The notes under the pieces: generated by a model
Told to the model about the DNA's origin: nothing
The model's input: only the letters and a program-made list of their open reading frames with translations
Databases searched by the model: none
Assembly: GCA_000720995.1 (NCBI GenBank)
Contig: JOEL01000023.1
Coordinates: forward strand, 1-64,000
Length of the DNA stretch: 64,000 nt
Origin: Streptomyces celluloflavus
GTDB taxonomy: Bacteria; Actinomycetota; Actinomycetes; Streptomycetales; Streptomycetaceae
Direction: 5' to 3'
Position numbers and translations under genes: made by a program
Part shown: piece by piece, positions 1 to 64,000 of the stretch
Position numbering within the stretch: the first letter of the stretch is position 1
Layout of the letters: each line of letters opens with the position of its first letter

Positions 1-3
1 GGC

Positions 4-18
4 CAATGCAGTTGCTTT
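4..18 (+). repeat. Left terminal inverted repeat of the IS
   Basis: CAATGCAGTTGCTTT, an exact inverted copy of 2153-2167. The flanking bases on either side do not pair, so the visible repeat is 15 bp. Confidence 0.8.
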
Positions 19-83
19 TGGGCTGGCTGGTCCGTTGACCTGCTCGTGGAGGGGGGCAGGGGTGCCGGTCGCGCATAGGGATC

Positions 84-1539
84 TTGACCAAGGTGTTCAC
101 GCCGGAGCTCGTGGACGCGGCCGTCGCCAAGCACGGGCGGGGTGAGCTGCGGCGCCGACTGCTTCCGGCCCGGCTGGTCGTGTACTTCGCGCTCGGGCTG
201 TGTCTGTTCGCCCGGGAGTCGTACGAGGAGGTGATACGCATACTGACCAGCGGCATACCCCGGTAGCCGGGTTCTGGCCCGGGTCAACCGCTCGTCGCTG
301 TGCCGGGCGCGAGTCCGGCTCAGTGAAGAGGTGCTGGAGACGGTGTTCCGGCAGGTGGCCGGCCCGCTGGCGGTCCCGGAGACGCCAGGCGCGTGGTGGC
401 GCGGTCTGCGCCTCCTGGCGCTGGACGGCACGCAGTTCGACGTGCCGGACTCAGTGAGCAACGGTGACACCTTCGACGGCCCCTCCACAGGCGGGACGCC
501 GTTCGGCTTTCCGCAGGTGCGAGCCGCCGTGCTCGCGGAGATCGGCACCCATGCCGTCCTCGACGCCAGCCTGGGCGGCTACCGGGACGGCGAACGGCGC
601 CTGGCCTACCCGCTGGCCAGCTCGACAGGCCCAGGTGACCTCGTCATCGCCGACCGCGGGTTCTGGTCGGTCGAGTTCGTCCACGCCTTCACCACGTCCG
701 GCGCCCATCTGCTGGCCAGGCTCCAGTCCAACCACCTCGGCACCACCCAGGCTGAGTTGCCGGACGGCTCCCGGCTGTCCCTGATGCGCCCCGGCAAGGA
801 TGTCCGCCTCCGGGCAGCCCGCGAAGGCCGGGACCTGCCGAAGGAGACGACCTACCGCGTCATCACCTTCACCAAGGATGACAAGGCCGTGCACCTGGGC
901 ACGTCCCTACTGGACACCGAGCAGTACCCGGCGGACGAGCTGGTCGCCCTCTACCGGCAGCGCTGGGAGATCGAGCTGGCCTTCGACGAGATCAAGAACC
1001 ACCTCGGCCCCGGCGGTCCGCTCCGATCGCGCACCCCTGAAGCCGTGCGGCAGGAGCTGTGGGCCCTGCTCGCGGTCCACCAGGCCGTCCGCCGGTTTGT
1101 TCACGCCGCCGCAGCGAGTGGCCCGGTCCTGGATGCCGACCGACTCTCCTACCTCCGCTGCGTCCGGATCGCCCGGCGCAGCGTGCCGTCCCAGCACGAC
1201 ACCTCCAGACGCTCGCTGACCAATGCTTGGAAGGAGGACTGCCAGGAAGCGCGGTCCCGTCTGCTGCCGCCCCGTTCCGGCCGGGACTGGCCCCGAGCGA
1301 TCAAGAAGCCGATGCTGTGGCCGATCCTGAGGACTCGGAGCGGCCACAGCAAGGTCGAGCCGGGGCGATGGGCGCACAACCAGACCACCAAACAGCGCAA
1401 ACACCGGGGCGCCGGCAGACCCATGCCTCGCGCTCAGCCGCCTTGGCCTCCTTACAACTGGTCCCCCCTGCCGGCTGGTTCTGGAGGATGCAGCCCGCCT
1501 CCGTCCTTGATGTCCTGCTCGCAGGTTCGTCCGTGGTAG
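84..1539 (+). pseudogene. IS4-family DDE transposase, frameshifted
   Basis: The N-terminal part is read from about 84 (TTG; the true start may lie a little upstream) and stops at 264-266 after the motif ESYEEVIRILTSGIP. Reading continues in the next frame from 262 with GSRVLARVNRSSL and then runs open to 1539. The break sits in the CCCC run at 258-261 and is explained by one extra C (or two lost bases). The second part carries the catalytic core: first Asp in LALDGTQFDVPD, second Asp in VIADRGFWS, and the Y-R-E signature in YRQRWEIELAFDEIK. IS4 transposases are normally one uninterrupted frame, so this copy is probably dead. The last residues before 1539 look unlike transposase and overlap the antisense lipoprotein gene, so the natural C-terminus may be earlier. 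Confidence 0.85.
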
Positions 1540-1976
1540 GACTGGTCATTGGGTATCAATAGCACTTCGGCAACTTGCTCAGGATGTTCGACGGCGAGCC
1601 AGTCGTCGCCCGTGAGGGGATCGTCCGGCCCGAACGCCTGGGACGAATAAACCGTCTGACATCCCAACGCCACGCGCTTCTTGTCGACCGCGCAGGCATC
1701 CACTGCAGGGCCGGAATATTCGTCGGCGCCGTCGAAGCGGAAGTGGAAGTGCACCTTGTCACCCTCGGAGGGCACCTGCGGGTGGGGCTCAAGGCGCCAG
1801 TCAACGACCTCGGCGGTGACGCCGAAAGGCCGCCCAGACGTGTCCACGACCTGCACCCTGACACCGGCCTTACCGCGCTCCGCCGTCGTGTCGGTGCAGC
1901 CCCAGGAAGAGCAGCCGGACAGGGCGAGAATCACCAGAGCCAGCGGGGCACCGGCAAGTACCCGTGCGGGGAACAC
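1452..1976 (-). CDS. Putative lipoprotein, IS passenger gene
   Basis: Predicted 174-residue protein. I chose the GTG at 1974-1976 because GGAGG lies 8 nt upstream and the N-terminus then reads as a lipoprotein signal: a basic start, a hydrophobic stretch and the lipobox LALSGC with the lipidated Cys at about residue 22. The mature part is acidic and soluble-looking, with several Cys (SSWGC, DACAVDKK, LGCQTV, RTCEQD) that could form disulfides outside the membrane. I do not recognise the family. It lies inside the insertion sequence, between the transposase and the right inverted repeat, and its 3' end overlaps the transposase frame antisense. Function unknown. Confidence 0.6.
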   Translation of the reverse strand: MFPARVLAGAPLALVILALSGCSSWGCTDTTAERGKAGVRVQVVDTSGRPFGVTAEVVDWRLEPHPQVPSEGDKVHFHFRFDGADEYSGPAVDACAVDKKRVALGCQTVYSSQAFGPDDPLTGDDWLAVEHPEQVAEVLLIPNDQSYHGRTCEQDIKDGGGLHPPEPAGRGDQL

Positions 1977-2152
1977 TGAGATGACCTCCAGGCAGGGTGG
2001 GGCGGAGCAGTGTATCCCGGGGCCGCCTGGCAGCTGCGGGTGATGGCGGCGAGCGCCTGCGGCAGTGAAGCCGAAGCGCAGAGGAGCCCTGTGAACTGGG
2101 CGGGCATGGACAGCATCACGATGCAGCCGACTCGCCAAGTTAAGCAATGCCT

Positions 2153-2167
2153 AAAGCAACTGCATTG
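2153..2167 (-). repeat. Right terminal inverted repeat of the IS
   Basis: AAAGCAACTGCATTG, the exact reverse complement of 4-18. Confidence 0.8.
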
Positions 2168-2290
2168 ACTGCGGGAGCCTCCGGACCCGACACTTCACCT
2201 TCCCGGCCCCGCACCCTGTTCGCCCCCGCACCCTGCCGAAGCGCCGACCGCTCTCACCCCATATTGCCGCCCGTACGAGGGCCGTGTGGC

Positions 2291-2550
2291 ACGCCACGTT
2301 GACCGGGCACGGCCCCGTCAGTCTGCGGTGCGCTCCTCAGCTGTGCGACGTGCCTCTGAAGCTGTGCGACGTGCCTCTGACCTGGCGGGACGCTTCTTGA
2401 CCGGGCCATGCCCTTCTTGGCCAGGGGGTGTGCTTCCTGACCAGATGTTGCGTCCCTCGATCGTGCGCCGCGCCTCCTGGTCAGGCGACGTGCACTTCGA
2501 CCGTGGGCCGTGCTTGTCGACCGGACGGTGCGTTCCTCGGCCAGGCGAAT
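2291..2550. repeat. Array of about 13 degenerate 20-bp direct repeats
   Basis: From 2391 to 2550 the sequence divides into eight consecutive 20-bp units, each starting near TGCTTCCT and followed by a CGACC/TGACC core, for example at 2391, 2411, 2431, 2471, 2491 and 2511. Five less regular units extend the array left to about 2291; two of them (2340-2359 and 2361-2380) share a perfect 20-bp sequence. The period is not a multiple of three and no convincing protein runs through it, so it is unlikely to be coding. The remainder of the 2168-2576 spacer holds nothing else I recognise. Confidence 0.7.
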
Positions 2551-2576
2551 TGTGGTGCCGGGGCGGGCTGGTGGGG

Positions 2577-3023
2577 CTATTCGACTGCGGGGTGAGCGGC
2601 GAAATGGACGTGGAGAGCTGCCAGGCCGGTCGCGAATACCGCTTCGCCGAAAACCTCCTCGACCTGTGGCACGGCCTCGTCCGCGCCGCGGTAGGTCGCC
2701 GTCCAGCGCACCTCTGCGCCCTCGTCATGAGAAAGGACGGCGAGGGTGGCTTCGTAATCGGTGATGGGAAGGACCGAGTAAAGGAGGGAGTAGCGGTACA
2801 CCCGCAGAGTGTCGTCCTTGGCGAGCAGGCGTTCACGGGCGGCGACCTCGCCGTCGATGGTGAACGTCCTTACCGCGCCGGGGGTTTCGGGATCGGCTCC
2901 GTCCTCGATGATCGAGGGCGGGACCTGCGGATGCCAGTCGGCGAGGCCGTTGAAGCGGCCGATGACGCGCCAGACCGAGTCGGGGTCTGCGGGGAGCACG
3001 GTGGTACGGATGAGGCTGTGCAT
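2577..3023 (-). CDS. SRPBCC-family protein (polyketide cyclase/dehydrase-like)
   Basis: Predicted 148-residue protein. The ATG at 3021-3023 is preceded by AAGGGA. It starts MHSLIRTTVLPADPDSVW, typical of the START/Bet v1-like polyketide_cyc2 group, followed by a WHPQVPPSIIEDG strand-loop and a C-terminal segment VEEVFGEAVFATGLAAL that matches the long last helix of the fold. These proteins bind small hydrophobic ligands in a central cavity; some are cyclases or dehydratases, many are of unknown role. It follows a broken SDR gene on the same strand (3089-3671), a pairing that suggests a former two-gene redox operon. The substrate cannot be inferred. Confidence 0.8.
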   Translation of the reverse strand: MHSLIRTTVLPADPDSVWRVIGRFNGLADWHPQVPPSIIEDGADPETPGAVRTFTIDGEVAARERLLAKDDTLRVYRYSLLYSVLPITDYEATLAVLSHDEGAEVRWTATYRGADEAVPQVEEVFGEAVFATGLAALHVHFAAHPAVE

Positions 3024-3088
3024 GGTGTCCCTTGTTGTGGATCGTGTGGCCCCGAACGTCCTGGGCTTCCTGGGGTCCTGGCGGGCCG

Positions 3089-3671
3089 TTACCAGGCGCC
3101 GTCGCCACGCAGGGCGGCGTCGGTGCCGCCGTCGATGAAGACGACCTGGCCGGTGACGTGAGTGTTCTCCTGGGACGTCAGCCATGCCGGCAACGGGGCG
3201 ACTTGCTCGGGGCGGGCGTGGCCGTGCAGCGGCATGGGGACGCTCGCGTCAACGACCTTACGCATCTCGGTGACGCCGAGCATACTCTCGGTTATCGGGG
3301 TGACAATCGTGCCGGGTGCGGCTCCGCTGCGAGGCATCTTGGCGCCGGTCCGGTCGTCGGCGAGGGCCCTGCGACGGAGTCGGCGGGCGTTGGCCTGCTG
3401 GGACGAGCTGGGTCGCGTAGTCCTCAACCCTGTCGATGGCGGTTTGAGCAGCGGCAATGGCCGCGTCCCGTCGTCGGCGAGCGCCGCGTCGACGACGGCT
3501 GGGGCGGACGGGTGCGCGGATACGGCGGGAGAGATCAGGACCGCTCGCGGGCCGCTGCTCTCAGCAAGTAAGGGGCGCAGTCCTTCGAGGGTGGCAACCG
3601 CGTTGAAGGAGTTGACCGGGACGGTGGGTGGGGCGAAGTGGGCGAGTTCGGTGCAAGTGGGCGAGTTCGGT
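3089..3671 (-). pseudogene. Short-chain dehydrogenase/reductase remnant
   Basis: Read right to left, the region first gives VNSFNAVATLEGLRPLLAES and AVVDAALADD in one frame, then DAAIAAAQTAIDRVEDYAT in a second frame, then returns to the first for RRALADDRTGAK, APGTIVTPITESML and ENTHVTGQVVFIDGG, ending RGDGAW. These are the middle and C-terminal parts of one SDR related to NAD(P)-dependent alcohol/steroid dehydrogenases. Two opposite frameshifts (near 3475 and 3415) scramble the segment around the YxxxK catalytic residues, and the N-terminal Rossmann GxxxGxG part is absent. The gene therefore cannot make an active enzyme. The truncated end coincides with a 17-bp tandem repeat. Confidence 0.75.
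3636..3671. repeat. 17-bp tandem repeat at the broken end of the SDR remnant
   Basis: AAGTGGGCGAGTTCGGT occurs at 3636-3652 and again at 3655-3671 (period 19). It marks the point where similarity to SDR proteins disappears and may record the rearrangement that removed the N-terminus. Confidence 0.7.
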
Positions 3672-4405
3672 TCAGGCGATCGCGGCGGCGAGGCGTCCGC
3701 CGGTCAGGCTTGCTCGGCCCGTCGGTGAGCCTCTGACCGGTGCGGCGCAAGGGTGAACGCATTCGGCACCCCGGCCACGGCCCGGCGGCCTCGCGGATAC
3801 CGCGCCGGGCACGGCGGCTGGTACGCGTCATGGGCAGCGTTTCAGCGATCCGGATACGGTGGCTTGCCGCTGTGTACGGGAGGGCGTCGGTGTCCCTTGG
3901 GGGCGTCACGTCCCGGGTAACGCGCTCTGCCAGGACACGATGCCCGCACGTCTCGTCCGGCCATGGTGTCGTGGCCGGAAGCCGAAAGGGACGGGACCGA
4001 GGCGGCGGCCCGTCCGAATCCGGTCCGGCGCCGGACCTGCCGTTCGTCGAGGTGCGGGAAGGGGAAGGGAGACGAACGTCCGGAACGGCGTGATCACCAT
4101 TGTCGTACGGACCTTCGTCCTCGTCCGCGCCGTCCGAGGCGCGGCCGCGTTCTGTGCGGCATCAGCGCCGAGCACTCGGATACCGCACCAACGGCCGGGC
4201 GGCCCAGGCGTGCGGCGGTCCAGGGCAGCGCCGTTCTGTACCGTCCGCGCCGACCGACGTGCGGCCATGTTCCGTGCCGGGATCGGCGCCGAGCGCTCGG
4301 ATACCGCACCGACGGTCGTGCGACCGGGGCGTGCGGCCGAGGCGTGCGGCAGTCCAGGGCAGCGCCGCTCCGTACCGCCGCGCGGCCCCCCGTAGAGCTG
4401 TGCCG
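3672..4405. other. Gene-free spacer
   Basis: No frame on either strand has recognisable protein features. The right half (4123-4371) holds the two long diverged repeats listed separately; the left half shows nothing I can name. Confidence 0.6.
4123..4371. repeat. Two diverged ~120-bp direct repeats with an internal palindrome
   Basis: Copies at about 4123-4237 and 4243-4371 share the order GTCCGCGCCG, GCGCCGAGC, CTCGGATACCGCACC, GGCGTGCGGC and GTCCAGGGCAGCGCCG. The second copy contains the perfect palindrome CCGAGCGCTCGG (4289-4300); the first has CCGAGCACTCGG. A fragment of a third copy (GTACCGCCGCGCGGCC) starts at 4372. The repeats sit just beyond the stop codon of the SDR gene at 4406. 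Confidence 0.7.
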
Positions 4406-5317
4406 CTACCGCGCCCCGTAGACCGGCCGTGGTGTCTCGGCGGCGGTGAGGAGTTGGCGGACGGTGGTGCCGGCTTCGGTCGGGGTCCAGCGGGCGCCTT
4501 TGTCGCGGGTCGGGCCGGGGCGCCAGCCCTCCATGACGGTGATGCGGCCGGCCTCCGTCTCGAACACCCGGCCCGTGACGCCCTCCGAGGCGGCGGAGCC
4601 CAGCCATACCACCAGCGGGGAGACGTTCTCTGGGGCCATGGTGTCGAAGCCGCCGGCTTCCGGGGTGGCCATGGTGTCGGCGAAGGTCTCTTCGGTCATC
4701 CGGGTGCGAGCGGCCGGGGCGATGGCGTTGACCTGGATGCCGTAGCGGCCCAGCTCGGCCGCGGATACCAGTGTCAGGCCGAGGATTCCGGCCTTGGCCG
4801 CGGAGTAGTTTCCCTGTCCGACGCTGCCCAACAGGCCCGCACCGGAAGTGGTGTTGACGATCCGGGCTTGCGGTATACGTCCTGCTTTCGCCTCCGCGCG
4901 CCAGTGGGCCGCGGCGTGTTTGAGGGGGAGGAAGTGGCCCTTGAGGTGGACCCGCACGACTGCGTCCCACTCGTCCTCCGCCAGGTTGACCAGCATCCGG
5001 TCGCGGAGGAAGCCCGCGTTGTTGACGAGGGTGTCGAGGCGTCCGTAGGTGTCGAGGGCGGTGGCGATGAGGGAGGCGGCGCCCTGGGTCGTCGCGATAT
5101 CGCCGCCGTGCGCGACGGCTTCGCCACCGGTGGCACGGATCTCCGCGGCCACCTGCTCCGCGGGGCCTTCGCCGCCGCCCGCGCCGTCCAGCCCCACGCC
5201 GAGGTCGTTGACCACGACCCGGGCGCCCTCGGCGGCGAAGGCGAGGGCGTGCGCGCGGCCCAGTCCGCGCCCCGCGCCGGTGACGATGGCGACGCGTCCT
5301 TCGCAGATCCCGGCCAT
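4406..5317 (-). CDS. Short-chain dehydrogenase of the steroid ring C/D cluster (Rv3548c-like)
   Basis: Predicted 303-residue NAD(P)-dependent oxidoreductase. The ATG at 5315-5317 has GAGGAG 8 nt upstream; an alternative ATG at 5344 overlaps the stop of the gene before it (TAATG) and would add nine residues. Features in order: VTGAGRGLGRAHALAFA cofactor motif, NDLGVGLDG, NNAGFLRDRM, then NTTSGAGLLGSVGQGNYSAAKAG with the catalytic Ser and YxxxK. The tail (APENVSPLVVWLGS, GARWTPTEAG) resembles Rv3548c of Mycobacterium tuberculosis, a KstR2-regulon SDR whose exact substrate is not established. It follows a second SDR gene on the same strand, the same order as Rv3549c-Rv3548c. Confidence 0.85.
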   Translation of the reverse strand: MAGICEGRVAIVTGAGRGLGRAHALAFAAEGARVVVNDLGVGLDGAGGGEGPAEQVAAEIRATGGEAVAHGGDIATTQGAASLIATALDTYGRLDTLVNNAGFLRDRMLVNLAEDEWDAVVRVHLKGHFLPLKHAAAHWRAEAKAGRIPQARIVNTTSGAGLLGSVGQGNYSAAKAGILGLTLVSAAELGRYGIQVNAIAPAARTRMTEETFADTMATPEAGGFDTMAPENVSPLVVWLGSAASEGVTGRVFETEAGRITVMEGWRPGPTRDKGARWTPTEAGTTVRQLLTAAETPRPVYGAR

Positions 5318-5330
5318 CCGAGGTCTCCTC

Positions 5331-5360
5331 TCATTACCTGTCATTACCTGTCATTACTTA
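5331..5360. repeat. Three tandem 10-bp repeats at the junction of the two SDR genes
   Basis: TCATTACCTG at 5331-5340 and 5341-5350 is followed by TCATTACTTA. On the coding (minus) strand each unit contains TAATG, an overlapping stop and start. The second unit supplies the TAA stop of the upstream SDR and the alternative ATG at 5344 of the downstream one, so the repeat may help translational coupling. Confidence 0.7.
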
Positions 5361-6174
5361 CTGGTTGCTGTGGGTGGGGGGCACCCCCGGGGCCTCCTCC
5401 GGTATCGGCCGTTGACGCGTCGAGGAAGGCCGGGCGTTCGCCGCCTCCGTGTACCAGGAGGCTCGCGCCGCTCACGTACCCCGCCAGGTCCGAGGCGAGG
5501 AACGCGCACGCCTCGCCGACCTCGGCAGGGGCGGCCAGCCGGGCGAGCGGTACGGTGCGGCCGACCGCGGCGATACCGGCCTCGTCGCCGTAGTGGAGAT
5601 GGGACAGTTCGGTGCGGACCATGCCGAGGGTGAGGGTGTTGACGCGGATCTTCGGGGCCCATTCGACGGCCATGGAGCGGGCGAGGCTGTCGAGGCCCGC
5701 CTTGGCCGCGCCGTATGCGGCGGTGCCGGGCGAAGGGCGGGTGCCGCTGACGCTGCCGATCATGATGATCGAGCCGCCGGATTCCTGATCCGCCATCACC
5801 GCGCGGGCGGCGAGGGACGCGGTCAGCGGTGTGATCAGGTTCAACTCCACCACCCGTGCGGCTTGTTGGGGCGCGGAATCGGCGAGCAGGCGGTACGGCG
5901 TGCCGCCGGCGTTGTTGACGAGGACGTCGAGCCGTCCGTATTCGGCGCGTACGCGGCGGAAGAAGGCGCCGACCGCGTCGGCGTCGCGCAGGTCCAGTTC
6001 GATGTATCGCGCCGTCCGGCCCGCCGCCTCCGGTGTCCGGTCGGGGGGCCTGCGGGCGCAGGCGATGACCTGCGCTCCGGCGTCGAGCAGGGCCGCAGTG
6101 ATCCCCGCGCCGACGCCGCGGGTGCCGCCGGTGACGACCGCGACCCGGCCCGACAGATCGATGGTGAGCGCCAT
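5344..6174 (-). CDS. Short-chain dehydrogenase of the steroid ring C/D cluster (Rv3549c-like)
   Basis: Predicted 276-residue SDR. Start ATG at 6172-6174 opens MALTIDLSGRVAVVTGGTRG, a classical Rossmann start with TGxxxGxG. Further motifs are NNAGGTPYRL, GSVSGTRPSPGTAAYGAAKAG (catalytic Ser, Tyr and Lys) and the C-terminal ASLLVHGGG typical of FabG-like SDRs. A Gly/Pro-rich tail of about 20 residues follows. It is the first gene of a leftward pair, divergent from echA20, with a KstR2-type operator in the 88-bp gap. The same arrangement exists in mycobacteria (Rv3549c against Rv3550). It probably oxidises or reduces a CoA-thioester intermediate of ring C/D breakdown; the exact step is inference. 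Confidence 0.85.
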   Translation of the reverse strand: MALTIDLSGRVAVVTGGTRGVGAGITAALLDAGAQVIACARRPPDRTPEAAGRTARYIELDLRDADAVGAFFRRVRAEYGRLDVLVNNAGGTPYRLLADSAPQQAARVVELNLITPLTASLAARAVMADQESGGSIIMIGSVSGTRPSPGTAAYGAAKAGLDSLARSMAVEWAPKIRVNTLTLGMVRTELSHLHYGDEAGIAAVGRTVPLARLAAPAEVGEACAFLASDLAGYVSGASLLVHGGGERPAFLDASTADTGGGPGGAPHPQQPVSNDR

Positions 6175-6223
6175 GGGGGACCTCCCGCAGCGCGCGGCGC
6201 GCTGCTACCTTCTCATCAACAGC

Positions 6224-6243
6224 ACCTAACAAATGTTTGGTGG
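6224..6243. promoter_or_regulatory. KstR2-type operator between the SDR genes and echA20
   Basis: The core AACAAATGTTTGGT (6228-6241) agrees with the published KstR2 consensus AnCAAGnnCTTGnT at 8 of 10 defined bases. The 20-bp site, read on the minus strand, matches the site at 13641-13660 at 17 of 20 positions. It lies in the divergent promoter gap and would let one repressor control both directions. Identification is by motif only. Confidence 0.75.
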
Positions 6244-6262
6244 AAAGGTAGCTGATCCGCTC

Positions 6263-7204
6263 ATGGGTGTCTCCACCTCTCACCCCGCCCCGCCCTCGGG
6301 TGACGGCGGCATCGCGCTCGTCACGGTCGACTTTCCGCCGGTCAACGCCCTTCCCGTACAGGGCTGGTACGACCTGGCGGAGGCGGTGCGGGCGGCCGGT
6401 CTGGACCCGGGGGTGCGGTGTGTGGTGCTCGCCTCGGCCGGGCGCGGGTTCAATGCCGGAGTCGACATCAAGGAGATGCAGCGGACGGAGGGGCACTCCG
6501 CGCTGATCGGCGCCAACCGCGGTTGCTATGCGGCGTTCGCGGCGGTCTACGACTGCGAAGTGCCGGTCGTCGCGGCCGTGCAGGGCTTCTGCCTGGGCGG
6601 CGGCATCGGACTGGTCGGCAACGCGGACGCGATCGTGGCGAGCGACGACGCGACGTTCGGGCTACCCGAGCTGGACCGCGGCGCGCTGGGCGCGGCCACC
6701 CATCTCGCCCGGCTCGTACCGCCGCATCTGATGCGCACGCTGTACTACACCTCGCGTACGGTCACCGCCCGCGAGCTCCACCGGCACGGTTCCGTCTGGG
6801 AGGTGGTGCCGCGCGAGCGGGTGCTGGACGCGGCGCTGGCGCTGGCGGGTGAGATCGCCGCGAAGGACGGGTACTTGATCCGCCTCGCCAAGGCGTCCAT
6901 CAACGGCATCGATCCGGTCGATGTGCGGCGCAGCTACCGCTTCGAGCAGGGCTTCACCTTCGAGGCGAACCTCAGCGGTATCGCCGACCGGCATCGCGAC
7001 GCTTTCGTCGGCGAAGCGCCGGAGGGAAGACCGGCGGCAAGCGACCAGGTGGCGCGCCAGGAGCCCGGGGAGCCAGGGGGAACGCAGGAGGCGGCGGATC
7101 CGCGAGAGCGCCGGGAGTCGGGGCAGCCCCCGGGGCCGAAAGACGCGACGGCAGCCGCCCCCGCGTCCCCGGGCGGCGCGCAAGGGCACCGCGCGAAGAG
7201 TTGA
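6263..7204 (+). CDS. echA20: Enoyl-CoA hydratase-family ring D hydrolase EchA20
   Basis: Predicted 313-residue crotonase. In mycobacteria EchA20 hydrolyses ring D of the steroid remnant after its CoA activation. Seen here: the crotonase oxyanion-hole motifs ASAGRGFNAGVDIKEM and QGFCLGGGIGL, plus FGLPELDRGALG. I chose the ATG at 6263 because GGAAAGG lies upstream; an earlier ATG at 6233 is inside the operator. The core is about 247 residues, the length of Rv3550, but a hydrophilic low-complexity tail of roughly 65 residues (rich in Pro, Gly, Glu, Arg) follows. It is the first gene of the echA20-ipdA-ipdB-ipdC operon. Confidence 0.88.
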   Translation: MGVSTSHPAPPSGDGGIALVTVDFPPVNALPVQGWYDLAEAVRAAGLDPGVRCVVLASAGRGFNAGVDIKEMQRTEGHSALIGANRGCYAAFAAVYDCEVPVVAAVQGFCLGGGIGLVGNADAIVASDDATFGLPELDRGALGAATHLARLVPPHLMRTLYYTSRTVTARELHRHGSVWEVVPRERVLDAALALAGEIAAKDGYLIRLAKASINGIDPVDVRRSYRFEQGFTFEANLSGIADRHRDAFVGEAPEGRPAASDQVARQEPGEPGGTQEAADPRERRESGQPPGPKDATAAAPASPGGAQGHRAKS

Positions 7205-7236
7205 CCGGCACGGCAGGACGGGTCGAAGGGGCAGAG

Positions 7237-8136
7237 TTGAGCGACAAGACGATGAGTGCCGACGAGGCCGTGGGGCGGCTGGCGAGCGGGATGACGATCG
7301 GGATCGGCGGCTGGGGCTCCCGTCGCAAGCCGATGGCCCTGGTGCGCGCCCTGCTGCGGTCCGAGCTGACCGATCTGACCGTCGTGGCGTACGGCGGCCC
7401 GGATGTGGGGTTGCTGGCCGCCGCGGGACGGATCCGGCGTCTGATCGCGCCGTTCGCCACCCTCGATTCGATCCCCCTCGAACCGCACTTCCGCGCCGCC
7501 CGCCAGCGCGGCACCCTCGAACTGACCGAACTGGACGAGGCGATGTTCATGTGGGGACTGACCGCCGCCGGCCAGCGGCTGCCGTTCATGCCGGTCCGCG
7601 CCGGTCTCGGCTCCGACGTGCTGCGGGTCAACCCGCAGCTGCGGACGGTGACTTCGCCGTACGAGGACGGCGAAGAGCTGGTCGCCGTCCCCGCGCTGCG
7701 GCTGGATGCCGCGCTGGTGCATCTGCACCGTGCGGACGCCCAGGGCAACGGGCAGTATCTGGGCCCCGATCCGTACTTCGACGACCTCTTCTGCGAGGCC
7801 GCGGACGCCGCGTACCTGTCCTGTGAACAGATCGTGGACGGTGCCGAGTTGACGTCTGCGGGCGGGCCGCAGTCGCTGCTGGTCAAGCGGCCGTTCGTCA
7901 CCGGGGTCGTGGCGGCCCCGAACGGTGCGCACTTCACGTCCTGCGACCCGGATTACGGCCGGGACGAGGCGTTCCAGCGGGCGTACGCTTCGGCGGCCGC
8001 GGATCCGGAGGAATGGGCGGCGTTCGTCAAGCGGTTCCTCTCCGGCGACGAGCGGGACTACCAGGCCGCGGTCGCCGCCTTCCACGAGCGGGAGAAGAGT
8101 ACGGAGGAAAAGGGTGCGAAGGGGGTCGGCGCATGA
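7237..8136 (+). CDS. ipdA: Steroid ring C hydrolase, alpha subunit IpdA
   Basis: Predicted 299-residue subunit of the IpdAB heterodimer, a CoA-transferase-like hydrolase that opens steroid ring C on the CoA thioester. The family signature MTIGIGGWGSRRKPMALVRAL near the N-terminus and VVAYGGPDVGLL, PFMPVRAGLGSDVL, QGNGQYLGPDPYFDDLF and NGAHFTSCDPDYGRDE match the mycobacterial enzyme throughout. A TTG at 7237 with AAGGGG 6 nt upstream gives the N-terminus that best fits the family; a start at 7201 overlapping echA20 is possible. It overlaps ipdB by ATGA, so the two subunits are translationally coupled. Confidence 0.9.
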   Translation: MSDKTMSADEAVGRLASGMTIGIGGWGSRRKPMALVRALLRSELTDLTVVAYGGPDVGLLAAAGRIRRLIAPFATLDSIPLEPHFRAARQRGTLELTELDEAMFMWGLTAAGQRLPFMPVRAGLGSDVLRVNPQLRTVTSPYEDGEELVAVPALRLDAALVHLHRADAQGNGQYLGPDPYFDDLFCEAADAAYLSCEQIVDGAELTSAGGPQSLLVKRPFVTGVVAAPNGAHFTSCDPDYGRDEAFQRAYASAAADPEEWAAFVKRFLSGDERDYQAAVAAFHEREKSTEEKGAKGVGA

Positions 8137-8957
8137 GTGCCGCGTCAGCAGCCCCGGGCTCCCCCTCAACGCCCACCTCCTCCGTCACTCCTCCCGCCCC
8201 CATCGCCCCGGCGACCCGTGCCGAATACGCCGTACTGGCCTGCGCCGAGGTGTGGCGCGGCGCGGGTGAGGTGCTCGCCAGTCCCATGGGGACCGTGCCC
8301 TCGATCGGGGCGCGGCTGGCCCGGCTGACCTTCTCCCCCGAGCTGCTGCTCACCAACGGCGAGGCGTTGCTGATCGGCGACACCCCGGCGGTCGGCGCCC
8401 GGTCCGAGGCGACCGAGGGCTGGCTGCCCTACCGTCAGCATCTGGCGCTGGTCGCCACCGGGCGTCGGCACGTCATGATGGGCGCGAGCCAGATCGACCG
8501 CTTCGGCAATCAGAACATCTCCTGTATCGGCGACTGGTCCCGGCCGGCCCGGCAGCTCCTCGGGGTGCGCGGCGCGCCCGCCAACACCGTGAACAATCCG
8601 ACGAGTTACTGGATTCCGCGGCATTCCCCCCGGACCTTCGTCGAGCGGGTCGACATGGTCTGCGGCGTCGGCTACGACCGGGCCGCCGCGGCCGGGCCGT
8701 CCGCGACCCGCTTCCATCGCCTTCCCGATGTCGTCAGCGACCTGGGTGTGTTCGACTTCGCGACGCCGGACCGTACGATGCGGCTGCGTTCGCTGCACCC
8801 CGGTGTGACCGTCGAGCAGGTCCGGCAGGCCACCGGTTTCGAGCTGGTGGTGCCCGCGCGGGTGCCGTTCACCCGGGAGCCGACCGCGGCGGAGCTGCGG
8901 CTGATCCGCGAGGTGATCGACCCCCGGGGGCTGCGCGACCGCGAGGTACGTACATGA
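8133..8957 (+). CDS. ipdB: Steroid ring C hydrolase, beta subunit IpdB
   Basis: Predicted 274-residue partner of IpdA. The ATG overlaps the ipdA stop (ATGA). After an Ala/Ser/Pro-rich start of about 25 residues, the CoA-transferase fold begins at TRAEYAVLACAEVWRGAG. Typical segments are SPMGTVPSIGARLARL, EGWLPYRQHLALVATGRRH, MMGASQIDRFGNQNIS and the Glu-lacking loop seen in hydrolytic members, followed by VSDLGVFDF. Mycobacterial IpdB is about 250 residues, so the N-terminal extension is extra. Cytoplasmic, acts with IpdA on the ring C intermediate. It overlaps ipdC by ATGA at 8954. Confidence 0.9.
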   Translation: MSAASAAPGSPSTPTSSVTPPAPIAPATRAEYAVLACAEVWRGAGEVLASPMGTVPSIGARLARLTFSPELLLTNGEALLIGDTPAVGARSEATEGWLPYRQHLALVATGRRHVMMGASQIDRFGNQNISCIGDWSRPARQLLGVRGAPANTVNNPTSYWIPRHSPRTFVERVDMVCGVGYDRAAAAGPSATRFHRLPDVVSDLGVFDFATPDRTMRLRSLHPGVTVEQVRQATGFELVVPARVPFTREPTAAELRLIREVIDPRGLRDREVRT

Positions 8958-10171
8958 CCGCCGGCCGCGAGCACGACACGCCACCACCGCCTGCCCCGAA
9001 GCCGCCGCCCCTGCGGACCGCGCTGACCGAACTGGTCGGCGTACGGCACCCCGTCGTCCAGACCGGGATGGGGTGGGTGGCCGGGCCGCGGCTGGTGTCC
9101 GCCACCGCGAACGCCGGGGCGCTGGGGATTCTGGCCTCCGCCACGATGACGGTCGGGGAGCTGCGGGCGGCGGTCCGCGAGGTGCGGTCCCGTACGGACG
9201 CGCCGTTCGGCGTCAATCTGCGCGCGGACGCGGGCGACGCCGGGGAGCGGGTGCGGGTCGTCATCGAGGAGGGCGTACGGGTCGCCTCGTTCGCGCTGGC
9301 CCCCTCCCGGGAGCTGATCGCGCGCCTCAAGGACGCGGGGGTCGTGGTGATCCCGTCGATCGGGGCGCGACGGCACGCGGAGAAGGTGGCGGCGTGGGGT
9401 GCCGACGCCGTGCTCGTCCAGGGGGGCGAGGGCGGCGGGCACACCGGTGACGTGGCGACGAGCGTGCTGCTGCCGCAGGTCGTGGACGCGGTCGGTATCC
9501 CCGTCATCGCGGCGGGCGGTTTCCGCGACGGTCGGGGCCTGGTGGCCGCGCTCGCCTTCGGGGCGTGCGGGGTCGCCATGGGCACCCGTTTCCTGCTGAC
9601 GTCGGACAGCACCGTCCCCGACGCGGTCAAGGCGCGCTATCTCGCGGCGTCGGTCAAGGACATCACCGTCACGACGAAGGTGGACGGGCTGCCGCACCGG
9701 ATGCTGCGCACGGATCTCGTCGACGCGCTGGAGCGGAGCGGGCGTCCGGCGGCGCTGCTACGGGCCGTACGGCACACGGCGGCGTTCCGCAAACGGTCCG
9801 GGATGCGCTGGGCGGAGCTGATCCGCGACGGTCTGGCCATGAAGCACGGCAAGGAGCTGAGCTGGAGTCAGCTGTTGCTGGCCGCCAATACGCCGATGAT
9901 GCTGCGGGCCGCGATGGTCGAGGGGCGGCCGGATCTGGGCGTGATGGCCTCGGGCCAGATAGCCGGGCTGATCGAGGACCTGCCATCCTGCGCGGAGCTG
10001 GTGGACCGCATCATGACGGAGGCGTATGAGACCTTGGCCCGTCTTCCCGGTCCCCCGGGCCACACCGACGGCTCCGGCCACACCGGCGGCTCCGGCCACT
10101 CCGTCCTCTCGCGCCCATCGGGTCCATCGGGTCCGCCGGGACCGCCGGGACCACGCCCCCCGCACGGCTGA
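8954..10171 (+). CDS. ipdC: Flavin-dependent oxidoreductase IpdC (nitronate monooxygenase family)
   Basis: Predicted 405-residue FMN enzyme of the 2-nitropropane dioxygenase/nitronate monooxygenase fold. In the KstR2 pathway IpdC is needed for handling HIP-CoA before ring opening. Seen: VVQTGMGWVAGPRLVSATANAGALGILAS at the start of the barrel, then QGGEGGGHTGDVATSVLLPQ and AAGGFRDGRGLVAALAFGA, which hold the phosphate-binding glycines and the HTG catalytic segment. The core ends near residue 365; the remaining 40 residues are Gly-Pro-Ser rich with collagen-like GPSGPPGPPGP triplets, absent from the roughly 355-residue mycobacterial protein. Last gene of the echA20 operon. Confidence 0.88.
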   Translation: MTAGREHDTPPPPAPKPPPLRTALTELVGVRHPVVQTGMGWVAGPRLVSATANAGALGILASATMTVGELRAAVREVRSRTDAPFGVNLRADAGDAGERVRVVIEEGVRVASFALAPSRELIARLKDAGVVVIPSIGARRHAEKVAAWGADAVLVQGGEGGGHTGDVATSVLLPQVVDAVGIPVIAAGGFRDGRGLVAALAFGACGVAMGTRFLLTSDSTVPDAVKARYLAASVKDITVTTKVDGLPHRMLRTDLVDALERSGRPAALLRAVRHTAAFRKRSGMRWAELIRDGLAMKHGKELSWSQLLLAANTPMMLRAAMVEGRPDLGVMASGQIAGLIEDLPSCAELVDRIMTEAYETLARLPGPPGHTDGSGHTGGSGHSVLSRPSGPSGPPGPPGPRPPHG

Positions 10172-10467
10172 CACAGGTGTTCCCGTGCCCCGGCACCGTC
10201 CCCGGGCCCCTCCCCCATGGCCCGTGCGGTACCCCGGGCTGATTTTCTCCCCGGGCACGGGGACAATGGGCGACGGAGAACGGACGCGTGAAGGCGGCCT
10301 GGACGCCCTTCCCGGGATCACCGTCCCGATCCGGCCCTCCTGACCGACCCGCCCGAGCCCGCCCACCCGAGATGACCAGCCCGAGACAACCGATCCGAGA
10401 CAACCAGCCTGAGATGACCTTCCTGGGATCGCCTTCGCAGGAGTTTTCCTCGGGGAGGAGAGATGAC

Positions 10468-10779
10468 GTGCGGAAGATCATCGCCATGGTGCTGGCGGTC
10501 GTGGCCTGCGGTGCTTCGCTGACGCTGACCACGGCCTCGGACGCGGTCGCCGCCGGGCGGTCGCCGCAGTGCGTCAAGGTACGGAAGTTCTTCAACCGGG
10601 GTCACCAGCGCTATGTCCGGCTGACGAACCTGTGCGCCGGGCGCGCCGCGTGCTACGTCATCGTCCTTCCGCACCGCCCGGACCCGCGCGGCCGCCTCGC
10701 CAAGGCCGCGACGCGGGACATCCGCTACGCCACGACGACGGCGCCGCGCGCCCTGTACGTGAAGAACACGCACTGCTGA
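10468..10779 (+). CDS. Small secreted four-cysteine protein
   Basis: Predicted 103-residue protein. The GTG at 10468 follows a GGGGAGGAG-type site (10453-10461). Residues 1-29 form a signal peptide (basic start, MVLAVVACGASLTL, cleavage probably after AVAA). The mature protein of about 74 residues is basic, has Cys at about 35, 56, 62 and 103, and probably forms two disulfides outside the cell. I do not recognise a family beyond small secreted actinomycete proteins. It lies between the ipdC and fadA6 genes, but its own leader of about 290 bp with CGAGACAACC-type repeats (10371-10405) suggests independent expression. A role in steroid metabolism is not supported. Confidence 0.65.
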   Translation: MRKIIAMVLAVVACGASLTLTTASDAVAAGRSPQCVKVRKFFNRGHQRYVRLTNLCAGRAACYVIVLPHRPDPRGRLAKAATRDIRYATTTAPRALYVKNTHC

Positions 10780-10838
10780 GCTGACGGACCGGAGCTGCCG
10801 GGCCGGGAGTCCGGAACGCCGGAACCGGAGGCCGGGGC

Positions 10839-12041
10839 TCAGAGCCGTTCGATGATGGTGACGTTGGCCTGGCCGCCGCCCTCGCACATGGTCTGGAGGC
10901 CGTAGCGGCCGCCCGTGCGCTCCAGTTCGTGGAGGAGGGTCGTCATCAGCTTGGTGCCCGTCGCGCCGAGGGGGTGGCCCAGGGCGATGGCGCCGCCGTT
11001 GACGTTGACCTTGCCGGGGTCGGCGCCGGTTTCCTTGAGCCAGGCGAGGACCACGGACGCGAACGCCTCGTTGATCTCGACCAGATCGATCGCGTCGAGG
11101 GTCAGGCCGGTCTTCTTCAGCGCGTGTGCGGTGGCCGGGATGGGTGCGGTGAGCATCCGGATCGGGTCCTCACCGCGTACCGACAGGTGGTGGATGCGGG
11201 CGCGCGGGGTGAGCCCGTGGTCGCGTACGGCGCGTTCGCTCGCGAGCAGCATCGCGGCGGCCCCGTCGGAGACCTGGGAGGAGACCCCGGCGGTCAGCCG
11301 GCCGCCTTCGACCACCGGTTTGAGGCCCGCCATCTTCTCCAGGGAGGTGTCACGCCGCGGCCCTTCGTCCACCGCGACGGCCCCGTACGGCACGATTTCG
11401 CGGGTGAAACGGCCCTCGTCGATGGCGCGGACCGCGCGCTGATGTGAGCGCAGCGCGAACTCCTCCATATCGCGGCGCGAGATGCCCCATTTCTCGGCGA
11501 TCAGTTCGGCACCGTGGAACTGGTTCACCGGCCGGTCGCCGTACCGGGCGCGCCAGCCCCGGCTGCCCGCGAACGGGCCTTCGGTGAGGCCGAGCGGTGC
11601 CGCGGCCTGGCGGCTGGCGAAGGCGATCGGGATCATCGACATGTTCTGGGTACCGCCCGCGACGACCAGGTCCTGGGTGCCGGAGAGCACGCCCTGCGCC
11701 GCGAAGTGCACGGCCTGCTGGGAGGAGCCGCACTGGCGGTCGACGGTGACGCCCGGTACCTCTTCGGGGAGCCCGGCCGCCAGCCAGGCGGTGCGGGCGA
11801 TATCGCCGGCCTGGGGGCCGACCGTGTCCAGGCAGCCGAAGACGACGTCCTCGACGGCGGCCGGGTCCACGTCCGTGCGGGCCATCAGCGCCTTGAGGAC
11901 GTGCGCGCCGAGGTCGGCGGGGTGCACGGCGGCGAGTCCGCCGTTGCGTCTGCCGACCGGGGTGCGCAGGGCGTCGATGATGTACGCCTCGCGTGGTGCG
12001 TGGCGCGCGGTGTGCTCGGCCGACTCGTGCGGCGTGGCCAT
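10839..12041 (-). CDS. fadA6: Thiolase FadA6
   Basis: Predicted 400-residue acetyl-CoA acyltransferase that performs thiolytic cleavage late in steroid ring C/D breakdown. The ATG at 12039-12041 is preceded by GGGAG. Catalytic residues are visible: nucleophilic Cys in VDRQCGSSQQAVHFAAQG, His in NVNGGAIALGHPLGATG, and the second Cys in MCEGGGQANV. NEAFASVVLAW supplies the conserved Asn-Glu. It lies downstream of kstR2 and ipdF on the same strand (gaps of 113 and 68 bp), matching the mycobacterial fadA6-kstR2-ipdF block, and is probably transcribed from the operator-controlled promoter at 13641. Confidence 0.9.
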   Translation of the reverse strand: MATPHESAEHTARHAPREAYIIDALRTPVGRRNGGLAAVHPADLGAHVLKALMARTDVDPAAVEDVVFGCLDTVGPQAGDIARTAWLAAGLPEEVPGVTVDRQCGSSQQAVHFAAQGVLSGTQDLVVAGGTQNMSMIPIAFASRQAAAPLGLTEGPFAGSRGWRARYGDRPVNQFHGAELIAEKWGISRRDMEEFALRSHQRAVRAIDEGRFTREIVPYGAVAVDEGPRRDTSLEKMAGLKPVVEGGRLTAGVSSQVSDGAAAMLLASERAVRDHGLTPRARIHHLSVRGEDPIRMLTAPIPATAHALKKTGLTLDAIDLVEINEAFASVVLAWLKETGADPGKVNVNGGAIALGHPLGATGTKLMTTLLHELERTGGRYGLQTMCEGGGQANVTIIERL

Positions 12042-12154
12042 GGCGACTCCCTGGGTTGTGGGGTCTCGGGGTCCTGAGGTCTCGGGTTCCTCTGGGCGTT
12101 GGCCTTCGGTGGTCGGTGGTGAGTGATCGGTGGCCGGTGGTCGGTGGCGGGTCG

Positions 12155-12769
12155 TCAGTCCCGACGGGCGATGCCGTCCAGGACCATCGAGAGGTACTGG
12201 CGGGCGATCTCCTCGGGGCTGTGGTGTCCGTCCGGCCGGTACCAGCTCGCCGCGACCCAGACGGTGTCGCGGACGAATCGGTAGGTGAGCCGGATGTCGA
12301 GGTCTGCGCGGAACGCTCCGTCGGCCACGCCCCGCTCCAGCGTGCCGAGCCATGCCTTCTCGAACTTCTGCTGGGATTCGGTGAGATAGCCGAAGCGGGG
12401 CTGCGCGGCGAGGTGTTTGGACTCCTTCTGGTAGATGGCGACCGCGGCGCGGTGCCGGTCGATCTCCCGGAACGACTCGGTGACCAGGGCTTCGATGGTC
12501 TCCCTGGGGCCGAGGTCGGCCGCGAGCACGGCGTCGTAGCCGTCCCACAGCTCGGTCAGGAAGGTGGACAGGATCTCGTCCACCATCGATTCCTTGGAGT
12601 CGAAGTGGTAGTAGAGGCTGCCCGCGAGCATCCCGGCCTCGTCCGCGATGCGGCGGACGGTGGTGGCGTTGTAACCCTGCGCGGCGAAGACCTCCGCCGC
12701 GGTGTTCAGCAGTTCGCGGCGGCGCTCCGGGGTCGCGCTCACGGTCGTCTTCTTCTTTGCGGTCGGCAC
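12155..12769 (-). CDS. kstR2: TetR-family repressor KstR2
   Basis: Predicted 204-residue repressor. KstR2 in mycobacteria and Rhodococcus represses the ring C/D genes and is released by HIP-CoA. The GTG at 12767-12769 gives a start MPTAKKKT, close to the usual 200-residue length; longer upstream reading is antisense to nothing and lacks family features. The helix-turn-helix reads TTVRRIADEAGMLAGSLYYHF at about residues 37-57, and the ligand domain includes YQKESKHLAAQPRFGYL and FVRDTVWVAASWYRPDG. Located between ipdF and fadA6, with KstR2-type sites in both divergent promoters of the cluster, which supports the specific name. Confidence 0.88.
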   Translation of the reverse strand: MPTAKKKTTVSATPERRRELLNTAAEVFAAQGYNATTVRRIADEAGMLAGSLYYHFDSKESMVDEILSTFLTELWDGYDAVLAADLGPRETIEALVTESFREIDRHRAAVAIYQKESKHLAAQPRFGYLTESQQKFEKAWLGTLERGVADGAFRADLDIRLTYRFVRDTVWVAASWYRPDGHHSPEEIARQYLSMVLDGIARRD

Positions 12770-12837
12770 GTGGCCATTGTCGCTCCCCGTATCGGGCCTG
12801 TTCACAGGCGTGCGCCCGCCCCGGCTCCGGGCCGGTG

Positions 12838-13626
12838 TCAGGCGTGCTGGCTGCTGACCGGGACGACCTCGCCGGTCATGTACGAGGAGTAGTCGCTGGC
12901 GAGGAAGACGATGACGTTGGCGACCTCCCAGGGCTCGGCGTAGCGCCCGAACGCCTCGCGGGAGGTGAGTTCGTCGAGCAGTTCCTCGGTGGTGACCTTG
13001 GCGAGGTGCGGGTGCATGGCCAGGCTGGGCGAGACGGCGTTGACGCGGACCCCGTAGGCGGCCGCTTCGGCCGCGGCGCAGCGGGTCAGCGCCATCACGC
13101 CGGCTTTGGCGGCGGCGTAGTGGGCCTGGCCGCGCTGCGCGCGCCAGCCGACGACCGAGGCGTTGTTGACGATCACCCCGCCCCCGGCCGCGTCGCGCAT
13201 CCGGCGCAGGGCGGCCCGGGTGCAGCGGAAGGTGCCGTTGAGGGTGACGTCGAGGACCTTGTCCCATTGGTCGTCGGTCATCTCGACGAGATCGGCGGTG
13301 CCGCCGAGGCCGGCGTTGTTGATGACGATGTCCAGTCGGCCGTGCCGCTGCTGTGCGAGGTCGAAGAGCGCGCCGACCTGCGCCTCGTCGGTGACGTCGC
13401 AGGGCAGGGCGGCGACCCGCCGGGCGCCGAACTCCGCGGCGAGCCGGTCCTCGGATTCCTTGAGGCGGCGGGCGTGGGCGTCGGAGAGGACGACGTCCGC
13501 GCCCTCCTCCAGGAGCTTGCGGACGGTGGCGCCCCCGATGCCGGCGCCCGCGGCGGCGGTGACGACGGCCGTCCGGCCGGTCAGCAGGCCGTGCCCGGGA
13601 ACGTAGGAAGGCTTCTCGGTCGTCAT
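12838..13626 (-). CDS. ipdF: Short-chain dehydrogenase IpdF
   Basis: Predicted 262-residue SDR, similar in length and motifs to Rv3559c. In Mycobacterium and Rhodococcus IpdF oxidises the 5-hydroxy form of HIP-CoA to the ketone. Motifs: VVTAAAGAGIGGATVRKLLEEG (cofactor loop), PCDVTDEAQV, NNAGLGGTADLVEM, NNASVVGWRAQRGQAHYAAAKAG (Ser, Tyr, Lys) and ASDYSSYMTGEVVPVSS. The ATG at 13624-13626 sits 15 bp from the operator at 13641-13660, so the gene is first in the leftward ipdF-kstR2-fadA6 group and divergent from the acyl-CoA dehydrogenase genes. Confidence 0.9.
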   Translation of the reverse strand: MTTEKPSYVPGHGLLTGRTAVVTAAAGAGIGGATVRKLLEEGADVVLSDAHARRLKESEDRLAAEFGARRVAALPCDVTDEAQVGALFDLAQQRHGRLDIVINNAGLGGTADLVEMTDDQWDKVLDVTLNGTFRCTRAALRRMRDAAGGGVIVNNASVVGWRAQRGQAHYAAAKAGVMALTRCAAAEAAAYGVRVNAVSPSLAMHPHLAKVTTEELLDELTSREAFGRYAEPWEVANVIVFLASDYSSYMTGEVVPVSSQHA

Positions 13627-13640
13627 GGCCGTACGCTAAC

Positions 13641-13660
13641 CTACCAAACACTTGTTAGGG
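13641..13660. promoter_or_regulatory. KstR2-type operator between ipdF and fadE31
   Basis: The core ACCAAACACTTGTT (13643-13656) matches the published KstR2 consensus AnCAAGnnCTTGnT at 9 of 10 defined bases. The larger dyad is CCAAACA and TGTTAGG separated by CT. It lies in the 105-bp divergent gap and is nearly the same 20-bp sequence as the site upstream of echA20. Confidence 0.8.
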
Positions 13661-13731
13661 AACGGTTGTCAGGGAACACTCGTCGGGAAATTGCGCGCCA
13701 TCAAGGTCATCGAGAGAGAGGCTGCGCGTCG

Positions 13732-14901
13732 ATGGATCTCGGACACGCCCCACAGGACGAGGAGTTCCGGTACGCGGCACGGTCCTGGCTCGCCGCCCGG
13801 GTGCCCGGCACGCCCCTGCCGTCGCTGGAGACCGCCGAGGGTTTCGCCGCCCACCGGGAGTGGGAGCGCACCCTGGCCGCGGACCGCTGGTCGGTGGTCT
13901 CGTGGCCCGAGGAGTACGGCGGCCGGGGCGCGTCCCTCGCGCGCTGGCTGATCTTCGAGGAGGAGTACTACGCCGCGCAGGCGCCCGGCCGGGTCAGCCA
14001 GAACGGCATCAGCCTCCTCGCCCCGACCCTCTTCGCCCACGGCTCCCCCGCCCAGCTCGCCCGCGTGCTCCCGCCGATGGCGAGCGGCGAGGTGATCTGG
14101 GCGCAAGCCTGGTCGGAGCCGGAGGCCGGTTCCGATCTCGCCGCACTGCGCTCCACGGCTGTACGGACGGCGGGCGGCTGGCTGCTCAGCGGGCAGAAGA
14201 CCTGGTCCTCGCGGGCGGCCTTCGCGGACCGCGCGTTCGGCCTGTTCCGCAGCCATCCGGACGCGGACCGGCCGCACCGCGGGCTGACCTACCTGATGTT
14301 CGATCTCGCCGCGCCGGGCGTGACCGTACGGCCCATCGGGCGGCTGGACGGCAAGCCGGCCTTCGCCGAACTCTTCCTCGACGAGGTCTTCGTCCCGGAC
14401 GAGGACGTGATCGGCGAGCCGGGCCAGGGGTGGCGGGTCGCGATGAGCACGGCGGGCAACGAGCGCGGACTCACCCTGCGCAGCCCCGGCCGTTTCACGG
14501 CGTCCGCCGACCGCCTTGTCGCGCTGTGGCGGCAACGTGCCGATCCGGCGGATACGGCACTGCGCGACCGGGTCGCCGACGCGGTGATCGGCGCCCGCGC
14601 CTACCATCTCTTCGCCCGCGCCGGCGCCGCCCGGCTCGCCACGGGCGACGACCTGGGCGCCGAGTCCAGCCTGAACAAGATCTTCTGGTCCGAACTCGAC
14701 ATCGCCCTGCACGAGACCGCCCTCGACCTCCTCGGCGCCGCGGGCGAACTCGCCGACAGCGCCGACGAGGCGCCGGATCACGGCAGTTGGGCGGCGGGCT
14801 GGACCTTCGCCCTGGCCGGTCCGATCTACGCGGGCACCAATGAGATCCAGCGCGACATCATCGCCGAGCGGCTGCTCGGACTGCCCAAGGGGCGACGGTG
14901 A
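13732..14901 (+). CDS. fadE31: Acyl-CoA dehydrogenase, FadE31-like
   Basis: Predicted 389-residue flavoprotein. It resembles mycobacterial FadE31, the larger partner of alpha2-beta2 steroid acyl-CoA dehydrogenases: SWPEEYGGRGASLARWLIFEEEYY, APTLFAHGSPAQLARVLPPMASGE, WAQAWSEPEAGSDLAALRSTA, GWLLSGQKTWSS, NERGLTLRSPGRF and the end PIYAGTNEIQRDIIAERLLGLP. At the usual catalytic-Glu position of MCAD-type enzymes (YEGT) it has YAGT, normal for this subgroup. ATG at 13732, weak leader. First gene of a rightward pair with a second, shorter-motif dehydrogenase 62 bp downstream. It acts on a CoA intermediate of ring C/D breakdown; the exact substrate is inferred. Confidence 0.82.
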   Translation: MDLGHAPQDEEFRYAARSWLAARVPGTPLPSLETAEGFAAHREWERTLAADRWSVVSWPEEYGGRGASLARWLIFEEEYYAAQAPGRVSQNGISLLAPTLFAHGSPAQLARVLPPMASGEVIWAQAWSEPEAGSDLAALRSTAVRTAGGWLLSGQKTWSSRAAFADRAFGLFRSHPDADRPHRGLTYLMFDLAAPGVTVRPIGRLDGKPAFAELFLDEVFVPDEDVIGEPGQGWRVAMSTAGNERGLTLRSPGRFTASADRLVALWRQRADPADTALRDRVADAVIGARAYHLFARAGAARLATGDDLGAESSLNKIFWSELDIALHETALDLLGAAGELADSADEAPDHGSWAAGWTFALAGPIYAGTNEIQRDIIAERLLGLPKGRR

Positions 14902-14962
14902 AGCGCGGCGCCGGGCGGCACACCGGCGGCCGCGGCACGACGGGACGAGAGGGCGGCCGAAG

Positions 14963-16105
14963 GTGACGTTTCTCCTCGACGACGAGCAGCGCGAGTTCGG
15001 GCGGACGCTCGACCGGATGCTGGGCGCGGCGGACATCGCGGGCGCCGTACGCGCCTGGGCGGTGGACGACACCGGGCCGGGCCGGAAGGTATGGCAACGG
15101 CTGGCGGATCTGGGGGTGTTCGCGCTGGCAGTACCCGAGGAGCACGCCGGGTCAGGGTTCCTCCCCGTCGAACTCGCGGTCGCCTTCGTGGAGTTGGGGC
15201 GCCACGGCGTGCCGGGTCCGGTCGTCGAGACCGTCGCCGCGGCGGCCCTGCTGCGGCGGCTGGGCGATCCGGCGCCGAGCGCGCGATGGCTGCCGGGGAT
15301 CGCGACGGGCGGCCATCTCGTGTCGTACGCGGACACCTACGGGGAGACGGTCGGGACGGACGGCACAGCCGGGACGGACGGTACGGGCGAGGGCGGGCAC
15401 CCGGGTGGGGACGCGGGTGGCGGGCGCGGGCCGTACGCGCTGGACGCGCATACCGCCGATACGACGTTCGTCGTGGCGGGCGACCGACTGCTGTCCGCGA
15501 CGGGCCACGGGCCGGTCCAGCCGTCGCTCGACCCGGCGCGGCGGCTCGCCCGCCCCGCGTACGGCGGCGAGGTGCTGGCGAGCGGGCCCGCGGTCCGGGC
15601 CGCGTCCCGGCACGCGGTCGATGTCGCGGCCTCCCTCACCGCCGCCCAGGCGCTCGGGGCCGGGCGGCGGCTGCTGGCCGACACCGTGACCTACGTACGG
15701 CAGCGGAAGCAGTTCGGGGTGGCGGTCGGCTCCTTCCAGGCGGTGCGGCACCGGCTGGCCGATGCGCTGGTGGCCCTGGAGTTCGCACAGCCGCTGGTGT
15801 TCGGGGCGGCGGTGGCGCTGGCGGCGGAGACGGGGGCGGACGGGCAACGGGGTCGGCTCGTGGCGACGGAGGGTGCCGGGCGCGCGGCGGCCGTCCGGCG
15901 GGAGGTGGCGGCGGCGAAGGTGGCGGCGGGCGAGGCGGCGTACGGGGCGGCCCGCGCCGCGCTCCAGTTGCACGGCGCGATCGGCTACACCGACGAACTG
16001 GATCTGTCGCTGTGGATCCGCAAGGCGCGGGCGCTGCGGACCGCCTGGGGAACCCCCTCGGAGTGCCGGGCCCGCGTGCTGACCGGGCAGGATATCTTTT
16101 ACTAG
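14963..16105 (+). CDS. Acyl-CoA dehydrogenase subunit, FadE32/FadE33-like
   Basis: Predicted 380-residue protein from GTG 14963. It starts VTFLLDDEQREFGRTLDRML and continues LGVFALAVPEEHAGSGFLPVELAVAFVELGRHGVPGP, the pattern of the small partner subunits FadE32 and FadE33, which pair with FadE31 in an alpha2-beta2 enzyme. The C-terminal half has VRQRKQFGVAVGSFQAVRHRLAD and LQLHGAIGYTDELDLSLWIRKA. Mycobacterial partners are about 320 residues; here a Gly/Thr/Asp-rich insert (about residues 130-155) and a second Ala/Gly-rich stretch add length. Its TAG stop is part of a 14-bp palindrome. Confidence 0.8.
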   Translation: MTFLLDDEQREFGRTLDRMLGAADIAGAVRAWAVDDTGPGRKVWQRLADLGVFALAVPEEHAGSGFLPVELAVAFVELGRHGVPGPVVETVAAAALLRRLGDPAPSARWLPGIATGGHLVSYADTYGETVGTDGTAGTDGTGEGGHPGGDAGGGRGPYALDAHTADTTFVVAGDRLLSATGHGPVQPSLDPARRLARPAYGGEVLASGPAVRAASRHAVDVAASLTAAQALGAGRRLLADTVTYVRQRKQFGVAVGSFQAVRHRLADALVALEFAQPLVFGAAVALAAETGADGQRGRLVATEGAGRAAAVRREVAAAKVAAGEAAYGAARAALQLHGAIGYTDELDLSLWIRKARALRTAWGTPSECRARVLTGQDIFY

Positions 16106-16110
16106 TAAAA
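16097..16110. promoter_or_regulatory. Perfect 14-bp palindrome TTTTACTAGTAAAA
   Basis: The palindrome spans the stop codon of the upstream dehydrogenase and lies 21 bp before the start of the FUSC gene. Overlapping it, AAACACCTGCTA (16108-16119) agrees with the core of the two KstR2-type sites at 10 of 12 bases, but the 14-bp consensus match is only 6 of 10. It is a likely regulatory site for the FUSC gene; the regulator (KstR2, the nearby MarR or another TetR protein) is uncertain. Confidence 0.5.
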
Positions 16111-16130
16111 CACCTGCTAATCTTCTCGTT

Positions 16131-18047
16131 ATGGGGAAGCACGCCAAGCCTGCCGGGAAGAGAGCCGCCGGCCTGCCCGGGAGTGGGACACCGACAAGCA
16201 CGACAGCGGGGAGCGCGGCACCGGGAGGGGCGGCGGCGAGGGGCGGAACGCCGGCCGGTGGCACGGCGGGGCGTCCGGTGCGCTGCCGTCCATTGCCGGT
16301 CCGGAGTACCGTGCGGCTGCGCCGTCCCGTCGACATCTGGCACAAGCCGGCGCTCAGCGCGTTCGTCGCGATGGCGATCTCCGATGCCACGCTGTTCGCG
16401 CTGGACCAGTTGAATCTGGTGCTCTACACCTCGGCCGGGGCGCTGTGCGCGCTGTACGGGCACGGTCTGCCGTACGCCGCCCGCGCCCGCACCCTGCCCT
16501 GGGTGGTGCTCGGGATGGTCGCGAGTCTCGGCCTCGCGCTGACCGCCGGGGCGCTGATCTCCTCGACCGCGCTGCTCGTCGGGTGCGCCGCACTGCTCGC
16601 CGCGGTCCACAAGATGGTCTGCGACGCGACCCGCATCGGCCCGCCGGGGAACCTCATCCCGACCTTCATCGCCGCGTCGGCGTTCTTCGTACCGCAGCGG
16701 CTCGGGCAGGTGCCGGTGCACCTGGCGACGGCGCTCGGCGCCGGCGCGCTCGCCTGGCTGGTGTGCATGGCGCCGGCGCTGGTCCGGCCACGGGGCCCCG
16801 AGCGGATCGCCACCGCTCGCGCGCTGGAGGCGGCCGCCGCGCTGCTGCGGACGGCCCCCGGCCCCGGCGGGTCCGGCCCTCCCGGGACCGGGCACGCCCG
16901 GCACGCGACCGCGGCCGCGGTGAACGCCGCCTGGCACACCCTCTTCCTGGTCCCGGCGCGCACCCCGTCGAAGGCGGCGGCACGGGCCGGTCTGGAGCGG
17001 CTGCTCGTCCGTGCCGAGTCGACGCTCGGATGGCCGGCCGGGGTGGCCCGGCACGCCGGAGAATGCGCCGGCGAGCACGGTGGCGTCGAGGCCGGCCGAC
17101 TCGACGGCTGGGCGCGCGAACTGCGCCGCGGGCGCCCGCTCCCCGAGGTCGCGCTCTCCACGGCGCAGGCCGAGGAGTTGGCGGGCGTGGCGGCGGAGGG
17201 TGCGGCGTGGGCCGGTTCCGGGACCGGGGAGAGCGGGCTGCGGCGGCCCGCCCCCGGCCGTCCGCGCGGGATACGGGCGGTGGCGGCACGCCTCGCCCCC
17301 GGGTCGCCGCTGCTGCCCATCGGCGCGCGGGTCGCGGCGGGATGTGCGCTGGCGGGCTGGACGTCGATGGCGGTCGGCGTCGGACACCCGTACTGGGCCG
17401 TGGTCACCGCGGCCTCGATCTACCAGGCCAACACCACCCTCTCCTGGCAGCGCGCACTGCAACGCACCCTCGGCAATCTGCTCGGCCTGCTGCTGTTCAC
17501 CGCCCTGCTGCCGCTGATCCACACCGGCCGTCCGGCGATGATCGCGCTCGCCCTGGCCTGCCAGCTCGGCACCGAGGCGTGCATCACCCGCAACTACTGG
17601 CTCGGCTCGGTGTGGGTGACGCCGATGGCGCTGCTGCTGACCGAGTTCGGCAGCCGGCAGCCGGCCGGGACGCTGGTCCGCGACCGCTGGATCGACACCG
17701 TGGTGGGTGCGGCGGTGGGTCTGACCTGCTGTGTACTGGTCACCAACCGGCGCGCCGCGAACCGTATCGACAGCGCTCTGGAGCGCGTCGCGGACGCCGA
17801 GGCCGCGGCGCTCCGGCTGCTCACCGCGGGAGCGGTGCCCGGGGCCCACGACGCGCGGGAGACCGGCTGGGCCCGGGACCGCCTCACCACCTGTCTGGTC
17901 GAGCTCCGCGAGGCGGTCGAGGTGGCGGCCGGCGAGTGGTGGCAGCGGGCCCTCCCGGAGGAGCGCATCGCCCACGCGGAACAGCAGGGCCACCGCACCC
18001 TGGCCGGTCTCGTCCGCCGGCTCCCGGCCCCCGCGCCGACCGTCTGA
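16131..18047 (+). CDS. FUSC-family membrane protein (aromatic acid exporter-like)
   Basis: Predicted 638-residue inner-membrane protein. After a Lys/Gly/Ala-rich cytoplasmic start of about 60 residues come two membrane blocks: FVAMAISDATLFALDQ through ALAWLVCMAPALV, and GARVAAGCALAGWTSMAVGV through VGAAVGLTCCVLVTNRRAA, separated by a soluble domain. HPYWAVVTAASIYQANTTLSW is the conserved FUSC signature in the second block. Family members export fusaric acid, p-hydroxybenzoate and similar organic acids, or are of unknown function. It starts 25 bp after the steroid dehydrogenase gene and is followed by a MarR gene, so export of an acidic steroid intermediate is a reasonable but unproved idea. 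Confidence 0.8.
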   Translation: MGKHAKPAGKRAAGLPGSGTPTSTTAGSAAPGGAAARGGTPAGGTAGRPVRCRPLPVRSTVRLRRPVDIWHKPALSAFVAMAISDATLFALDQLNLVLYTSAGALCALYGHGLPYAARARTLPWVVLGMVASLGLALTAGALISSTALLVGCAALLAAVHKMVCDATRIGPPGNLIPTFIAASAFFVPQRLGQVPVHLATALGAGALAWLVCMAPALVRPRGPERIATARALEAAAALLRTAPGPGGSGPPGTGHARHATAAAVNAAWHTLFLVPARTPSKAAARAGLERLLVRAESTLGWPAGVARHAGECAGEHGGVEAGRLDGWARELRRGRPLPEVALSTAQAEELAGVAAEGAAWAGSGTGESGLRRPAPGRPRGIRAVAARLAPGSPLLPIGARVAAGCALAGWTSMAVGVGHPYWAVVTAASIYQANTTLSWQRALQRTLGNLLGLLLFTALLPLIHTGRPAMIALALACQLGTEACITRNYWLGSVWVTPMALLLTEFGSRQPAGTLVRDRWIDTVVGAAVGLTCCVLVTNRRAANRIDSALERVADAEAAALRLLTAGAVPGAHDARETGWARDRLTTCLVELREAVEVAAGEWWQRALPEERIAHAEQQGHRTLAGLVRRLPAPAPTV

Positions 18048-18259
18048 CCGGTGTGTCCGCCCGGCCCGGCGGCAGGCACAATTGGGCTGTACGCCGATGA
18101 CGGTGGCCGTGGCCGGCGGCGCGGGCACCGGCCGTACGCCAGTGGCCGTACGCCGGCCGTCACCCGCCGGTCGGCACGCGTCCACTCGCCGTGGGCCGGG
18201 TGCCGTAGGCCGGTCGTCATGCGTCCAGGGAAGTGGCAGTGGCCGAAAGGGGAGTGCGG

Positions 18260-18766
18260 GTGACCGAGGACATCGTCGCAGGGGTGCTGCGCCAGTGGCA
18301 GCAGGTGCACCCCGGGCTGGACACCGGCCCGATGGCGGTGATCGGACGGCTCAACCGCTGCTCCGCGCTGCTCCAGCAGGCGTCCGACGCCCCGCTGCGG
18401 CGCGCCGGACTGACCCGCCCCGAGTTCGACATCCTCGGCACGCTGCGCCGGATGGACCGCGAGCTGACGCCGGGCCGGATCGCCCGCGAGACCTTCGCCT
18501 CGGGGGCCGCGGTGACCAAGCGGGTACGGCAGCTGGAGGCGCGCGGGCTGATCGCCCGTCGGCCGGACGACCGGGACCGCCGCGTCACCCACCTCTCCCT
18601 CACCGACGAGGGCCGCGCGGCCATCGACCGGCTGCTGCCCGAACAACTGCGGTACGAGGCCGCCCTGCTCGACGGCATCGGCGACCAGCGGCAGGGCGAA
18701 CTCTCCGATGCGCTGGGCGAGTTGCTGGTCGTTCTGGAGGGGCGGCTCGGCAGTCTGCTGGACTGA
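18260..18766 (+). CDS. MarR-family regulator
   Basis: Predicted 168-residue winged-helix regulator. Several in-frame GTGs exist; 18260 is preferred because AAAGGGGAG lies just upstream. The fold is typical: LTRPEFDILGTLRRMDRELTPGRIARET (helix-turn-helix entry), SGAAVTKRVRQLEARGLIARR (recognition helix) and PDDRDRRVTHLSLTDEGRAAIDR (wing with the conserved DxRxxxxxLT pattern). It follows the FUSC gene in the same direction with a 212-bp gap, and MarR regulators commonly control adjacent exporters of phenolic or acidic compounds. A CAATTG element at 18080-18085 may be part of its promoter. Confidence 0.85.
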   Translation: MTEDIVAGVLRQWQQVHPGLDTGPMAVIGRLNRCSALLQQASDAPLRRAGLTRPEFDILGTLRRMDRELTPGRIARETFASGAAVTKRVRQLEARGLIARRPDDRDRRVTHLSLTDEGRAAIDRLLPEQLRYEAALLDGIGDQRQGELSDALGELLVVLEGRLGSLLD

Positions 18767-19092
18767 GGGGGCGGGGGCCGGGTCTGAGCCGTCCCCCGGA
18801 CCGGGCCGGTGGCCCGGGTGCCTCGCGGTCCGGTGGCCCGGTGGCTCGGTGCCGCGTATGGCCAACGGGCGGACGGCCGTTCGGCGTCACGGTCGCTGCC
18901 GTGGGCTTGGGCGCGGGCGTGATGCTGATCGTGGGCGCGGCTGCGGCCACGTGGACGGCCCCAGCCGCGTTCACGCTCACGATCGCGTTCGCCGTCGCAC
19001 CGTGGCGGTCTCCGACACCGTGACCGTCGCAGTCTCCGGCACCGTGACCGTCGCGGTCGAGTGCGCCGCGACCATCGCGGTCAGGCTCGCCC
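18767..19092. other. Intergenic region with a 24-bp tandem repeat
   Basis: This 326-bp stretch lies between the convergent MarR and BNR-protein genes. At 19008-19031 and 19032-19055 a 24-bp unit GTCTCCGxCACCGTGACCGTCGCx is repeated with two mismatches. No protein or clear terminator hairpin is visible. Confidence 0.6.
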
Positions 19093-20304
19093 TCACGGCT
19101 CCAAGCGGGCGATCCGGCCCTGTTCGCCGGCGGCCCAGCAGCCGAGGTCGGGCGCGCAGTCGACGGTGTCGTACGAGCCCGTGTCGAAGGGGTGCCAGGT
19201 GCGGCCGCCGTCGAGCGTCAGATCGCTGCCGGTCGGGCCGACGGCGAGGGCGGTCCGCCGGGAGTGCGGGAGCCAGGCGACGCCGGAGCGGTACGACGTG
19301 GGCGGTGTGGCGGCCGTGGTCCAGGTGGCGCCGCCGTCGGCGCTGACCGCGGCGGCCCGGGGCGACGGCTGTCCGGAGCGGTAGTCGCCGCCGACCGCGA
19401 GACCGTGCGTACGGTCGCGGAACGCGAGGGCGAAGACGCCGCGGGCCGGATCGCCCGCCGGGACGGGGGCCTCGGCGGCCGTCCAGGTGCGGCCGCGGTC
19501 GGCGGTGTGCAGGACGCGAGCGGTGGCCGCGCCGCCGGTCGCGATCCAGGCGTCACGGCTGCCGGCGGAGACCAGGCACTGTCCGCTCGCGGCGAAGGAG
19601 GACTCACCGGGCCGGGCCGCCGGCATGCCGCCGGAGGGCAGTACGCGCCAACTGCGGCCGCCGTCGCCGGTGGACAGGACGCGGTACTTCCCGTCGACGG
19701 GGTCGCTGAGCGCGATACCGTGCCGCCGGTCGAAGAAGGTCAGGCAGTCGTAGAAGGCCCGCGGATCGGTGTTGCGGAAGCTCTCGGTCCAGGTGGCGCC
19801 GGCGTCATCGGTGCGGAAGACGCGCGACGCCTCTCCCGCGCCGATCGCGAGGACGACCGCATGACGCGCGTCGAACGCCTCGATATCGCGGAACTCCAGC
19901 GTCCGGGCGCCGGGCGGGGAGACATCGCTCCAGTGCTTACCGCCGTCGTGCGTACGCAGCACGGTGCCCTCGGTGCCGGCGGCCCATGCGGTCGTCCGGC
20001 TGACGGCCGCCAGACCGCGGAAGCGGGCGGTACTGCCGCTGTCCGTCAGGTGCCAGCCGAGGTGGCGGGTGCGGGACGCCGGTGCCGACGTGGTGGCGGG
20101 TACCGCGGCCGGGGCCGTCCGCGCGGTCGCCGTGACGCCGGCCGGCTGCGCCACGGCGGCCGGGCCGGTGGCCAGCCCGGCGAGCGCCACCGCCCCGGCC
20201 GCCACGGAGACGGACACCCGGCGCAGCGGCCCGGCGCCCTGGCGGGCCAGCTGTCCCCCGTACCTCAGGAATCTCCTGTGCCACAGCCGTCCTGTGCGCC
20301 GCAT
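19093..20304 (-). CDS. Secreted BNR/Asp-box repeat protein (sialidase- or Ycf48-like propeller)
   Basis: Predicted 403-residue exported protein. The ATG at 20302-20304 starts MRRTGRLWHRRFLRYG, a very basic N-terminus followed by a hydrophobic stretch SVSVAAGAVALAGLATGPAAVA, a signal peptide. The mature part holds at least six Asp-box motifs: RTHDGGKHW, RTDDAGATW, STGDGGRSW, HTADRGRTW, SADGGATW and TLDGGRTW, which fits a beta-propeller. Related proteins are called WD40/YVTN/BNR-like oxidoreductases or photosystem assembly factor-like; here an extracellular binding or scaffold role is more likely than catalysis because no enzyme residues stand out. Stands alone, with a 447-bp gap upstream. Confidence 0.8.
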   Translation of the reverse strand: MRRTGRLWHRRFLRYGGQLARQGAGPLRRVSVSVAAGAVALAGLATGPAAVAQPAGVTATARTAPAAVPATTSAPASRTRHLGWHLTDSGSTARFRGLAAVSRTTAWAAGTEGTVLRTHDGGKHWSDVSPPGARTLEFRDIEAFDARHAVVLAIGAGEASRVFRTDDAGATWTESFRNTDPRAFYDCLTFFDRRHGIALSDPVDGKYRVLSTGDGGRSWRVLPSGGMPAARPGESSFAASGQCLVSAGSRDAWIATGGAATARVLHTADRGRTWTAAEAPVPAGDPARGVFALAFRDRTHGLAVGGDYRSGQPSPRAAAVSADGGATWTTAATPPTSYRSGVAWLPHSRRTALAVGPTGSDLTLDGGRTWHPFDTGSYDTVDCAPDLGCWAAGEQGRIARLEP

Positions 20305-20751
20305 CCGCCCCACCCCACTCGTGTTCACCGTGCCCCTCGAAGCCCTCATGGCTCTCAAGATGCTCACGGCACTCATGGCGCTGGAAGCTAACCCAGCCCG
20401 GCCACCCCGTCCAGACCGGAGCCCTCGCCCCGGAAACCGGGACCAAGACTGCGGACCCCGGGGGGCAACGCCTGACGGAGCACAGAAGACGGAGCGCAGA
20501 ACATGGCGCGCAGAGCACGGCACACGGCACACGCCACGCGGCACACGGCACACCAAGGAAATAGCCCACCGGAATCCACACCGAAATCGACGGTGGAATG
20601 ACCGGCGGGCCGAACAACAACACGGCCGGCAGTCCGGACAGCGAAATAGCCACCGAAATGGCCGCCCAAGCCCCCGCCCCGACGGCACTCCTCACACGAA
20701 ATATCGGCGAATTACCACAGCCGCCGGAGGGCCCCCGCCATCACCCCGCCA
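20305..20751. other. Intergenic region with short CGGCACA repeats
   Basis: Lies upstream of the BNR gene and beyond the 3' end of the regulator at 20752. It contains a run of CACGGCACAC-like repeats at about 20515-20555. No gene features are visible on either strand. Confidence 0.5.
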
Positions 20752-21468
20752 TCACCCCGCGGAATCACCCACCGCATACGCCTTTTCCGCAACACTCACG
20801 TTGTGGAATTCCGCCGCGCAGACGCCCGGCGCGCAGAAAGGGCGGATGCGGACGTCGACGGCGCTCCCGCAGAGTTCGTCGAGGCGGCCTTCGTGGATCA
20901 TGCAGACGATGTGGGGGAACTGCAACGCGACGTCCAGTACCGGGCACTCGCGGAAGCGCACCTGGCCGACCCCGCCCTCGGGCCCGTCGGGCAGGGGCCG
21001 GAAACCGGCGCGGGTGGCGACCGCGATGGCGCGGTCCTGCGCGGTGCCGTCGCCCGGCTCGACCTTGCCGTCCGCCATCACGCGCCGGGCCCAGGCGCGG
21101 CCCGCCGCGCGGGCGGCGGTGCGCGGGTCGGCGGCCGAGCGGTCCGTGGCGGCCTCGGCGAGGGCGCGGGTGAAACCGCGGTAGACGCCCGGTTCGGGGA
21201 CGACCGCGGCTCCGGGGCCGAACCCCTCGGTGCCGGCCGTCAGGCGGTAGACGAGGCGCGGGCGGCCGCGGCCGGTGGGCCGTTCCGGCTCCCGGCGGAC
21301 GAGGCCGTCCCGCTCCAGGCGGGCGAGGTGGTAGCGCACGGTGGCCGGGGTCAGTTCCGAGGCGTCGGCGAGCTGGACGACCGCGTACGGCCGGCCGCCG
21401 GTCCGCAGCACCTCCAGGAGCCGCAACCGCGGGTCCGCCGAGGGGAGGGCGCCTTCTCGCATATCCAT
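20752..21468 (-). CDS. SufR-like helix-turn-helix regulator with C-terminal cysteine cluster
   Basis: Predicted 238-residue regulator. The N-terminal winged helix (about residues 15-75) reads PYAVVQLADASELTPATVRYHLARLERDGLV, the ArsR/DeoR type found in SufR and its relatives. The C-terminal domain carries Cys at about 175, 189, 200, 212 and 217 (FRECPV, HIVCMIH, DELCGS, FCAPGVC), a layout suited to an iron-sulfur cluster or a metal. ATG 21468 is used; GTG 21480 with GGAG upstream is an alternative. It is divergent from narGHJI with a 183-bp shared promoter region holding two dyads, so a redox- or NO-sensing role for nitrate respiration is the natural hypothesis. Confidence 0.75.
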   Translation of the reverse strand: MDMREGALPSADPRLRLLEVLRTGGRPYAVVQLADASELTPATVRYHLARLERDGLVRREPERPTGRGRPRLVYRLTAGTEGFGPGAAVVPEPGVYRGFTRALAEAATDRSAADPRTAARAAGRAWARRVMADGKVEPGDGTAQDRAIAVATRAGFRPLPDGPEGGVGQVRFRECPVLDVALQFPHIVCMIHEGRLDELCGSAVDVRIRPFCAPGVCAAEFHNVSVAEKAYAVGDSAG

Positions 21469-21521
21469 CTCTGCTGCCACATGCACGGCTCCACAGTAGA
21501 AGAGGTGGTGCCGTAAAAAGC

Positions 21522-21579
21522 CGGGTACTAGATCCCGAGCAGCCGGGACCAAAGTCCCCTCGATTGAATCGATAAAATC
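21522..21579. promoter_or_regulatory. Paired GGG-N8-CCC dyads and an AT-rich palindrome in the nar promoter region
   Basis: Dyad 1, CGGGTACTAGATCCCG, is at 21522-21537; dyad 2, GGGACCAAAGTCCC, is at 21545-21558. Their centres are 22 bp apart, two helical turns. At 21560-21579 lies a third imperfect palindrome, CGATTgaATCGATaaAATCG (16 of 20 symmetrical). All lie between the cysteine-rich regulator and narG. The two related dyads are good candidates for that regulator. Confidence 0.55.
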
Positions 21580-21651
21580 GCGGCCGGGCCGGCTGCCGGA
21601 AATTTCCCGGTAGCCTTTTCGTGGACCCAGCGGGTTTATGAGGAGGCGCGG

Positions 21652-24600
21652 ATGAGGCACGAAGAGTCCGGTAAACCGTCGATGGCCACACCGGCGGGCG
21701 CGGCACTGCTGAAGGCCGGCCGGTTTTTCTCCGGCGGTGAGGTATCCGGCGATCTGCGCACGGTGCACCACAAGGGCGGGCGGGACGGAGACGTCTTCTA
21801 CCGGGACCGCTGGAGTTTCGACAAGGTCGTCTCCACCACGCACGGCGTCAATTGCACGGGCTCCTGCCGCTGGCAGGTCTATGTGAAGGACGGCGTGATC
21901 ACCTGGGAGACCCAGGACACCGATTACCCGTCCGTCGGCCCGGACCGACCGGAGTACGAGCCCCGCGGCTGCCCCCGCGGTGCGGCGTTCTCCTGGTACT
22001 GCTACTCCCCCACCCGCGTCCGCTACCCGCATGTGCGCGGGGTGCTGCTGGAGATGTACCGGGAGGCCAAGCAGCGGCTGGGCGACGACCCGGTGGCGGC
22101 GTGGGCCGACATCATGGGCGATCCGGCCCGTCGCCGGCGCTTCCAGAAGGCGCGCGGCAAGGGCGGCCTGGTGCGGACGAGTTGGTCCGAGGTGCTGGAG
22201 ATCGCGGCCGCCGCGCATGTGCACGCCATCGCCGAGCACGGTCCGGACCGGATCGCCGGTTTCTCGCCGATCCCGGCCATGTCGATGGCGTCGCACGCCG
22301 CCGGGGCCCGTTTCATGTCGCTCATCGGCGGTTCGATGCTGTCGTTCTACGACTGGTACGCGGATCTGCCGATCGCCTCACCGCAGGTCTTCGGCGACCA
22401 GACCGACGTCCCGGAGTCGGGCGACTGGTGGGATGCGGCGTATCTGATGATGTGGGGCGCGAACGTCCCGGTCACCCGGACGCCGGACGCGCACTGGGTG
22501 ACCGAGGCCCGCTACCGGGGCCAGAAGGTCGTCGCGGTGTCGCCGGACTACGCCGACAACACCAAGTTCGCCGATGAGTGGGTACATCCGCACCCGGGCA
22601 CCGACGGCGCGCTGGCGCTGGCGATGGGCCATGTCGTCCTCAAGGAGTTCTTCGTCGAGCGGCGGGTGCCGTTCTTCGACGAGTACGTGCGCACGTACTC
22701 CGATATGCCGTTCCTGGTGACGCTGCGCGAGAAGGACGGGGCGTACGTCCCGGACAAGTTCGCCACCGCGGCCGATCTGGGCGGCGCGGCCGACGGGGAC
22801 GCGTCCGACGACCCCCGGGACCGCTGGAAGACCCTGCTGATCGACGACGCGACCGGCGAGGTCTTCGTACCCAACGGCACCCTCGGCCACCGCTGGGGCG
22901 CCGACGGCAAGCCCACCGACCGGGGCGACTGGAATCTCGACCTGGGCGGTGTCACCCCCCGGCTGTCCGTAGCGGACGGTGCACACACCACCGCCGAGGT
23001 GCTGCTGCCCCGCTTCGACCTGTCCGGCGGCTCCACCGGCGTCCTGCGCCGCGGGGTGCCGGTACAGCAGCTGTCCGCGGACGGCCCGCCGGTGTGCACG
23101 GTCTACGACCTGCTGCTGGCCCAGTACGGCGTCGGGCGCGAGGAGCTGGGTCTGCCGGGCGAGTGGCCCACCGGCTATGACGACGCCGGGCAGGTCGGCA
23201 CCCCGGCGTGGCAGGAGCAGCACACCTCCGTGCCGGCGGCCCAGGCCGAGCGGATCGCGCGGGAGTTCGCGACCACGGCCGAGGAGTCCAGGGGCCGCTG
23301 CATGATCCTGCTGGGCGCGGGCACCAACCAGTGGTTCCACGCCGAGACGGCCTACCGCGGCTTCCTGGCGCTGCTGACGATGACCGGCTGCCAGGGCCGC
23401 AACGGCGGCGGCTGGGCGCACTACGTCGGGCAGGAGAAGTGCCGGCCGGCCACCGGCTGGGCCACCCTCGCGTCGGCGGGCGACTGGCAGCGGCCGCCGC
23501 GCCAGATGATCGGCACGGGCTGGTTCTATCTCCACACCGACCAGTGGCGTTACGACCCGTTCCGGGCCGAGAAGCTGGCGTCGCCGCTGGGCGAGGGGCG
23601 GCTGGACGGGATGTCGCCGGCGGACTGTCTGGCGGCGGCGACCCGGATGGGCTGGATGCCGTCCTATCCGACCTTCGACCGCAATCCGCTGGATCTGGTG
23701 GCCGAGGCGGACGCCGCGGGCGTGGACCCGGTGGCGTACACGGTGGACCAGCTCCGCGACGGGCGGCTGGGGTTCGCCGGTGAGGACCCGGACGCGCCGG
23801 AGAACTGGCCGCGGGTGATGACCGTCTGGCGGGCGAACCTCTTCGGTTCGTCCAGCAAGGGCAACGAGTACTTCCTCAAGCATCTGCTGGGCACCGACAG
23901 CCATGTGCAGGGCGGGGCGGCCCCGGCGGACTGCCGGCCGCGGGACGTGAAGTGGCGCGAGGGCGCCGAGGGCAAGCTGGATCTGCTGGTCTCGCTGGAC
24001 TTCCGGATGACGTCGACGACCCTGTTGTCGGACATCGTGCTGCCGGCCGCGACGTGGTACGAGAAGCACGATCTGTCCTCGACCGATATGCATCCGTTCG
24101 TCCACGCCTTCACCCCGGCCGTGGACCCGCCCTGGCAGACCAAGCCGGACTTCGACATCTTCCATGAACTCGCCCAGAAGTTCAGTGAGTTGGCGAAGGG
24201 GCGGCTGGACACCCGGCGGGATCTGGTGGCGACCGCGTTGCAGCACGACACGGTGGACGAGACCGCCCAGCCGGGCGGGGTGGCCCTGGACTGGCGGGCG
24301 GGCGACTGCGCGCCGGTGCCCGGCCGGACGATGCCGAAGCTGACGGTCGTCGAGCGCGACTACACGGCGGTGGGCGAGAAGATGGCCGCGCTGGGCCCGC
24401 TCGTCGACACCCTGGGGGTGACCCAGAAGGCGGTCACGTACGACGTGACGCCCGAGGTCGGGACGCTGGGGCGGCTGAACGGCACGGTAAGCGGCGGGGT
24501 CGCCGACGGGCGGCCGCGGCTCGACACCGCGCAGCGCGCCTGCGAGGCCATCCTGAAGCTGTCCGGCACCACCAACGGCCGGGTCGCCACGCACGGTTTC

Positions 24601-25389
24601 CGGCAGCTGGAGAAGCAGACCGGCCAGGAGATGGCGCATCTGGCGGCGGAGGCCGAGGGCAAGCAGATCTCGTTCCAGGACACCCAGTCGCGTCCGGTGC
24701 CGGTGATCACCTCACCGGAGTGGTCCGGCAGCGAGGCCGGCGGACGGCGCTACACCGCCTTCACGATCAACACCGAACACCTCAAGCCCTGGCACACCTT
24801 GACGGGCCGTCAGCACTTCTTCGTGGACCACGACTGGATGCACGAGGCGGGCGAGGCGATGCCGACGTACAAGCCGCCGCTGAACATGACGAGCCTGTAC
24901 GGGGAGCCGGCCGTCGGCACGGTCGACGAACGGGGCGTCACGGTCCGCTACCTGACCCCGCACAACAAGTGGGCGATCCACTCCTCCTACCAGGACAACC
25001 AGCACATCGCGACGCTGGCCCGCGGCGGCCAGTCGGTGTGGATGAGCCCGCAGGACGCCGCGTCGATCGGCGTCCGGGACAACGACTGGGTGGAGGCCGT
25101 CAACCGCAACGGCGTGGTGACGGCGCGGGCGATCGTCTCGCACCGGATGCCGGCCGGGACGGTGTACATGTACCACGCCCAGGAGCGCACGCTCGCGGTG
25201 CCGAAGACGGAGACCACCGGCAAGCGCGGCGGCATCCACAACTCGCTCACCCGCGCGGTCATCAAGCCGACCCATCTCATCGGCGGCTACGCCCAGTTCG
25301 CCTGGGGTTTCAACTACCAGGGCCCCACCGGAAACCAGCGCGACGAGGTCACCGTGATCCGCCGCCGCGCGCAGGAGGTGCAGTACTGA
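21652..25389 (+). CDS. narG: Respiratory nitrate reductase alpha subunit NarG
   Basis: Predicted 1,245-residue molybdenum subunit that reduces nitrate to nitrite on the cytoplasmic side of the membrane. Start ATG at 21652 has GAGGAGG upstream. The FS0 [4Fe-4S] ligands are visible as His64, Cys68, Cys72 (HGVNCTGSCRW) and Cys107 (RGCPRG). The expected Mo ligand is the Asp of TDVPES near residue 252, followed by the usual MWGANVPVTRTPDAHW. No Tat signal is seen, as expected for a cytoplasm-facing NarG. Length matches the family. First gene of narGHJI; ends in a TGATG overlap with narH. Confidence 0.97.
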   Translation: MRHEESGKPSMATPAGAALLKAGRFFSGGEVSGDLRTVHHKGGRDGDVFYRDRWSFDKVVSTTHGVNCTGSCRWQVYVKDGVITWETQDTDYPSVGPDRPEYEPRGCPRGAAFSWYCYSPTRVRYPHVRGVLLEMYREAKQRLGDDPVAAWADIMGDPARRRRFQKARGKGGLVRTSWSEVLEIAAAAHVHAIAEHGPDRIAGFSPIPAMSMASHAAGARFMSLIGGSMLSFYDWYADLPIASPQVFGDQTDVPESGDWWDAAYLMMWGANVPVTRTPDAHWVTEARYRGQKVVAVSPDYADNTKFADEWVHPHPGTDGALALAMGHVVLKEFFVERRVPFFDEYVRTYSDMPFLVTLREKDGAYVPDKFATAADLGGAADGDASDDPRDRWKTLLIDDATGEVFVPNGTLGHRWGADGKPTDRGDWNLDLGGVTPRLSVADGAHTTAEVLLPRFDLSGGSTGVLRRGVPVQQLSADGPPVCTVYDLLLAQYGVGREELGLPGEWPTGYDDAGQVGTPAWQEQHTSVPAAQAERIAREFATTAEESRGRCMILLGAGTNQWFHAETAYRGFLALLTMTGCQGRNGGGWAHYVGQEKCRPATGWATLASAGDWQRPPRQMIGTGWFYLHTDQWRYDPFRAEKLASPLGEGRLDGMSPADCLAAATRMGWMPSYPTFDRNPLDLVAEADAAGVDPVAYTVDQLRDGRLGFAGEDPDAPENWPRVMTVWRANLFGSSSKGNEYFLKHLLGTDSHVQGGAAPADCRPRDVKWREGAEGKLDLLVSLDFRMTSTTLLSDIVLPAATWYEKHDLSSTDMHPFVHAFTPAVDPPWQTKPDFDIFHELAQKFSELAKGRLDTRRDLVATALQHDTVDETAQPGGVALDWRAGDCAPVPGRTMPKLTVVERDYTAVGEKMAALGPLVDTLGVTQKAVTYDVTPEVGTLGRLNGTVSGGVADGRPRLDTAQRACEAILKLSGTTNGRVATHGFRQLEKQTGQEMAHLAAEAEGKQISFQDTQSRPVPVITSPEWSGSEAGGRRYTAFTINTEHLKPWHTLTGRQHFFVDHDWMHEAGEAMPTYKPPLNMTSLYGEPAVGTVDERGVTVRYLTPHNKWAIHSSYQDNQHIATLARGGQSVWMSPQDAASIGVRDNDWVEAVNRNGVVTARAIVSHRMPAGTVYMYHAQERTLAVPKTETTGKRGGIHNSLTRAVIKPTHLIGGYAQFAWGFNYQGPTGNQRDEVTVIRRRAQEVQY

Positions 25390-27029
25390 TGGCCCCCCGT
25401 AAGGCCCGCACCGGGCGCCGCGTCATGGCCCAGGTCGCCATGGTGATGAACCTCGACAAGTGCATCGGCTGCCACACCTGCTCCGTCACCTGCAAGCAGG
25501 TGTGGAGCAACCGGGAGGGCACCGAGTACGTCTGGTTCAACAACGTCGAGACCCGGCCGGGGCAGGGCTATCCCCGTACCTACGAGGACCAGGAGCGCTG
25601 GAAGGGCGGCTGGGAGCGGACCCGGCAGGGCAGGCTGCGGCTGCGCTCCGGCAGCCGGGCCGGCCGCCTCGGCAAGCTCTTCGCCAACCCGGACCTGCCG
25701 GGCGTCGAGGACTACTACGAGCCGTGGACGTACGAGTACAAGCAGCTGCTGGACGCCCCGGCCGGTGACGACATGCCGACCGCGCGGCCCGTCTCGCAGC
25801 TGACCGGCGAGCCGATGGACACCATCACCTGGGGCCCCAACTGGGACGACGACCTGGGCGGGGCGAGCGAGCACGGCGACAAGGACCCGGTCATCGCCAA
25901 GCTCCGCCGGGAGCTGGGCACGAAGGTGCGGTTCGAGTTCGAGCAGTCCTTCATGTTCTATCTGCCGCGGATCTGCGAGCACTGCCTCAACCCGGCGTGC
26001 GTGGCGGCCTGCCCCTCCGGCGCGATGTACAAGCGCGAGGAGGACGGCATCGTGCTGGTCGGACAGGACCAGTGCCGCGGCTGGCGGATGTGCGTCAGCT
26101 CCTGCCCGTACAAGAAGGTCTACTTCAACCACGCCACCGGCAAGGCCGAGAAGTGCACCTTCTGCTATCCGCGCATCGAGGCCGGGCAGCCGACGGTCTG
26201 CTCGGAGACCTGTGTGGGGCGGATGCGCTACCTCGGTGTCATGCTCTACGACCCGGACAAGGTGCTGGCGGCGGCCTCGGTGGCGGACGACCGGGACCTG
26301 TACCCGGCGCAGCTGGACGTCTTCCTCGATCCGCACGACCCGGACGTGGTCCGGGACGCGGAGGCCAGCGGTATCGCGCCCGACTGGATCGAGGCGGCCC
26401 GCAACTCCCCCGTCCGCAAGCTGATCTGCGAGTACCAGGTCGCGCTGCCGCTGCACCCGGAGTACCGCACCATGCCGATGGTCTGGTACATCCCGCCGCT
26501 CTCCCCGGTGGTGGACGCGCTGGCCGGTACGGGCTTCGACGGCGAGGACGCCGGGAACCTGTTCGGCGCGATCGAGTCGCTGCGCATCCCCGTCGAGTAC
26601 CTGGCGGAGCTGCTGACCGCCGGGGACACCGTCGCGGTGGACTCGGTGCTGCGCCGGCTGGCCGCGATGCGGTCGTACATGCGGGGCGTCAATCTGCGCG
26701 ACGAGCGGGACGCGGACATCGCCGGAGAGGTCGGGCTGACGGCCGGCCAGATGGAGGCGATGTTCCGGCTGCTGGCGATAGCCAAGTACGAGGACCGGTA
26801 CGTCGTCCCCTCGGCGGCCCGCGCGGACGCGCAGCGGCTGGAGGACACCTATATCGGTCCCGGCGAGGGCGCCCCGGCCGGCTGCGAGGGCGCCCCCGGG
26901 GACACGTCCGACCCGGTGTCCGACGGGCGCGGGGCCAAGGTGAACCTGCTCAACTGGGATGCCAACGGCCGCCCGGACGGCCTCTTCCCGCCCCGCACGC
27001 CGGGCCGCGTTTCGGGCGGTGCGGTATGA
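25389..27029 (+). CDS. narH: Respiratory nitrate reductase beta subunit NarH
   Basis: Predicted 546-residue iron-sulfur subunit that passes electrons from NarI haems to NarG. Four cysteine groups are present: CIGCHTCSVTCK near the N-terminus, CEHCLNPACVAACP, CRGWRMCVSSCPYKK and CTFCYPRIEAGQPTVCSETC. The Trp in CRGWRMC replaces a Cys, which is normal in NarH and creates the [3Fe-4S] cluster. Starts within the narG stop codon (TGATG) and overlaps narJ by ATGA. The C-terminal 60 residues are Gly/Pro-rich with the typical NLLNWD segment. Confidence 0.97.
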   Translation: MAPRKARTGRRVMAQVAMVMNLDKCIGCHTCSVTCKQVWSNREGTEYVWFNNVETRPGQGYPRTYEDQERWKGGWERTRQGRLRLRSGSRAGRLGKLFANPDLPGVEDYYEPWTYEYKQLLDAPAGDDMPTARPVSQLTGEPMDTITWGPNWDDDLGGASEHGDKDPVIAKLRRELGTKVRFEFEQSFMFYLPRICEHCLNPACVAACPSGAMYKREEDGIVLVGQDQCRGWRMCVSSCPYKKVYFNHATGKAEKCTFCYPRIEAGQPTVCSETCVGRMRYLGVMLYDPDKVLAAASVADDRDLYPAQLDVFLDPHDPDVVRDAEASGIAPDWIEAARNSPVRKLICEYQVALPLHPEYRTMPMVWYIPPLSPVVDALAGTGFDGEDAGNLFGAIESLRIPVEYLAELLTAGDTVAVDSVLRRLAAMRSYMRGVNLRDERDADIAGEVGLTAGQMEAMFRLLAIAKYEDRYVVPSAARADAQRLEDTYIGPGEGAPAGCEGAPGDTSDPVSDGRGAKVNLLNWDANGRPDGLFPPRTPGRVSGGAV

Positions 27030-27718
27030 CCCCGACCGCGCTGATCAGGTGGGTGGCCGCACAGTGCCTGTGCTACCCGGACGAGCGGCTCCTGCGCGAG
27101 CAGCTGCCGCTCATGCGGGAGGCGCTGGCGGAGCTGGCGGGGCCCTCCGCGGCGCCGGAGCACACGCGGTCGCCGAGTTCGCCGGAGTCTGCGGGGGACG
27201 CGGCCGCCGGCCTGCCCGCCTTCCTCGACCACCTCGCGGCCACCCCGGAACTGGACCTGGCCGCCCACTACGTCGCCACCTTCGACAGCCGCAACCGCCG
27301 CTGCCTGTATCTGACGTGGTGGACGACGGGCGACACCCGCAACCGCGGCGCGGCGCTGGTCGCCGTGAAGGACTTCTACCGGCGATACGGCATGGCGGGT
27401 GACTTCGGCGGCGAACTGCCCGACTTCCTGCCGGTGATGCTGGAGTTCGCCGCGCTCGCCGGCGATGCGGCGGGCACGGAGCTGCTGGACGGGCACCGCG
27501 CCGGACTGGAGCTGCTGCGGCTGTCGGTCGAGCAGAGCGGCTCCCCGTACGCCGCCGTGCTGCGGGCCGTCTGCGGCACGCTGCCCGGCCCGTCCCCGCG
27601 CACCCGCGAGGAGGCCAAGGCGCTGGCCCGCAGCGGCCCCCCGCAGGAGCTGGTCGGTATCGACCTCGCGCCCGCCCCGATCCCGGCAAGTGCCCTGTGG
27701 CAGAAGGTGACGTCATGA
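27026..27718 (+). CDS. narJ: Nitrate reductase assembly chaperone NarJ
   Basis: Predicted 230-residue cytoplasmic chaperone needed for insertion of the molybdenum cofactor into NarG before membrane docking. Features: CLCYPDERLLREQLPLM at the start, HYVATFDSRNRRCLYLTWWTTGDTRNRG, the family core, and GGELPDFLPVMLEFAAL. It overlaps narH (ATGA at 27026) and narI (ATGA at 27715), so all four products are coupled. Length is normal for actinomycete NarJ. Confidence 0.95.
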   Translation: MTPTALIRWVAAQCLCYPDERLLREQLPLMREALAELAGPSAAPEHTRSPSSPESAGDAAAGLPAFLDHLAATPELDLAAHYVATFDSRNRRCLYLTWWTTGDTRNRGAALVAVKDFYRRYGMAGDFGGELPDFLPVMLEFAALAGDAAGTELLDGHRAGLELLRLSVEQSGSPYAAVLRAVCGTLPGPSPRTREEAKALARSGPPQELVGIDLAPAPIPASALWQKVTS

Positions 27719-28449
27719 ACACCCTGGACTGGATGCTGTGGGGGGTCTTCCCCTATGTCGCCGTCGTCGTGATGGTCACCGCCATCGTCTGGCGGGCCCG
27801 CTACGACCGCTTCGGGTGGACCACCCACTCGTCGCAGTTCCGTGAGTCGCGGCTGCTGCGCATCGGCAGCCCGCTCTTCCACTACGGCATGCTCTTCGTC
27901 ATCCTCGGGCACCTGGTGGGGCTCGTGATCCCCGCGTCGTGGACCGGCGCGGCCGGGCTGAGCGAGCACGCGTACCACCTGATGGCGGTCGTCACGGGCA
28001 CGCTGGCGGGCGCCTGCGCGGTCGCCGGCCTCGGCATCCTCGTCTACCGCCGGCTCACCGTCCCCGCGGTGCGCCGGTCCACGCTGGGCAGCGACCATCT
28101 GATGTACACGCTGCTGATCGCCGCGATGCTGGCCGGTCTGACGGCGACCGTGCTGGTGCAGATCGCCGGTGTGGGCGGCGAGGACTACAACTACCGGGAG
28201 GGCATCTCGGTGTGGTTCCGGAGCCTGTTCGTCCTCCGGCCTGAGGTGGCGCTGATGGCGGCCGCCCCGATGGCCTTCAAGGTGCACATCCTGCTGGGCT
28301 TCGGCCTGCTGCTGCTCGCACCGTTCACCCGCCTGATGCATGTCGTCGCCCTGCCGGTGCAGTACCTCTTCCGGCCGTACGTCGTCTACCGCAGCCGCCG
28401 GACGCCGGCGGGGCAGCCGCGGCGGCAGCTGTCGGGACGCAACCGGTAG
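27715..28449 (+). CDS. narI: Respiratory nitrate reductase gamma subunit NarI
   Basis: Predicted 244-residue integral membrane cytochrome b that oxidises quinol and feeds NarH. Five hydrophobic segments are visible (for example WGVFPYVAVVVMVTAIVW, HYGMLFVILGHLVGLVI, LIAAMLAGLTATVLVQI and FKVHILLGFGLLLLAPF). Candidate haem ligands are the His residues in FHYGMLF, LGHLVG, KVHILL and RLMHVVALP, matching NarI. The gene ends the operon; a strong hairpin follows at 28473-28514. No nitrate transporter (narK) lies in the window. Confidence 0.95.
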   Translation: MNTLDWMLWGVFPYVAVVVMVTAIVWRARYDRFGWTTHSSQFRESRLLRIGSPLFHYGMLFVILGHLVGLVIPASWTGAAGLSEHAYHLMAVVTGTLAGACAVAGLGILVYRRLTVPAVRRSTLGSDHLMYTLLIAAMLAGLTATVLVQIAGVGGEDYNYREGISVWFRSLFVLRPEVALMAAAPMAFKVHILLGFGLLLLAPFTRLMHVVALPVQYLFRPYVVYRSRRTPAGQPRRQLSGRNR

Positions 28450-28472
28450 TTGCCAGCGGGGGCGAGAACCAT

Positions 28473-28514
28473 ACGCCGACCGGCAGGGCCTCAAGGGGCC
28501 GCGCCGGTCGGCGT
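28473..28514. terminator. Bidirectional terminator between narI and the sigma-factor gene
   Basis: ACGCCGACCGG (28473-28483) pairs perfectly with CCGGTCGGCGT (28504-28514); an inner GGCC/GGCC stem lies in the loop. It sits between convergent genes. Confidence 0.8.
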
Positions 28515-28520
28515 CCGTGT

Positions 28521-30101
28521 TCACTGCCAGGTGCAGATCCAGACAAGCGTCGAACCCCACCAGTGCCAGCCGCAGTGCAGGGACGAGGTGGGGTCGGGCG
28601 ACGGCTCCGCCGTGGGCGGGACGGGGACGCTCGGCGTCGGGTCCGTGGGGGTGAAGGTGGGCGTGGGAACCGACGGGGTGGGGGTCGGCGGCCGGGGCGT
28701 CACCGTCGGCGCCGCCGTGGGGCCGCTCGTCGGACCGGTGGTCGGACCGCTCGTCGGACCGGTCGTCGGGCTGGGCGGCGGAGCTCCTGTCGGCGCGGCC
28801 GTCTGGGCGGACACCGAGGGATTCGGCGTCAGTCCCGGCGTTCCCGGCTCGGCCGGGGCGAGCGGCAGGAGGGGCGACGGCAGGGACGGTATGGCGGCCA
28901 CGGAACGCGAGGGCGTCGGCTCGCTCCGCCAGGACTGCGGCTGATCCCCCGACGGGCCCGCTCCCTGTGCACCGCCCGCCGCGGTGCCCGGCCCGCCACC
29001 CGGCGCGCCTCCGGTTCCCCCGCCCGACGCCCCTCCCGGCGGGGCGGGCTGCGGGGGCTCACCGCCACCGCTGTGCGACGGAGCCGCAGCCCGCTGCTGG
29101 GCGGCGCCGGGGTCGTTGCCGGTCAGGGCGAGCCCCGCGGCGACCGCCGCCCCGGCCACCGCCACCACCCCGACCCCGGCGACCGTCACGGCGAGCGGTC
29201 CGGCCTGGCGGACCTGGCCGCGCAGCAGATGCCGTACGGACCGCTGCGCCACCTTGAGCGCGCCGCCCCCGGAGGGGGGTGTGCCCGAGCCCGCGGCGGC
29301 GGCTCCGGTACCGGCCAGCGCCAGCAGGAACTTCGCCGAACCGCTCGTCAGGAACACCAGCAGCGCGGGGCCGGTGAGCGCCGGCAGCCGGTGGTTGGCG
29401 TGGGCCAGCAGCCTCATCCTGCCGTGGCAGTCCGGGCAGTCCAGGAGATGGCTGTCGACGTCGCCGGCCTGCTTGTCGGTGGCCTCGCCCCGGACGAACG
29501 CGGGCATCCGCTCCCAGTACGCGGCGCACGCCGGATTGTCCGGTGCGCCGGGCATCGTGCGCAGGAACGCCTGCCGCATCCCCTCGCGCGCCCGGTGCAG
29601 CAGCACCGCGGTCGCGCCCTTTCCGGCGCCGATCGCCTTGCCGACCGCCTCCAGCGACTGGTCCTCGGCCTCGGCCAGCCACAGTGCCTTCACCCAGCGC
29701 TGCGGCAGCTGGTCGAGGACCCTGGCGAGCAGATCGACATAGGCGATGCGCTGCATCGGGTCGGTGTCCGGGGCGGATTCGGCGGCCTCGGGCCAGGCGT
29801 GGCCGCCCTCCGGGTCGCGCGGGATCTCGCGGGCGGCGTTGGCGCCGACCGTGGTGGCGAGGTGGCGGATGGTGGTGCGCAGATACGCCGGGATGTTGTC
29901 GATGTGGTGGCCGCCCTGGATCCGTCGCCAGACGCGGAAATGGGCCTCGGCGACGAGGTCTTCGGCGAGCCAGGCGTTCGAGGTCAGTGAGCGGGCGTAG
30001 CCGACCAGACGGGGGTGCTCCTGTTCATAGAGCGCGGCGTAGGCGTCCGCCGGCGACTCCTCACAAGCCACAACGGCGACATCGGGCACGGCATCTGACA
30101 T
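28521..30101 (-). CDS. ECF sigma factor fused to an anti-sigma-like zinc domain and extracellular tail
   Basis: Predicted 526-residue protein. Residues about 20-85 are sigma region 2 (YEQEHPRLVGYARSLTSNAWLAEDLVAEAHFRVWR) and about 118-185 region 4 (LDQLPQRWVKALWLAEAEDQSLEAVGKAIG). Next, HLLDCPDC (His218, Cys222, Cys225) is the HxxxCxxC zinc motif of ZAS anti-sigma factors. Hydrophobic stretches at about 241-270 and a clear membrane helix at about 302-325 follow, then a long Pro/Thr/Ser/Gly-rich region with GPTSGPT repeats and an end rich in Trp with two Cys (HCGWHWWGS, WICTWQ). This looks like a membrane-tethered, self-inhibited sigma factor that senses outside signals. Convergent with narI. 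Confidence 0.88.
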   Translation of the reverse strand: MSDAVPDVAVVACEESPADAYAALYEQEHPRLVGYARSLTSNAWLAEDLVAEAHFRVWRRIQGGHHIDNIPAYLRTTIRHLATTVGANAAREIPRDPEGGHAWPEAAESAPDTDPMQRIAYVDLLARVLDQLPQRWVKALWLAEAEDQSLEAVGKAIGAGKGATAVLLHRAREGMRQAFLRTMPGAPDNPACAAYWERMPAFVRGEATDKQAGDVDSHLLDCPDCHGRMRLLAHANHRLPALTGPALLVFLTSGSAKFLLALAGTGAAAAGSGTPPSGGGALKVAQRSVRHLLRGQVRQAGPLAVTVAGVGVVAVAGAAVAAGLALTGNDPGAAQQRAAAPSHSGGGEPPQPAPPGGASGGGTGGAPGGGPGTAAGGAQGAGPSGDQPQSWRSEPTPSRSVAAIPSLPSPLLPLAPAEPGTPGLTPNPSVSAQTAAPTGAPPPSPTTGPTSGPTTGPTSGPTAAPTVTPRPPTPTPSVPTPTFTPTDPTPSVPVPPTAEPSPDPTSSLHCGWHWWGSTLVWICTWQ

Positions 30102-30341
30102 GGCGGCACAACCCCTGATATATCACCCCGGCGGTCCGGCTCCGCACCTCATGGTGAGCACGGCCCGGACCACTGGACCATCGGCACATTGCTTGGGTTT
30201 CGCAAGCGTAAGGAGGCCATATTCTCTCATTCAAAGTTGCGTGACACAGGTCACGTTGGAATCCGGTGTACTGGCGTAATGCCCCGGTCGTCATAGTGGT
30301 CATAGGGGAAAGGATCCGCACCGAATGCAAGGGAGCCGGCG

Positions 30342-30755
30342 ATGTCCACCGCCATCGACCAAGCCGTCCACGCCCGCCTCATCGCGACCGCACCACAATC
30401 ACGGATGATCCCGGCGGCCCTGCGCTACGACCGCACCGACCCGTTCGCGGTGCGCGTGGTGTTTCCCCCCATCGCCTCACTGGACGGGGCGGAGGCGGAG
30501 TGGTCCTTCGCCCGCGACCTGCTGGAGGCGGGGCTGCGAGAGCCCTCCGGGACGGGCGATGTCCACATCTGGCCGTGCGGCCCGGACGCCACGATGCTGG
30601 AGTTCCACACCGCCGACGGGGTGGCGATGGTGCAGTTCGGCACGTGGGATCTCTGGCACTTCCTGGCCCGGTCGTACGAACTCGTCCCGAAAGGCGGCGA
30701 AATGCACCACCTCGATGTGGACGGCGATCTCGCCGCGCTGCTGCGCGGCGCCTAG
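30342..30755 (+). CDS. SsgA-like sporulation/cell-division protein (SALP)
   Basis: Predicted 137-residue protein of the SsgA-like family, found only in morphologically complex actinomycetes, where members help place septa and control peptidoglycan processing during sporulation. The ATG is preceded by GGGAG. Family marks: LRYDRTDPFAVRVVFPP, WSFARDLLEAGL, GDVHIWPCGPDATMLEFH and WHFLARSYELVPKGGE. It closely resembles the second SALP at 39236 in length and block order. Divergent from the sigma-factor fusion; the 240-bp gap is AT-richer than the rest and probably holds both promoters. Confidence 0.92.
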   Translation: MSTAIDQAVHARLIATAPQSRMIPAALRYDRTDPFAVRVVFPPIASLDGAEAEWSFARDLLEAGLREPSGTGDVHIWPCGPDATMLEFHTADGVAMVQFGTWDLWHFLARSYELVPKGGEMHHLDVDGDLAALLRGA

Positions 30756-30776
30756 GCCGCCTGCGGCCGGCTCAGG

Positions 30777-30831
30777 TGCGGCTTCGGGTTCCCGCCCGAC
30801 GGACTCCGCCCGGCGGGAACCCGAAGCCGCA
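30777..30831. terminator. Terminator with a perfect 20-bp stem
   Basis: 30777-30796 (TGCGGCTTCGGGTTCCCGCC) pairs with 30812-30831 without mismatch around a 15-nt loop. It separates the convergent SALP and MFS genes. Confidence 0.9.
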
Positions 30832-30892
30832 TACGTCCGTTATCGGTTGTGCGAGGGCGAGCGGCAGCGGCCGCCCGGCCGAGATGCTCGGG

Positions 30893-30924
30893 CCCGTCAG
30901 CCCGTCAGCCCGTCAGCCCGTCAG
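30893..30924. repeat. Four tandem copies of CCCGTCAG over the MFS stop codon
   Basis: Perfect 8-bp units at 30893, 30901, 30909 and 30917. The stop codon of the MFS gene (30913-30915) lies inside. Because the unit is not a multiple of three, gain or loss of a unit would change the C-terminus. Confidence 0.8.
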
Positions 30925-32169
30925 CCCGGTGGGCGCGGTCTGCGTGGCGGCGGCCGGCTGTGCGTTCGCGCGGCGGTCCAGCCGGGCGTCGGTCAGCGCC
31001 GCGCCGAGCGAGACCAGTCCGAGCGCGGCGCCCACCCAGCCGACCGAAGGGAGCCCGAGGCCGGCGCCGATGGCCAGGCCGCCCAGCAGCGGCGCCACCG
31101 TGATCCCCAGCTGCATCGCCGAGACATTGGTCGCCCCGGCCAGGGTCGGCGCGCCGACCGCGATCGTGAACACCCGGGAGAGCACCGGCGGGTTGACGAG
31201 GAATCCGGTCAGTCCGAGCAGGAACACCAGCGGGACCGTGGCCGCCAGGTGGCTGCCCAGCAGGGCCAGTGCGACGGAGACGACGACCATGCCGAGGATC
31301 CCGGCGTACAGCGTCGGGAAGGGGTGCCGGTCCGAGGTCCGGCCGCCGATGGTCAGCCCGGCGAAGGCGCCGATCCCGAACAGCGCCAGCACGGCCGGCA
31401 CCCAGCCGGCGGGCAGTCCGCCGCTGTCGGTCAGCAGCGCGCCCAGGTAGCTGAACGACACCATGTACGCCGCAGTGGTCAGCATGGTGTTGCCGTAGGC
31501 CACCCAGAGCCTGGGCCGGGCCATCGCGCGCAGCTCGGCGCCCCGGTCGGGAGCCGCCTCCTTGCCGCGGTCGGTGCCGGGCATCGTCAGCCGCACCGCG
31601 ATCGCGGTCGCCGCGGTCAGCGCGGCCACCGCCCAGAACCCCGCGCGCCATCCGGAGTGTTCACCGATCAGGGTGCCGGCCGGACCACCGGCGACCATGG
31701 CCAGGCTCAGCCCGGTGACCACCACCGACAGCGCCCTGGCGGTGCGGTCCGGCGGGACCATGCGGATCGCGGTCGCCGACGCGACCGCCCAGAACCCGGC
31801 GTACGCCACTCCGCTGACCGCGCGGGCGGCCACCAGCGCCCCGTACCCGGGTATGAGCAGGCCGAACGCGATGGCGACGACGAAGAGCGTCTGGCAGACC
31901 AGCAGGGTGGTGCGCGGAGGCCACCGCAGGGTGAGCACGGCCAGCGGCGGGGCGCCCAGCAGCACACCGGCCGCGAACGCGGAGATCAGCGTGCCGGCCG
32001 TCGGCAGCGACACCTGGAGGTCACCGGCGATGTCCAACAGCACGCCGACGATCAGGAACTCCGAGGTGCCCATGGCGAAGAGGCTCAGGCCGAGCAGGTA
32101 GACCGCGAGGGGTATCCCGCGTCGCGCCGTGCTCTGCTCGTTCACGCTGTCTCCGGGTGCTGAGGTCAT
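30913..32169 (-). CDS. MFS drug exporter (Cmx/CmlR-like DHA1 family)
   Basis: Predicted 418-residue 12-helix proton-driven exporter. The ATG at 32167-32169 starts a short polar N-terminus, then IPLAVYLLGLSLFAMGTSEFLIVGVL, the first helix typical of the chloramphenicol-exporter branch (Cmx, CmlR). Further marks are TAGTLISAFAAGVLLGAP, the motif A-like loop LTLRWPPRTTLL, and AGFWAVASATAIRMVPPDRTARAL. The substrate cannot be read from sequence. It is divergent from a cupin-type regulator 444 bp away, which probably controls it. Confidence 0.88.
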   Translation of the reverse strand: MTSAPGDSVNEQSTARRGIPLAVYLLGLSLFAMGTSEFLIVGVLLDIAGDLQVSLPTAGTLISAFAAGVLLGAPPLAVLTLRWPPRTTLLVCQTLFVVAIAFGLLIPGYGALVAARAVSGVAYAGFWAVASATAIRMVPPDRTARALSVVVTGLSLAMVAGGPAGTLIGEHSGWRAGFWAVAALTAATAIAVRLTMPGTDRGKEAAPDRGAELRAMARPRLWVAYGNTMLTTAAYMVSFSYLGALLTDSGGLPAGWVPAVLALFGIGAFAGLTIGGRTSDRHPFPTLYAGILGMVVVSVALALLGSHLAATVPLVFLLGLTGFLVNPPVLSRVFTIAVGAPTLAGATNVSAMQLGITVAPLLGGLAIGAGLGLPSVGWVGAALGLVSLGAALTDARLDRRANAQPAAATQTAPTGLTG

Positions 32170-32613
32170 GGCAGGGTCTCTCTCTTGTCTTGCCGGTGCG
32201 GTGTGGTGCGTGTGGTACGGGCAGGGGCTGTGGGTACGGGACGGGCGGGCCCGGAGCCTGCCGTCGGGCCGGGTGGCGGGCGGTGACCGGGGCGTTTCCG
32301 CACGGTGCACGACATCGGACGGGCACGGCGGCCGGGGCAGCGGGCTCGCGGGCGTCCGTCCGACCGTCGGTCAGCTCCGCGCCGTACGCGGCGGCCCCGG
32401 CCCGCCGGGGCCGCCCCCGCGGAAGCACCACCGGCGCGGGGTGCGGAGCGGCCGTGCCCACGACGGCCGCGACGACACATCCGGATTTCCGTGGCCGTCT
32501 CACTCATCGCGATCACCTCCGACAGGGCCTGGCTGATCCGCAGAGTGCTGCGGGTGGCAAGTTCGCGACGATATTTGTTGCCGTTTCCGGGACGGACGCG
32601 GTGCAATGGAGAG
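32170..32613. other. Divergent promoter region of MFS and cupin-regulator genes
   Basis: Long 444-bp gap without a convincing gene. An inverted repeat GGCAA (32556-32560) and TTGCC (32578-32582), embedded in AT-richer sequence just upstream of the regulator start, is a possible operator. Confidence 0.45.
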
Positions 32614-33297
32614 GTGGAACACTCTCCTGCCATCGCCCAGGCCCTGACCGAAGTCGGCCCCCGCCTCAAGCGTCTGCGTACCCAGCGCAGCGTCACACTG
32701 GCGGCGCTGTCCGAGGCCACCGGCATCTCCAAGAGCACCCTGTCCCGGCTGGAATCCGGCCAGCGCCGCCCCAGCCTGGAGCTGCTGCTGCCCATCGCCC
32801 AGGCCCACCAGGTCCCCCTCGACGAACTCGTCGGTGCCCCCGAGGTCGGCGACCCCCGTATCCGCCTCGCCGCCAAGCAGGTGAACGGCAATATGGTCCT
32901 GCCCCTGACCCGGCAGCCCGGTCCGCTCCAGACCTTCAAAATGGTGATCCCGGAGACCCAGAACACGCCCGAGGTGTGCACCCATGAGGGCTATGAGTGG
33001 GTCTATGTCCTCTCCGGACGGCTGCGGCTGATCCTGGCCGATCACGATCTGGTCCTGGACGCCGGTGAGGCCGCCGAGTTCGACACCCGGCTGCCGCACT
33101 GGTTCGGCAGCACCGGGCACGGCGCCGTCGAACTCCTCAGCCTCTTCGGCCGGCAGGGCGAACGCATGCACGTCCGCGCCAGGCCCCACCGGCGCCAGAA
33201 GCCCGGCCATGAGACGGGCCGTGAACCGGGCCATGGGCACGGCCACGACCACAACCACCACCACAATCCGGGCCACAGCCACAGTCACGGCCACTGA
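32614..33297 (+). CDS. XRE-cupin transcriptional regulator with His-rich tail
   Basis: Predicted 227-residue regulator. Residues about 10-65 form an XRE helix-turn-helix (RLKRLRTQRSVTLAALSEATGISKSTLSRLESGQRRPSLE). Residues about 110-180 form a cupin barrel (VCTHEGYEWVYVLSGRLRLILADHDLVLDAGEAAEFDTRLPHWF), including HExxE-like and His residues that may bind a metal. The last 30 residues are extremely His/Gly-rich (GHGHGHDHNHHHNPGHSHSH), which suggests divalent-metal binding. GTG 32614 has GGAG just upstream but with short spacing, so the start is uncertain by up to 13 residues. Divergent from the MFS exporter. Confidence 0.85.
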   Translation: MEHSPAIAQALTEVGPRLKRLRTQRSVTLAALSEATGISKSTLSRLESGQRRPSLELLLPIAQAHQVPLDELVGAPEVGDPRIRLAAKQVNGNMVLPLTRQPGPLQTFKMVIPETQNTPEVCTHEGYEWVYVLSGRLRLILADHDLVLDAGEAAEFDTRLPHWFGSTGHGAVELLSLFGRQGERMHVRARPHRRQKPGHETGREPGHGHGHDHNHHHNPGHSHSHGH

Positions 33298-33593
33298 CCC
33301 GGCGTCGGTTCCCGGCCTGTCTCCGACGCCGCGACCGGCCCGCGGACCTGCCCGGTTCCCGGCGCGGTGAAGGCAATCCTTCGGTCGTCCCTTCGGCGGC
33401 ACCGTATTGAGGCCGCCGTCCGTCGCTTCTATCTTCTGGCGAGGACACCGGCACAACGACCATGAACCAACCGCCAAGCGCCGCGCACGAGTTGCTGTCC
33501 CGGGACAGCGAGCGCCCGCCGGGCGGTGTACCTCGCCGCCACCCGAACCGGGTTCGCGTCGTGGACAACGGATGGCCAATCGGAGGTGGCACG

Positions 33594-34058
33594 ATGACGG
33601 ACACAGTTCCCACCATGTACGAATGGATCGGCGGCGCGGAGCGGCTGGAGCGGCTGACCGAGGAGTTCTACCGGCGGGTCCGCGAGGACGAGGTACTCGC
33701 CCCGCTTTTCGCCCGCATGGCGGATGACCACCCCCAGCATGTCGCGGTCTGGCTCGGCGAGGTCTTCGGCGGGCCGGAAGCCTATACCGAGGGGCACGGC
33801 GGTTTTCCGCACATGCTCTCCCGGCACCGCGGCCGGGGCATCCGGCCGGAACAGCGGGAGCGCTGGGTGAAACTCTTCATGGAGGCCGCCGACCACGTCG
33901 GAGTGCCCACCGACGCGGAATTCCGGTCCGCGTTCGTGGGCTATATCGAGTTCGGCTCGCGCCGCGCCATGGCCAATTCGCAGCTGGACGCGAAGCCGGG
34001 CACCCGGGAAACCATCAAGACCTGGGGCTGGGGCGAGGCGCCCCCCGGCACCGACTGA
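33594..34058 (+). CDS. glbO: Group II truncated haemoglobin
   Basis: Predicted 154-residue haem protein binding O2 or NO. The ATG follows GGAGG at good spacing. It opens MYEWIGGAERLERLTEEFYRRV with the B10 Tyr (about residue 26), has EVFGGPEAYTE in the CD loop region, the proximal His in HMLSRHRGRGI (about residue 78) and the group II Trp at G8 in RERWVKLFMEAADHVGVP. Length and pattern match GlbO of actinobacteria, which aids growth under low oxygen and protects against NO. Alone between the cupin regulator and a long spacer; functionally it would complement the nitrate respiration genes, which produce NO as a by-product. Confidence 0.92.
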   Translation: MTDTVPTMYEWIGGAERLERLTEEFYRRVREDEVLAPLFARMADDHPQHVAVWLGEVFGGPEAYTEGHGGFPHMLSRHRGRGIRPEQRERWVKLFMEAADHVGVPTDAEFRSAFVGYIEFGSRRAMANSQLDAKPGTRETIKTWGWGEAPPGTD

Positions 34059-34813
34059 TCTCCGCCGGTCCCGTCCCTCAGCGGCGACGGGACGGCCGGG
34101 CCGAGGCGTCGGCGTGCGACATCGGGGGCGGACGGGCGGGACCGCGGGCGCGGTACGGCGCCGGGCGGCGGCTCGTCCGCCGGGCTCGCCGCGCCCGGAC
34201 ACCGCACCGGACGGACACCGGGCAGCCGCGCGGGGCGTCGGGGAGCCGACGGCGCTCCGCGCGGTGTGCCGGGTACGCACGTCACGGGCCGGCTCCACGG
34301 AAATCCTTCGGCCGCCGAACTCCCGGCGGTATCCGACGAGTTCACTTCAGGGCGCGTGAATCCGGTCGGGCAGCTGACACACGGCTGGGCGTCGCGCCGA
34401 CGAGCGGGGCCACGGTGGGGATGCGAGTCCGCCTCGCCCGGTCGTTGCGCGGGCTCCCGACGAGGCGGGGGCCATCGAGCACGACAGCAGGTCGTGGACC
34501 CGGGGCCGGCCGCGCCGTCGACGAGCCGCCGACCACGCGGGCGTGGATGCCACGGGCCGGATCGGGCTGGCTCGGGAGATCCAGCCCGAGCATGTCGCGG
34601 CGTGGCGGCCGCCCTGCTCGCGACGGGCCGTCGCACCGTCCCGCTCAGCCCGCTGCATCCGCCCGGCCGAGGCACAGGCCCCAGAACCCGGCCGGAGCGC
34701 GGGTACGCCATCGGCGGCCTCGAACTCGGCTGACCGGTACGGCGCGGCGGTGACTCCCGCCGCCCGCGCCGGAGCCCGCGACCAGCACAGCACGGACATC
34801 GAGAGGACCAGAG
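34059..34813. other. Gene-free spacer, possibly with gene debris
   Basis: 755 bp with no convincing gene. Around 34540-34680 alternate frames give short protein-like runs such as GRIGLAREIQPEHVAAW and ALLATGRRTVPLSPLHPPG, which may be the remains of a frameshifted gene that I cannot identify. Confidence 0.4.
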
Positions 34814-35866
34814 GTGCCAGAGATGGCGGAATGGAACGCGGCACAGCTCAAGGCACGCCGGACGCTGATGCAGCGGCTGTTCGGTTCGAGGATCACCGAG
34901 GTGGTGAGCCTGGCGGCCAGGATGGATCTCCCCGACGCGATCGGGGAGGGCGAGGCGGATGCCACCGATCTGGCCCGGCGGTACGAGATCCCCCCGGAGC
35001 AGATGAACCGGCTGCTCCGGGCGCTCGCGAGCCAGGGGCTGTGCGAGGAACGTGCCCCGGGGAGGTTCGCGCTCACCGACGTCGGCTCCCTGCTGCGCAA
35101 GGAGCACCCGGGCTCCCTGTACGACTTCGCGCGGTTCCACACCGCACCGGAGACGCTGCGCCCCTGGACCCGTCTGGAGGACAGCATCCGTACCGGGCGC
35201 ACCGCCTTCGACGAGCACTTCGGCAGGCCGCTCTACGCATACCTCGCCGACGAACCGGAACTGACGGCGCTGTTCAACGCGGCCATGAGCGAGGAGAGCC
35301 GCGAAACGGCCGACACGGTGGTCGAGCACTTCGACTTCGGCCCGTACACCACGGTGACCGACATCGGCGGCGGTGACGGGACGCTGATCATCGCGATCCT
35401 GGAACGCCATCCCGGGCTGAACGGCGTGATCTTCGAAACCGTCGAGGGGGCCGCCCAGTCCGCCGGTACCCTCAAGGCCGCGGGGCTGGACGGGCGGTGC
35501 GCGGTCGCCACCGGGGACTTCTTCGACGCCGTACCGGCGGGCTCGGATCTGTACGTGATCAAGAGCGTCATCCACAACTGGAACGACGAGCGCGCGGCCG
35601 CCATCCTGCGCAACTGCCGCGCGGCGATGTCCCCGGAGAGCCGGCTGCTGATCATCGATGTCGTGCTGCCCGAGCTGGTGACCCCGGACACCGCGGGGCT
35701 GGACCCTTACATCAAGGACCTTCAGATGCTGGTTCTCGTCGGCGGGAAGGAACGCACCCGCGCCGATTTCGACCAGCTGTGCGCGCAGGCCGGACTCACC
35801 GTCACCAGGGTGGTGCCGCTGCCGTCCCACGTCGGTCTCAGCGTCATCGAGATCGCACCGGTCTGA
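34814..35866 (+). CDS. SAM-dependent O-methyltransferase (DnrK/MmcR type)
   Basis: Predicted 350-residue methyltransferase. The GTG at 34814 has GAGAGG 8 nt upstream. The N-terminal dimerisation domain (about residues 10-100) contains a winged helix (YEIPPEQMNRLLRALASQGLCEER). The SAM site follows as VTDIGGGDGTLIIAILERHPGL, then VIFETVEGAA, and VATGDFFDAVPAGSDLYVIKSVIHNWNDERAAAILRNC, where His and Asp/Asn match the catalytic region of plant-type and polyketide O-methyltransferases. Such enzymes usually tailor aromatic secondary metabolites, but no biosynthetic cluster surrounds it here. Substrate unknown. The TetR gene ends 112 bp downstream on the other strand. Confidence 0.9.
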   Translation: MPEMAEWNAAQLKARRTLMQRLFGSRITEVVSLAARMDLPDAIGEGEADATDLARRYEIPPEQMNRLLRALASQGLCEERAPGRFALTDVGSLLRKEHPGSLYDFARFHTAPETLRPWTRLEDSIRTGRTAFDEHFGRPLYAYLADEPELTALFNAAMSEESRETADTVVEHFDFGPYTTVTDIGGGDGTLIIAILERHPGLNGVIFETVEGAAQSAGTLKAAGLDGRCAVATGDFFDAVPAGSDLYVIKSVIHNWNDERAAAILRNCRAAMSPESRLLIIDVVLPELVTPDTAGLDPYIKDLQMLVLVGGKERTRADFDQLCAQAGLTVTRVVPLPSHVGLSVIEIAPV

Positions 35867-35978
35867 CCCGGTCGTCGCGGTACGCCGCCGGGGCCGCCGT
35901 CATGGTGGCCCCGGCGGCCTGGGCACGGGAGCGATGAGCCGCGAATCTGCCACGACGGCGAATCGCCACGGCGGGTGA

Positions 35979-36614
35979 TCATTGATCGCCCGCAGCTTCC
36001 TTTCCCCCGTCCGCGGGCGAGCCGAACAGGTTCGCCAGATGTAGATCCAGCAGTTCCAGCGCCTGCTGCGGGCCGTGTACGTCCAGCAGGATGTATGTGG
36101 AGAGGCCGTCGACCAGGCTGATCAGCAACATCGCCTCGTCCTCGGTGGCGCGTTCCGGCGCCAGTTCGCCCCGTTCCGCGGCCAGCCGCAGCTGGTCGGC
36201 GAAGAAGGCACGCAGTACGGGGATGCCGTCCCGGGCCTCGGCGCGCAGTTGCTCGTCGTGCACGGCGCGGGCGAAGTAGGCGACGCCGACCAGCGTCCCG
36301 ATGCGGCTCTTCGCGTCCAGCGGGAGCATCCCCGCCAGACAGGCGCGCAGTACCGGACGCGGGGACGGTTCGGCGCCGGCCGCCTCGATGCTCGCGCGGA
36401 TCCGGTCACCGGCCAGCTGGTTGATGCGCCGCAGCGCGAAGGCGAGCATCTCGTCCTTGGTGCGGAAGTAGTGCTGGAGCCGGCCGAGCGAGATGCCGGC
36501 CTCGGCGGCGACATCGCGCAGGCTGGCGCCGTCCAGGCCCCGGGTGCTCGCGATCCGCCAGAGCGCCCCGGAGATCTCCTGCCGTCTGGCCTCGTGGTCC
36601 ACCTTCTTGGGCAC
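35979..36614 (-). CDS. TetR-family regulator
   Basis: Predicted 211-residue repressor. The GTG at 36612-36614 follows AAGGAG at 8 nt. The helix-turn-helix is ISGALWRIASTRGLDGASLRDVAAEAGISLGRLQHYFRTKDEML (about residues 14-57), the BetI-like branch with a C-terminal BetI-type domain (SRIGTLVGVAYFARAVHDEQLRAEARDG). It lies divergent from the PH-domain pair, with palindromes at 36691-36716 in the gap suited to self-repression. Regulation of the flanking genes is likely; the ligand is unknown. Confidence 0.9.
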   Translation of the reverse strand: MPKKVDHEARRQEISGALWRIASTRGLDGASLRDVAAEAGISLGRLQHYFRTKDEMLAFALRRINQLAGDRIRASIEAAGAEPSPRPVLRACLAGMLPLDAKSRIGTLVGVAYFARAVHDEQLRAEARDGIPVLRAFFADQLRLAAERGELAPERATEDEAMLLISLVDGLSTYILLDVHGPQQALELLDLHLANLFGSPADGGKEAAGDQ

Positions 36615-36690
36615 CGATGACTCCTTCCTCCGCTCAGCGGCCGGTTCCGCTGCCTGGTGGCCGGGGGCGCACGTCCGGCCGGCGCACTTT

Positions 36691-36716
36691 TACAAGTCGC
36701 TTGTACCGTTATAACG
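36691..36716. promoter_or_regulatory. Paired palindromes, candidate TetR operator
   Basis: TACAAG-TCG-CTTGTA (36691-36705) is a perfect dyad and is followed immediately by the palindrome CGTTATAACG (36707-36716). Both lie in the gap between the TetR gene and the divergent PH-domain genes. Confidence 0.7.
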
Positions 36717-36749
36717 TACCGGTAATCAATACGATTGACTTGGAAACCG

Positions 36750-37277
36750 GTGACCCTGATGCCCGAGCACCCCGCGCCACTTCTGCGCCCGCCCCGCCAT
36801 CGCGTCGATCCCCGCGCCCGCGCCTGGTGGACCCGCCAGGCGCTGCTGACGCTCAGCGGCCCGCTGCTGCTCACCGCGCTGGCCCTGGCCGTGCTCTCCG
36901 TACTGTTCTTCCCCGGCGCGCTGCCGTGGCTGGGCCCACTGCTGCTGGCCGTGCTCGTGCTGCCCGCCCTCGGCTATCTCCTGGTGATGCCGCGCCTGCG
37001 GTACGCCGTCCACGCCTGGGAGCTGGGTGAGCGCGCGGTCTACGCGGCGGGCGGCTGGCTCTGGCAGCAGCGCCGGATCGCGCCGTTGTCCCGGGTGCAG
37101 ACGGTGGATACCGTGCGCGGCCCCCTCCAGCGGCGCTACGGGCTGGCGACGGTGACCGTCACCACCGCCTCCACCGCGGGCGATATCAAGATCGCGGGGC
37201 TGTCCGACGCCGACGCCGAGGAGTTGTCGCGCCGGATCGGCGAGGCCGCGCAGGACGTGCCGGGTGATGCCGCATGA
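36750..37277 (+). CDS. Bacterial PH-domain membrane protein (YdbS-like)
   Basis: Predicted 175-residue membrane protein. Two hydrophobic helices (ALLTLSGPLLLTALALAVLSVLFF and LPWLGPLLLAVLVLPALGYLLV) are followed by a bPH2 (DUF304) domain: RLRYAVHAWELGERAVYAAGGWLWQQRRIAPLSRVQTVDT, then GPLQRRYGLATVTVTTAST. In Bacillus YdbS acts with YdbT against certain antimicrobial compounds; in most bacteria the pair has no known role. GTG 36750 with GGA upstream is preferred; TTG 36735 and ATG 36759 are alternatives. Overlaps the next gene by ATGA. Confidence 0.85.
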   Translation: MTLMPEHPAPLLRPPRHRVDPRARAWWTRQALLTLSGPLLLTALALAVLSVLFFPGALPWLGPLLLAVLVLPALGYLLVMPRLRYAVHAWELGERAVYAAGGWLWQQRRIAPLSRVQTVDTVRGPLQRRYGLATVTVTTASTAGDIKIAGLSDADAEELSRRIGEAAQDVPGDAA

Positions 37278-38950
37278 GCGCCCCCGAGCCCGTCACCGCA
37301 CCGGGCGGGCCGCCGCCGTGGCGCCGGCTGGATCCGCGCACCCTGCTGGTGCACTGCGGCTGGCTGGCCGCACCGCTCGGCTCGCTCGCGCTCACCGCGC
37401 TGGCCACCGGCGGCCGGATCGGCACCGGGGCATGGATCACGCTGGCCGCCGTCGCCGTCTCGTTCGCCGTCGTCACCGCGCTCGGCCTGATCCGCTGGGC
37501 CCGGACGGACTTCCGGGTCACCCACGACACCCTCGACGTGCGGAGCGGACTGCTGACCCGGCGGCTGCGCAGTGTGCCGCTGCACCGCATCCGCACGGTC
37601 GATCTGACGGCGTCACCGCTGCACCGGCTGCTGGGCGTCACCGTGCTGCGCGCCGGTACCGCGGGTTCCGCGGACGGCGGGGGCGAGCTGACCCTGGAGG
37701 CGCTCTCGGTACCCGAGGCGGACCGGCTGCGCACCGCGCTGCTCGCGCACGCCGACACCGGGGCGGCCGGCGAGGACCCGGTGCTGGCCCGCGTCAACTG
37801 GCGCTGGCTGCGGTACGCGCCGCTCACCTTCTGGGTCGTCGGCGGGGTGTTCGTCGTGCTGGGCGCCGTCTACCGGGTACTGGACGGCATCGGCATCGAG
37901 CCGTGGAAACTGGGCTTCGTCCAGCGGGCGTTCCGGGAGTTCGGGGCGAGCATGCTGTGGCTGACCGTCCCCGCGGTGCTGCTCGCCGTCGTCGCCCTGG
38001 GCTCGGCCGGCGCCGTCGTCCTCTATATCGAGGGCTGGTGGAACCACACCCTGGAGTGGGCCGACGCGCGCACACTGCGGGTGCGCCACGGACTGCTCAC
38101 CACCCGCTCGGTCACCATCGAACGGGCCCGGCTGCGCGGGGTGCTGCTCCGCGAACCGCTACTGCTGCGGGCCGGCGGCGGTGCGACGGTCCGCGCGGTG
38201 GCGGGCGGGCTCGGCGACCGCGACGAGAACCGGCGGCGCAGCGCGCTGCTGCCGCCCGCGCCCCGCCGGGAGGCGCTGCGGGTGGCGGGCGGCGCCCTGC
38301 GGTCCCCCTTCCCCGACCCGGAGCCGACGCCGGGGACCGGTCGGGCGCCGGACACGCTGACCCGGCATCCGCGGGCCGCCCTGCGCCGGCGGCGGACGCG
38401 CGGCCTGCTCTTCGCGGTCCTGCCCGGCACGGCGGTCCTCGCGGGCCTCGGGGTGGCGTTCACGCCCGTACTGCTGCACTGCGCCTGGATCTACGCCGCC
38501 CTCACGATGCCGGCAGTGTGGTGGCTGGCCCACGACGCGTACCGCAATCTGGGGCACGGTGTACGCGGCCGCCATCTGGTCGTCCGCTCGGGCACCTTCA
38601 GCCGCGACACCCTCGCCCTCCAGCGCGAGGCGGTCATCGCCTGGACGTTCACCACCTCCCCGTTCACCCGCCGGGCCGGCCTCGTCGCGCTGACCGCGGC
38701 GGTCGCGGCGGGCGAGGACGGCTACCGCATTCCGGATGTCGCCGCCGACCGCGCCCCGGCCTTCGCCGCGATGGCCGCCCCGGGAATCCTGGAGGAATTC
38801 CTGCTGCGTCCGGACGAGGCACCGCAGAGGGTTCCGGCATACGGCGCACCCGGCGCGAAGCAGGTGCGGAAGGGGGCGACGGAAGCCACCGGGTGGACGA
38901 GGCGGCCGGCCGTCGATGGCGTCAACTCCCCCAACACCAAAGGGAGTTGA
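37274..38950 (+). CDS. Bacterial PH-domain membrane protein (YdbT-like)
   Basis: Predicted 558-residue membrane protein with repeated bPH2 domains. The first PH unit (FRVTHDTLDVRSGLLTRRLRSVPLHRIRTVDLTASPLHRLLGV) follows two helices; a second membrane block (FWVVGGVFVVLGAVYRVL and LWLTVPAVLLAVVALGSAGAVVLY) precedes DARTLRVRHGLLTTRSVTIERARLRGVLLRE; a third block leads to GRHLVVRSGTFSRDTLALQREAVIAWTF. This three-unit plan is that of YdbT. Its ATG overlaps the stop of the YdbS-like gene, so the two are co-translated. Probably a complex at the cell membrane; function inferred only from the family. Confidence 0.87.
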   Translation: MSAPEPVTAPGGPPPWRRLDPRTLLVHCGWLAAPLGSLALTALATGGRIGTGAWITLAAVAVSFAVVTALGLIRWARTDFRVTHDTLDVRSGLLTRRLRSVPLHRIRTVDLTASPLHRLLGVTVLRAGTAGSADGGGELTLEALSVPEADRLRTALLAHADTGAAGEDPVLARVNWRWLRYAPLTFWVVGGVFVVLGAVYRVLDGIGIEPWKLGFVQRAFREFGASMLWLTVPAVLLAVVALGSAGAVVLYIEGWWNHTLEWADARTLRVRHGLLTTRSVTIERARLRGVLLREPLLLRAGGGATVRAVAGGLGDRDENRRRSALLPPAPRREALRVAGGALRSPFPDPEPTPGTGRAPDTLTRHPRAALRRRRTRGLLFAVLPGTAVLAGLGVAFTPVLLHCAWIYAALTMPAVWWLAHDAYRNLGHGVRGRHLVVRSGTFSRDTLALQREAVIAWTFTTSPFTRRAGLVALTAAVAAGEDGYRIPDVAADRAPAFAAMAAPGILEEFLLRPDEAPQRVPAYGAPGAKQVRKGATEATGWTRRPAVDGVNSPNTKGS

Positions 38951-39235
38951 CCGAGGCAGCGGGTCAGGTGCGCGGCGCGGCCGGGTGAGCGGGCACCGAC
39001 CGCACGGAAGGCGCAGAAGCGGCCAATTTCGGCATATATTGCGCATTCCCGCTGGATCCACGGGTACGACCGGCCTTCCGGATCCATTTCCAGGCCCTGC
39101 CCGCTACCCCGATTCACACCCGGGATTCACAACATGACGCAGATCACACACCTGTCGCATGCACGGCGGGCACGGACGCGCCGTCCTACTCCATGCGCCA
39201 TGCCCATGACCCGACACCGTGAGGGAGCCGCCGCG
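38951..39235. other. Upstream region of the second SALP gene
   Basis: 285 bp between the YdbT-like gene and the SALP. The segment 39025-39065 is AT-richer (CGGCATATATTGCGCATT) and may hold the promoter. No gene is seen. Confidence 0.45.
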
Positions 39236-39649
39236 ATGGACCGAGTCATCGATCAAGCCGTCAAGGTCCGTCTCATCGCGACGGCGCCCGGCCCGCACGC
39301 GGTGCCCGCGGTGCTGCACTATCACCTCGCCGATCCGCTCGCGGTCCGGATGTCGTTCCCGCCGGAGATCTCACTGGACGGCGTCGCGGTGGACTGGGCG
39401 TTCGCCCGGGAACTGCTCGCCGAGGGACTGTCCTCCCCGGCCGGCCGGGGAGATGTACGGGTGCGGCCGTGCGGCCCGGACCGCACCGTGATGGAGTTCC
39501 ACGCGGACGAGGGCATCGCCATGGTCCAGCTGGACACCGCGGACGTCCGGCAGTTCCTGACGCGCTCCTACGCGGTGGTGCCGGCCGGACGTGAGCCGGC
39601 GCACCTGGGCGTCGAGCGCGGCCTCGCGGAGCTGTTCGGCGCGGCGTGA
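39236..39649 (+). CDS. SsgA-like sporulation/cell-division protein (second SALP)
   Basis: Predicted 137-residue SALP, exactly the length of the one at 30342 and sharing the order VIDQAVKVRLIATAPG, LHYHLADPLAVRMSFPP, WAFARELLAEGL, GDVRVRPCGPDRTVMEFH and FLTRSYAVVPAGRE. The start ATG follows GAGGGAG; earlier ATGs upstream would only add an Arg-rich leader without family similarity. Members act in septum placement and spore-wall formation through interactions with the divisome. The two copies 9 kb apart look like paralogues. Convergent with the deacetylase gene. Confidence 0.92.
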   Translation: MDRVIDQAVKVRLIATAPGPHAVPAVLHYHLADPLAVRMSFPPEISLDGVAVDWAFARELLAEGLSSPAGRGDVRVRPCGPDRTVMEFHADEGIAMVQLDTADVRQFLTRSYAVVPAGREPAHLGVERGLAELFGAA

Positions 39650-39735
39650 GGCGGCACCGGCGGCGGGGCCCGGCGCCCGGCCGGAACCCCTCGGTCCGCC
39701 CGCATCCGCCGCGCCGCCCCCACCGTGCGGCACGC

Positions 39736-40512
39736 TCAGCGCTGCGGGAAGCCGAAGCCGTAACCCTGCTGCTGCATCCACGGCAGCAGCTCCTCCAGCG
39801 CCGCCACCGTCCGGGCGCGGTTGCCGCCGCCGTCGTGGAAGAGGACGGTCGGGCCGTTCGACAACTCACCGCGGACGGTCGCCTCGATCGTCGCGACGCT
39901 GCCGCCCTCGAAGTCCTTGCTGTCGACGTTCCAGCCCAGCGGGCGCATCCCGTGCGCCGCGGCGAGCTGCCTGCTGTAGGGGGTGAAGGCGCCGCCGGGC
40001 GCGCGGTAGTACTCCACCTCCGCGCCGCCGGACGCGTCCTCGATCATCTTCCGGGCGTCGAGGATCTGCTGCGACTGGTAGCTCTGCGACCGGTGGTCCA
40101 TGGCGGTGTTGTGGTCCATGGTGTGGTCGCAGAGCTTGTGCCCCGCGGCCACGACCTTCTTGACCAGCTCCGGGTGGGCCCGTGCCTGCGGGCCGATCAT
40201 GCAGAACACCGCCTTGACGTCGTACTTCTTCAGCACCGCGAGCGCCTTCGGGGTCCAGATCGGGTCCGGGCCGTCGTCGATGGTGATGTTCAGGCTGCGG
40301 CCCGGCCGGTCCGAGGCGTGCACGATGGACGGGTCGATCTTGGCGGCCGCGGGGGTACGGCCGGCCTGCTGCCCCGTTTCGGGGGCGTCGGCACGGGCCT
40401 GGGAGCCGTCGCCGGACGGGGTGAACGCGAGCGCCCCCGCGACGACGAACGACACCACCGCTGCCGCCGCCGCTCCGATGATGCCACCCTGGATGCCGAA
40501 GCGCCGTGCCAT
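39736..40512 (-). CDS. Exported polysaccharide deacetylase (NodB domain, CE4)
   Basis: Predicted 258-residue enzyme. The ATG at 40510-40512 opens MARRFGIQGGIIGAAAAAVVSFVVAGALAF, a membrane anchor or signal. The NodB domain starts near residue 65: SLNITIDDGPDPIWTP with the catalytic base and metal Asp pair, the metal HxxxH in CDHTMDHNTAMDH, RAPGGAFTPYSR, and C-terminal GWNVDSKD and VLFHDGGGN with the second catalytic His. It should remove acetyl groups from peptidoglycan or chitin-like substrates outside the membrane. Stands alone; the gap to the response-regulator gene (40513-40641) holds both promoters. Confidence 0.9.
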   Translation of the reverse strand: MARRFGIQGGIIGAAAAAVVSFVVAGALAFTPSGDGSQARADAPETGQQAGRTPAAAKIDPSIVHASDRPGRSLNITIDDGPDPIWTPKALAVLKKYDVKAVFCMIGPQARAHPELVKKVVAAGHKLCDHTMDHNTAMDHRSQSYQSQQILDARKMIEDASGGAEVEYYRAPGGAFTPYSRQLAAAHGMRPLGWNVDSKDFEGGSVATIEATVRGELSNGPTVLFHDGGGNRARTVAALEELLPWMQQQGYGFGFPQR

Positions 40513-40641
40513 GTGAACCCCGTCCCTTGTGCCGTGCCCGTGTGCGTACCGTATGACAGCGGGCGGATGCGTACGCCGGCCGCCCTGCACCACGACAGAT
40601 GCTCAGAATTCCGGGCAGGCTCCCCCTGTTACGGATCCATC

Positions 40642-41373
40642 ATGAAACTTATTGATACTGAACCCATGCCACGTGTACTTCTGATCGAAGATGACGCCGC
40701 CGTACGGGACGGAGTGACGCTCGCGCTCCGGCGTCGCGGTCACGAAGTGGAGGCCGCAGCCAGCGGCGAGGAGGGCCTCGACGTCCTGCCGGCCTTCCGC
40801 CCCGACATCGTGCTGCTGGACCTGATGCTGCCCGGCAAGGACGGTTTCCAGGTCTGCCGGCTGATCCGCGCCGAACGCCAGCTGCCGATCATCATGCTCA
40901 CCGCCCGCGGTGACGACCTGGACGTGGTCCTCGGACTGGAGGCCGGCGCCGACGACTACATCATCAAGCCCGCCCGCGGCGAGGTCCTGGAAGCCCGCAT
41001 CCGCGCCGTGCTGCGCCGTACCGCGCTGCCCGCCGACGGTGCGCCCGCCGTCACCGAACCGGGTCCTTCCCCGGTCGAGACCTACGGCGAGCTGGCCATC
41101 GACCGGGCCGGTCTGGTCGTCACCAAGGGCCGCAAGGACCTGCCGCTGGCGCCGTCGGAGATGAAGCTGCTGCTGTTCCTGTCCGCCACCCCGGGGCAGG
41201 TCTTCAGCCGCCAGCAACTGCTCGAACACGTCTGGGAGCACAGCTACCACGGCGATGCGCGGCTGGTCGACGCCTGTGTGATGCGGCTGCGGACGAAGAT
41301 AGAGGACACCCCGCGCAGCCCCCGTTACGTCCAGACCGTGCGCGGCTTCGGCTACCGCTTCGGACCGCTGTGA
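40642..41373 (+). CDS. OmpR-family response regulator (AfsQ1-like)
   Basis: Predicted 243-residue DNA-binding response regulator. The receiver domain has the acidic pair IEDD, the phospho-acceptor Asp60 in LLDLMLPG, TAR and the Lys in YIIKPARG; the C-terminal winged helix reads DLPLAPSEMKLLLFLSATPGQVFSRQQLLEHVWEHSYHGDARLVDACVMRLRTKIED. The strongest resemblance I recall is to AfsQ1 of Streptomyces. ATG 40642 is used; ATG 40666 is an alternative. The stop overlaps the kinase start (GTGA), so the pair is co-translated. Confidence 0.9.
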   Translation: MKLIDTEPMPRVLLIEDDAAVRDGVTLALRRRGHEVEAAASGEEGLDVLPAFRPDIVLLDLMLPGKDGFQVCRLIRAERQLPIIMLTARGDDLDVVLGLEAGADDYIIKPARGEVLEARIRAVLRRTALPADGAPAVTEPGPSPVETYGELAIDRAGLVVTKGRKDLPLAPSEMKLLLFLSATPGQVFSRQQLLEHVWEHSYHGDARLVDACVMRLRTKIEDTPRSPRYVQTVRGFGYRFGPL

Positions 41374-43034
41374 GGCGCCTGACCCGCCTCGTACCGACCC
41401 GCTCGCAGCTGGGCGGGCTGCGGGCCCGGCTGGTCGTCGCCTTCCTGCTGGTCGCCGCCGTGAGCGCGCTGACCACCGCGGGGCTGACCTACCGCGAGGC
41501 CCGTAACGCCATCCTCCAGCGTTCCCAGGACGCCGCCGTCAACGATCTGCGGGCGCAGGTCAATTCGCTGGCGCCGGAGCTCGCGGTGCCGCCCTCCCAG
41601 GCCGATCTGGATTCCTTCCGGGTGCAGTTGGAGCGCTCCGGGAAGTCCCGGGACTGGGACGTCTCCGTCTACTACCACGGTCTGCCGGAGAGCAGCGAAG
41701 GCGGTCTGCGCCGCGATGTGGTGATGCCGGCGGGCGTCATCGACTCGGTCGAGAAGCGCCATGTGCCGGTCTTCCAGCGGGTGGACCGCGGCGGCGATCC
41801 CTGGCTGGTGATCGGGATGCCGGTCCGCGAGTCGACCGGTTCGCCGTCGCCGCTGTCCGTCTACGCCCAGCTGCCGCTGCGGGCCGAGGAGGCCAATGTC
41901 GAGGCGCTGGTGAGCGCCGCGCGCGGCGGGGCGGTGCCGGTGCTCGCGCTGGCCGTGATCCCGGCCCTGCTCGCCGCGCGCGGTGTGCTGCGGCCCGTAC
42001 GGGGGCTGCGGCAGGCCGCCGGGCGGATCGCCGAGGGCAAGCTGGACACCCGGCTGGAGGTGAAGGGCGCCGACGAACTCGCCGATCTGTCCCGCACCTT
42101 CAACGACATGGCCGCGAAGCTGGAGGAGAGCGTGGCCGAGCTGCGCCGGCTGGAGTCCAACGCCCGGCGCTTCGCGGCCGATGTCTCGCACGAGCTGCGT
42201 ACGCCGCTCGCGGCGATGGCCGCGGTCACCGACGTCCTCGACGAGGACGCCGAGTCCCTCGATCCCGACACCGCCGCCGCGGTCCGGCTGATCAGCCAGG
42301 AGACCGGCAAGCTGGCCCGGATGGTGGAGGACCTGATGGAGGTCTCCCGGTTCGACGCGGGGGCCGCGGCGCTGCACCTGGACGAGGTGGACGTCGCCGA
42401 GACCATCCGCAAGACCCTCCAGGCCAGGGCCTGGCAGCAGCGGGTGACGGCGGACCTGGCGCCCGGCGTACGGGCCCGGCTCGACCCCCGCCGGCTGGAC
42501 GTGGTGGTCGCGAACCTGGTGGGCAACGCCCTGCACCACGGCGGCGAGCCCGTCCGGGTGCTGCTGCACGCGCCCGAGCCGGGTGCGGAGCGGCTGCTGA
42601 TCGAGATCTCCGACAGCGGCCCCGGTATCGACCCCGAGGTCCTGCCGCACGTCTTCGACCGCTTCTTCAAGGCGGATTCGGCCCGCGCCCGGTCCGAGGG
42701 CAGCGGTCTGGGCCTGGCCATCGCGCTGGAGAACGTCCGGCTGCACGGCGGAACGGTACGCGCCGCCAACGCCCCCGAGGGCGGCGCGGTGTTCACCGTG
42801 GATCTGCCGCTGCACCACGGTGAGCGGACCGCCACGGCCCAGGACACGGCCACCGACGACCCGGCGGAGGACGATCCGGCCGCGGCCGCGGCGGGGTACC
42901 CGACGGCCGACGCGGTCGAGCGGGCCGCCGCGTACGACGCGAAGCACCCGGCCGCCGCCCTGCCGGCCACCGCGGCCACCGACGACGGCCGGGACGCGCT
43001 GCGTCCCCCGGCCGGTAAGGAGAGCGAGGCATGA
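41370..43034 (+). CDS. Sensor histidine kinase
   Basis: Predicted 554-residue membrane kinase, partner of the preceding regulator. First helix at about 21-40 (LVVAFLLVAAVSALTTAGLT), an extracytoplasmic sensor of about 145 residues, a second helix at about 187-204 (AVPVLALAVIPALLAARG), then a HAMP domain. The phospho-acceptor is His274 in FAADVSHELRTPLAAM, and the ATPase has NLVGNALHHGG, ISDSGPGIDPEVLPHVFDRF and SEGSGLGLAIALENVRLHGG. A 70-residue Ala/Asp/Thr-rich tail follows the ATPase and looks disordered. It overlaps both neighbours by 4 bp (GTGA and ATGA). Confidence 0.93.
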   Translation: MRRLTRLVPTRSQLGGLRARLVVAFLLVAAVSALTTAGLTYREARNAILQRSQDAAVNDLRAQVNSLAPELAVPPSQADLDSFRVQLERSGKSRDWDVSVYYHGLPESSEGGLRRDVVMPAGVIDSVEKRHVPVFQRVDRGGDPWLVIGMPVRESTGSPSPLSVYAQLPLRAEEANVEALVSAARGGAVPVLALAVIPALLAARGVLRPVRGLRQAAGRIAEGKLDTRLEVKGADELADLSRTFNDMAAKLEESVAELRRLESNARRFAADVSHELRTPLAAMAAVTDVLDEDAESLDPDTAAAVRLISQETGKLARMVEDLMEVSRFDAGAAALHLDEVDVAETIRKTLQARAWQQRVTADLAPGVRARLDPRRLDVVVANLVGNALHHGGEPVRVLLHAPEPGAERLLIEISDSGPGIDPEVLPHVFDRFFKADSARARSEGSGLGLAIALENVRLHGGTVRAANAPEGGAVFTVDLPLHHGERTATAQDTATDDPAEDDPAAAAAGYPTADAVERAAAYDAKHPAAALPATAATDDGRDALRPPAGKESEA

Positions 43035-43606
43035 GCGCCCGCAACGCCCCGACCGCCGCACGGGCCGGACGGCTCGCCCTGGGCGGCCTGCTGGCCGGTG
43101 CGCTGGCCGGCTGCGGTATCGCGCCCACCGACGTCATCGACGCGGGCGTGCCCGCCTCCGGGGTGAAGGCCCCGGGCCAGCCCGTCTCCGATGTCCAGCT
43201 GTTCTTCTACGGACAGTCGGGGCTCCGCTCGGCGACCCGGCCGACGAAGACGCCGGCCGGTCCGCAGAGCGCACTCGACCTGCTCCTGGCGGGCCCGGAC
43301 CACGCGGAGCGGATGCGCGGGCTCTCCAGCGTCCTGCCGAAGTTCTCCGGCCCGCTGACGGCCGACACGACCGAAGGCCGGGTCCAGATCACCTTGCCGA
43401 GCATGCGGGCGCTGAACTCCGCCGCGATGAACCAGCTGGTGTGCACCGTGGCCAACGCCCAGGTCCCCGGGCACAAACCGCCGGGGCAGGTCCTGGTGAC
43501 CCTGATGGACGCGCAGACCCGCGTCGGCCCCATGATCTGCGGCGGCAACAACGCCTTCCCGGTCATCGAGCCCAGCCCGACGGAGTCGTCGCCGCCCACG
43601 CAGTAG
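43031..43606 (+). CDS. Lipoprotein of the two-component operon (GerMN-like)
   Basis: Predicted 191-residue lipoprotein. The N-terminus AGRLALGGLLAGALAGCGIAP has a clear lipobox (ALAGC), so the mature protein is anchored on the outer face of the membrane. The mature part resembles the GerMN fold found in LpqB-type lipoproteins: VQLFFYGQSGLRSA, ALDLLLAGPDHAERMRGLSSVLP, VQITLPSMRALNSAAMNQLVCTVANA. The ATG overlaps the kinase stop. Operons of response regulator, kinase and lipoprotein are known in Streptomyces (cseABC, afsQ region), where the lipoprotein modulates the sensor; the same role is likely here. Confidence 0.85.
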   Translation: MSARNAPTAARAGRLALGGLLAGALAGCGIAPTDVIDAGVPASGVKAPGQPVSDVQLFFYGQSGLRSATRPTKTPAGPQSALDLLLAGPDHAERMRGLSSVLPKFSGPLTADTTEGRVQITLPSMRALNSAAMNQLVCTVANAQVPGHKPPGQVLVTLMDAQTRVGPMICGGNNAFPVIEPSPTESSPPTQ

Positions 43607-43706
43607 GCGGCCGGGGCGCGCGGGCGGGGGCGCGTTACGGTGGAGGGAGGCACCCGCCTGGCACGAAGAGGATCGGACGGCCCTGAGACCTCGGGAGACC
43701 CACACG

Positions 43707-44108
43707 ATGACCGAGCGCAAACCACCTGGTGTCAGCTTCGAGTCGTGGATCGACAAGCAGATCCGCGAGGCGACGGAGCGGGGTGACTTCGCCCATCTGA
43801 CGGGCGCGGGCAAACCGCTCGCCGGTCTCGACAAGCCGTATGACGAGCTGTGGTGGGTCAAGGAGAAGATGAGCCGGGAGAACCTCTCGTACCTCCCGCC
43901 GACGCTCGCCCTGAGCAAGGAGGCCGAGGACGCGCTGGAGGCGGCGTCCAGGGCTCCCTCGGAGGCCGCGCTGCGCCGCATCCTGACGGCCGTCAACGAC
44001 AAGATCCGCGCGGCGCACCGCGTTCCGCTGGAGGGCCCGCCGCGCCCGCTCGTCCCCTTCGACATCGACGAGGCCGCCCGCGACTGGCGGGCCCGGCACG
44101 GTCGTTAG
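43707..44108 (+). CDS. DUF1992 protein
   Basis: Predicted 133-residue small protein of the DUF1992 family, a domain also found in eukaryotic DnaJ homologue subfamily C member 28. Typical features: FESWIDKQIREATERGDFAHLTGAGKPL and the WWVKEKMSRENLSYLPP segment. The ATG has GGGAG upstream. Biochemical role unknown. It is followed by a strong GC hairpin and is independent of the methylmalonyl-CoA mutase operon. Confidence 0.9.
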   Translation: MTERKPPGVSFESWIDKQIREATERGDFAHLTGAGKPLAGLDKPYDELWWVKEKMSRENLSYLPPTLALSKEAEDALEAASRAPSEAALRRILTAVNDKIRAAHRVPLEGPPRPLVPFDIDEAARDWRARHGR

Positions 44109-44116
44109 CGGCGGGT

Positions 44117-44140
44117 CGGCCCGCCGGACAGGGCGGGCCG
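44117..44140. terminator. Terminator after the DUF1992 gene
   Basis: CGGCCCGCC (44117-44125) pairs with GGCGGGCCG (44132-44140) just after the stop codon; a short T-containing stretch follows. Confidence 0.7.
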
Positions 44141-44246
44141 GCCCCTTCCGCACCGCGCACCCCGCCCCGGATACGAACAGGCGCGGGACGCACGAGCACC
44201 CGGCCGACCGGACGGGTGGACCCGCGGCCGAAGAGGGCAAGGTCAC

Positions 44247-44288
44247 AGCGGGAGCCCCTGCTCCCGCTCGTACCCGTTCCCCTAGCCT
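44247..44288 (+). promoter_or_regulatory. Palindrome and -10-like box at the mutA start; probable leaderless promoter
   Basis: AGCGGGAG (44247-44254) and CTCCCGCT (44261-44268) form a perfect inverted repeat with a 6-nt loop. TAGCCT (44283-44288), a TANNNT-type -10 box, lies 6 nt before the ATG at 44295, and no ribosome site is visible. This fits a leaderless mRNA with an operator over the -35 region. Confidence 0.5.
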
Positions 44289-44294
44289 GCTGCC

Positions 44295-46187
44295 ATGACC
44301 GCCGAGTCCCCCGAACTCCCCCTGGCCGCCGCGTTCCCCGAAGCGGACCGAGCACAGTGGCAGCGCCTCGTCGAAGGCGTGCTGCGCAAGTCGGGCGTCA
44401 CCGAGGCGTCCGGCGCCGCCGCCGAGGACGCGCTCGCCACCGATCTCCAGGACGGGATCCGCGTCCGTCCGCTGTACACCGCCGAGGACGGCGGCGGTGC
44501 CCTGGGCCATCCCGGTTTCCCCCCGTTCGTCCGGGCCGGGCGCCCCCAGGGCGGCGCCGTCGCCGGATGGGACGTACGCCAGCGCCACACGGACACCGAT
44601 CCGCGGCGCGCCAACGCGGCGGTCCTCGCCGATCTGGAGAACGGTGTCACCTCGCTCTGGCTGACCGTCGGGGACGGCGGGCTGCCGGTGTCAGGGCTGG
44701 CGGCGGCCCTTGAGGGCGTCTATCTGGACCTGGCCGCGGTGGTCCTGGACGCCGGCGCGGACTTCGCCCCGGCCGCCGAGGAACTGCTGCGGCTGCACGC
44801 CGTGTCCGAGGCTCCGCTCGGCGAGGCGGCCGGCGGGCTCGGCGCCGACCCGCTGGGCCTGCTCGCCCGCACCGGTGACGCCGGCGCGCTCGGCTCCCGG
44901 CTGGCCGCGGCCGTCGGGCTGGCGCTGCGCTGCGCGGACGAGGCGCCCGGGATGCGGGCGCTGGCCGTGGACGCGCTGCCGTACCACGAGGCGGGTGGCT
45001 CGCCCGCCGAGGAGCTGGGGACGTCGCTGGCCACCGGCGTCGCCTATCTGCGGGAGCTGACCGGGGCCGGTCTGGATATCGACGCGGCCTGCCGGCAGCT
45101 GGAGTTCCGCTACGCCGCCACCGCGGACCAGTTCCTGACGATCGCCAAGCTGCGGGCGGCCCGCCGGCTGTGGGCGCGGGTCGCCGAGGTGTGCGGCGCG
45201 TCGCCCGCCGCGTCCGCCCAGCGCCAGCACGCGGTCACCTCGTCGGTGATGATGACCCGTCGCGATCCGTGGGTGAACATGCTGCGGACGACGGTCGCCG
45301 GGCTGTCCGCCGGGGTGGGCGGCGCGGACGCGGTGACGGTGCTGCCGTTCGACGCCGCGCTGGGCCTGTCGGATGCTTTCGCCCGGCGGATCGCCCGCAA
45401 CACCCAGTCCGTGCTGCTGGAGGAGTCGCATCTGTCGAAGGTGATCGACCCGGCGGGCGGTTCCTGGTACGTGGAGCGGCTCACCGAGGAGCTGGCCCGC
45501 GCGGGGTGGGCGTGGTTCCAGGAGATCGAGGGCGCGGGCGGCCAGGCCGCCGCGCTGCGCTCCGGGCTGATCGGCGAGCGGCTGGCGGCCACCTGGCGGC
45601 GGCGCTCGGCCGATCTCGCCCACCGCCGCGAACCGATCACCGGCGTCAGCGAGTTCCCGCACCTCGGCGAGGTGCCCGTGGTGCGCGAGGCGGCCCCGGT
45701 GCCGGCGAGCCGGGGGTCCGGCGGACTGCCGCGGGTGCGCCGGGACGACGCGTACGAACGGCTGCGGGCCCGGTCCGACGCGCACCTGGCGGCGACCGGG
45801 TCCCGTCCGAAGGTGTTCCTCGCGGCGCTGGGGCCGGCGGCGGTGCACACCGCGCGGGTCGCGTTCGCCGCCAACCTCTTCCAGGCGGGCGGTATCGAGG
45901 CGGTCCACGAACCGGCGTCGGTGGACGCCGGGTCGGTGGCCGAGGCGTTCGTCCGCAGCGGGGCGGGCGTCGCGTGCCTGTGCTCGGGCGACGCGGTCTA
46001 CGCCGAGCAGGCGGCGGCCGTGGCGGCCGCGCTGAAATCGGCGGGCGCGTCGCGGGTCCATCTGGCGGGCCGGCCCGGCGAGCGCCGGGCGCACTACGTA
46101 GAGGCCGGCGTGGACTCCTTCGTCTTCGCGGGCTGCGATGCGGTCGAGGTCCTCACCTCGGCCCTGGACGTCATGGAGGTGGCGTGA
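44295..46187 (+). CDS. mutA: Methylmalonyl-CoA mutase small (beta) subunit
   Basis: Predicted 630-residue structural subunit of the B12-dependent mutase that interconverts methylmalonyl-CoA and succinyl-CoA. It has the TIM-barrel pattern ([77 protein letters not shown]) but no DxHxxG cobalamin motif in its C-terminal domain, as expected for the non-catalytic subunit. Length is normal. Starts probably leaderless, ends in a TGATG overlap with mutB, with meaB next. It would convert propionyl-CoA from steroid, odd-chain or branched-chain breakdown into the TCA cycle, or supply methylmalonyl-CoA for polyketides. Confidence 0.95.
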
Positions 46188-48412
46188 TGGACGACACGAC
46201 GCGACGGGCGGGCGCCATCCCGGACTTCAGCACGGTCGGGCTGGGGGACGCGGGCGGGGCCGGCGGCGGGGCCGAGCGGTGGGCGGACGCGGTACAGCAG
46301 GCCACCGGCAAGAGCGTCGCGGACCTGACCTGGGAGACGCCCGAGGGCATCGACGTCAAACCGCTCTACACCGAGGCGGACCTCGGCGGGCTGGACTTCC
46401 TGGGCACCTACCCGGGCATCGCGCCGTATCTGCGCGGCCCGTATCCGACGATGTACGTCAACCAGCCGTGGACGGTCCGGCAGTACGCCGGCTTCTCCAC
46501 CGCCGAGGAGTCCAACGCCTTCTACCGGCGCAATCTCGCCGCCGGCCAGAAGGGGTTGTCGGTCGCCTTCGACCTGCCCACCCACCGCGGGTACGACAGC
46601 GACCATCCGCGGGTGACCGGCGATGTCGGCATGGCGGGCGTCGCCATCGACTCGATCTACGACATGCGCCAGCTCTTCGAGGGCATCCCGCTGGACCGGA
46701 TGACCGTGTCGATGACGATGAACGGCGCGGTGCTGCCGGTGCTGGCGCTGTACATCGTGGCCGCCGAGGAACAGGGCGTACCGCCCGAGAAGCTGGCCGG
46801 GACCATCCAGAACGACATCCTCAAGGAGTTCATGGTCCGCAACACCTACATCTATCCGCCGCAGCCCTCGATGCGGATCATCTCCGACATCTTCGCGTAC
46901 ACCGCGCAGAAGATGCCGCGCTACAACTCCATCTCGATCTCCGGCTACCACATCCAGGAAGCGGGCGCGACGGCCGACCTGGAGCTGGCGTACACCCTCG
47001 CCGACGGGGTGGAGTATCTGCGCGCGGGTCTGGCGGCGGGGATGGACGTGGACGCGTTCGCGCCGCGGCTGTCGTTCTTCTGGGCGATCGGTATGAACTT
47101 CTTCATGGAGATCGCCAAGCTGCGGGCGGCCCGGCTGCTGTGGGCCCGGCTGGTGCGGGGCTTCGACCCGAAGAACCCCAAGTCCCTCTCGCTGCGCACC
47201 CATTCGCAGACCTCGGGCTGGTCGCTGACCGCGCAGGACGTGTTCAACAACGTCACCCGGACCTGTGTGGAGGCGATGGCCGCGACCCAGGGGCACACCC
47301 AGTCGCTGCACACCAACGCGCTGGACGAGGCGCTGGCGCTGCCCACCGACTTCTCCGCCCGCATCGCCCGTAACACCCAGCTCTTCCTGCAACAGGAGTC
47401 GGGCACCTGCCGGGTCATCGACCCGTGGGGCGGCAGCGCGTACGTCGAGCGGCTCACCCACGATCTGGCGCGGCGGGCCTGGCAGCACATCGAGGAGGTC
47501 GAGGCGGCCGGCGGGATGGCCAAGGCCATCGACGCGGGCATCCCCAAACTGCGGGTCGAGGAGGCCGCGGCGCGCACCCAGGCGCGGATCGACTCGGGGC
47601 GGCAGGCCCTGATCGGCGTGAACAAGTACCGCGTGGCGAGCGACGAGGAGATCGACGTCCTCAAGGTCGACAACTCCGCGGTGCGCACCCAGCAGATCGA
47701 GAAACTGCGGCGGCTGCGCGCCGAGCGCGACGAGGACGTCTGCCAGGACGCGCTGCGGGCGCTGGCGGCGGCGGCCGGGTCCGCGCCGGGTCCGGGCCTG
47801 GCGGGCAATCTGCTGGCGCTGGCCGTGGACGCGGCCCGCGCGATGGCGACGGTCGGCGAGATCTCGGACGCCCTGGAGTCGGTGTACGGGCGGCACTCCG
47901 GCCAGATCCGTACGATCTCCGGTGTGTACCGAGACGAAGCGGGTCCCTCCTCCGGTGTGGAGCGCACCCGGGCGCTGGTGGCCGAGTTCGAGCGCGCCGA
48001 AGGGCGCCGGCCGCGCATCCTGGTGGCCAAGATGGGCCAGGACGGCCATGACCGCGGCCAGAAGGTGATCGCCACCGCCTTCGCCGACCTGGGTTTCGAC
48101 GTGGATGTCGGCCCGCTGTTCCAGACCCCGGCGGAGGTGGCCCGGCAGGCGGTGGAGGCCGATGTGCACATCGTCGGGGTGTCCTCGCTGGCGGCCGGTC
48201 ATCTGACGCTGGTGCCCGCGCTGCGCGAGGCGCTGGCCGCGGAGGAGCGCGAGGACATCACGGTCGTGGTGGGCGGGGTGATCCCGCCGGCGGACGTGCA
48301 GACGCTGCGCGACATGGGTGCCGCCGCCGTCTTCCCGCCCGGCACCGTCATCCCCGACGCCGCCCACGACCTGGTCCGGGACCTGGCCTCGGTCCTCGGC
48401 CACGAGCTGTGA
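46187..48412 (+). CDS. mutB: Methylmalonyl-CoA mutase large (alpha) subunit
   Basis: Predicted 741-residue catalytic subunit. The barrel has [48 protein letters not shown] and [23 protein letters not shown]. The C-terminal cobalamin domain shows MGQDGHDRG (base-off His), then SSLAAGH and VVGGVIPP, the DxHxxG-SxL-GG signature. The ATG overlaps the mutA stop (TGATG); meaB starts 13 bp after its stop. Heterodimer with MutA, cytoplasmic. Confidence 0.97.
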
Positions 48413-48425
48413 GCGGGTGCCCGCC

Positions 48426-49445
48426 ATGCCTGTCAGCATCGATGTCGACCGCTACGCCGAGGGGGTCCGGGCCGGCTCCAGGGCCTGGATCGCCCGCGCC
48501 GTCACACTGGTGGAGTCCACCCGCGCCGACCACCGGGCGGCGGCCCAGCGGCTGCTGATCGCGCTGCTGCCGTACTCCGGCGCGGCCCGCCGGATGGGGA
48601 TCAGCGGGGTGCCGGGCGTCGGCAAGTCCACCTTCATCGACGCGCTCGGCACGCTGCTGACCGGCGCCGGGCACCGGGTGGCGGTGCTGGCAGTCGATCC
48701 GTCCTCCAGCCGGACGGGCGGCAGCATCCTGGGCGACAAGACCCGGATGGAGCGGCTGGCGACCGACCCGGCGGCGTTCGTCCGCCCCTCCCCCACGTCC
48801 GGCACGCTCGGCGGGGTGGCGCGGGCGACCCGCGAGTCCATCGTGGTGATGGAGGCCGCGGGCTACGACGTCGTCCTGGTGGAGACGGTCGGCGTCGGCC
48901 AGTCCGAGACCGCCGTCGCGAACATGGTCGACACCTTCCTGCTGCTGACGCTGGCGCGCACCGGCGACCAGTTGCAGGGCATCAAGAAGGGTGTGCTGGA
49001 GCTGGCGGACCTGGTCTCGGTCAACAAGGCCGACGGTCCGCACGAGCGGGACGCCCGCTCCGCAGCCCGCGAACTGGCCGGTGCGCTGCGGCTGTTGCAG
49101 CCCGCGGACGCGGTCTGGACCCCGCCGGTGCTGACGTGCAGCGCCCGCGAGGGCACCGGGCTCAAGACGGTGTGGGAGCGGATCGAACAGCACCGCGCCC
49201 TGCTGGAGTCCACCGGCGCGCTGGCCGAGCGGCGCCGCGCCCAACAGGTGGACTGGACCTGGGCGATGGTGCGCGAACGGCTGATGGACCGCCTCCGGGA
49301 CCATCCGGAGGTGCGCCGCCTGGGCCCCGGGGTCGAACGGGAGGTCCGCGCGGGCGAGATCACCGCGACACTGGCCGCCGAACGGCTCCTGACGGCGTTC
49401 GGACTGCCGGACGGCTCCCCCGATGGTGTGCCGGACGGGCGGTAG
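48426..49445 (+). CDS. meaB: Methylmalonyl-CoA mutase GTPase chaperone MeaB
   Basis: Predicted 339-residue G3E P-loop GTPase that loads and protects the cobalamin cofactor of the mutase. Seen: Walker A ISGVPGVGKSTF (about residues 60-70), AVDPSSSRTGGSILGDKTRM, VETVGVGQSE (Walker B/switch), and the guanine motif VNKADG. The C-terminal helical dimerisation part includes WTWAMVRERLMDRLRD. Third gene of the mutA-mutB-meaB operon; ATG 48426 has only a weak ribosome site, suggesting coupling to mutB. Confidence 0.95.
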   Translation: MPVSIDVDRYAEGVRAGSRAWIARAVTLVESTRADHRAAAQRLLIALLPYSGAARRMGISGVPGVGKSTFIDALGTLLTGAGHRVAVLAVDPSSSRTGGSILGDKTRMERLATDPAAFVRPSPTSGTLGGVARATRESIVVMEAAGYDVVLVETVGVGQSETAVANMVDTFLLLTLARTGDQLQGIKKGVLELADLVSVNKADGPHERDARSAARELAGALRLLQPADAVWTPPVLTCSAREGTGLKTVWERIEQHRALLESTGALAERRRAQQVDWTWAMVRERLMDRLRDHPEVRRLGPGVEREVRAGEITATLAAERLLTAFGLPDGSPDGVPDGR

Positions 49446-49560
49446 TTGGGGCCGTGAGGCGGCCGCGCCGGGCGGGTCGCCCCGGGGCCGGGCGCGGCCG
49501 TACCGGCGGTGCCCGGCCGGTCCCGCCGCACGCCGCCCCTGATCCGGCCCCTTCCGGGTT

Positions 49561-49582
49561 AGGGGAGTTGCCCTACTCCCCT
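49561..49582. terminator. Hairpin downstream of meaB
   Basis: AGGGGAGT (49561-49568) and ACTCCCCT (49575-49582) form a perfect 8-bp stem with a 6-nt loop, 116 bp after the meaB stop. It lacks a T run and may be a terminator or a protein-binding dyad. Confidence 0.5.
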
Positions 49583-49729
49583 CGGTGTAGACGGGGCCGG
49601 GCAGTGGTCCGGGTGCAGTAGGGGAAACAGCAGCCCTGCGTACGACGACGCCCGCCGGACCGGCCGCGAGGATCGAACCCAGACAGCGGCCGACCAGGGC
49701 CGCAGCGTCCAGGAGTGGGAGATCACGCT

Positions 49730-50791
49730 GTGCCGAGCCCGTACCGCTACACCACGCCCGCCGCCCCCAAGGCGGCCACCGGTGAGACCGCCGCCGTGTA
49801 CCGGCAGTTGGACCTCGACCTGGGTGTCCGGCGGGCGCCGGCGTTCACGGTGCTGTCGGCCGCGCCCGCACTGCTGGTGGCGTCCTGGGTGGCGGTGCGC
49901 GAATCGCTGCTCGCGGGCGGCGCACCCCGGGACGCCAAGGCGCTGGTCGCGGCCGGAGTCGTGCGGGCCACCCCCGGCGCGGTCCGGGTGGCCGGGCATC
50001 TGCCGGCCCCGCACGTCGTCGGCGGCCGCCGGTTCGCCGAAGCGCTCGGGACCGGCGGCGCCCCCGAGGACGCCGCGCACGCCCGGCTGCTGGCCTGGGG
50101 CGCGGCCACCCACACCCCGGGCGCCCCCGAACTGGCCGACCCGCCCTTCCCGCCCGGCCACGCCCCCGAATACCTCGGCACGGCGCTCGCCGCCCATTTC
50201 GTCGGCCGTATCGCCGCCGCGCTGCTCACCGAGCGCGCACCGGCGGGCCCCCGGCGGCTCCGGTCGGCGGTGCGGGCGCTCGGCGGGCGGTCTGGGACGG
50301 CTGCCGAGCGGCGCCCGCCGCGTCCCGGGGAGAGCCTGGCGCTGCTCGGCGGCGGCTGCGGCCCCGAGCCGTCCTGGGCCGACGGGGCGCCGGTCGGCGC
50401 GGGGTTCGCGGCGCTGCGGCGCGCCGCGACGGCGGACAGCCCGGCGCTGACCGACGCGGTGCGCACGACGGTGCTGGCGGCGGTGACCGACTGGGACGGC
50501 GGCCGTCCGCCGACGGCGCGCTCCTGGCTGTACGGGTCGTTGTCCGCGCTGCGCGGCGCGGACCGGCCGGCCGCCGCGCTGGCGCTGCTCGGCGCGCTGG
50601 CACCGGATCAGGTACGCGACACCGACATCGAGTTCTGGCGGTCCACCGCACCGGACCGGACGGCCGGTGACGCCGATCTGGTCCGGCTGATCGCCTTCGG
50701 CGCGTACGCGGCCGCCGCCCGCGTCGAGGCGTCCCTCGCCCCCGCGACGCGCCGCCGGTCCGGTGCGCCCGCCGGCCTCCCCCGGCCCTGA
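49730..50791 (+). CDS. AhpD-like (carboxymuconolactone decarboxylase superfamily) protein without CxxC
   Basis: Predicted 353-residue protein. GTG 49730 has GGGAG 8 nt upstream. It begins SPYRYTTPAAPKAATGETAAVYRQL, continues FTVLSAAPALLVASWVAVRESLLAGGAPRDAKALVAAGVVRA and later HAPEYLGTALAAHFVGRIAAALLTE, the layout of actinomycete AhpD-like proteins of about 350 residues. Where relatives have a CPFC-VDAH redox centre, this one has TPGAVRVAGH, so both Cys are lost and peroxidase activity through them is impossible. C-terminal half is an Ala/Arg-rich helical region. Alone; role unknown, possibly a non-catalytic paralogue. Confidence 0.75.
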   Translation: MPSPYRYTTPAAPKAATGETAAVYRQLDLDLGVRRAPAFTVLSAAPALLVASWVAVRESLLAGGAPRDAKALVAAGVVRATPGAVRVAGHLPAPHVVGGRRFAEALGTGGAPEDAAHARLLAWGAATHTPGAPELADPPFPPGHAPEYLGTALAAHFVGRIAAALLTERAPAGPRRLRSAVRALGGRSGTAAERRPPRPGESLALLGGGCGPEPSWADGAPVGAGFAALRRAATADSPALTDAVRTTVLAAVTDWDGGRPPTARSWLYGSLSALRGADRPAAALALLGALAPDQVRDTDIEFWRSTAPDRTAGDADLVRLIAFGAYAAAARVEASLAPATRRRSGAPAGLPRP

Positions 50792-50880
50792 CGCGCGCCC
50801 CTCGCGGCGCACGACCGCCGTATGCGATCCGACGCGGAGCCGCCCCTGGTGTCCTCGCCGGTCATCCGTCGCCGGGCGCG

Positions 50881-51390
50881 TCAGCCGCGCGTCGAGACGG
50901 TGGCCCAGACCGTCTTGCCGGAGCCGTCCGGCGGTGTCCAGCCCCAGGATTCGCTGAGCCGGTCGACGATGTGCAGCCCCCGCCCGGACTCGGTGAACTT
51001 GTCGAGGGACCTGACGACCGGTGCGCCGCTGCCGGAGTCCGAGACCGCGCAGAGCACGGTGGCGTCCCGGCGGGTCAGGGCGAGCCAGGCGGGACAGACG
51101 GCGCGGGACCGCACGGCGGCGGCCGCGTCGTCGGCGCCCCGGCCGGTGCCGTGGCGCAGGGCGTTGCTGACGAGTTCGGAGACGACGAGCGCGGTGTCGT
51201 CGGCGACGGCGGCGCACACCCGCCAGCCTTCGAGCGTCGACCGGGTGAAGCGGCGGGCGTCCGCGACCGTCCGCGCGGAGCGGCTGAGCCCGCAGGCGGC
51301 GAAGCCGCGGGGGCCCGGTATCCACCAGGCGTCGTCACACCGTCCTTCCCGAAGGGCGTCGTGCACGGTCTCGGCCGGATGTGTGGTCAT
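50881..51390 (-). CDS. RsbW-like ATP-binding protein (anti-sigma kinase family)
   Basis: Predicted 169-residue GHKL ATPase. ATG 51390 has GGAG 8 nt upstream (GTG 51393 is possible). The N-terminus RSARTVADARRFTRSTLEGW leads to the N box VSELVSNALRHGTG, then AVSDSGSGAPVV (G1 box) and ESGRGLHIVDRLSESWGW (G2 box), the minimal RsbW-type fold. Proteins of this type are encoded beside DUF397 and WhiJ-like XRE genes many times in Streptomyces genomes and are thought to regulate development. Divergent from the DUF397 gene. Confidence 0.88.
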   Translation of the reverse strand: MTTHPAETVHDALREGRCDDAWWIPGPRGFAACGLSRSARTVADARRFTRSTLEGWRVCAAVADDTALVVSELVSNALRHGTGRGADDAAAAVRSRAVCPAWLALTRRDATVLCAVSDSGSGAPVVRSLDKFTESGRGLHIVDRLSESWGWTPPDGSGKTVWATVSTRG

Positions 51391-51588
51391 CACGATCTCC
51401 GCGAATGAGGCTTTTCGGGGGCTGGGCCGGGTGTCCCGGGACGGCTAATATCCTGGGTGGCCGCCCGCCGCTGCAAGTGCATCTGCAATTACATCGGCAA
51501 GGACGGTCGTTCAGGGGCTTGTTCACGCCAACGTGATCGCAGGCTCGGGATCGGTCGGAGGCACGTCCTCCAGCAAGGAGCAGCTGTT

Positions 51589-51831
51589 ATGGAGCCGGTG
51601 ACCAACGGCATACGGGCGACCAGCATCGAGCACGCCGTATGGCGCAAGAGCCGCCGCAGCAATCCCAGCGGCAACTGCGTTGAGCTGGCCGTTCTTTCCG
51701 ACGGCGGGGTGGCGGTGCGCAACTCCCGGTATGCGTCGGGTCCGGCGCTGATCTACACCCGCGACGAGATGGCGGCCTTCGTCCAGGGCGCCAAGGACGG
51801 CGACTTCGACGACCTCGTCGGCCGAGGCTGA
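51589..51831 (+). CDS. DUF397 small regulatory protein
   Basis: Predicted 80-residue protein. The ATG follows AAGGAG at 9 nt. The DUF397 pattern is clear: AVWRKSRRSNPSGNCVELAVLSDGGVAVRNSRYASGPALIYTRDEMAAFVQGAKDGDFDDLV. DUF397 proteins are partners of the XRE regulators encoded next to them (WhiJ-type systems) and may work as antidote-like or anti-regulator proteins. The XRE gene starts 91 bp downstream, with a strong hairpin between. Confidence 0.93.
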   Translation: MEPVTNGIRATSIEHAVWRKSRRSNPSGNCVELAVLSDGGVAVRNSRYASGPALIYTRDEMAAFVQGAKDGDFDDLVGRG

Positions 51832-51850
51832 GGCATATGTCGGCTGGATA

Positions 51851-51887
51851 GTCCCCATCGCTGTACGTACGTTCGTAGCGATGGGAC
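51851..51887. promoter_or_regulatory. Hairpin/dyad between the DUF397 and XRE genes
   Basis: CCCATCGCT (51854-51862) pairs perfectly with AGCGATGGG (51877-51885); flanking GT and AC extend the symmetry. The 14-nt loop holds GTACGTACGTTCGT, itself containing a palindrome. No T run follows, so an operator or an mRNA control structure is more likely than a terminator. Confidence 0.65.
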
Positions 51888-51922
51888 ACTGGGCGCTCAC
51901 CCGACCACCCAGGGGAGTCACC

Positions 51923-52831
51923 ATGATCGCCGCGCAGCCGAGCCACGACCCGTCTCTGCGTCGCTATCTAGAGCACCCACGCGGCGGCCCGACCGTGCTC
52001 CGCATCGTGCTCGGCACACAGCTGCGCCGGCTGCGCGAGGCGGCCGGCGTCACCCGCGAGGCCGCCGGGGACGCCATCCGCGGCTCGCACGCGAAGATCA
52101 GCCGCCTGGAGCTCGGCCGGGTCAGCTGCAAGGAGCGGGACATCTCGGACCTGCTGACGCTCTATCACGTCACGGACGAGGCGTTCCGCGCCGACTTCCT
52201 CGCCCTGGCCCGCCGGACCGGCACGCCCGGCTGGTGGCATCAGTACGGCGATGTGCTGCCCGGCTGGTTCGAGACGCATATCGGTCTCGAAGAGGCCGCC
52301 TCCGTCATCCGCACATACGAAGTCCAGTTCGTTCCGGGCCTGTTGCAGACGGCGGACTACGCCCGTGCCGTCACCCAGCTCGGCCACCCGCGGGCCTCTG
52401 CGGAGGAGATCGAGCGCCGGGTCGCGCTGCGCCTCCAGCGGCAGGCGCTGCTGACCGCGCCCGACGCACCGCGACTGTGGGCGGTGGTGGACGAGGCGTC
52501 GCTGCGCCGCCCGCTCGGTGGAGCGCAGGTGATGGCGGGTCAGCTGCGTCATCTGCTGGCGGTATCACGGCTGCCGAATGTCACGCTCCAGATCGCACCG
52601 TTCAGCCTCGGAGGTCTCGCGGCGGCCGGTGGCCCGATCACGATCCTGCGGTTCCTGGAGCCGGATCTGCCCGACATCGTGTACCTGGAGCAGCTGACCA
52701 GCGCGCTCTATCTGGACAAGCGCGACGACGTGGATCACTACCTCGCCGTGATGGACCGGCTGAGCGCGCAGGCGGAATCGCCGCGCGAGTCCCAGGAGAT
52801 GCTGGAGAGGCTGCTGACGCAGGCGAGCTGA
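51923..52831 (+). CDS. WhiJ-type XRE regulator (DUF5753)
   Basis: Predicted 302-residue regulator. The ATG has AGGGGAG upstream. Residues about 25-85 are the XRE helix-turn-helix (LRRLREAAGVTREAAGDAIRGSHAKISRLELGRVS). The rest is the DUF5753 domain: GWWHQYGDVLPGWFETHIGLEEAASVIRTYEVQFVPGLLQTADYARAV, typical of Streptomyces WhiJ-like proteins, which repress developmental genes until countered by a DUF397 partner. Forms a module with the upstream DUF397 and divergent RsbW-like genes. A terminator follows. Confidence 0.93.
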   Translation: MIAAQPSHDPSLRRYLEHPRGGPTVLRIVLGTQLRRLREAAGVTREAAGDAIRGSHAKISRLELGRVSCKERDISDLLTLYHVTDEAFRADFLALARRTGTPGWWHQYGDVLPGWFETHIGLEEAASVIRTYEVQFVPGLLQTADYARAVTQLGHPRASAEEIERRVALRLQRQALLTAPDAPRLWAVVDEASLRRPLGGAQVMAGQLRHLLAVSRLPNVTLQIAPFSLGGLAAAGGPITILRFLEPDLPDIVYLEQLTSALYLDKRDDVDHYLAVMDRLSAQAESPRESQEMLERLLTQAS

Positions 52832-52853
52832 CGGAGCGCCGGCGGCGACGAGA

Positions 52854-52884
52854 AGAGGGACGGACCTCAAAGGCCCGTCCCTCT
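52854..52884. terminator. Bidirectional terminator
   Basis: AGAGGGACGG (52854-52863) pairs with CCGTCCCTCT (52875-52884), followed by CTTCTTC. It lies between the convergent XRE and DUF574 genes. Confidence 0.88.
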
Positions 52885-52966
52885 CTTCTTCATCTCCCCC
52901 GGCGGCGTCCGCGGCCAGCGCCCGTCATCGGCGCCCACTGACAGCGCCCACGCCGGTGTCCGCGCG

Positions 52967-53782
52967 CTACGGCTTGCGGGCGATACCGCCGAACTCGATC
53001 CATTCCATGGAGAGTTGCTTGGGTCCCAGATCCGAGTCCGGCATCCAGGTGGAGACCTCCACGAGACCGGGCTCCAGAATCTCCAGACCCTCCAGGTAGG
53101 ACGCCAGCTCGTGCTCCTGCCGCACCCGGCCCCACTGGCCGTGCGTGCTGACCCGCATGAACTCGGTGACGAAGTCGCGGGTCGCCGCGTCCTCGCTGAC
53201 CAGCTGGCACACCACCAGGAAGCTGCCCGGCGCCAGCCGGTCGGCGACCCGCCTGATCAGCGCCGCGGGGTCGTCGGAGTCCGGGATGCAGTGCAGCACC
53301 GAGACGAAGAGGGCGGCGACCGGCTCGTCGAAGTCGATCAGCCGCTCGACCTCGGGGCTGGTGAAGATGCCCTCGGTGTCGCGCATATCGGCCTGGATGA
53401 CGGCCGTGTTGGCGTTCTCCTCCAGCAGCGCGCGGCCGTGCGCCAGCACGATCGGGTCGTTGTCGACGTAGACCACCCGGGACTCCGGATCCACCTGCTG
53501 CGCGACCTGGTGGACGTTGTCCTGCGTCGGCAGACCTGATCCGTGGTCGATGAACTGGCGGATGCCGTGTTCGCGGGCCAGCCAGCGGACCGCCCGTTGC
53601 AGGAAGCGCCGGTTGTTGATCGCCAGCACCTGGGTGCTCGGGGCGGCCTTGCTCAACTCCTCGCATGCCTCGCGGTCGACGGCGTAGTTGTCCTTGCCGC
53701 CCAGGTAGTAGTCGTACATCCGCGCCACACTCGCGATGCTGACATCGACGACACCGGACCGCGGCTGTATTTCCTGGCTCAT
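52967..53782 (-). CDS. SAM-dependent methyltransferase, DUF574/SAV2177 family
   Basis: Predicted 271-residue protein of the Streptomyces-expanded DUF574 methyltransferase family. The ATG at 53780-53782 is followed by SQEIQPRSGVVDVSIASVARMYDYYLGGKDNYAVDREA, the family start. A SAM-binding core is seen in FIDHGSGLPTQDNVHQVAQ and VVYVDNDPIVLAHGRALL, with ADMRDTEGIF and SVLHCIPDSDDPAALI. Biological substrates are not known; copies are often next to WhiJ/DUF397 genes, as here. Confidence 0.92.
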   Translation of the reverse strand: MSQEIQPRSGVVDVSIASVARMYDYYLGGKDNYAVDREACEELSKAAPSTQVLAINNRRFLQRAVRWLAREHGIRQFIDHGSGLPTQDNVHQVAQQVDPESRVVYVDNDPIVLAHGRALLEENANTAVIQADMRDTEGIFTSPEVERLIDFDEPVAALFVSVLHCIPDSDDPAALIRRVADRLAPGSFLVVCQLVSEDAATRDFVTEFMRVSTHGQWGRVRQEHELASYLEGLEILEPGLVEVSTWMPDSDLGPKQLSMEWIEFGGIARKP

Positions 53783-54335
53783 TCCACACTTTCCCGTCGC
53801 TATGACATCCACCGCCCTGCGGGCGCGACGACCGTGCCACGACGGACGACCGCTTCGGTGCAGTGCCCAACATACCCACCGGATGGCGGTTGTTGCAGGC
53901 GAGCGGCGCACTCCCGGGCTCGGGCGGGGGCGAGTTGCCGCTCGCGGCCGCGGGGCGGGCATCCGCCCGGGGTGCCGATCAAGAGGGCGCAACCGGCCAC
54001 CCGGGGTCCGCCGGGCACGGCCGCCGTGGCCGCGGCCGACCGGTCCGCGGCGCCCGGCTCCCGCGCCGCCGGTACCTCGTACGCCCCTCCGCGCCACGCC
54101 ACGGGCTCCGGCCCACGAGGCTCGCCGGCGTCCGCGTCCCGGCGCCCGGCCACCGGCACCCGCGCCGGGAAATCTCATCGAGCTCTCACACAGTGCTTAT
54201 CACCTCGTCACACCGCGCCCCTACCGTCCTCGGCAGGCCCGTCACCGCCCCGCCCTGCCCGGATTGCGCCGCTACGAGCCCTCACCGCACAGCCGCTCGG
54301 CGCCCCCGGCCGACGGAGCCCAGAGGAGAATGCAC
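53783..54335. other. Long spacer upstream of the ABC ATPase gene
   Basis: About 550 bp. No gene-like frame is convincing. The part around 54165-54215 (AAATCTCATCG, CACACAGTGCTTATCACC) is less GC-rich and probably contains the ABC gene promoter. Confidence 0.4.
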
Positions 54336-55022
54336 GTGTACCACCTGACCGGCGTCACCAAGTGCTACCGACGCGGCAGCGAGCTCGTACGGGCCCTGGA
54401 CGGCATCGGGCTCTACGTCGAGGACGGTGGCACCCTGGTCGTGCGGGGCCCGGCGGACTCGGGCAAGTCGACCTTGCTGCGCATCCTGGGCGGTCTGGAG
54501 CGCCCCACCCACGGCAGTGTGGAACTCGACGGCACGGACCTGGCCACGCTCACCGAGTCCCGGCTGAGCCGGATACGCGCCGAGTCGATCGGGCTGGTCC
54601 CGCGCCGCGGCGATCTCACGCCCGGCCTCACCGCGCGGCAGAACGTGGCGAGCGCCCTCGTACCGCTGCGGCTGCGGCCCGCCGACCGGTGGGAGCTGGC
54701 CGGTGAGGCCCTGGAGGAGGTCGGCGCGGGCGGTCGACTCGACCGGATTCCGGCGGAGTTGGACGAGGTCATGCGGCGGCGCGTGGCGCTGGCGCGGGCG
54801 CTGGTGAAACGGCCCACGGTGCTGCTGGCGGACCAGCCGACCGCCGGGCTGGACGGCCCCGGCGCCCGCGACGGCTTCGCCGACCTGCTCGAACGGCTGT
54901 GGTGGCAGGGCCGGTTCACCTGGATCGTGGTCACCGAGGACGATGCCCTCGCCCGGCGGGCGCCGCGACTGGCAACGATGTCGCGGGGAACGCTGACGGC
55001 GGCGCCCCGTACCCACGGCTGA
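54336..55022 (+). CDS. Orphan ABC ATPase with altered catalytic motifs (LolD/MacB-like)
   Basis: Predicted 228-residue nucleotide-binding protein. GTG 54336 fits GAGGAG spacing; ATG 54330 would add two residues. It starts YHLTGVTKCYRRGSELVRALDGI, the LolD/MacB pattern. Walker A is RGPADSGKSTLLRILGG (normal GKST). The signature is LDEVMRRRVALARAL instead of LSGGQ, and Walker B is VLLADQPTAGLD, with Gln replacing the catalytic Glu; the switch His is absent (VVTEDD). The Q-loop also appears changed (SIGLVPRRGDL). It should bind ATP but hydrolyse poorly. No permease gene is adjacent. Confidence 0.85.
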   Translation: MYHLTGVTKCYRRGSELVRALDGIGLYVEDGGTLVVRGPADSGKSTLLRILGGLERPTHGSVELDGTDLATLTESRLSRIRAESIGLVPRRGDLTPGLTARQNVASALVPLRLRPADRWELAGEALEEVGAGGRLDRIPAELDEVMRRRVALARALVKRPTVLLADQPTAGLDGPGARDGFADLLERLWWQGRFTWIVVTEDDALARRAPRLATMSRGTLTAAPRTHG

Positions 55023-55223
55023 ACGGACGACGGCGGGCCTGCCCGTCCGTGTCTCCATGTCTCCGTGTCGGCGCGGGCGTCGGCCTCCTCGGTGGACGGG
55101 CCGGGCGACGGCGCGTCCGACCGGGGCCTTCGGTGTCGGCGGCCGGCCTGGCGGTGGGAGCGGCGAGCTCGGATGCCCGCGCACCGACGGGTGCCCGCCC
55201 GGGGGCCGCCGTGACGGCCCGTC

Positions 55224-55685
55224 CTACGCCTTGGGGATGTCGAAGTAGCGGTTCAGCCCGGCGGCGAGGCCGAGGTCGCCGGACGCCTTGAGCTTGCGGG
55301 TCAGGACCATCTTCACCGGGTTGCCGTTGCCGGAGACGAGTCGGAGGAACGCGGCGTCGCCCATCATCAGCGTCAGCTGCGCCTCGGTGTCCGTACGGCC
55401 CTCGCGGACGGTGCAGACGCCGTCGGCGATGGTGGTCTCGTAGACCACCTCGGACTCACCGGTGATCCGCCAGCGGATCAGGGCGCTCAGCGCACCGGCG
55501 GCCGCCGGCCGGAACTGCCGCTCCATCCGCCCGAAGACCTCACCGAGCACCCGCGTCCGCAGCTCGCCGTGCGCGATCTCGTCGATCTGCCCGCCGGTCA
55601 GCCCTTTCATGATCTTCGCGAACTCTTCGGGGGTGACGCTCGCGAAGTCGAGCCGGGCCAGGAGGGCACGCACATCGTCGGCCAC
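55224..55685 (-). CDS. SCP-2 sterol-carrier family protein
   Basis: Predicted 153-residue protein. GTG 55685 follows AAGGAG at 7 nt. It has the SCP2 fold pattern: an N-terminal helical part (EEFAKIMKGLTGGQIDEIAHGELRTRVLGEVFGRM), IRWRITGESEVVYETTIADGVCTVREG and the C-terminal NPVKMVLTRKLKASGDLGLAAGLNRYF, where SCP-2 proteins close a lipid-binding tunnel. Such proteins bind sterols, fatty acids or CoA esters in the cytoplasm. A TTAC-GTAA operator lies just upstream. A link to the steroid genes 40 kb away is possible but not shown. Confidence 0.88.
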   Translation of the reverse strand: MADDVRALLARLDFASVTPEEFAKIMKGLTGGQIDEIAHGELRTRVLGEVFGRMERQFRPAAAGALSALIRWRITGESEVVYETTIADGVCTVREGRTDTEAQLTLMMGDAAFLRLVSGNGNPVKMVLTRKLKASGDLGLAAGLNRYFDIPKA

Positions 55686-55696
55686 GGAGACACTCC

Positions 55697-55724
55697 TTAC
55701 CAAAAAGTAAACTTACCAGTAAGT
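55697..55724. promoter_or_regulatory. Two TTAC-GTAA dyads upstream of the SCP-2 gene
   Basis: ACTTAC-CA-GTAAGT (55711-55724) is a perfect dyad; TTAC-CAAAAA-GTAA (55697-55710) is a second, adjacent one. The pattern is typical of TetR-family operators and shares TTACyAGTAA with the palindrome at 16097-16110. No regulator gene is adjacent. Confidence 0.65.
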
Positions 55725-55840
55725 AAGATTACGGTGCGGCAGTGGGCCCGGCAAGCAGGTGACGGAGCCTCCGGAGGGCGGCGGCGCAGGGGTGTCCCGG
55801 CGGTCTGGCCGGTCGGCCGCCGGGCCGGTAGAAGAGGTGG

Positions 55841-56794
55841 ATGACCACAGAGCAGAGTCAGCCGATGACCGGGGCCGCGCCGTCCGCCGAGGCGGCACCG
55901 GCGGCCGGGGGGACGCCGTCGACCGAGGAGATGGTCCTGGCCAACCAGGCGAACTGGGACGCCCGCACCCCCGTCCACGTCGCCAGCGAGTTCTACGGCC
56001 TGGACGGGTCCCGGACCGCCGAGGACTGGTTCGCGCCATTCGAATGGACGGATCTCGGCAGCCTCCAGGGGCGGGACGTCCTGCATCTCCAGTGCCATCT
56101 GGGCACCGAGACGGCCGCGTTCACCGAACGGGGTGCGGCGCACACCGTGGGCCTCGACTTCTCCGCCGCGGCGGTCGCCGAGGCCCGGCGGCTCGCCGCG
56201 GCGGCGGGCCGGGACGTGGAGTTCGTCCGGTCCGATGTCCACCGGGCCGTGGAGGCGCTCGGCGACCGCCGCTTCGATGTCATCTACACCGGCAAGGGGG
56301 CCCTGTGCTACCTGCCGGACCTGACCGTCTGGGCCGGTGTCATCAGCTCGCTGCTGCGGCCGGGCGGCACCTTCTATCTGGTCGAGTTCCACCCGCTGCT
56401 CGACGCGCTCGGCCCGACGACCAGCCCGGACCCGCAGCAGCTCCGGCTCCATTACGACTACTTGGGCGGGCGCGGCCCCATCAGGAGCGATACGCCCCGC
56501 ACCTACACCGATGGCCCGCCCCTGACGGGTGCAACGACGAGTTACGAGTGGCGGCACGGCATCGGCGAGGTCGTCTCGGCCGTCACCGGCGCCGGGCTGA
56601 CCGTCCAACTGATCCGCGAGACCGAGCTGCTGCCCTGGAAGCGCTTCGACGCCATGGTGCCGGCCGACAACGGCTGGTGGCGCCTGCCGCCGTCGGAGCC
56701 GGTCATCCCCCTGCTGTTCGCGCTGCGGGCGGTGAAACCGGCGGCCGGCCATGTCCCGCCGGGTGCCCGGTCCGGCCACGGCGATACGGCGTAG
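55841..56794 (+). CDS. Class I SAM-dependent methyltransferase
   Basis: Predicted 317-residue protein. ATG 55841 has GAGG upstream. After an Ala/Pro-rich start, the core begins NQANWDARTPVHVASEFYGLD; the SAM-binding motif I is VLHLQCHLGTETAAFTERGA, with VGLDFSAAAVAEARRLA and VRSDVHRAVEAL, and the loop VIYTGKGALCYLPDL. The end has SYEWRHGIGEVVSAVTGAGL and LPWKRFDAMVPADNGWWRLP, common in small-molecule methyltransferases of the UbiE/Methyltransf_11 type. Substrate unknown. Confidence 0.9.
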   Translation: MTTEQSQPMTGAAPSAEAAPAAGGTPSTEEMVLANQANWDARTPVHVASEFYGLDGSRTAEDWFAPFEWTDLGSLQGRDVLHLQCHLGTETAAFTERGAAHTVGLDFSAAAVAEARRLAAAAGRDVEFVRSDVHRAVEALGDRRFDVIYTGKGALCYLPDLTVWAGVISSLLRPGGTFYLVEFHPLLDALGPTTSPDPQQLRLHYDYLGGRGPIRSDTPRTYTDGPPLTGATTSYEWRHGIGEVVSAVTGAGLTVQLIRETELLPWKRFDAMVPADNGWWRLPPSEPVIPLLFALRAVKPAAGHVPPGARSGHGDTA

Positions 56795-56854
56795 ACGCAG
56801 ACGCAGACGACGGCATTGGCATCGGCATGGACGGCGGACGTCACGGCGGCGGCG

Positions 56855-57361
56855 CTACGGAAGCGGAAGCCGGTCCAACGCGTCGGCGAGGGTGGCACCG
56901 TCCGCCGCGCGCCGGTAGACCGAGCGCAGCAGCTGGTCCTTGGCGGGGCCGCCGACCCGCCACACCAGGTGCCAGGCGTCCGCGCCGACGGCGGTGAAGG
57001 TCCCCGCGTACCGGTCCGCGGCGCAGGGGTGGGCGGCGGTCCACCGGCCATCGCGCAGATCGAGGTCGTGAAAGGGCCGGCCGTCGGCGAAGGCGATCTG
57101 CGCGGTGCCGTCCGGCCGGGGCCGCAGCCGCAGCGTCCGGCCGGCCGGATGCACCGTCCCGCCCCAGGTCAGCTCGCCCTCCTCGGTGTGCAGCAGCCCG
57201 TCCCCCGCGGGATCCGGCCGGAAGTCGGCCAGGCCGCGGAAGCTGCCCTCGGCGCCGGACCGCAGATCCTGGACGGTGCGTGCGACATACCAGCGGCCGG
57301 CGAGATACGCCGCCACGTCGGGGACCGGGTACGGGGCGGGGCGGCCGGGCTCTGAGCACAT
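56855..57361 (-). CDS. DUF6314-like protein
   Basis: Predicted 168-residue cytoplasmic protein, starting at ATG 57361. It reads DVAAYLAGRWYVARTVQDLRSGAEGSFRGLADFRP, then GLLHTEEGELTWGG, IAFADGRPFHDLDLRDGRWTAAHPCAADRYAG and WHLVWRVGGPAKDQLLRSVYRR. This strand-rich pattern with HPC and KDQ motifs fits the DUF6314 family of actinomycetes, which resembles a lipocalin-like barrel. Function unknown. Divergent from the aldehyde dehydrogenase gene. Confidence 0.75.
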   Translation of the reverse strand: MCSEPGRPAPYPVPDVAAYLAGRWYVARTVQDLRSGAEGSFRGLADFRPDPAGDGLLHTEEGELTWGGTVHPAGRTLRLRPRPDGTAQIAFADGRPFHDLDLRDGRWTAAHPCAADRYAGTFTAVGADAWHLVWRVGGPAKDQLLRSVYRRAADGATLADALDRLPLP

Positions 57362-57587
57362 GGACACCATGGTCCCCGCCGCCCTCACCCGGCGCCGCAC
57401 CGCCCCCGCCACACCCGTGCCCCTCCCCCGGCCCCGCGTACCGTGCGGACCCACCCCGGCCGTCCTACTCTCGGTGCAGAGACCGTCACCGAGGCCCGCC
57501 CGGCGCCCCGGCGGGCCGTACGCCGTCGCTCGGGCATCGGGCCCGCCACAGCGGTCTCGTACGGGACCGGAGACCGGAGGCGCGACC

Positions 57588-59057
57588 ATGCCGGAGCTGT
57601 TCATCGGCGGTCAGTGGACCGCAGCGGCCGACGGGCAGGTACGGGAGATCCGCTGCCCCGCGGACGGCATACCGGTCGCGACCGTCGACGAGGGCGGGCC
57701 GAAGGACGCCGCCGCCGCGATCGCCGCGGCCCGTACCGCCTTCGACGACGGGCCGTGGCCGGGAACACCGGCCGCCGAACGGGGCCGGCTGGTGCTGCGC
57801 GTCGCCGATCTGCTGGTGCGCGACAAGGCGGAGCTGGCCCGTGCCGAATCCCTGGACACCGGGAAGCGGCTGGTCGAGAGCGCCTACGACATGGACGACA
57901 TCGCCAACTGCTTCCGCTATTTCGGCAACCTCGGCGCGGCCGGCGGTACCGACCGGGTCGTGGACACCGGCCAGCCGGAGACGGACAGCACGGTGCGGCA
58001 CGAGCCGGTCGGCGTCTGCGCGCTGATCACCCCGTGGAACTATCCGCTGCTCCAGACAGCCTGGAAGGTCGCCCCCGCCGTCGTCACCGGCAACACCTTC
58101 ATCCTCAAGCCCAGCGAACTGACCCCGCACACCGCCATCCACCTCATGCGGCTGCTGGCCGAAGCCGGGCTGCCGGACGGCGCCGCCAATCTGGTGCTGG
58201 GCGCCGGGCCCGCCGTGGGCGCGCCGCTCACCCAGGACCCGCGGGTGGACCTGGTGTCGTTCACCGGCGGGCTGGTCACCGGGCGGCGCATCATGGCGGC
58301 GGCCGCGCCCACCGTGAAGAAGATCGCCCTCGAACTGGGCGGCAAGAACCCCAACATCGTCTTCGCGGACGCCGAGTTCGACACCGCGGTCGACTACGCG
58401 CTGATGGCGGTCTTCCTGCACTCCGGTCAGGTCTGCTCGGCCGGCGCCCGGCTGCTCGTCCAGGACGAGCTGCACGACACGTTCGTGGACGAGCTGGTGG
58501 CCCGCGCCCGGCGGATCCGGCTCGGCGGCCCGTTCGACGAGCACGCCCGCACCGGCCCGCTGATCTCCGCGGCACACCGCGAGAAGGTCGCGGCGTATGT
58601 CGCGGCCGGGCTCGACGAGGGCGCCGTACTGCGCTGCGGCGGTGCGCCGCCCGACGACCCGGCGCTGCGGGACGGCTTCTACTATCTGCCGACCGTGCTC
58701 GACGAGTGCACCCCCGATATGTCCGTCGTGCGCGACGAGTCGTTCGGCCCGGTCCTGACGGTGGAGCGGTTCCGCACCGAGGACGAGGCCGTCCGGCTCG
58801 CCAACGACACCGTGTACGGCCTGGCCGGGGCGGTGTGGACGCAGGACGCCGGGCGGGCGCGCCGGGTGGCCGCCCGGATGCGCGCGGGCACGGTCTGGAT
58901 CAACGATTTCCACCCCTATGTGCCGCAGGCCGAATGGGGCGGTATGAAGCAGTCCGGGGTCGGGCGGGAGCTGGGGCCGACGGGGCTGGCCGAGTACCAG
59001 GAGGCCAAGCACGTCTGGCGCAACACGGCGCCGCGTCCGCAGAGGTGGTTCGAGTGA
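57588..59057 (+). CDS. Aldehyde dehydrogenase, betaine-aldehyde type
   Basis: Predicted 489-residue NAD(P)-dependent enzyme oxidising an aldehyde to an acid. ATG 57588 has GGAGG upstream. Catalytic parts: LITPWNYPLLQ (Asn151), FTGGLVTGRRI (cofactor loop, the GG form common in betaine aldehyde dehydrogenases), LELGGKNPNIVFAD (Glu249) and HSGQVCSAGARL (nucleophile Cys283). The end WGGMKQSGVGRELG is standard. First of three tightly spaced genes with an APC permease and a GMC oxidoreductase, a set that would import an amino-alcohol such as choline and oxidise it via the aldehyde. Confidence 0.9.
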   Translation: MPELFIGGQWTAAADGQVREIRCPADGIPVATVDEGGPKDAAAAIAAARTAFDDGPWPGTPAAERGRLVLRVADLLVRDKAELARAESLDTGKRLVESAYDMDDIANCFRYFGNLGAAGGTDRVVDTGQPETDSTVRHEPVGVCALITPWNYPLLQTAWKVAPAVVTGNTFILKPSELTPHTAIHLMRLLAEAGLPDGAANLVLGAGPAVGAPLTQDPRVDLVSFTGGLVTGRRIMAAAAPTVKKIALELGGKNPNIVFADAEFDTAVDYALMAVFLHSGQVCSAGARLLVQDELHDTFVDELVARARRIRLGGPFDEHARTGPLISAAHREKVAAYVAAGLDEGAVLRCGGAPPDDPALRDGFYYLPTVLDECTPDMSVVRDESFGPVLTVERFRTEDEAVRLANDTVYGLAGAVWTQDAGRARRVAARMRAGTVWINDFHPYVPQAEWGGMKQSGVGRELGPTGLAEYQEAKHVWRNTAPRPQRWFE

Positions 59058-60721
59058 GCGCGGCCGGCTCCGGAACCCCCGCCGAACCCGACCGCCCCGG
59101 GCCCGCCCGTCCCGGATCCGCCCGCCCTGGATCCGCCCGCTCCGGCGCCCGGCCCGGGACGCGGGCCGCGCGTACGGACACCGGGACGGCGCACGACGAC
59201 GAATCGCTCGCCGAGTTTGGCTACCGGCCCGAACTCAAGCGCACGCTGGGCAACTTCCACACCTTCGCCGCCGGCATCAGCTACATCTCGATCCTCACCG
59301 GCACCTTCCAGCTCTTCTACTTCGGGGTCAACCACGGCGGCCCGGCCTACTGGTGGTCCTGGCCGATGGTCTTCCTCGGCCAGCTGATGGTGGCCCTGTG
59401 CTTCTGCGAGCTGGCCGCCCGTTATCCGGTGGCCGGTTCGATCTACAACTGGGCCAAGCGGCTGGGCGGTCCGCACGTCGGGTGGCTCGGCGGCTGGATG
59501 ATGCTGACCGCCACCATGGTCTCGCTCTCCGCCGTGGCGCTCGCCTACCAGGTGACGCTGCCGCAGATCTCCTCGTGGTTCCAGTTCATCGGCAACGGCA
59601 CCGGCCGGACCGATGCGGCGGCCAACGCGGTGGTGCTCGGCACCGCGCTCGTCACGTTCACCACCCTGGTCAACGCCTTCGGCGTCAAACTGATGGCCCG
59701 GATCAACTCCGCGGGCGTCACGATCGAGCTGATCGCCGCCATTGTGCTGATCATCCTGCTGGCCGCGCACACCACCCGCGGCCCCAGCGCGCTGCTCGAC
59801 ACCCACGGTCTGGGCAGCGGCCAGCCGTTCGGCTACCTCGGCGCGTTCCTGACCGCGTCCCTGGCCTCGGCCTATGTCATGTACGGCTTCGACACGGCCT
59901 CGTCGCTCGGCGAGGAGTGCAAGGACCCGGGCCGCAACGCGCCCCGCGCGATCCTGCGGGCGCTGATCGCCTCGTTCCTCATCGGCGGGCTGATCCTGCT
60001 CTTCGCCCTCCTGGCGGCGCCCGATCTGCACTCCAAGCGGCTGACCGTGGACGGCCTCCAGTACGTGGTGCTGGTGACGCTCGGCTCGACCATGGGGCAG
60101 CTGGTGCTGTGGTGCGTGGTCATCGCGATCACCGTGTGCGAACTGGCGGTGCACACCGCCGGCATCCGGCTGGCGTTCGCGATGGCCCGGGACAACAACC
60201 TCCCCGCCGCCTCACTGCTCGCCAAGGTCAGCCCGCGCTTCCGCACCCCGGTGCTGCCCGCGGTCATCATCGGGCTGGTGGCGATCGGCATCCTGGTGCT
60301 CAATGTGAACCAGCCGCAGATCTTCTCGGTGCTCACCAGCATCGCGATCATCATGATCTACCTGGCGTATCTGCTGGTCACCCTGCCGATGCTGGTCAAG
60401 CGGCTGCGCGGCACCTGGACACCGGCGAAGGGCAAGTTCTCGCTCGGGAAGTTCGGCCTCCCGGTGAACATCCTCGCCGTGCTGTGGGGCGCGGGGATGT
60501 CCCTCAACCTCGCCTGGCCGCGTGCCGTGGTCTACAACGCCACCGGTCCGCAGCACTGGTATCTGCGCTGGGGCGCCTTCCTGTTCATCGGCATCGTGGG
60601 GCTCGGCGGGTTCACCTACTACTGGTTCGTCCAGCGCAAGCGCACCGGTGTGCTGGCCGGTCACGCCGCTCTCGCCGACCCCGCCGACCCCACTGCCCCC
60701 GCCGGTCCCACCTTCCCCTGA
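59054..60721 (+). CDS. APC-family amino acid/polyamine/choline permease
   Basis: Predicted 555-residue transporter. GTG 59054 overlaps the stop of the aldehyde dehydrogenase (GTGA). A Pro/Ala/Arg-rich tail with PGSARPGSARSGARPG repeats occupies the first 45 residues. Then comes FGYRPELKRTLGNFHTFAAGISYISILTGTFQ, the first APC helix of the amino-acid permease type, and about 12 helices, for example GWMMLTATMVSLSAVALAYQ and PVLPAVIIGLVAIGILVLNVNQ. YGFDTASSLGEECKDPGRNAPRAI is the typical loop. Substrate unknown; neighbours suggest choline, an amino-alcohol or an amine. Confidence 0.88.
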   Translation: MSAAGSGTPAEPDRPGPARPGSARPGSARSGARPGTRAARTDTGTAHDDESLAEFGYRPELKRTLGNFHTFAAGISYISILTGTFQLFYFGVNHGGPAYWWSWPMVFLGQLMVALCFCELAARYPVAGSIYNWAKRLGGPHVGWLGGWMMLTATMVSLSAVALAYQVTLPQISSWFQFIGNGTGRTDAAANAVVLGTALVTFTTLVNAFGVKLMARINSAGVTIELIAAIVLIILLAAHTTRGPSALLDTHGLGSGQPFGYLGAFLTASLASAYVMYGFDTASSLGEECKDPGRNAPRAILRALIASFLIGGLILLFALLAAPDLHSKRLTVDGLQYVVLVTLGSTMGQLVLWCVVIAITVCELAVHTAGIRLAFAMARDNNLPAASLLAKVSPRFRTPVLPAVIIGLVAIGILVLNVNQPQIFSVLTSIAIIMIYLAYLLVTLPMLVKRLRGTWTPAKGKFSLGKFGLPVNILAVLWGAGMSLNLAWPRAVVYNATGPQHWYLRWGAFLFIGIVGLGGFTYYWFVQRKRTGVLAGHAALADPADPTAPAGPTFP

Positions 60722-60736
60722 TCTGGAGACGGCACC

Positions 60737-62335
60737 ATGCCCCGAGAGGCCCCTGTGGACGAGAACCGTGCGGACCGGACCCCGGTGGACGAGTTCGACT
60801 ACGTGGTGGTGGGCGGCGGTACGGCCGGTGCGGTGGTGGCCGCCCGGCTGTCCGAGGACCCGGCCGTCAGCGTCTGCGTGCTGGAGGCCGGGCCCTCCGA
60901 CGTCGACGACCCCGCCGTCCTCCGCCTCGACCGGTGGATGGCGCTGCTAGAATCCGGTTACGACTGGGACTATCCGGTCGAACCGCAGGAGAACGGCAAC
61001 AGCTTCCTGCGGCACGCCCGCGCCAAGGTGCTGGGCGGCTGCTCCTCGCACAACTCCTGCATCGCCTTCTGGGCCCCGGCCGAGGACCTCGACGAGTGGG
61101 GCGCGCTGGGCTGTACGGGCTGGAGCGCGGCCGACTGCTTCCCGCTCTTCCAGCGGCTGGAGACCAACGACGCCCCGGGCGACCACCACGGCCGCAGCGG
61201 TCCGGTGACCCTGCGCAGCGTCCCGCCCCACGACCCGTGCGGGGTGGCCCTCCTGGAGGCGTGCGCGGCGGCCGGTATCCCCACCACCCCCTTCAACACC
61301 GGCCGGACCGTCCTCCGCGGGGCGAACTGGTTCCAGATCAACTGCCGCCCCGACGGGGTCCGTTCCTCCGCCTCGGTCTCCTATCTGCACCCCGTCCTGG
61401 GCACCCGGCCCCGTCTCGACGTCCGCACCGGTGTCCAGGCCAGACGGCTGGTCTTCGACGACGCCCGGCGGTGCACCGGCGTCGACTACCTCTCCCCCGA
61501 CCTGATCCACACCCGTACCGTCCGCGCCCGCCGCGAGGTCGTCCTCTCCTGCGGCGCCATCGACTCCCCCAAGCTCCTGATGCTGTCGGGCATCGGTCCG
61601 GCCGGGCATCTGCGCGCCACCGGTATCGAGCCGCTGGTCGACTCCCCCGGCGTCGGCTCCCACCTCCAGGACCACCCGGAGGGCGTGATCATGTGGGACG
61701 CCCGGCAGCCCATGGTCACCTCGTCCACCCAGTGGTGGGAGATCGGTATCTTCGCCGCCACCGAACCCGGCCTGGACCGCCCGGACCTGATGTTCCACTA
61801 CGGCTCGGTGCCCTTCGACATGAACACCTACCGGCGCGGCTACCCCACCTCCGAGAACGCCTTCTGCCTCACCCCGAACGTCACCCGCGCCCGCTCCCTG
61901 GGCACCGTCCGGCTGCGCACCCGCGACTTCCGCGACAAGCCCCGGGTCGATCCGCGCTACTTCACCGATGAGCACGACGTACGCGTCATGACGCACGGTC
62001 TGCGCCTGGCCCGCGAGATCGTCGCCCAGGCCCCCATGGCCGGCTGGGCCGGTGCCGAGCTCGCCCCCGGGCCCGGCGTCCGCTCCGACGCCGACCTCCT
62101 CGACTACATCCGCACCACCCACAACACCGTCTACCACCCCGCCTGCACCGTCCGCATGGGCGCCCCCGACGACCCGGATACTCCTCTGGACCCGCAGCTC
62201 CGTGTGAAGGGCGTCACCGGACTGCGCGTCGCCGACGGCTCGGTCATGCCGTTCCTGACGGCGGTCAATCCGTGCATCACGACGATGATGATCGGGGAGA
62301 AGTGCGCGGACCTCCTGCGGGCGGAGCGCCCCTGA
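60737..62335 (+). CDS. GMC-family FAD oxidoreductase (choline dehydrogenase-like)
   Basis: Predicted 532-residue flavoprotein. FAD site: FDYVVVGGGTAGAVVAARLSE and VLEAG near the N-terminus; AKVLGGCSSHNSCIAFWAP is the GMC signature 1 region; CGAIDSPKLLMLSGIGP is signature 2. The catalytic pair is the His of NTVYHPACTVRMG and the Asn of AVNPCITTMMIGEKCA. Such enzymes oxidise choline or other alcohols to aldehydes. It starts 16 bp after the permease gene and closes the three-gene operon: alcohol oxidation here, aldehyde oxidation by the first gene. Confidence 0.9.
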   Translation: MPREAPVDENRADRTPVDEFDYVVVGGGTAGAVVAARLSEDPAVSVCVLEAGPSDVDDPAVLRLDRWMALLESGYDWDYPVEPQENGNSFLRHARAKVLGGCSSHNSCIAFWAPAEDLDEWGALGCTGWSAADCFPLFQRLETNDAPGDHHGRSGPVTLRSVPPHDPCGVALLEACAAAGIPTTPFNTGRTVLRGANWFQINCRPDGVRSSASVSYLHPVLGTRPRLDVRTGVQARRLVFDDARRCTGVDYLSPDLIHTRTVRARREVVLSCGAIDSPKLLMLSGIGPAGHLRATGIEPLVDSPGVGSHLQDHPEGVIMWDARQPMVTSSTQWWEIGIFAATEPGLDRPDLMFHYGSVPFDMNTYRRGYPTSENAFCLTPNVTRARSLGTVRLRTRDFRDKPRVDPRYFTDEHDVRVMTHGLRLAREIVAQAPMAGWAGAELAPGPGVRSDADLLDYIRTTHNTVYHPACTVRMGAPDDPDTPLDPQLRVKGVTGLRVADGSVMPFLTAVNPCITTMMIGEKCADLLRAERP

Positions 62336-62382
62336 GCGGCGCCGGGGAATACCGGCACCGCCCCCGGACGACGGTCATCCCC

Positions 62383-63555
62383 TCACCGGGCCGCCGGCGC
62401 CGGAAGCACACATCTGACCCGCCAGCCCCCGCCGTGCGGCCCCGCCTCCAGCGTGCCGCCCAGTGCGCCGACCCGCTCCGCCAGTCCGGCCAGCCCCGTC
62501 CCCCCGCCGTCGCGGGTGGGCGCCGGCGTCCCGCCGCCGTCGTCGGCGACGGTCACCTCCACCGCCCGGCCGGCGGTACGTCCGGTGGACACCGCGATCC
62601 GTGAGGCGTGCGGGGCATGCCGCCGGATGTTGGTCAGCGACTCCAGGACCGCGCGGTACGCCGCGTCGTCGGCCTCCCGCGCCAGGACGCCCGCGATGCC
62701 GTCCTCCTGGTTCAGCTCCGTACGGGCCCCGGTCATCGCGGCGAACCTGCCGACCAGTTCGGCCAGATCGGCCAGGCCGTACAGCCGGGTGGCCGGCGGC
62801 TCCGCCCACGTCCCGCCCTCTCCCGTACGCAGGGTGCGCACCATCTGGTCCATGGCGTCCAGCGCCCGCGTCCCCGCCTGCTCGATGCGCGCGTAGAGCT
62901 CGTCGTTCCGCTCCCGTGCCCCGTCGTCGAGCTGGGCGGCCTGGGCCTCCAGGACGATGCCGGTCACCTCGTGGGCGACGAAGTCATGGAGATCGCGGGC
63001 GACTTCGCCGCGCTGGTCGCGCAGCGCCTCGGTGACCGCGCGCGCCCGCCGGTCGTCCAGCGACCGGAGGTAGAGCCCGACGCCCGTCGCACCCGCGGCG
63101 GGGAGGAAGGCCAGCAGCGCCATGAAGACCGATTCCCGCCACCCGGGTTGGGGTGCGTGCAGCGTCATCCGCAGCGGCAGGAGCACCACGGCGGTCCCGG
63201 CCAGCCCGCCGAGCCAGCTGACGTGGGGGCGGGGCGCCCGCCGGATCACCCGGTACAGGAGTACCAGCAGGGCGGTCATCTCGAACGGCAGCCACAGGAG
63301 GACCTGTCCCGCCACCCCGGACCAGACGAAGTCCAGCACCAGGGAGAGCCCCGCCACGACGCCCGCGGACCGGGCCGGCGAGATCCGCTTCACGGGCCAG
63401 GGGTATATCGCGGCCACCAGCGCCACCGCCGCGGCGCCCGCCAGGACCCAGGCGCCGGGCGGACCCATGAGGGCGGGCAGCAGCATCATCATCGCGGCCA
63501 CGCCGCACCACCATGCCCGGCGCTTCCGTCTCTTGGGCGTCCCCGTGTACTCCAT
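62383..63555 (-). CDS. NarL-type sensor histidine kinase
   Basis: Predicted 390-residue membrane kinase. The ATG at 63553-63555 precedes a run of about six helices (WWCGVAAMMMLLPALMGPPG to VFMALLAFLPAAGATGVGLYL) with no large outside domain. The HisKA_3 phospho-acceptor is in GEVARDLHDFVAHEVTGIVLEAQ, and the ATPase part includes YRAVLESLTNIRRHAPHASRI and TVADDGGGTPAPTRDGGGTGLAGLAERV. Kinases of this type normally have a LuxR-type response regulator gene next to them; none is on either side in this window (GMC gene below, XRE gene above). Confidence 0.9.
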   Translation of the reverse strand: MEYTGTPKRRKRRAWWCGVAAMMMLLPALMGPPGAWVLAGAAAVALVAAIYPWPVKRISPARSAGVVAGLSLVLDFVWSGVAGQVLLWLPFEMTALLVLLYRVIRRAPRPHVSWLGGLAGTAVVLLPLRMTLHAPQPGWRESVFMALLAFLPAAGATGVGLYLRSLDDRRARAVTEALRDQRGEVARDLHDFVAHEVTGIVLEAQAAQLDDGARERNDELYARIEQAGTRALDAMDQMVRTLRTGEGGTWAEPPATRLYGLADLAELVGRFAAMTGARTELNQEDGIAGVLAREADDAAYRAVLESLTNIRRHAPHASRIAVSTGRTAGRAVEVTVADDGGGTPAPTRDGGGTGLAGLAERVGALGGTLEAGPHGGGWRVRCVLPAPAAR

Positions 63556-63794
63556 AGCGCCCGAGGTTACGCAGGCGCGCCGGCCGGGCACCCGGCGGTG
63601 CCGGGCCGCGCCGCCGCACCGCCCGGACCAGCGGGTTCCCGTCCGGGGCCACAGGGCCGGGTCCGGTGCCGCCGTCCGCCGGGGACCGGCAGGTGGGGAC
63701 CGGTCGGCCCATGCGCCGGGCGGGCGCGCCGCCGCAGGCTGGGCGTGCGGGCCGCGGCCGCCCGCCCCGAACGCGGCGAAGGGATGTGGCCACG

Positions 63795-64000
63795 ATGACG
63801 GACCACGAGACCGGCTCCCCGACCGGGCCGGCCCTTGAGCCCAGCGATCTGGGCCGCAGGGTGGCGCTGCGCCGTCAGCAGCTGGGGCTCACCCGTGAAC
63901 AGGTGGCGGCCCGCGCCGCCGCCGCGCCGGATTACCTCCGGTATGTGGAGGAGCAGCCGGCCACCCCCGGTATGGGGTTCATGCTGCGTCTCGCCGAGGC
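63795..64000 (+). CDS. XRE-type protein, N-terminal part only
   Basis: Starts at ATG 63795 and runs off the window. The 68 visible residues show an XRE helix-turn-helix (DLGRRVALRRQQLGLTREQVAARAAAAPDYLRYVEEQPATPGMGFMLRLAEA). The same start is common in Streptomyces proteins that join an XRE domain to a pyridoxamine-5-phosphate-oxidase-like flavin domain, so that is the expected full product; the flavin part is outside the window. Confidence 0.75.
   Translation, partial: MTDHETGSPTGPALEPSDLGRRVALRRQQLGLTREQVAARAAAAPDYLRYVEEQPATPGMGFMLRLAE

Follow-up and report, generated by a model that had tools for sequence, protein, structure and literature searches.

A probable KstR2-controlled ring C/D (HIP) gene cluster in Streptomyces celluloflavus with candidate first-step genes at a second locus

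Gene content of the cluster

The analysed window is a 64,000-nucleotide stretch of the S. celluloflavus genome (contig JOEL01000023.1, positions 1 to 64,000), in which positions 4406-16105 contain open reading frames for two SDRs, echA20-ipdABC, fadA6-kstR2-ipdF and two acyl-CoA dehydrogenases. All genes named in a first-pass annotation, which had read this region as a steroid ring C/D degradation cluster, are thus present as open frames. Gene starts in the cluster are inferred, among them those of echA20, ipdB, fadA6, kstR2 and both acyl-CoA dehydrogenases.

The SDR genes lie on the reverse strand. SDR1 (4406..5344), the positional counterpart of Rv3548c, scored 493 bits against PRK07791 (cut-off 373) and matched the ipdA-adjoining SDRs of Nocardia and Tsukamurella at 67-71%, and SDR2 (5344..6174), the positional counterpart of Rv3549c, scored 380 bits against PRK07856 (cut-off 255). 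Divergent from them, on the forward strand, are echA20 (6263..7204), encoding the putative ring D hydrolase (PRK07938, 410 bits, cut-off 260), ipdA (7201..8136) and ipdB (8130..8957), encoding the predicted alpha and beta subunits of COCHEA-CoA hydrolase, and ipdC (8954..10171), encoding a flavin-dependent reductase (Pfam NMO, 287 bits; 66-70% to the ipdC genes in three reference records). The echA20 reading frame opens at 6233, within the predicted operator A described below, and an ATG is found about one codon inside the inferred start of ipdB. On the reverse strand follow fadA6, coding for a thiolase (10839..12041; PRK07801, 709 bits, cut-off 591), the repressor gene kstR2 (12155..12769) and the dehydrogenase gene ipdF (12838..13626; PRK07831, 456 bits, cut-off 336), and on the forward strand the fadE31-like (13732..14901) and fadE32-like (14963..16105) acyl-CoA dehydrogenase genes.

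Curated NCBIfam cut-offs were passed by five proteins, namely SDR1, SDR2, EchA20, FadA6 and IpdF. None was reached by IpdA, IpdB, IpdC or KstR2 in the profile search; these exceeded the Pfam cut-offs for CoA_trans (IpdA and IpdB), NMO (IpdC) and TetR_N/TetR_C_24 (KstR2). EchA20, IpdC, IpdF and FadA6 are all present and in most comparisons matched the reference-record genes at 66-74%.

Regarding the two acyl-CoA dehydrogenases, their assignment as IpdE1 and IpdE2 was considered and ruled out. The first is 68% to N. farcinica FadE31 and 41% to IpdE1, the second 44% to FadE32 and 33% to IpdE2. Because both match FadE31/FadE32, the cluster lacks the first turn of the pathway (FadD3, IpdE1 and IpdE2); fadD3, ipdE1 and ipdE2 were not found under KstR2 in the same cluster, and their relatives lie on another contig with no KstR2 site. 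The cluster is thus not a complete compact pathway; genes for activation and the first round of beta-oxidation are missing from it and seem to be located at a second locus.

Identity of IpdAB and KstR2

The best solved relative of IpdA is 6co6_A (E 2.1e-101) and that of IpdB is 6co6_B (E 4.5e-97), with the matches to 6co6/6con, which we take to be the published IpdAB structures, spanning E 1e-96 to 1e-101 and 1e-85 to 1e-97, respectively. The glutaconate CoA-transferase 1poi is far weaker (E 3e-24 for IpdA and 2.1e-14 for IpdB), and the Glu replaced by Ala in 6coj is retained in the IpdAB of the cluster. By these sequence comparisons, IpdAB is assigned to the steroid ring-cleaving type rather than to general CoA-transferases. 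KstR2 has as solved relatives 2ibd (E 5.5e-67), presumably the Rhodococcus KstR2, as well as 4w97, a structure deposited under the name KstR2 (E 6.5e-56, covering residues 14-202). The Arg and Trp aligning with FIRDTTW of 4w97, which we assume to be its ligand residues 162 and 166, are conserved. The depositors named 6co6/6con and 2ibd "CoA-transferase" and "possible transcriptional regulator". Best matches to unrelated CoA-transferases or crotonases, the outcome that the first-pass annotation had set against its own reading, were not encountered, as 6co6 and 2ibd ranked first and 1poi far behind.

Comparison with known systems

The reactions of the HIP pathway are established in Mycobacterium and Rhodococcus, and HIP-CoA is the effector of KstR2. 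The S. celluloflavus cluster shares with the KstR2 regulon of these genera (Rv3548c-Rv3564) the SDR pair divergent from echA20-ipdABC, the fadA6-kstR2-ipdF group, fadE31-fadE32 and the palindromic operator plan. The identity of the cluster as a KstR2-type ring C/D module is supported by sequence similarity, by the arrangement of the genes and by the operators. In contrast to that regulon, the cluster contains no fadD3, fadE30 (ipdE1) or fadE33 (ipdE2), its fadE31-fadE32 genes are directly divergent from ipdF, two operators are predicted instead of three, and the ring A/B marker HsaC was not found in the genome. The HIP clusters of Proteobacteria (scd genes of Comamonas, and Pseudomonas) carry out the same reactions, as described in the review PMC8399759, but reportedly have no homologue of KstR2, unlike S. 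celluloflavus.

Predicted KstR2 operators

A KstR2-type palindrome occurs at both divergent promoters of the cluster. Predicted operator A, CTAACAAATGTTTGGT, lies in the gap between SDR2 and echA20 (6226..6241, forward strand), and predicted operator B in the gap between ipdF and the fadE31-like gene (13643..13658, reverse strand). The two predicted sites stand at one (operator B) and two mismatches to AnCAAGnnCTTGnT, 16 further places in the window being also at two, and a scan of the window for CAAGNNCTTG with one mismatch gave 12 occurrences versus 8.85 expected, no better than chance. The case for the operators is therefore based on position, conservation and a longer motif, derived from the two sites of the window itself. 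Both promoters carry a predicted operator in the S. celluloflavus genome and in all five other genomes for which both were fetched. Among 80 related loci, operator A was predicted in 58 of 58 and operator B in 27 of 27 measurable promoters; the loci contain 151 predicted KstR2 sites in total, exactly two per locus in 70 of the 80, and two Markov simulations of equal length contained zero sites.

Distribution of the ipd cluster in the genus

The cluster is not unusual for Streptomyces. Of 392 genomes from this genus, 277 have a strong IpdA, and the ipd cluster is common and ordinary there. In genome G326, fadA6, kstR2, ipdF and both dehydrogenases were not present within the 15 kb fetched. No description of a Streptomyces-wide ring C/D module without rings A/B was found in the open-access literature searched, including passages of PMC5380842, PMC6678751, PMC4810484, PMC3068626, PMC8399759 and PMC9782250, which does not prove that none is in print.

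The second locus

Relatives of FadD3 and IpdE1, and a weaker IpdE2-like protein, are encoded on a contig of the S. celluloflavus genome other than that of the cluster. The remote FadD3 scores 783 bits versus a curated FadD3-family cut-off of 657, and tops 22 own-genome matches to the Nocardia FadD3 with 51%, the next ones reaching 34-37% over comparable length and partial ones up to 43%. The remote IpdE1 is 62% to its Nocardia counterpart (next best 42%), and the IpdE2-like protein is 38% to Nocardia IpdE2, with 178 bits versus a cut-off of 450. Since ipdE1 is cut by the contig end, the assembly does not decide the linkage of the two loci in this genome.

The KstR2 motif, allowing up to three mismatches, was not found at the second locus of S. 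celluloflavus or of six other genomes. This locus contains a separate TetR gene and palindromes of the type CTGAC-N5-GTCAG, with 3 to 7 sites per locus versus at most 0.2 on average in simulations, which places FadD3 outside the KstR2 regulon, unlike in Mycobacterium. Adjoining fadD3 are Ltp2-like and ChsH2-like genes (48% and 34% to N. farcinica genes assigned to the side-chain operon by position), which may have a role in HIP side-chain removal. The locus also encodes an HsaB-like flavin reductase (48%) and enzymes that are not represented among the listed KstR2 genes of Mycobacterium. The gene read at L036 encodes a zinc alcohol dehydrogenase.

The genes of the second locus co-occur with ipdA. 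IpdE1 was present in 40 of 40 IpdA-positive versus 1 of 40 IpdA-negative genomes, FadD3 in 26 of 26 versus 1 of 24 and the Ltp2-like protein in 8 of 8 versus 0 of 24; at E 1e-50 the IpdE2-like protein was missing from one of eight IpdA-positive genomes and weakly present in two of 24 negative ones. One genome without IpdA (G105) has a 55% FadD3. Six genomes have no core-type IpdE1, and all of them carry a second type (61-63%), located about 6 kb from ipdA in four.

These genes could instead serve a separate pathway, for example for phenylpropanoids or other acyl-CoA compounds, with the co-occurrence due to shared ancestry and HIP activated by another ligase. Such a pathway would fit the separate TetR gene and palindromes of the locus, its lack of KstR2 sites, and G144, which has a core-type IpdE1 without IpdA; a Streptomyces ligase of FadD3-like kind, which may or may not be the product of the remote fadD3, has reportedly been studied as a cinnamate:CoA ligase. 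On the best GroEL tree IpdA requires eight changes, four of them forced by supported branches, and these branches provide only four independent contrasts (sign test p 0.125). However, core-type FadD3 follows IpdA in every independent pair counted on this tree, the protein passes its family cut-off and leads all 22 own-genome matches, and the second-type IpdE1 is present in six of six genomes lacking the core type. A separate pathway is therefore considered unlikely. The cluster is probably a genuine KstR2-controlled ring C/D (HIP) module, the first steps of which would be encoded at the second, unlinked locus, as judged from sequence.

Ring A/B enzymes and the substrate

Of the ring A/B enzymes, the search of the whole S. 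celluloflavus genome covered HsaC. The best match to the HsaC model had E 1.8e-8 (five of ten candidates scored), versus 577 bits for the N. farcinica HsaC used as control, and no match to HsaA or HsaC was found on the 80 kb of contig C26 read (N. farcinica HsaA query). HsaC-like proteins of 329-387 bits are encoded in 38 of the 392 genomes, all of them IpdA-positive, and in several the gene lies about 10-22 kb from ipdA. Streptomycetes with the full pathway and an HsaC-like gene beside the ipd cluster, such as G307 and G318, have the same ipd genes, with IpdA of these two 79-80% identical, and differ in a second-type ipdE1 (61-64%) and a fadD3 (53-56%), both near ipdA, and in the HsaC-like gene, none of which was seen in S. 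celluloflavus. The 38 genomes, the HsaB-like reductase and the restriction of the genome search to HsaC would be in line with a strain that degrades whole steroids by divergent or overlooked ring A/B enzymes, the cluster being the pathway end. This is improbable given the HsaC and C26 results, and 55 of 57 Streptomyces genomes were scored as lacking a steroid pathway in the genome survey of PMC4810484.

In 239 of the 277 strong IpdA-positive genomes there is no HsaC-like gene of at least 329 bits, and the HIP module is mostly uncoupled from HsaC-type ring-A cleavage in the genus, suggesting HIP scavenging. The same absence, and the second-locus enzymes unmatched in the KstR2 gene list of Mycobacterium, could also be expected if the true substrate were not steroid HIP but a different acid of the hydrindane type, derived from plants, hopanoids or polyketides, that enters the same ring opening. 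This seems improbable, as KstR2, the operator and all ring-opening enzymes are conserved with the steroid system, and HIP metabolism by Streptomyces rubescens was reported in 1977, as cited in PMC5380842. Thus, of the initial suggestion of growth on sterol or bile-acid remnants such as HIP, the HIP level is retained on homology, gene order, operator and this report, and growth of this strain on whole sterols is not, considering the HsaC result.

Proposed pathway and implications

According to the proposed scheme, HIP, a remnant of steroid rings C and D, would be taken into the cell by a presumed transporter and converted by the remote FadD3 to HIP-CoA. The latter would free both operators of KstR2, derepressing four transcription units (the SDR pair, echA20-ipdABC, ipdF-kstR2-fadA6 and fadE31-fadE32). 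The side chain would be shortened to give 5-OH-HIC-CoA by the remote IpdE1 and the IpdE2-like protein together with a hydratase, a dehydrogenase and a thiolase, all in putative roles, and from this product IpdF and IpdC would form HIEC-CoA. EchA20 would then cleave ring D and IpdAB ring C, FadA6 would remove acetyl-CoA to leave MOODA-CoA, and FadE31-FadE32 would begin its final beta-oxidation. Observed here were the gene identities by sequence, the conserved operators and the co-occurrence of the two loci; the pathway may be active in S. celluloflavus, and the HIP would be supplied by other organisms. The presence of the ring C/D genes with their usual repressor, a first step that is apparently encoded elsewhere in the genome and the failure to find a key ring A/B gene suggest that S. 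celluloflavus may feed on steroid remnants discarded by other microbes.

More tentatively, and with somewhat less than even confidence, HIP catabolism in most Streptomyces may be uncoupled from that of steroid rings A/B and organised in two unlinked loci, gained and lost jointly, under two repressors, with KstR2 governing ring opening and another TetR regulator governing activation and side-chain removal. These bacteria would then specialise in scavenging HIP-type remnants that are released by other steroid degraders, or similar bicyclic acids. With FadD3 under separate control, it may be asked how KstR2 can be induced if its ligand is made by an enzyme that its regulon does not include. Should the later half of the pathway be widely retained in the absence of the earlier half, soil steroid carbon may change hands between bacteria at the HIP stage, and steroid-pathway surveys would overlook a catabolic function of an intensively studied genus.

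Gene cluster and its identity

All the genes named in the first-pass annotation were located at positions 4406-16105 of the window, where SDR1-SDR2, encoding two short-chain dehydrogenases, on the reverse strand are divergent from echA20-ipdA-ipdB-ipdC on the forward strand, and reverse-strand fadA6-kstR2-ipdF are divergent from two forward-strand acyl-CoA dehydrogenase genes. NCBIfam cut-offs were exceeded by SDR1, SDR2, echA20, fadA6 and ipdF and reached by none of ipdA, ipdB, ipdC and kstR2, which match the expected Pfam families. The top solved relative of both IpdA and IpdB is 6co6, which we take to be the published IpdAB structure, with glutaconate CoA-transferase far behind; IpdA retains the glutamate replaced by alanine in the 6coj chain, presumably the catalytic Glu105. 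Among solved structures, KstR2 matches 2ibd as well as 4w97, whose depositors named it KstR2. The gene set and these structural matches bear out the proposed identity of a KstR2-type module.

The closest named relatives of IpdB are from Streptomyces (76 of the best 80 record titles listed), the first listed being S. piniterrae (83%). The genome comprises 8.68 Mb in 193 contigs, and the window opens contig C23. A DDE transposase gene (PF01609, 331-1539) lies near the contig start, just upstream of the cluster, with no convincing gene at 1540-4400. A FUSC-domain membrane protein (16131-18047) is encoded directly 3' of fadE32. Farther on are nitrate reductase genes (21652-28449), including those for the molybdopterin alpha subunit (21652-25389) and gamma subunit (27697-28449), and a GMC oxidoreductase gene (60737-62335).

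Predicted KstR2 operators

The palindrome CTAACAA[A/G]TGTTTGGT is present in both divergent promoters of the cluster; the mycobacterial KstR2 motif is given as AnCAAGnnCTTGnT by Kendall 2010 (PMC3068626). The predicted ipdF/fadE31 site is one base off this consensus and is the sole such match in the window. The predicted echA20 site is two bases off, as are 16 other places in the window, and therefore cannot be distinguished by consensus alone; it is singled out by conservation across related loci. Among 80 ipd loci of named relatives, a site with at most two mismatches was found in 58/58 measurable SDR2/echA20 promoters and 27/27 measurable ipdF/fadE31 promoters, 22 and 53 loci, respectively, being left out on distance or homology conditions. 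The 80 loci carry 151 KstR2-type sites: 70 loci have two, 8 have one, 1 has three and 1 has none. No site arose in either of two simulations matched to the loci in length and dinucleotide composition.

A second locus

The dehydrogenases of the cluster are 68% and 44% identical to FadE31 and FadE32 of Nocardia farcinica, respectively, versus 41% and 33% to IpdE1 and IpdE2, and were rejected as the latter pair. The N. farcinica names are based on gene order there and Table 1 of PMC5380842, that of IpdE2 also on an NCBIfam match below cut-off (296 versus 450 bits). The HIP-CoA synthetase and first dehydrogenase are therefore missing from the cluster. Of the compact pathway originally proposed, the grouping of the ring-opening genes stands; these two functions appear to lie on contig C26.

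IpdE1 (C26:3-1004, cut by the contig end) is 62% identical to its N. farcinica counterpart, the next best in the genome being 42%. FadD3 (C26:34920-36515) shows 51% identity and passes the FadD3-family cut-off; runners-up reach 34-37% over comparable length, and partial matches at most 43%. Between them are encoded a zinc alcohol dehydrogenase, an MFS transporter, a flavin reductase, an enoyl-CoA hydratase, an ADP-forming acyl-CoA ligase, two thiolase/lipid-transfer proteins, an IpdE2-like dehydrogenase, a deazaflavin-type reductase, a TetR regulator and a ChsH2-like protein. In the fetched regions of six other genomes all these intervening genes are present in 6/6, except the transporter (4/6), and C26 from about 3.7 to 13.6 kb has no counterpart. 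In one genome, G090, the second locus lies 3.86 Mb from ipdA.

No KstR2 site was found at the second locus. CTGAC-N5-GTCAG palindromes occur there 3 to 7 times per genome, versus a simulated mean of at most 0.2, and one is present in the fadD3 promoter in 7/7 genomes; judged by sequence, these repeats look like a separate regulon. The second locus, within C26:1-40000, has a regulator of the TetR_C_38 type.

Co-occurrence of the two loci

Genomes were labelled by IpdA presence in a search of 392 genomes of the genus, and the subsets compared were chosen mainly by low contig number and high completeness. IpdE1 (E<=1e-90) was found in 40/40 IpdA-positive and 1/40 IpdA-negative genomes; the positives comprise 31 with the type found at the second locus (core-type), 3 with shortened core-type matches and 6 with solely another type (61-63%). 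Loosening the threshold to 1e-60 added three matches of 41-47% among the 40 negatives. FadD3 (E<=1e-110) was found in 26/26 positives, including G012, where the core-type gene is in two distant pieces, and in 1/24 negatives. Corresponding counts were 8/8 and 0/24 for an Ltp2-like gene (E<=1e-100) and 7/8 and 2/24 for an IpdE2-like gene (E<=1e-50). The exceptions include G105, the sole negative with FadD3 (a 55% relative), which also has related dehydrogenases, and G144, with core-type IpdE1 without IpdA.

Fisher tests, which ignore relatedness, gave p 2e-13 for FadD3 and 8e-22 for IpdE1. In a 30-genome GroEL tree, IpdA requires 8 changes, 4 of them forced by supported branches, and core-type FadD3 is concordant with IpdA in 4/4 supported independent pairs (sign test p 0.125, which is unable to reach 0.05 with just four pairs).

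Distribution in the genus

IpdA was matched at E<=1e-20 in 290/392 genomes, of which 277 remain after removal of 13 weak matches (about 1e-26 to 1e-31; strength bands counted by eye). The curated HsaC cut-off (450 bits) was exceeded in 0/392. HsaC-like proteins of 329-387 bits occur in 38 genomes, all among the 277, so 239/277 carry the ring C/D marker but no HsaC-like protein scoring that high; the best match in the S. celluloflavus genome is E 1.8e-8. Weaker extradiol dioxygenases (<=290 bits) occur in the genus, and divergent HsaC could be among them. The HsaC-poor genomes fit the scoring of 55/57 Streptomyces genomes as lacking the steroid pathway in PMC4810484.

In the 80 named ipd loci (<=20.8 kb each), HsaC and FadD3 were each found in 0/80. 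IpdE1 of 61-72% is present in 30/80 and a protein like N. farcinica EchA13 in 40/80 (median identity 74%), so a fuller cluster is kept in some lineages. A 15 kb region of genome G326 (C1:402000-417000) has the SDR pair and echA20-ipdABC; fadA6, kstR2, ipdF and both dehydrogenase genes are absent from it, so the cluster there may be split.

Proposed pathway

Ring C/D reactions were demonstrated with Mycobacterium, Rhodococcus and Pseudomonas enzymes, and a 1977 report described a streptomycete forming MOODA from HIP, both according to PMC5380842. Following the reactions described there, IpdF and IpdC would form HIEC-CoA, EchA20 and IpdAB would open rings D and C, respectively, FadA6 or a different thiolase would produce MOODA-CoA, and FadE32 would dehydrogenate it. 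Section 2.8 of the review PMC8399759 describes side-chain removal by CoA ligation, a heterotetrameric dehydrogenase, a hydratase, a dehydrogenase and a thiolase; the second locus would supply one candidate per step. The same review discusses intermediates that appear transiently outside the cell and cross-feeding between organisms that degrade bile acids.

The cluster is a genuine KstR2-type HIP module, mostly ordinary for the genus. Less expected are the lack of a strong HsaC-like gene in most genomes holding the module and its separation from fadD3 and ipdE1.
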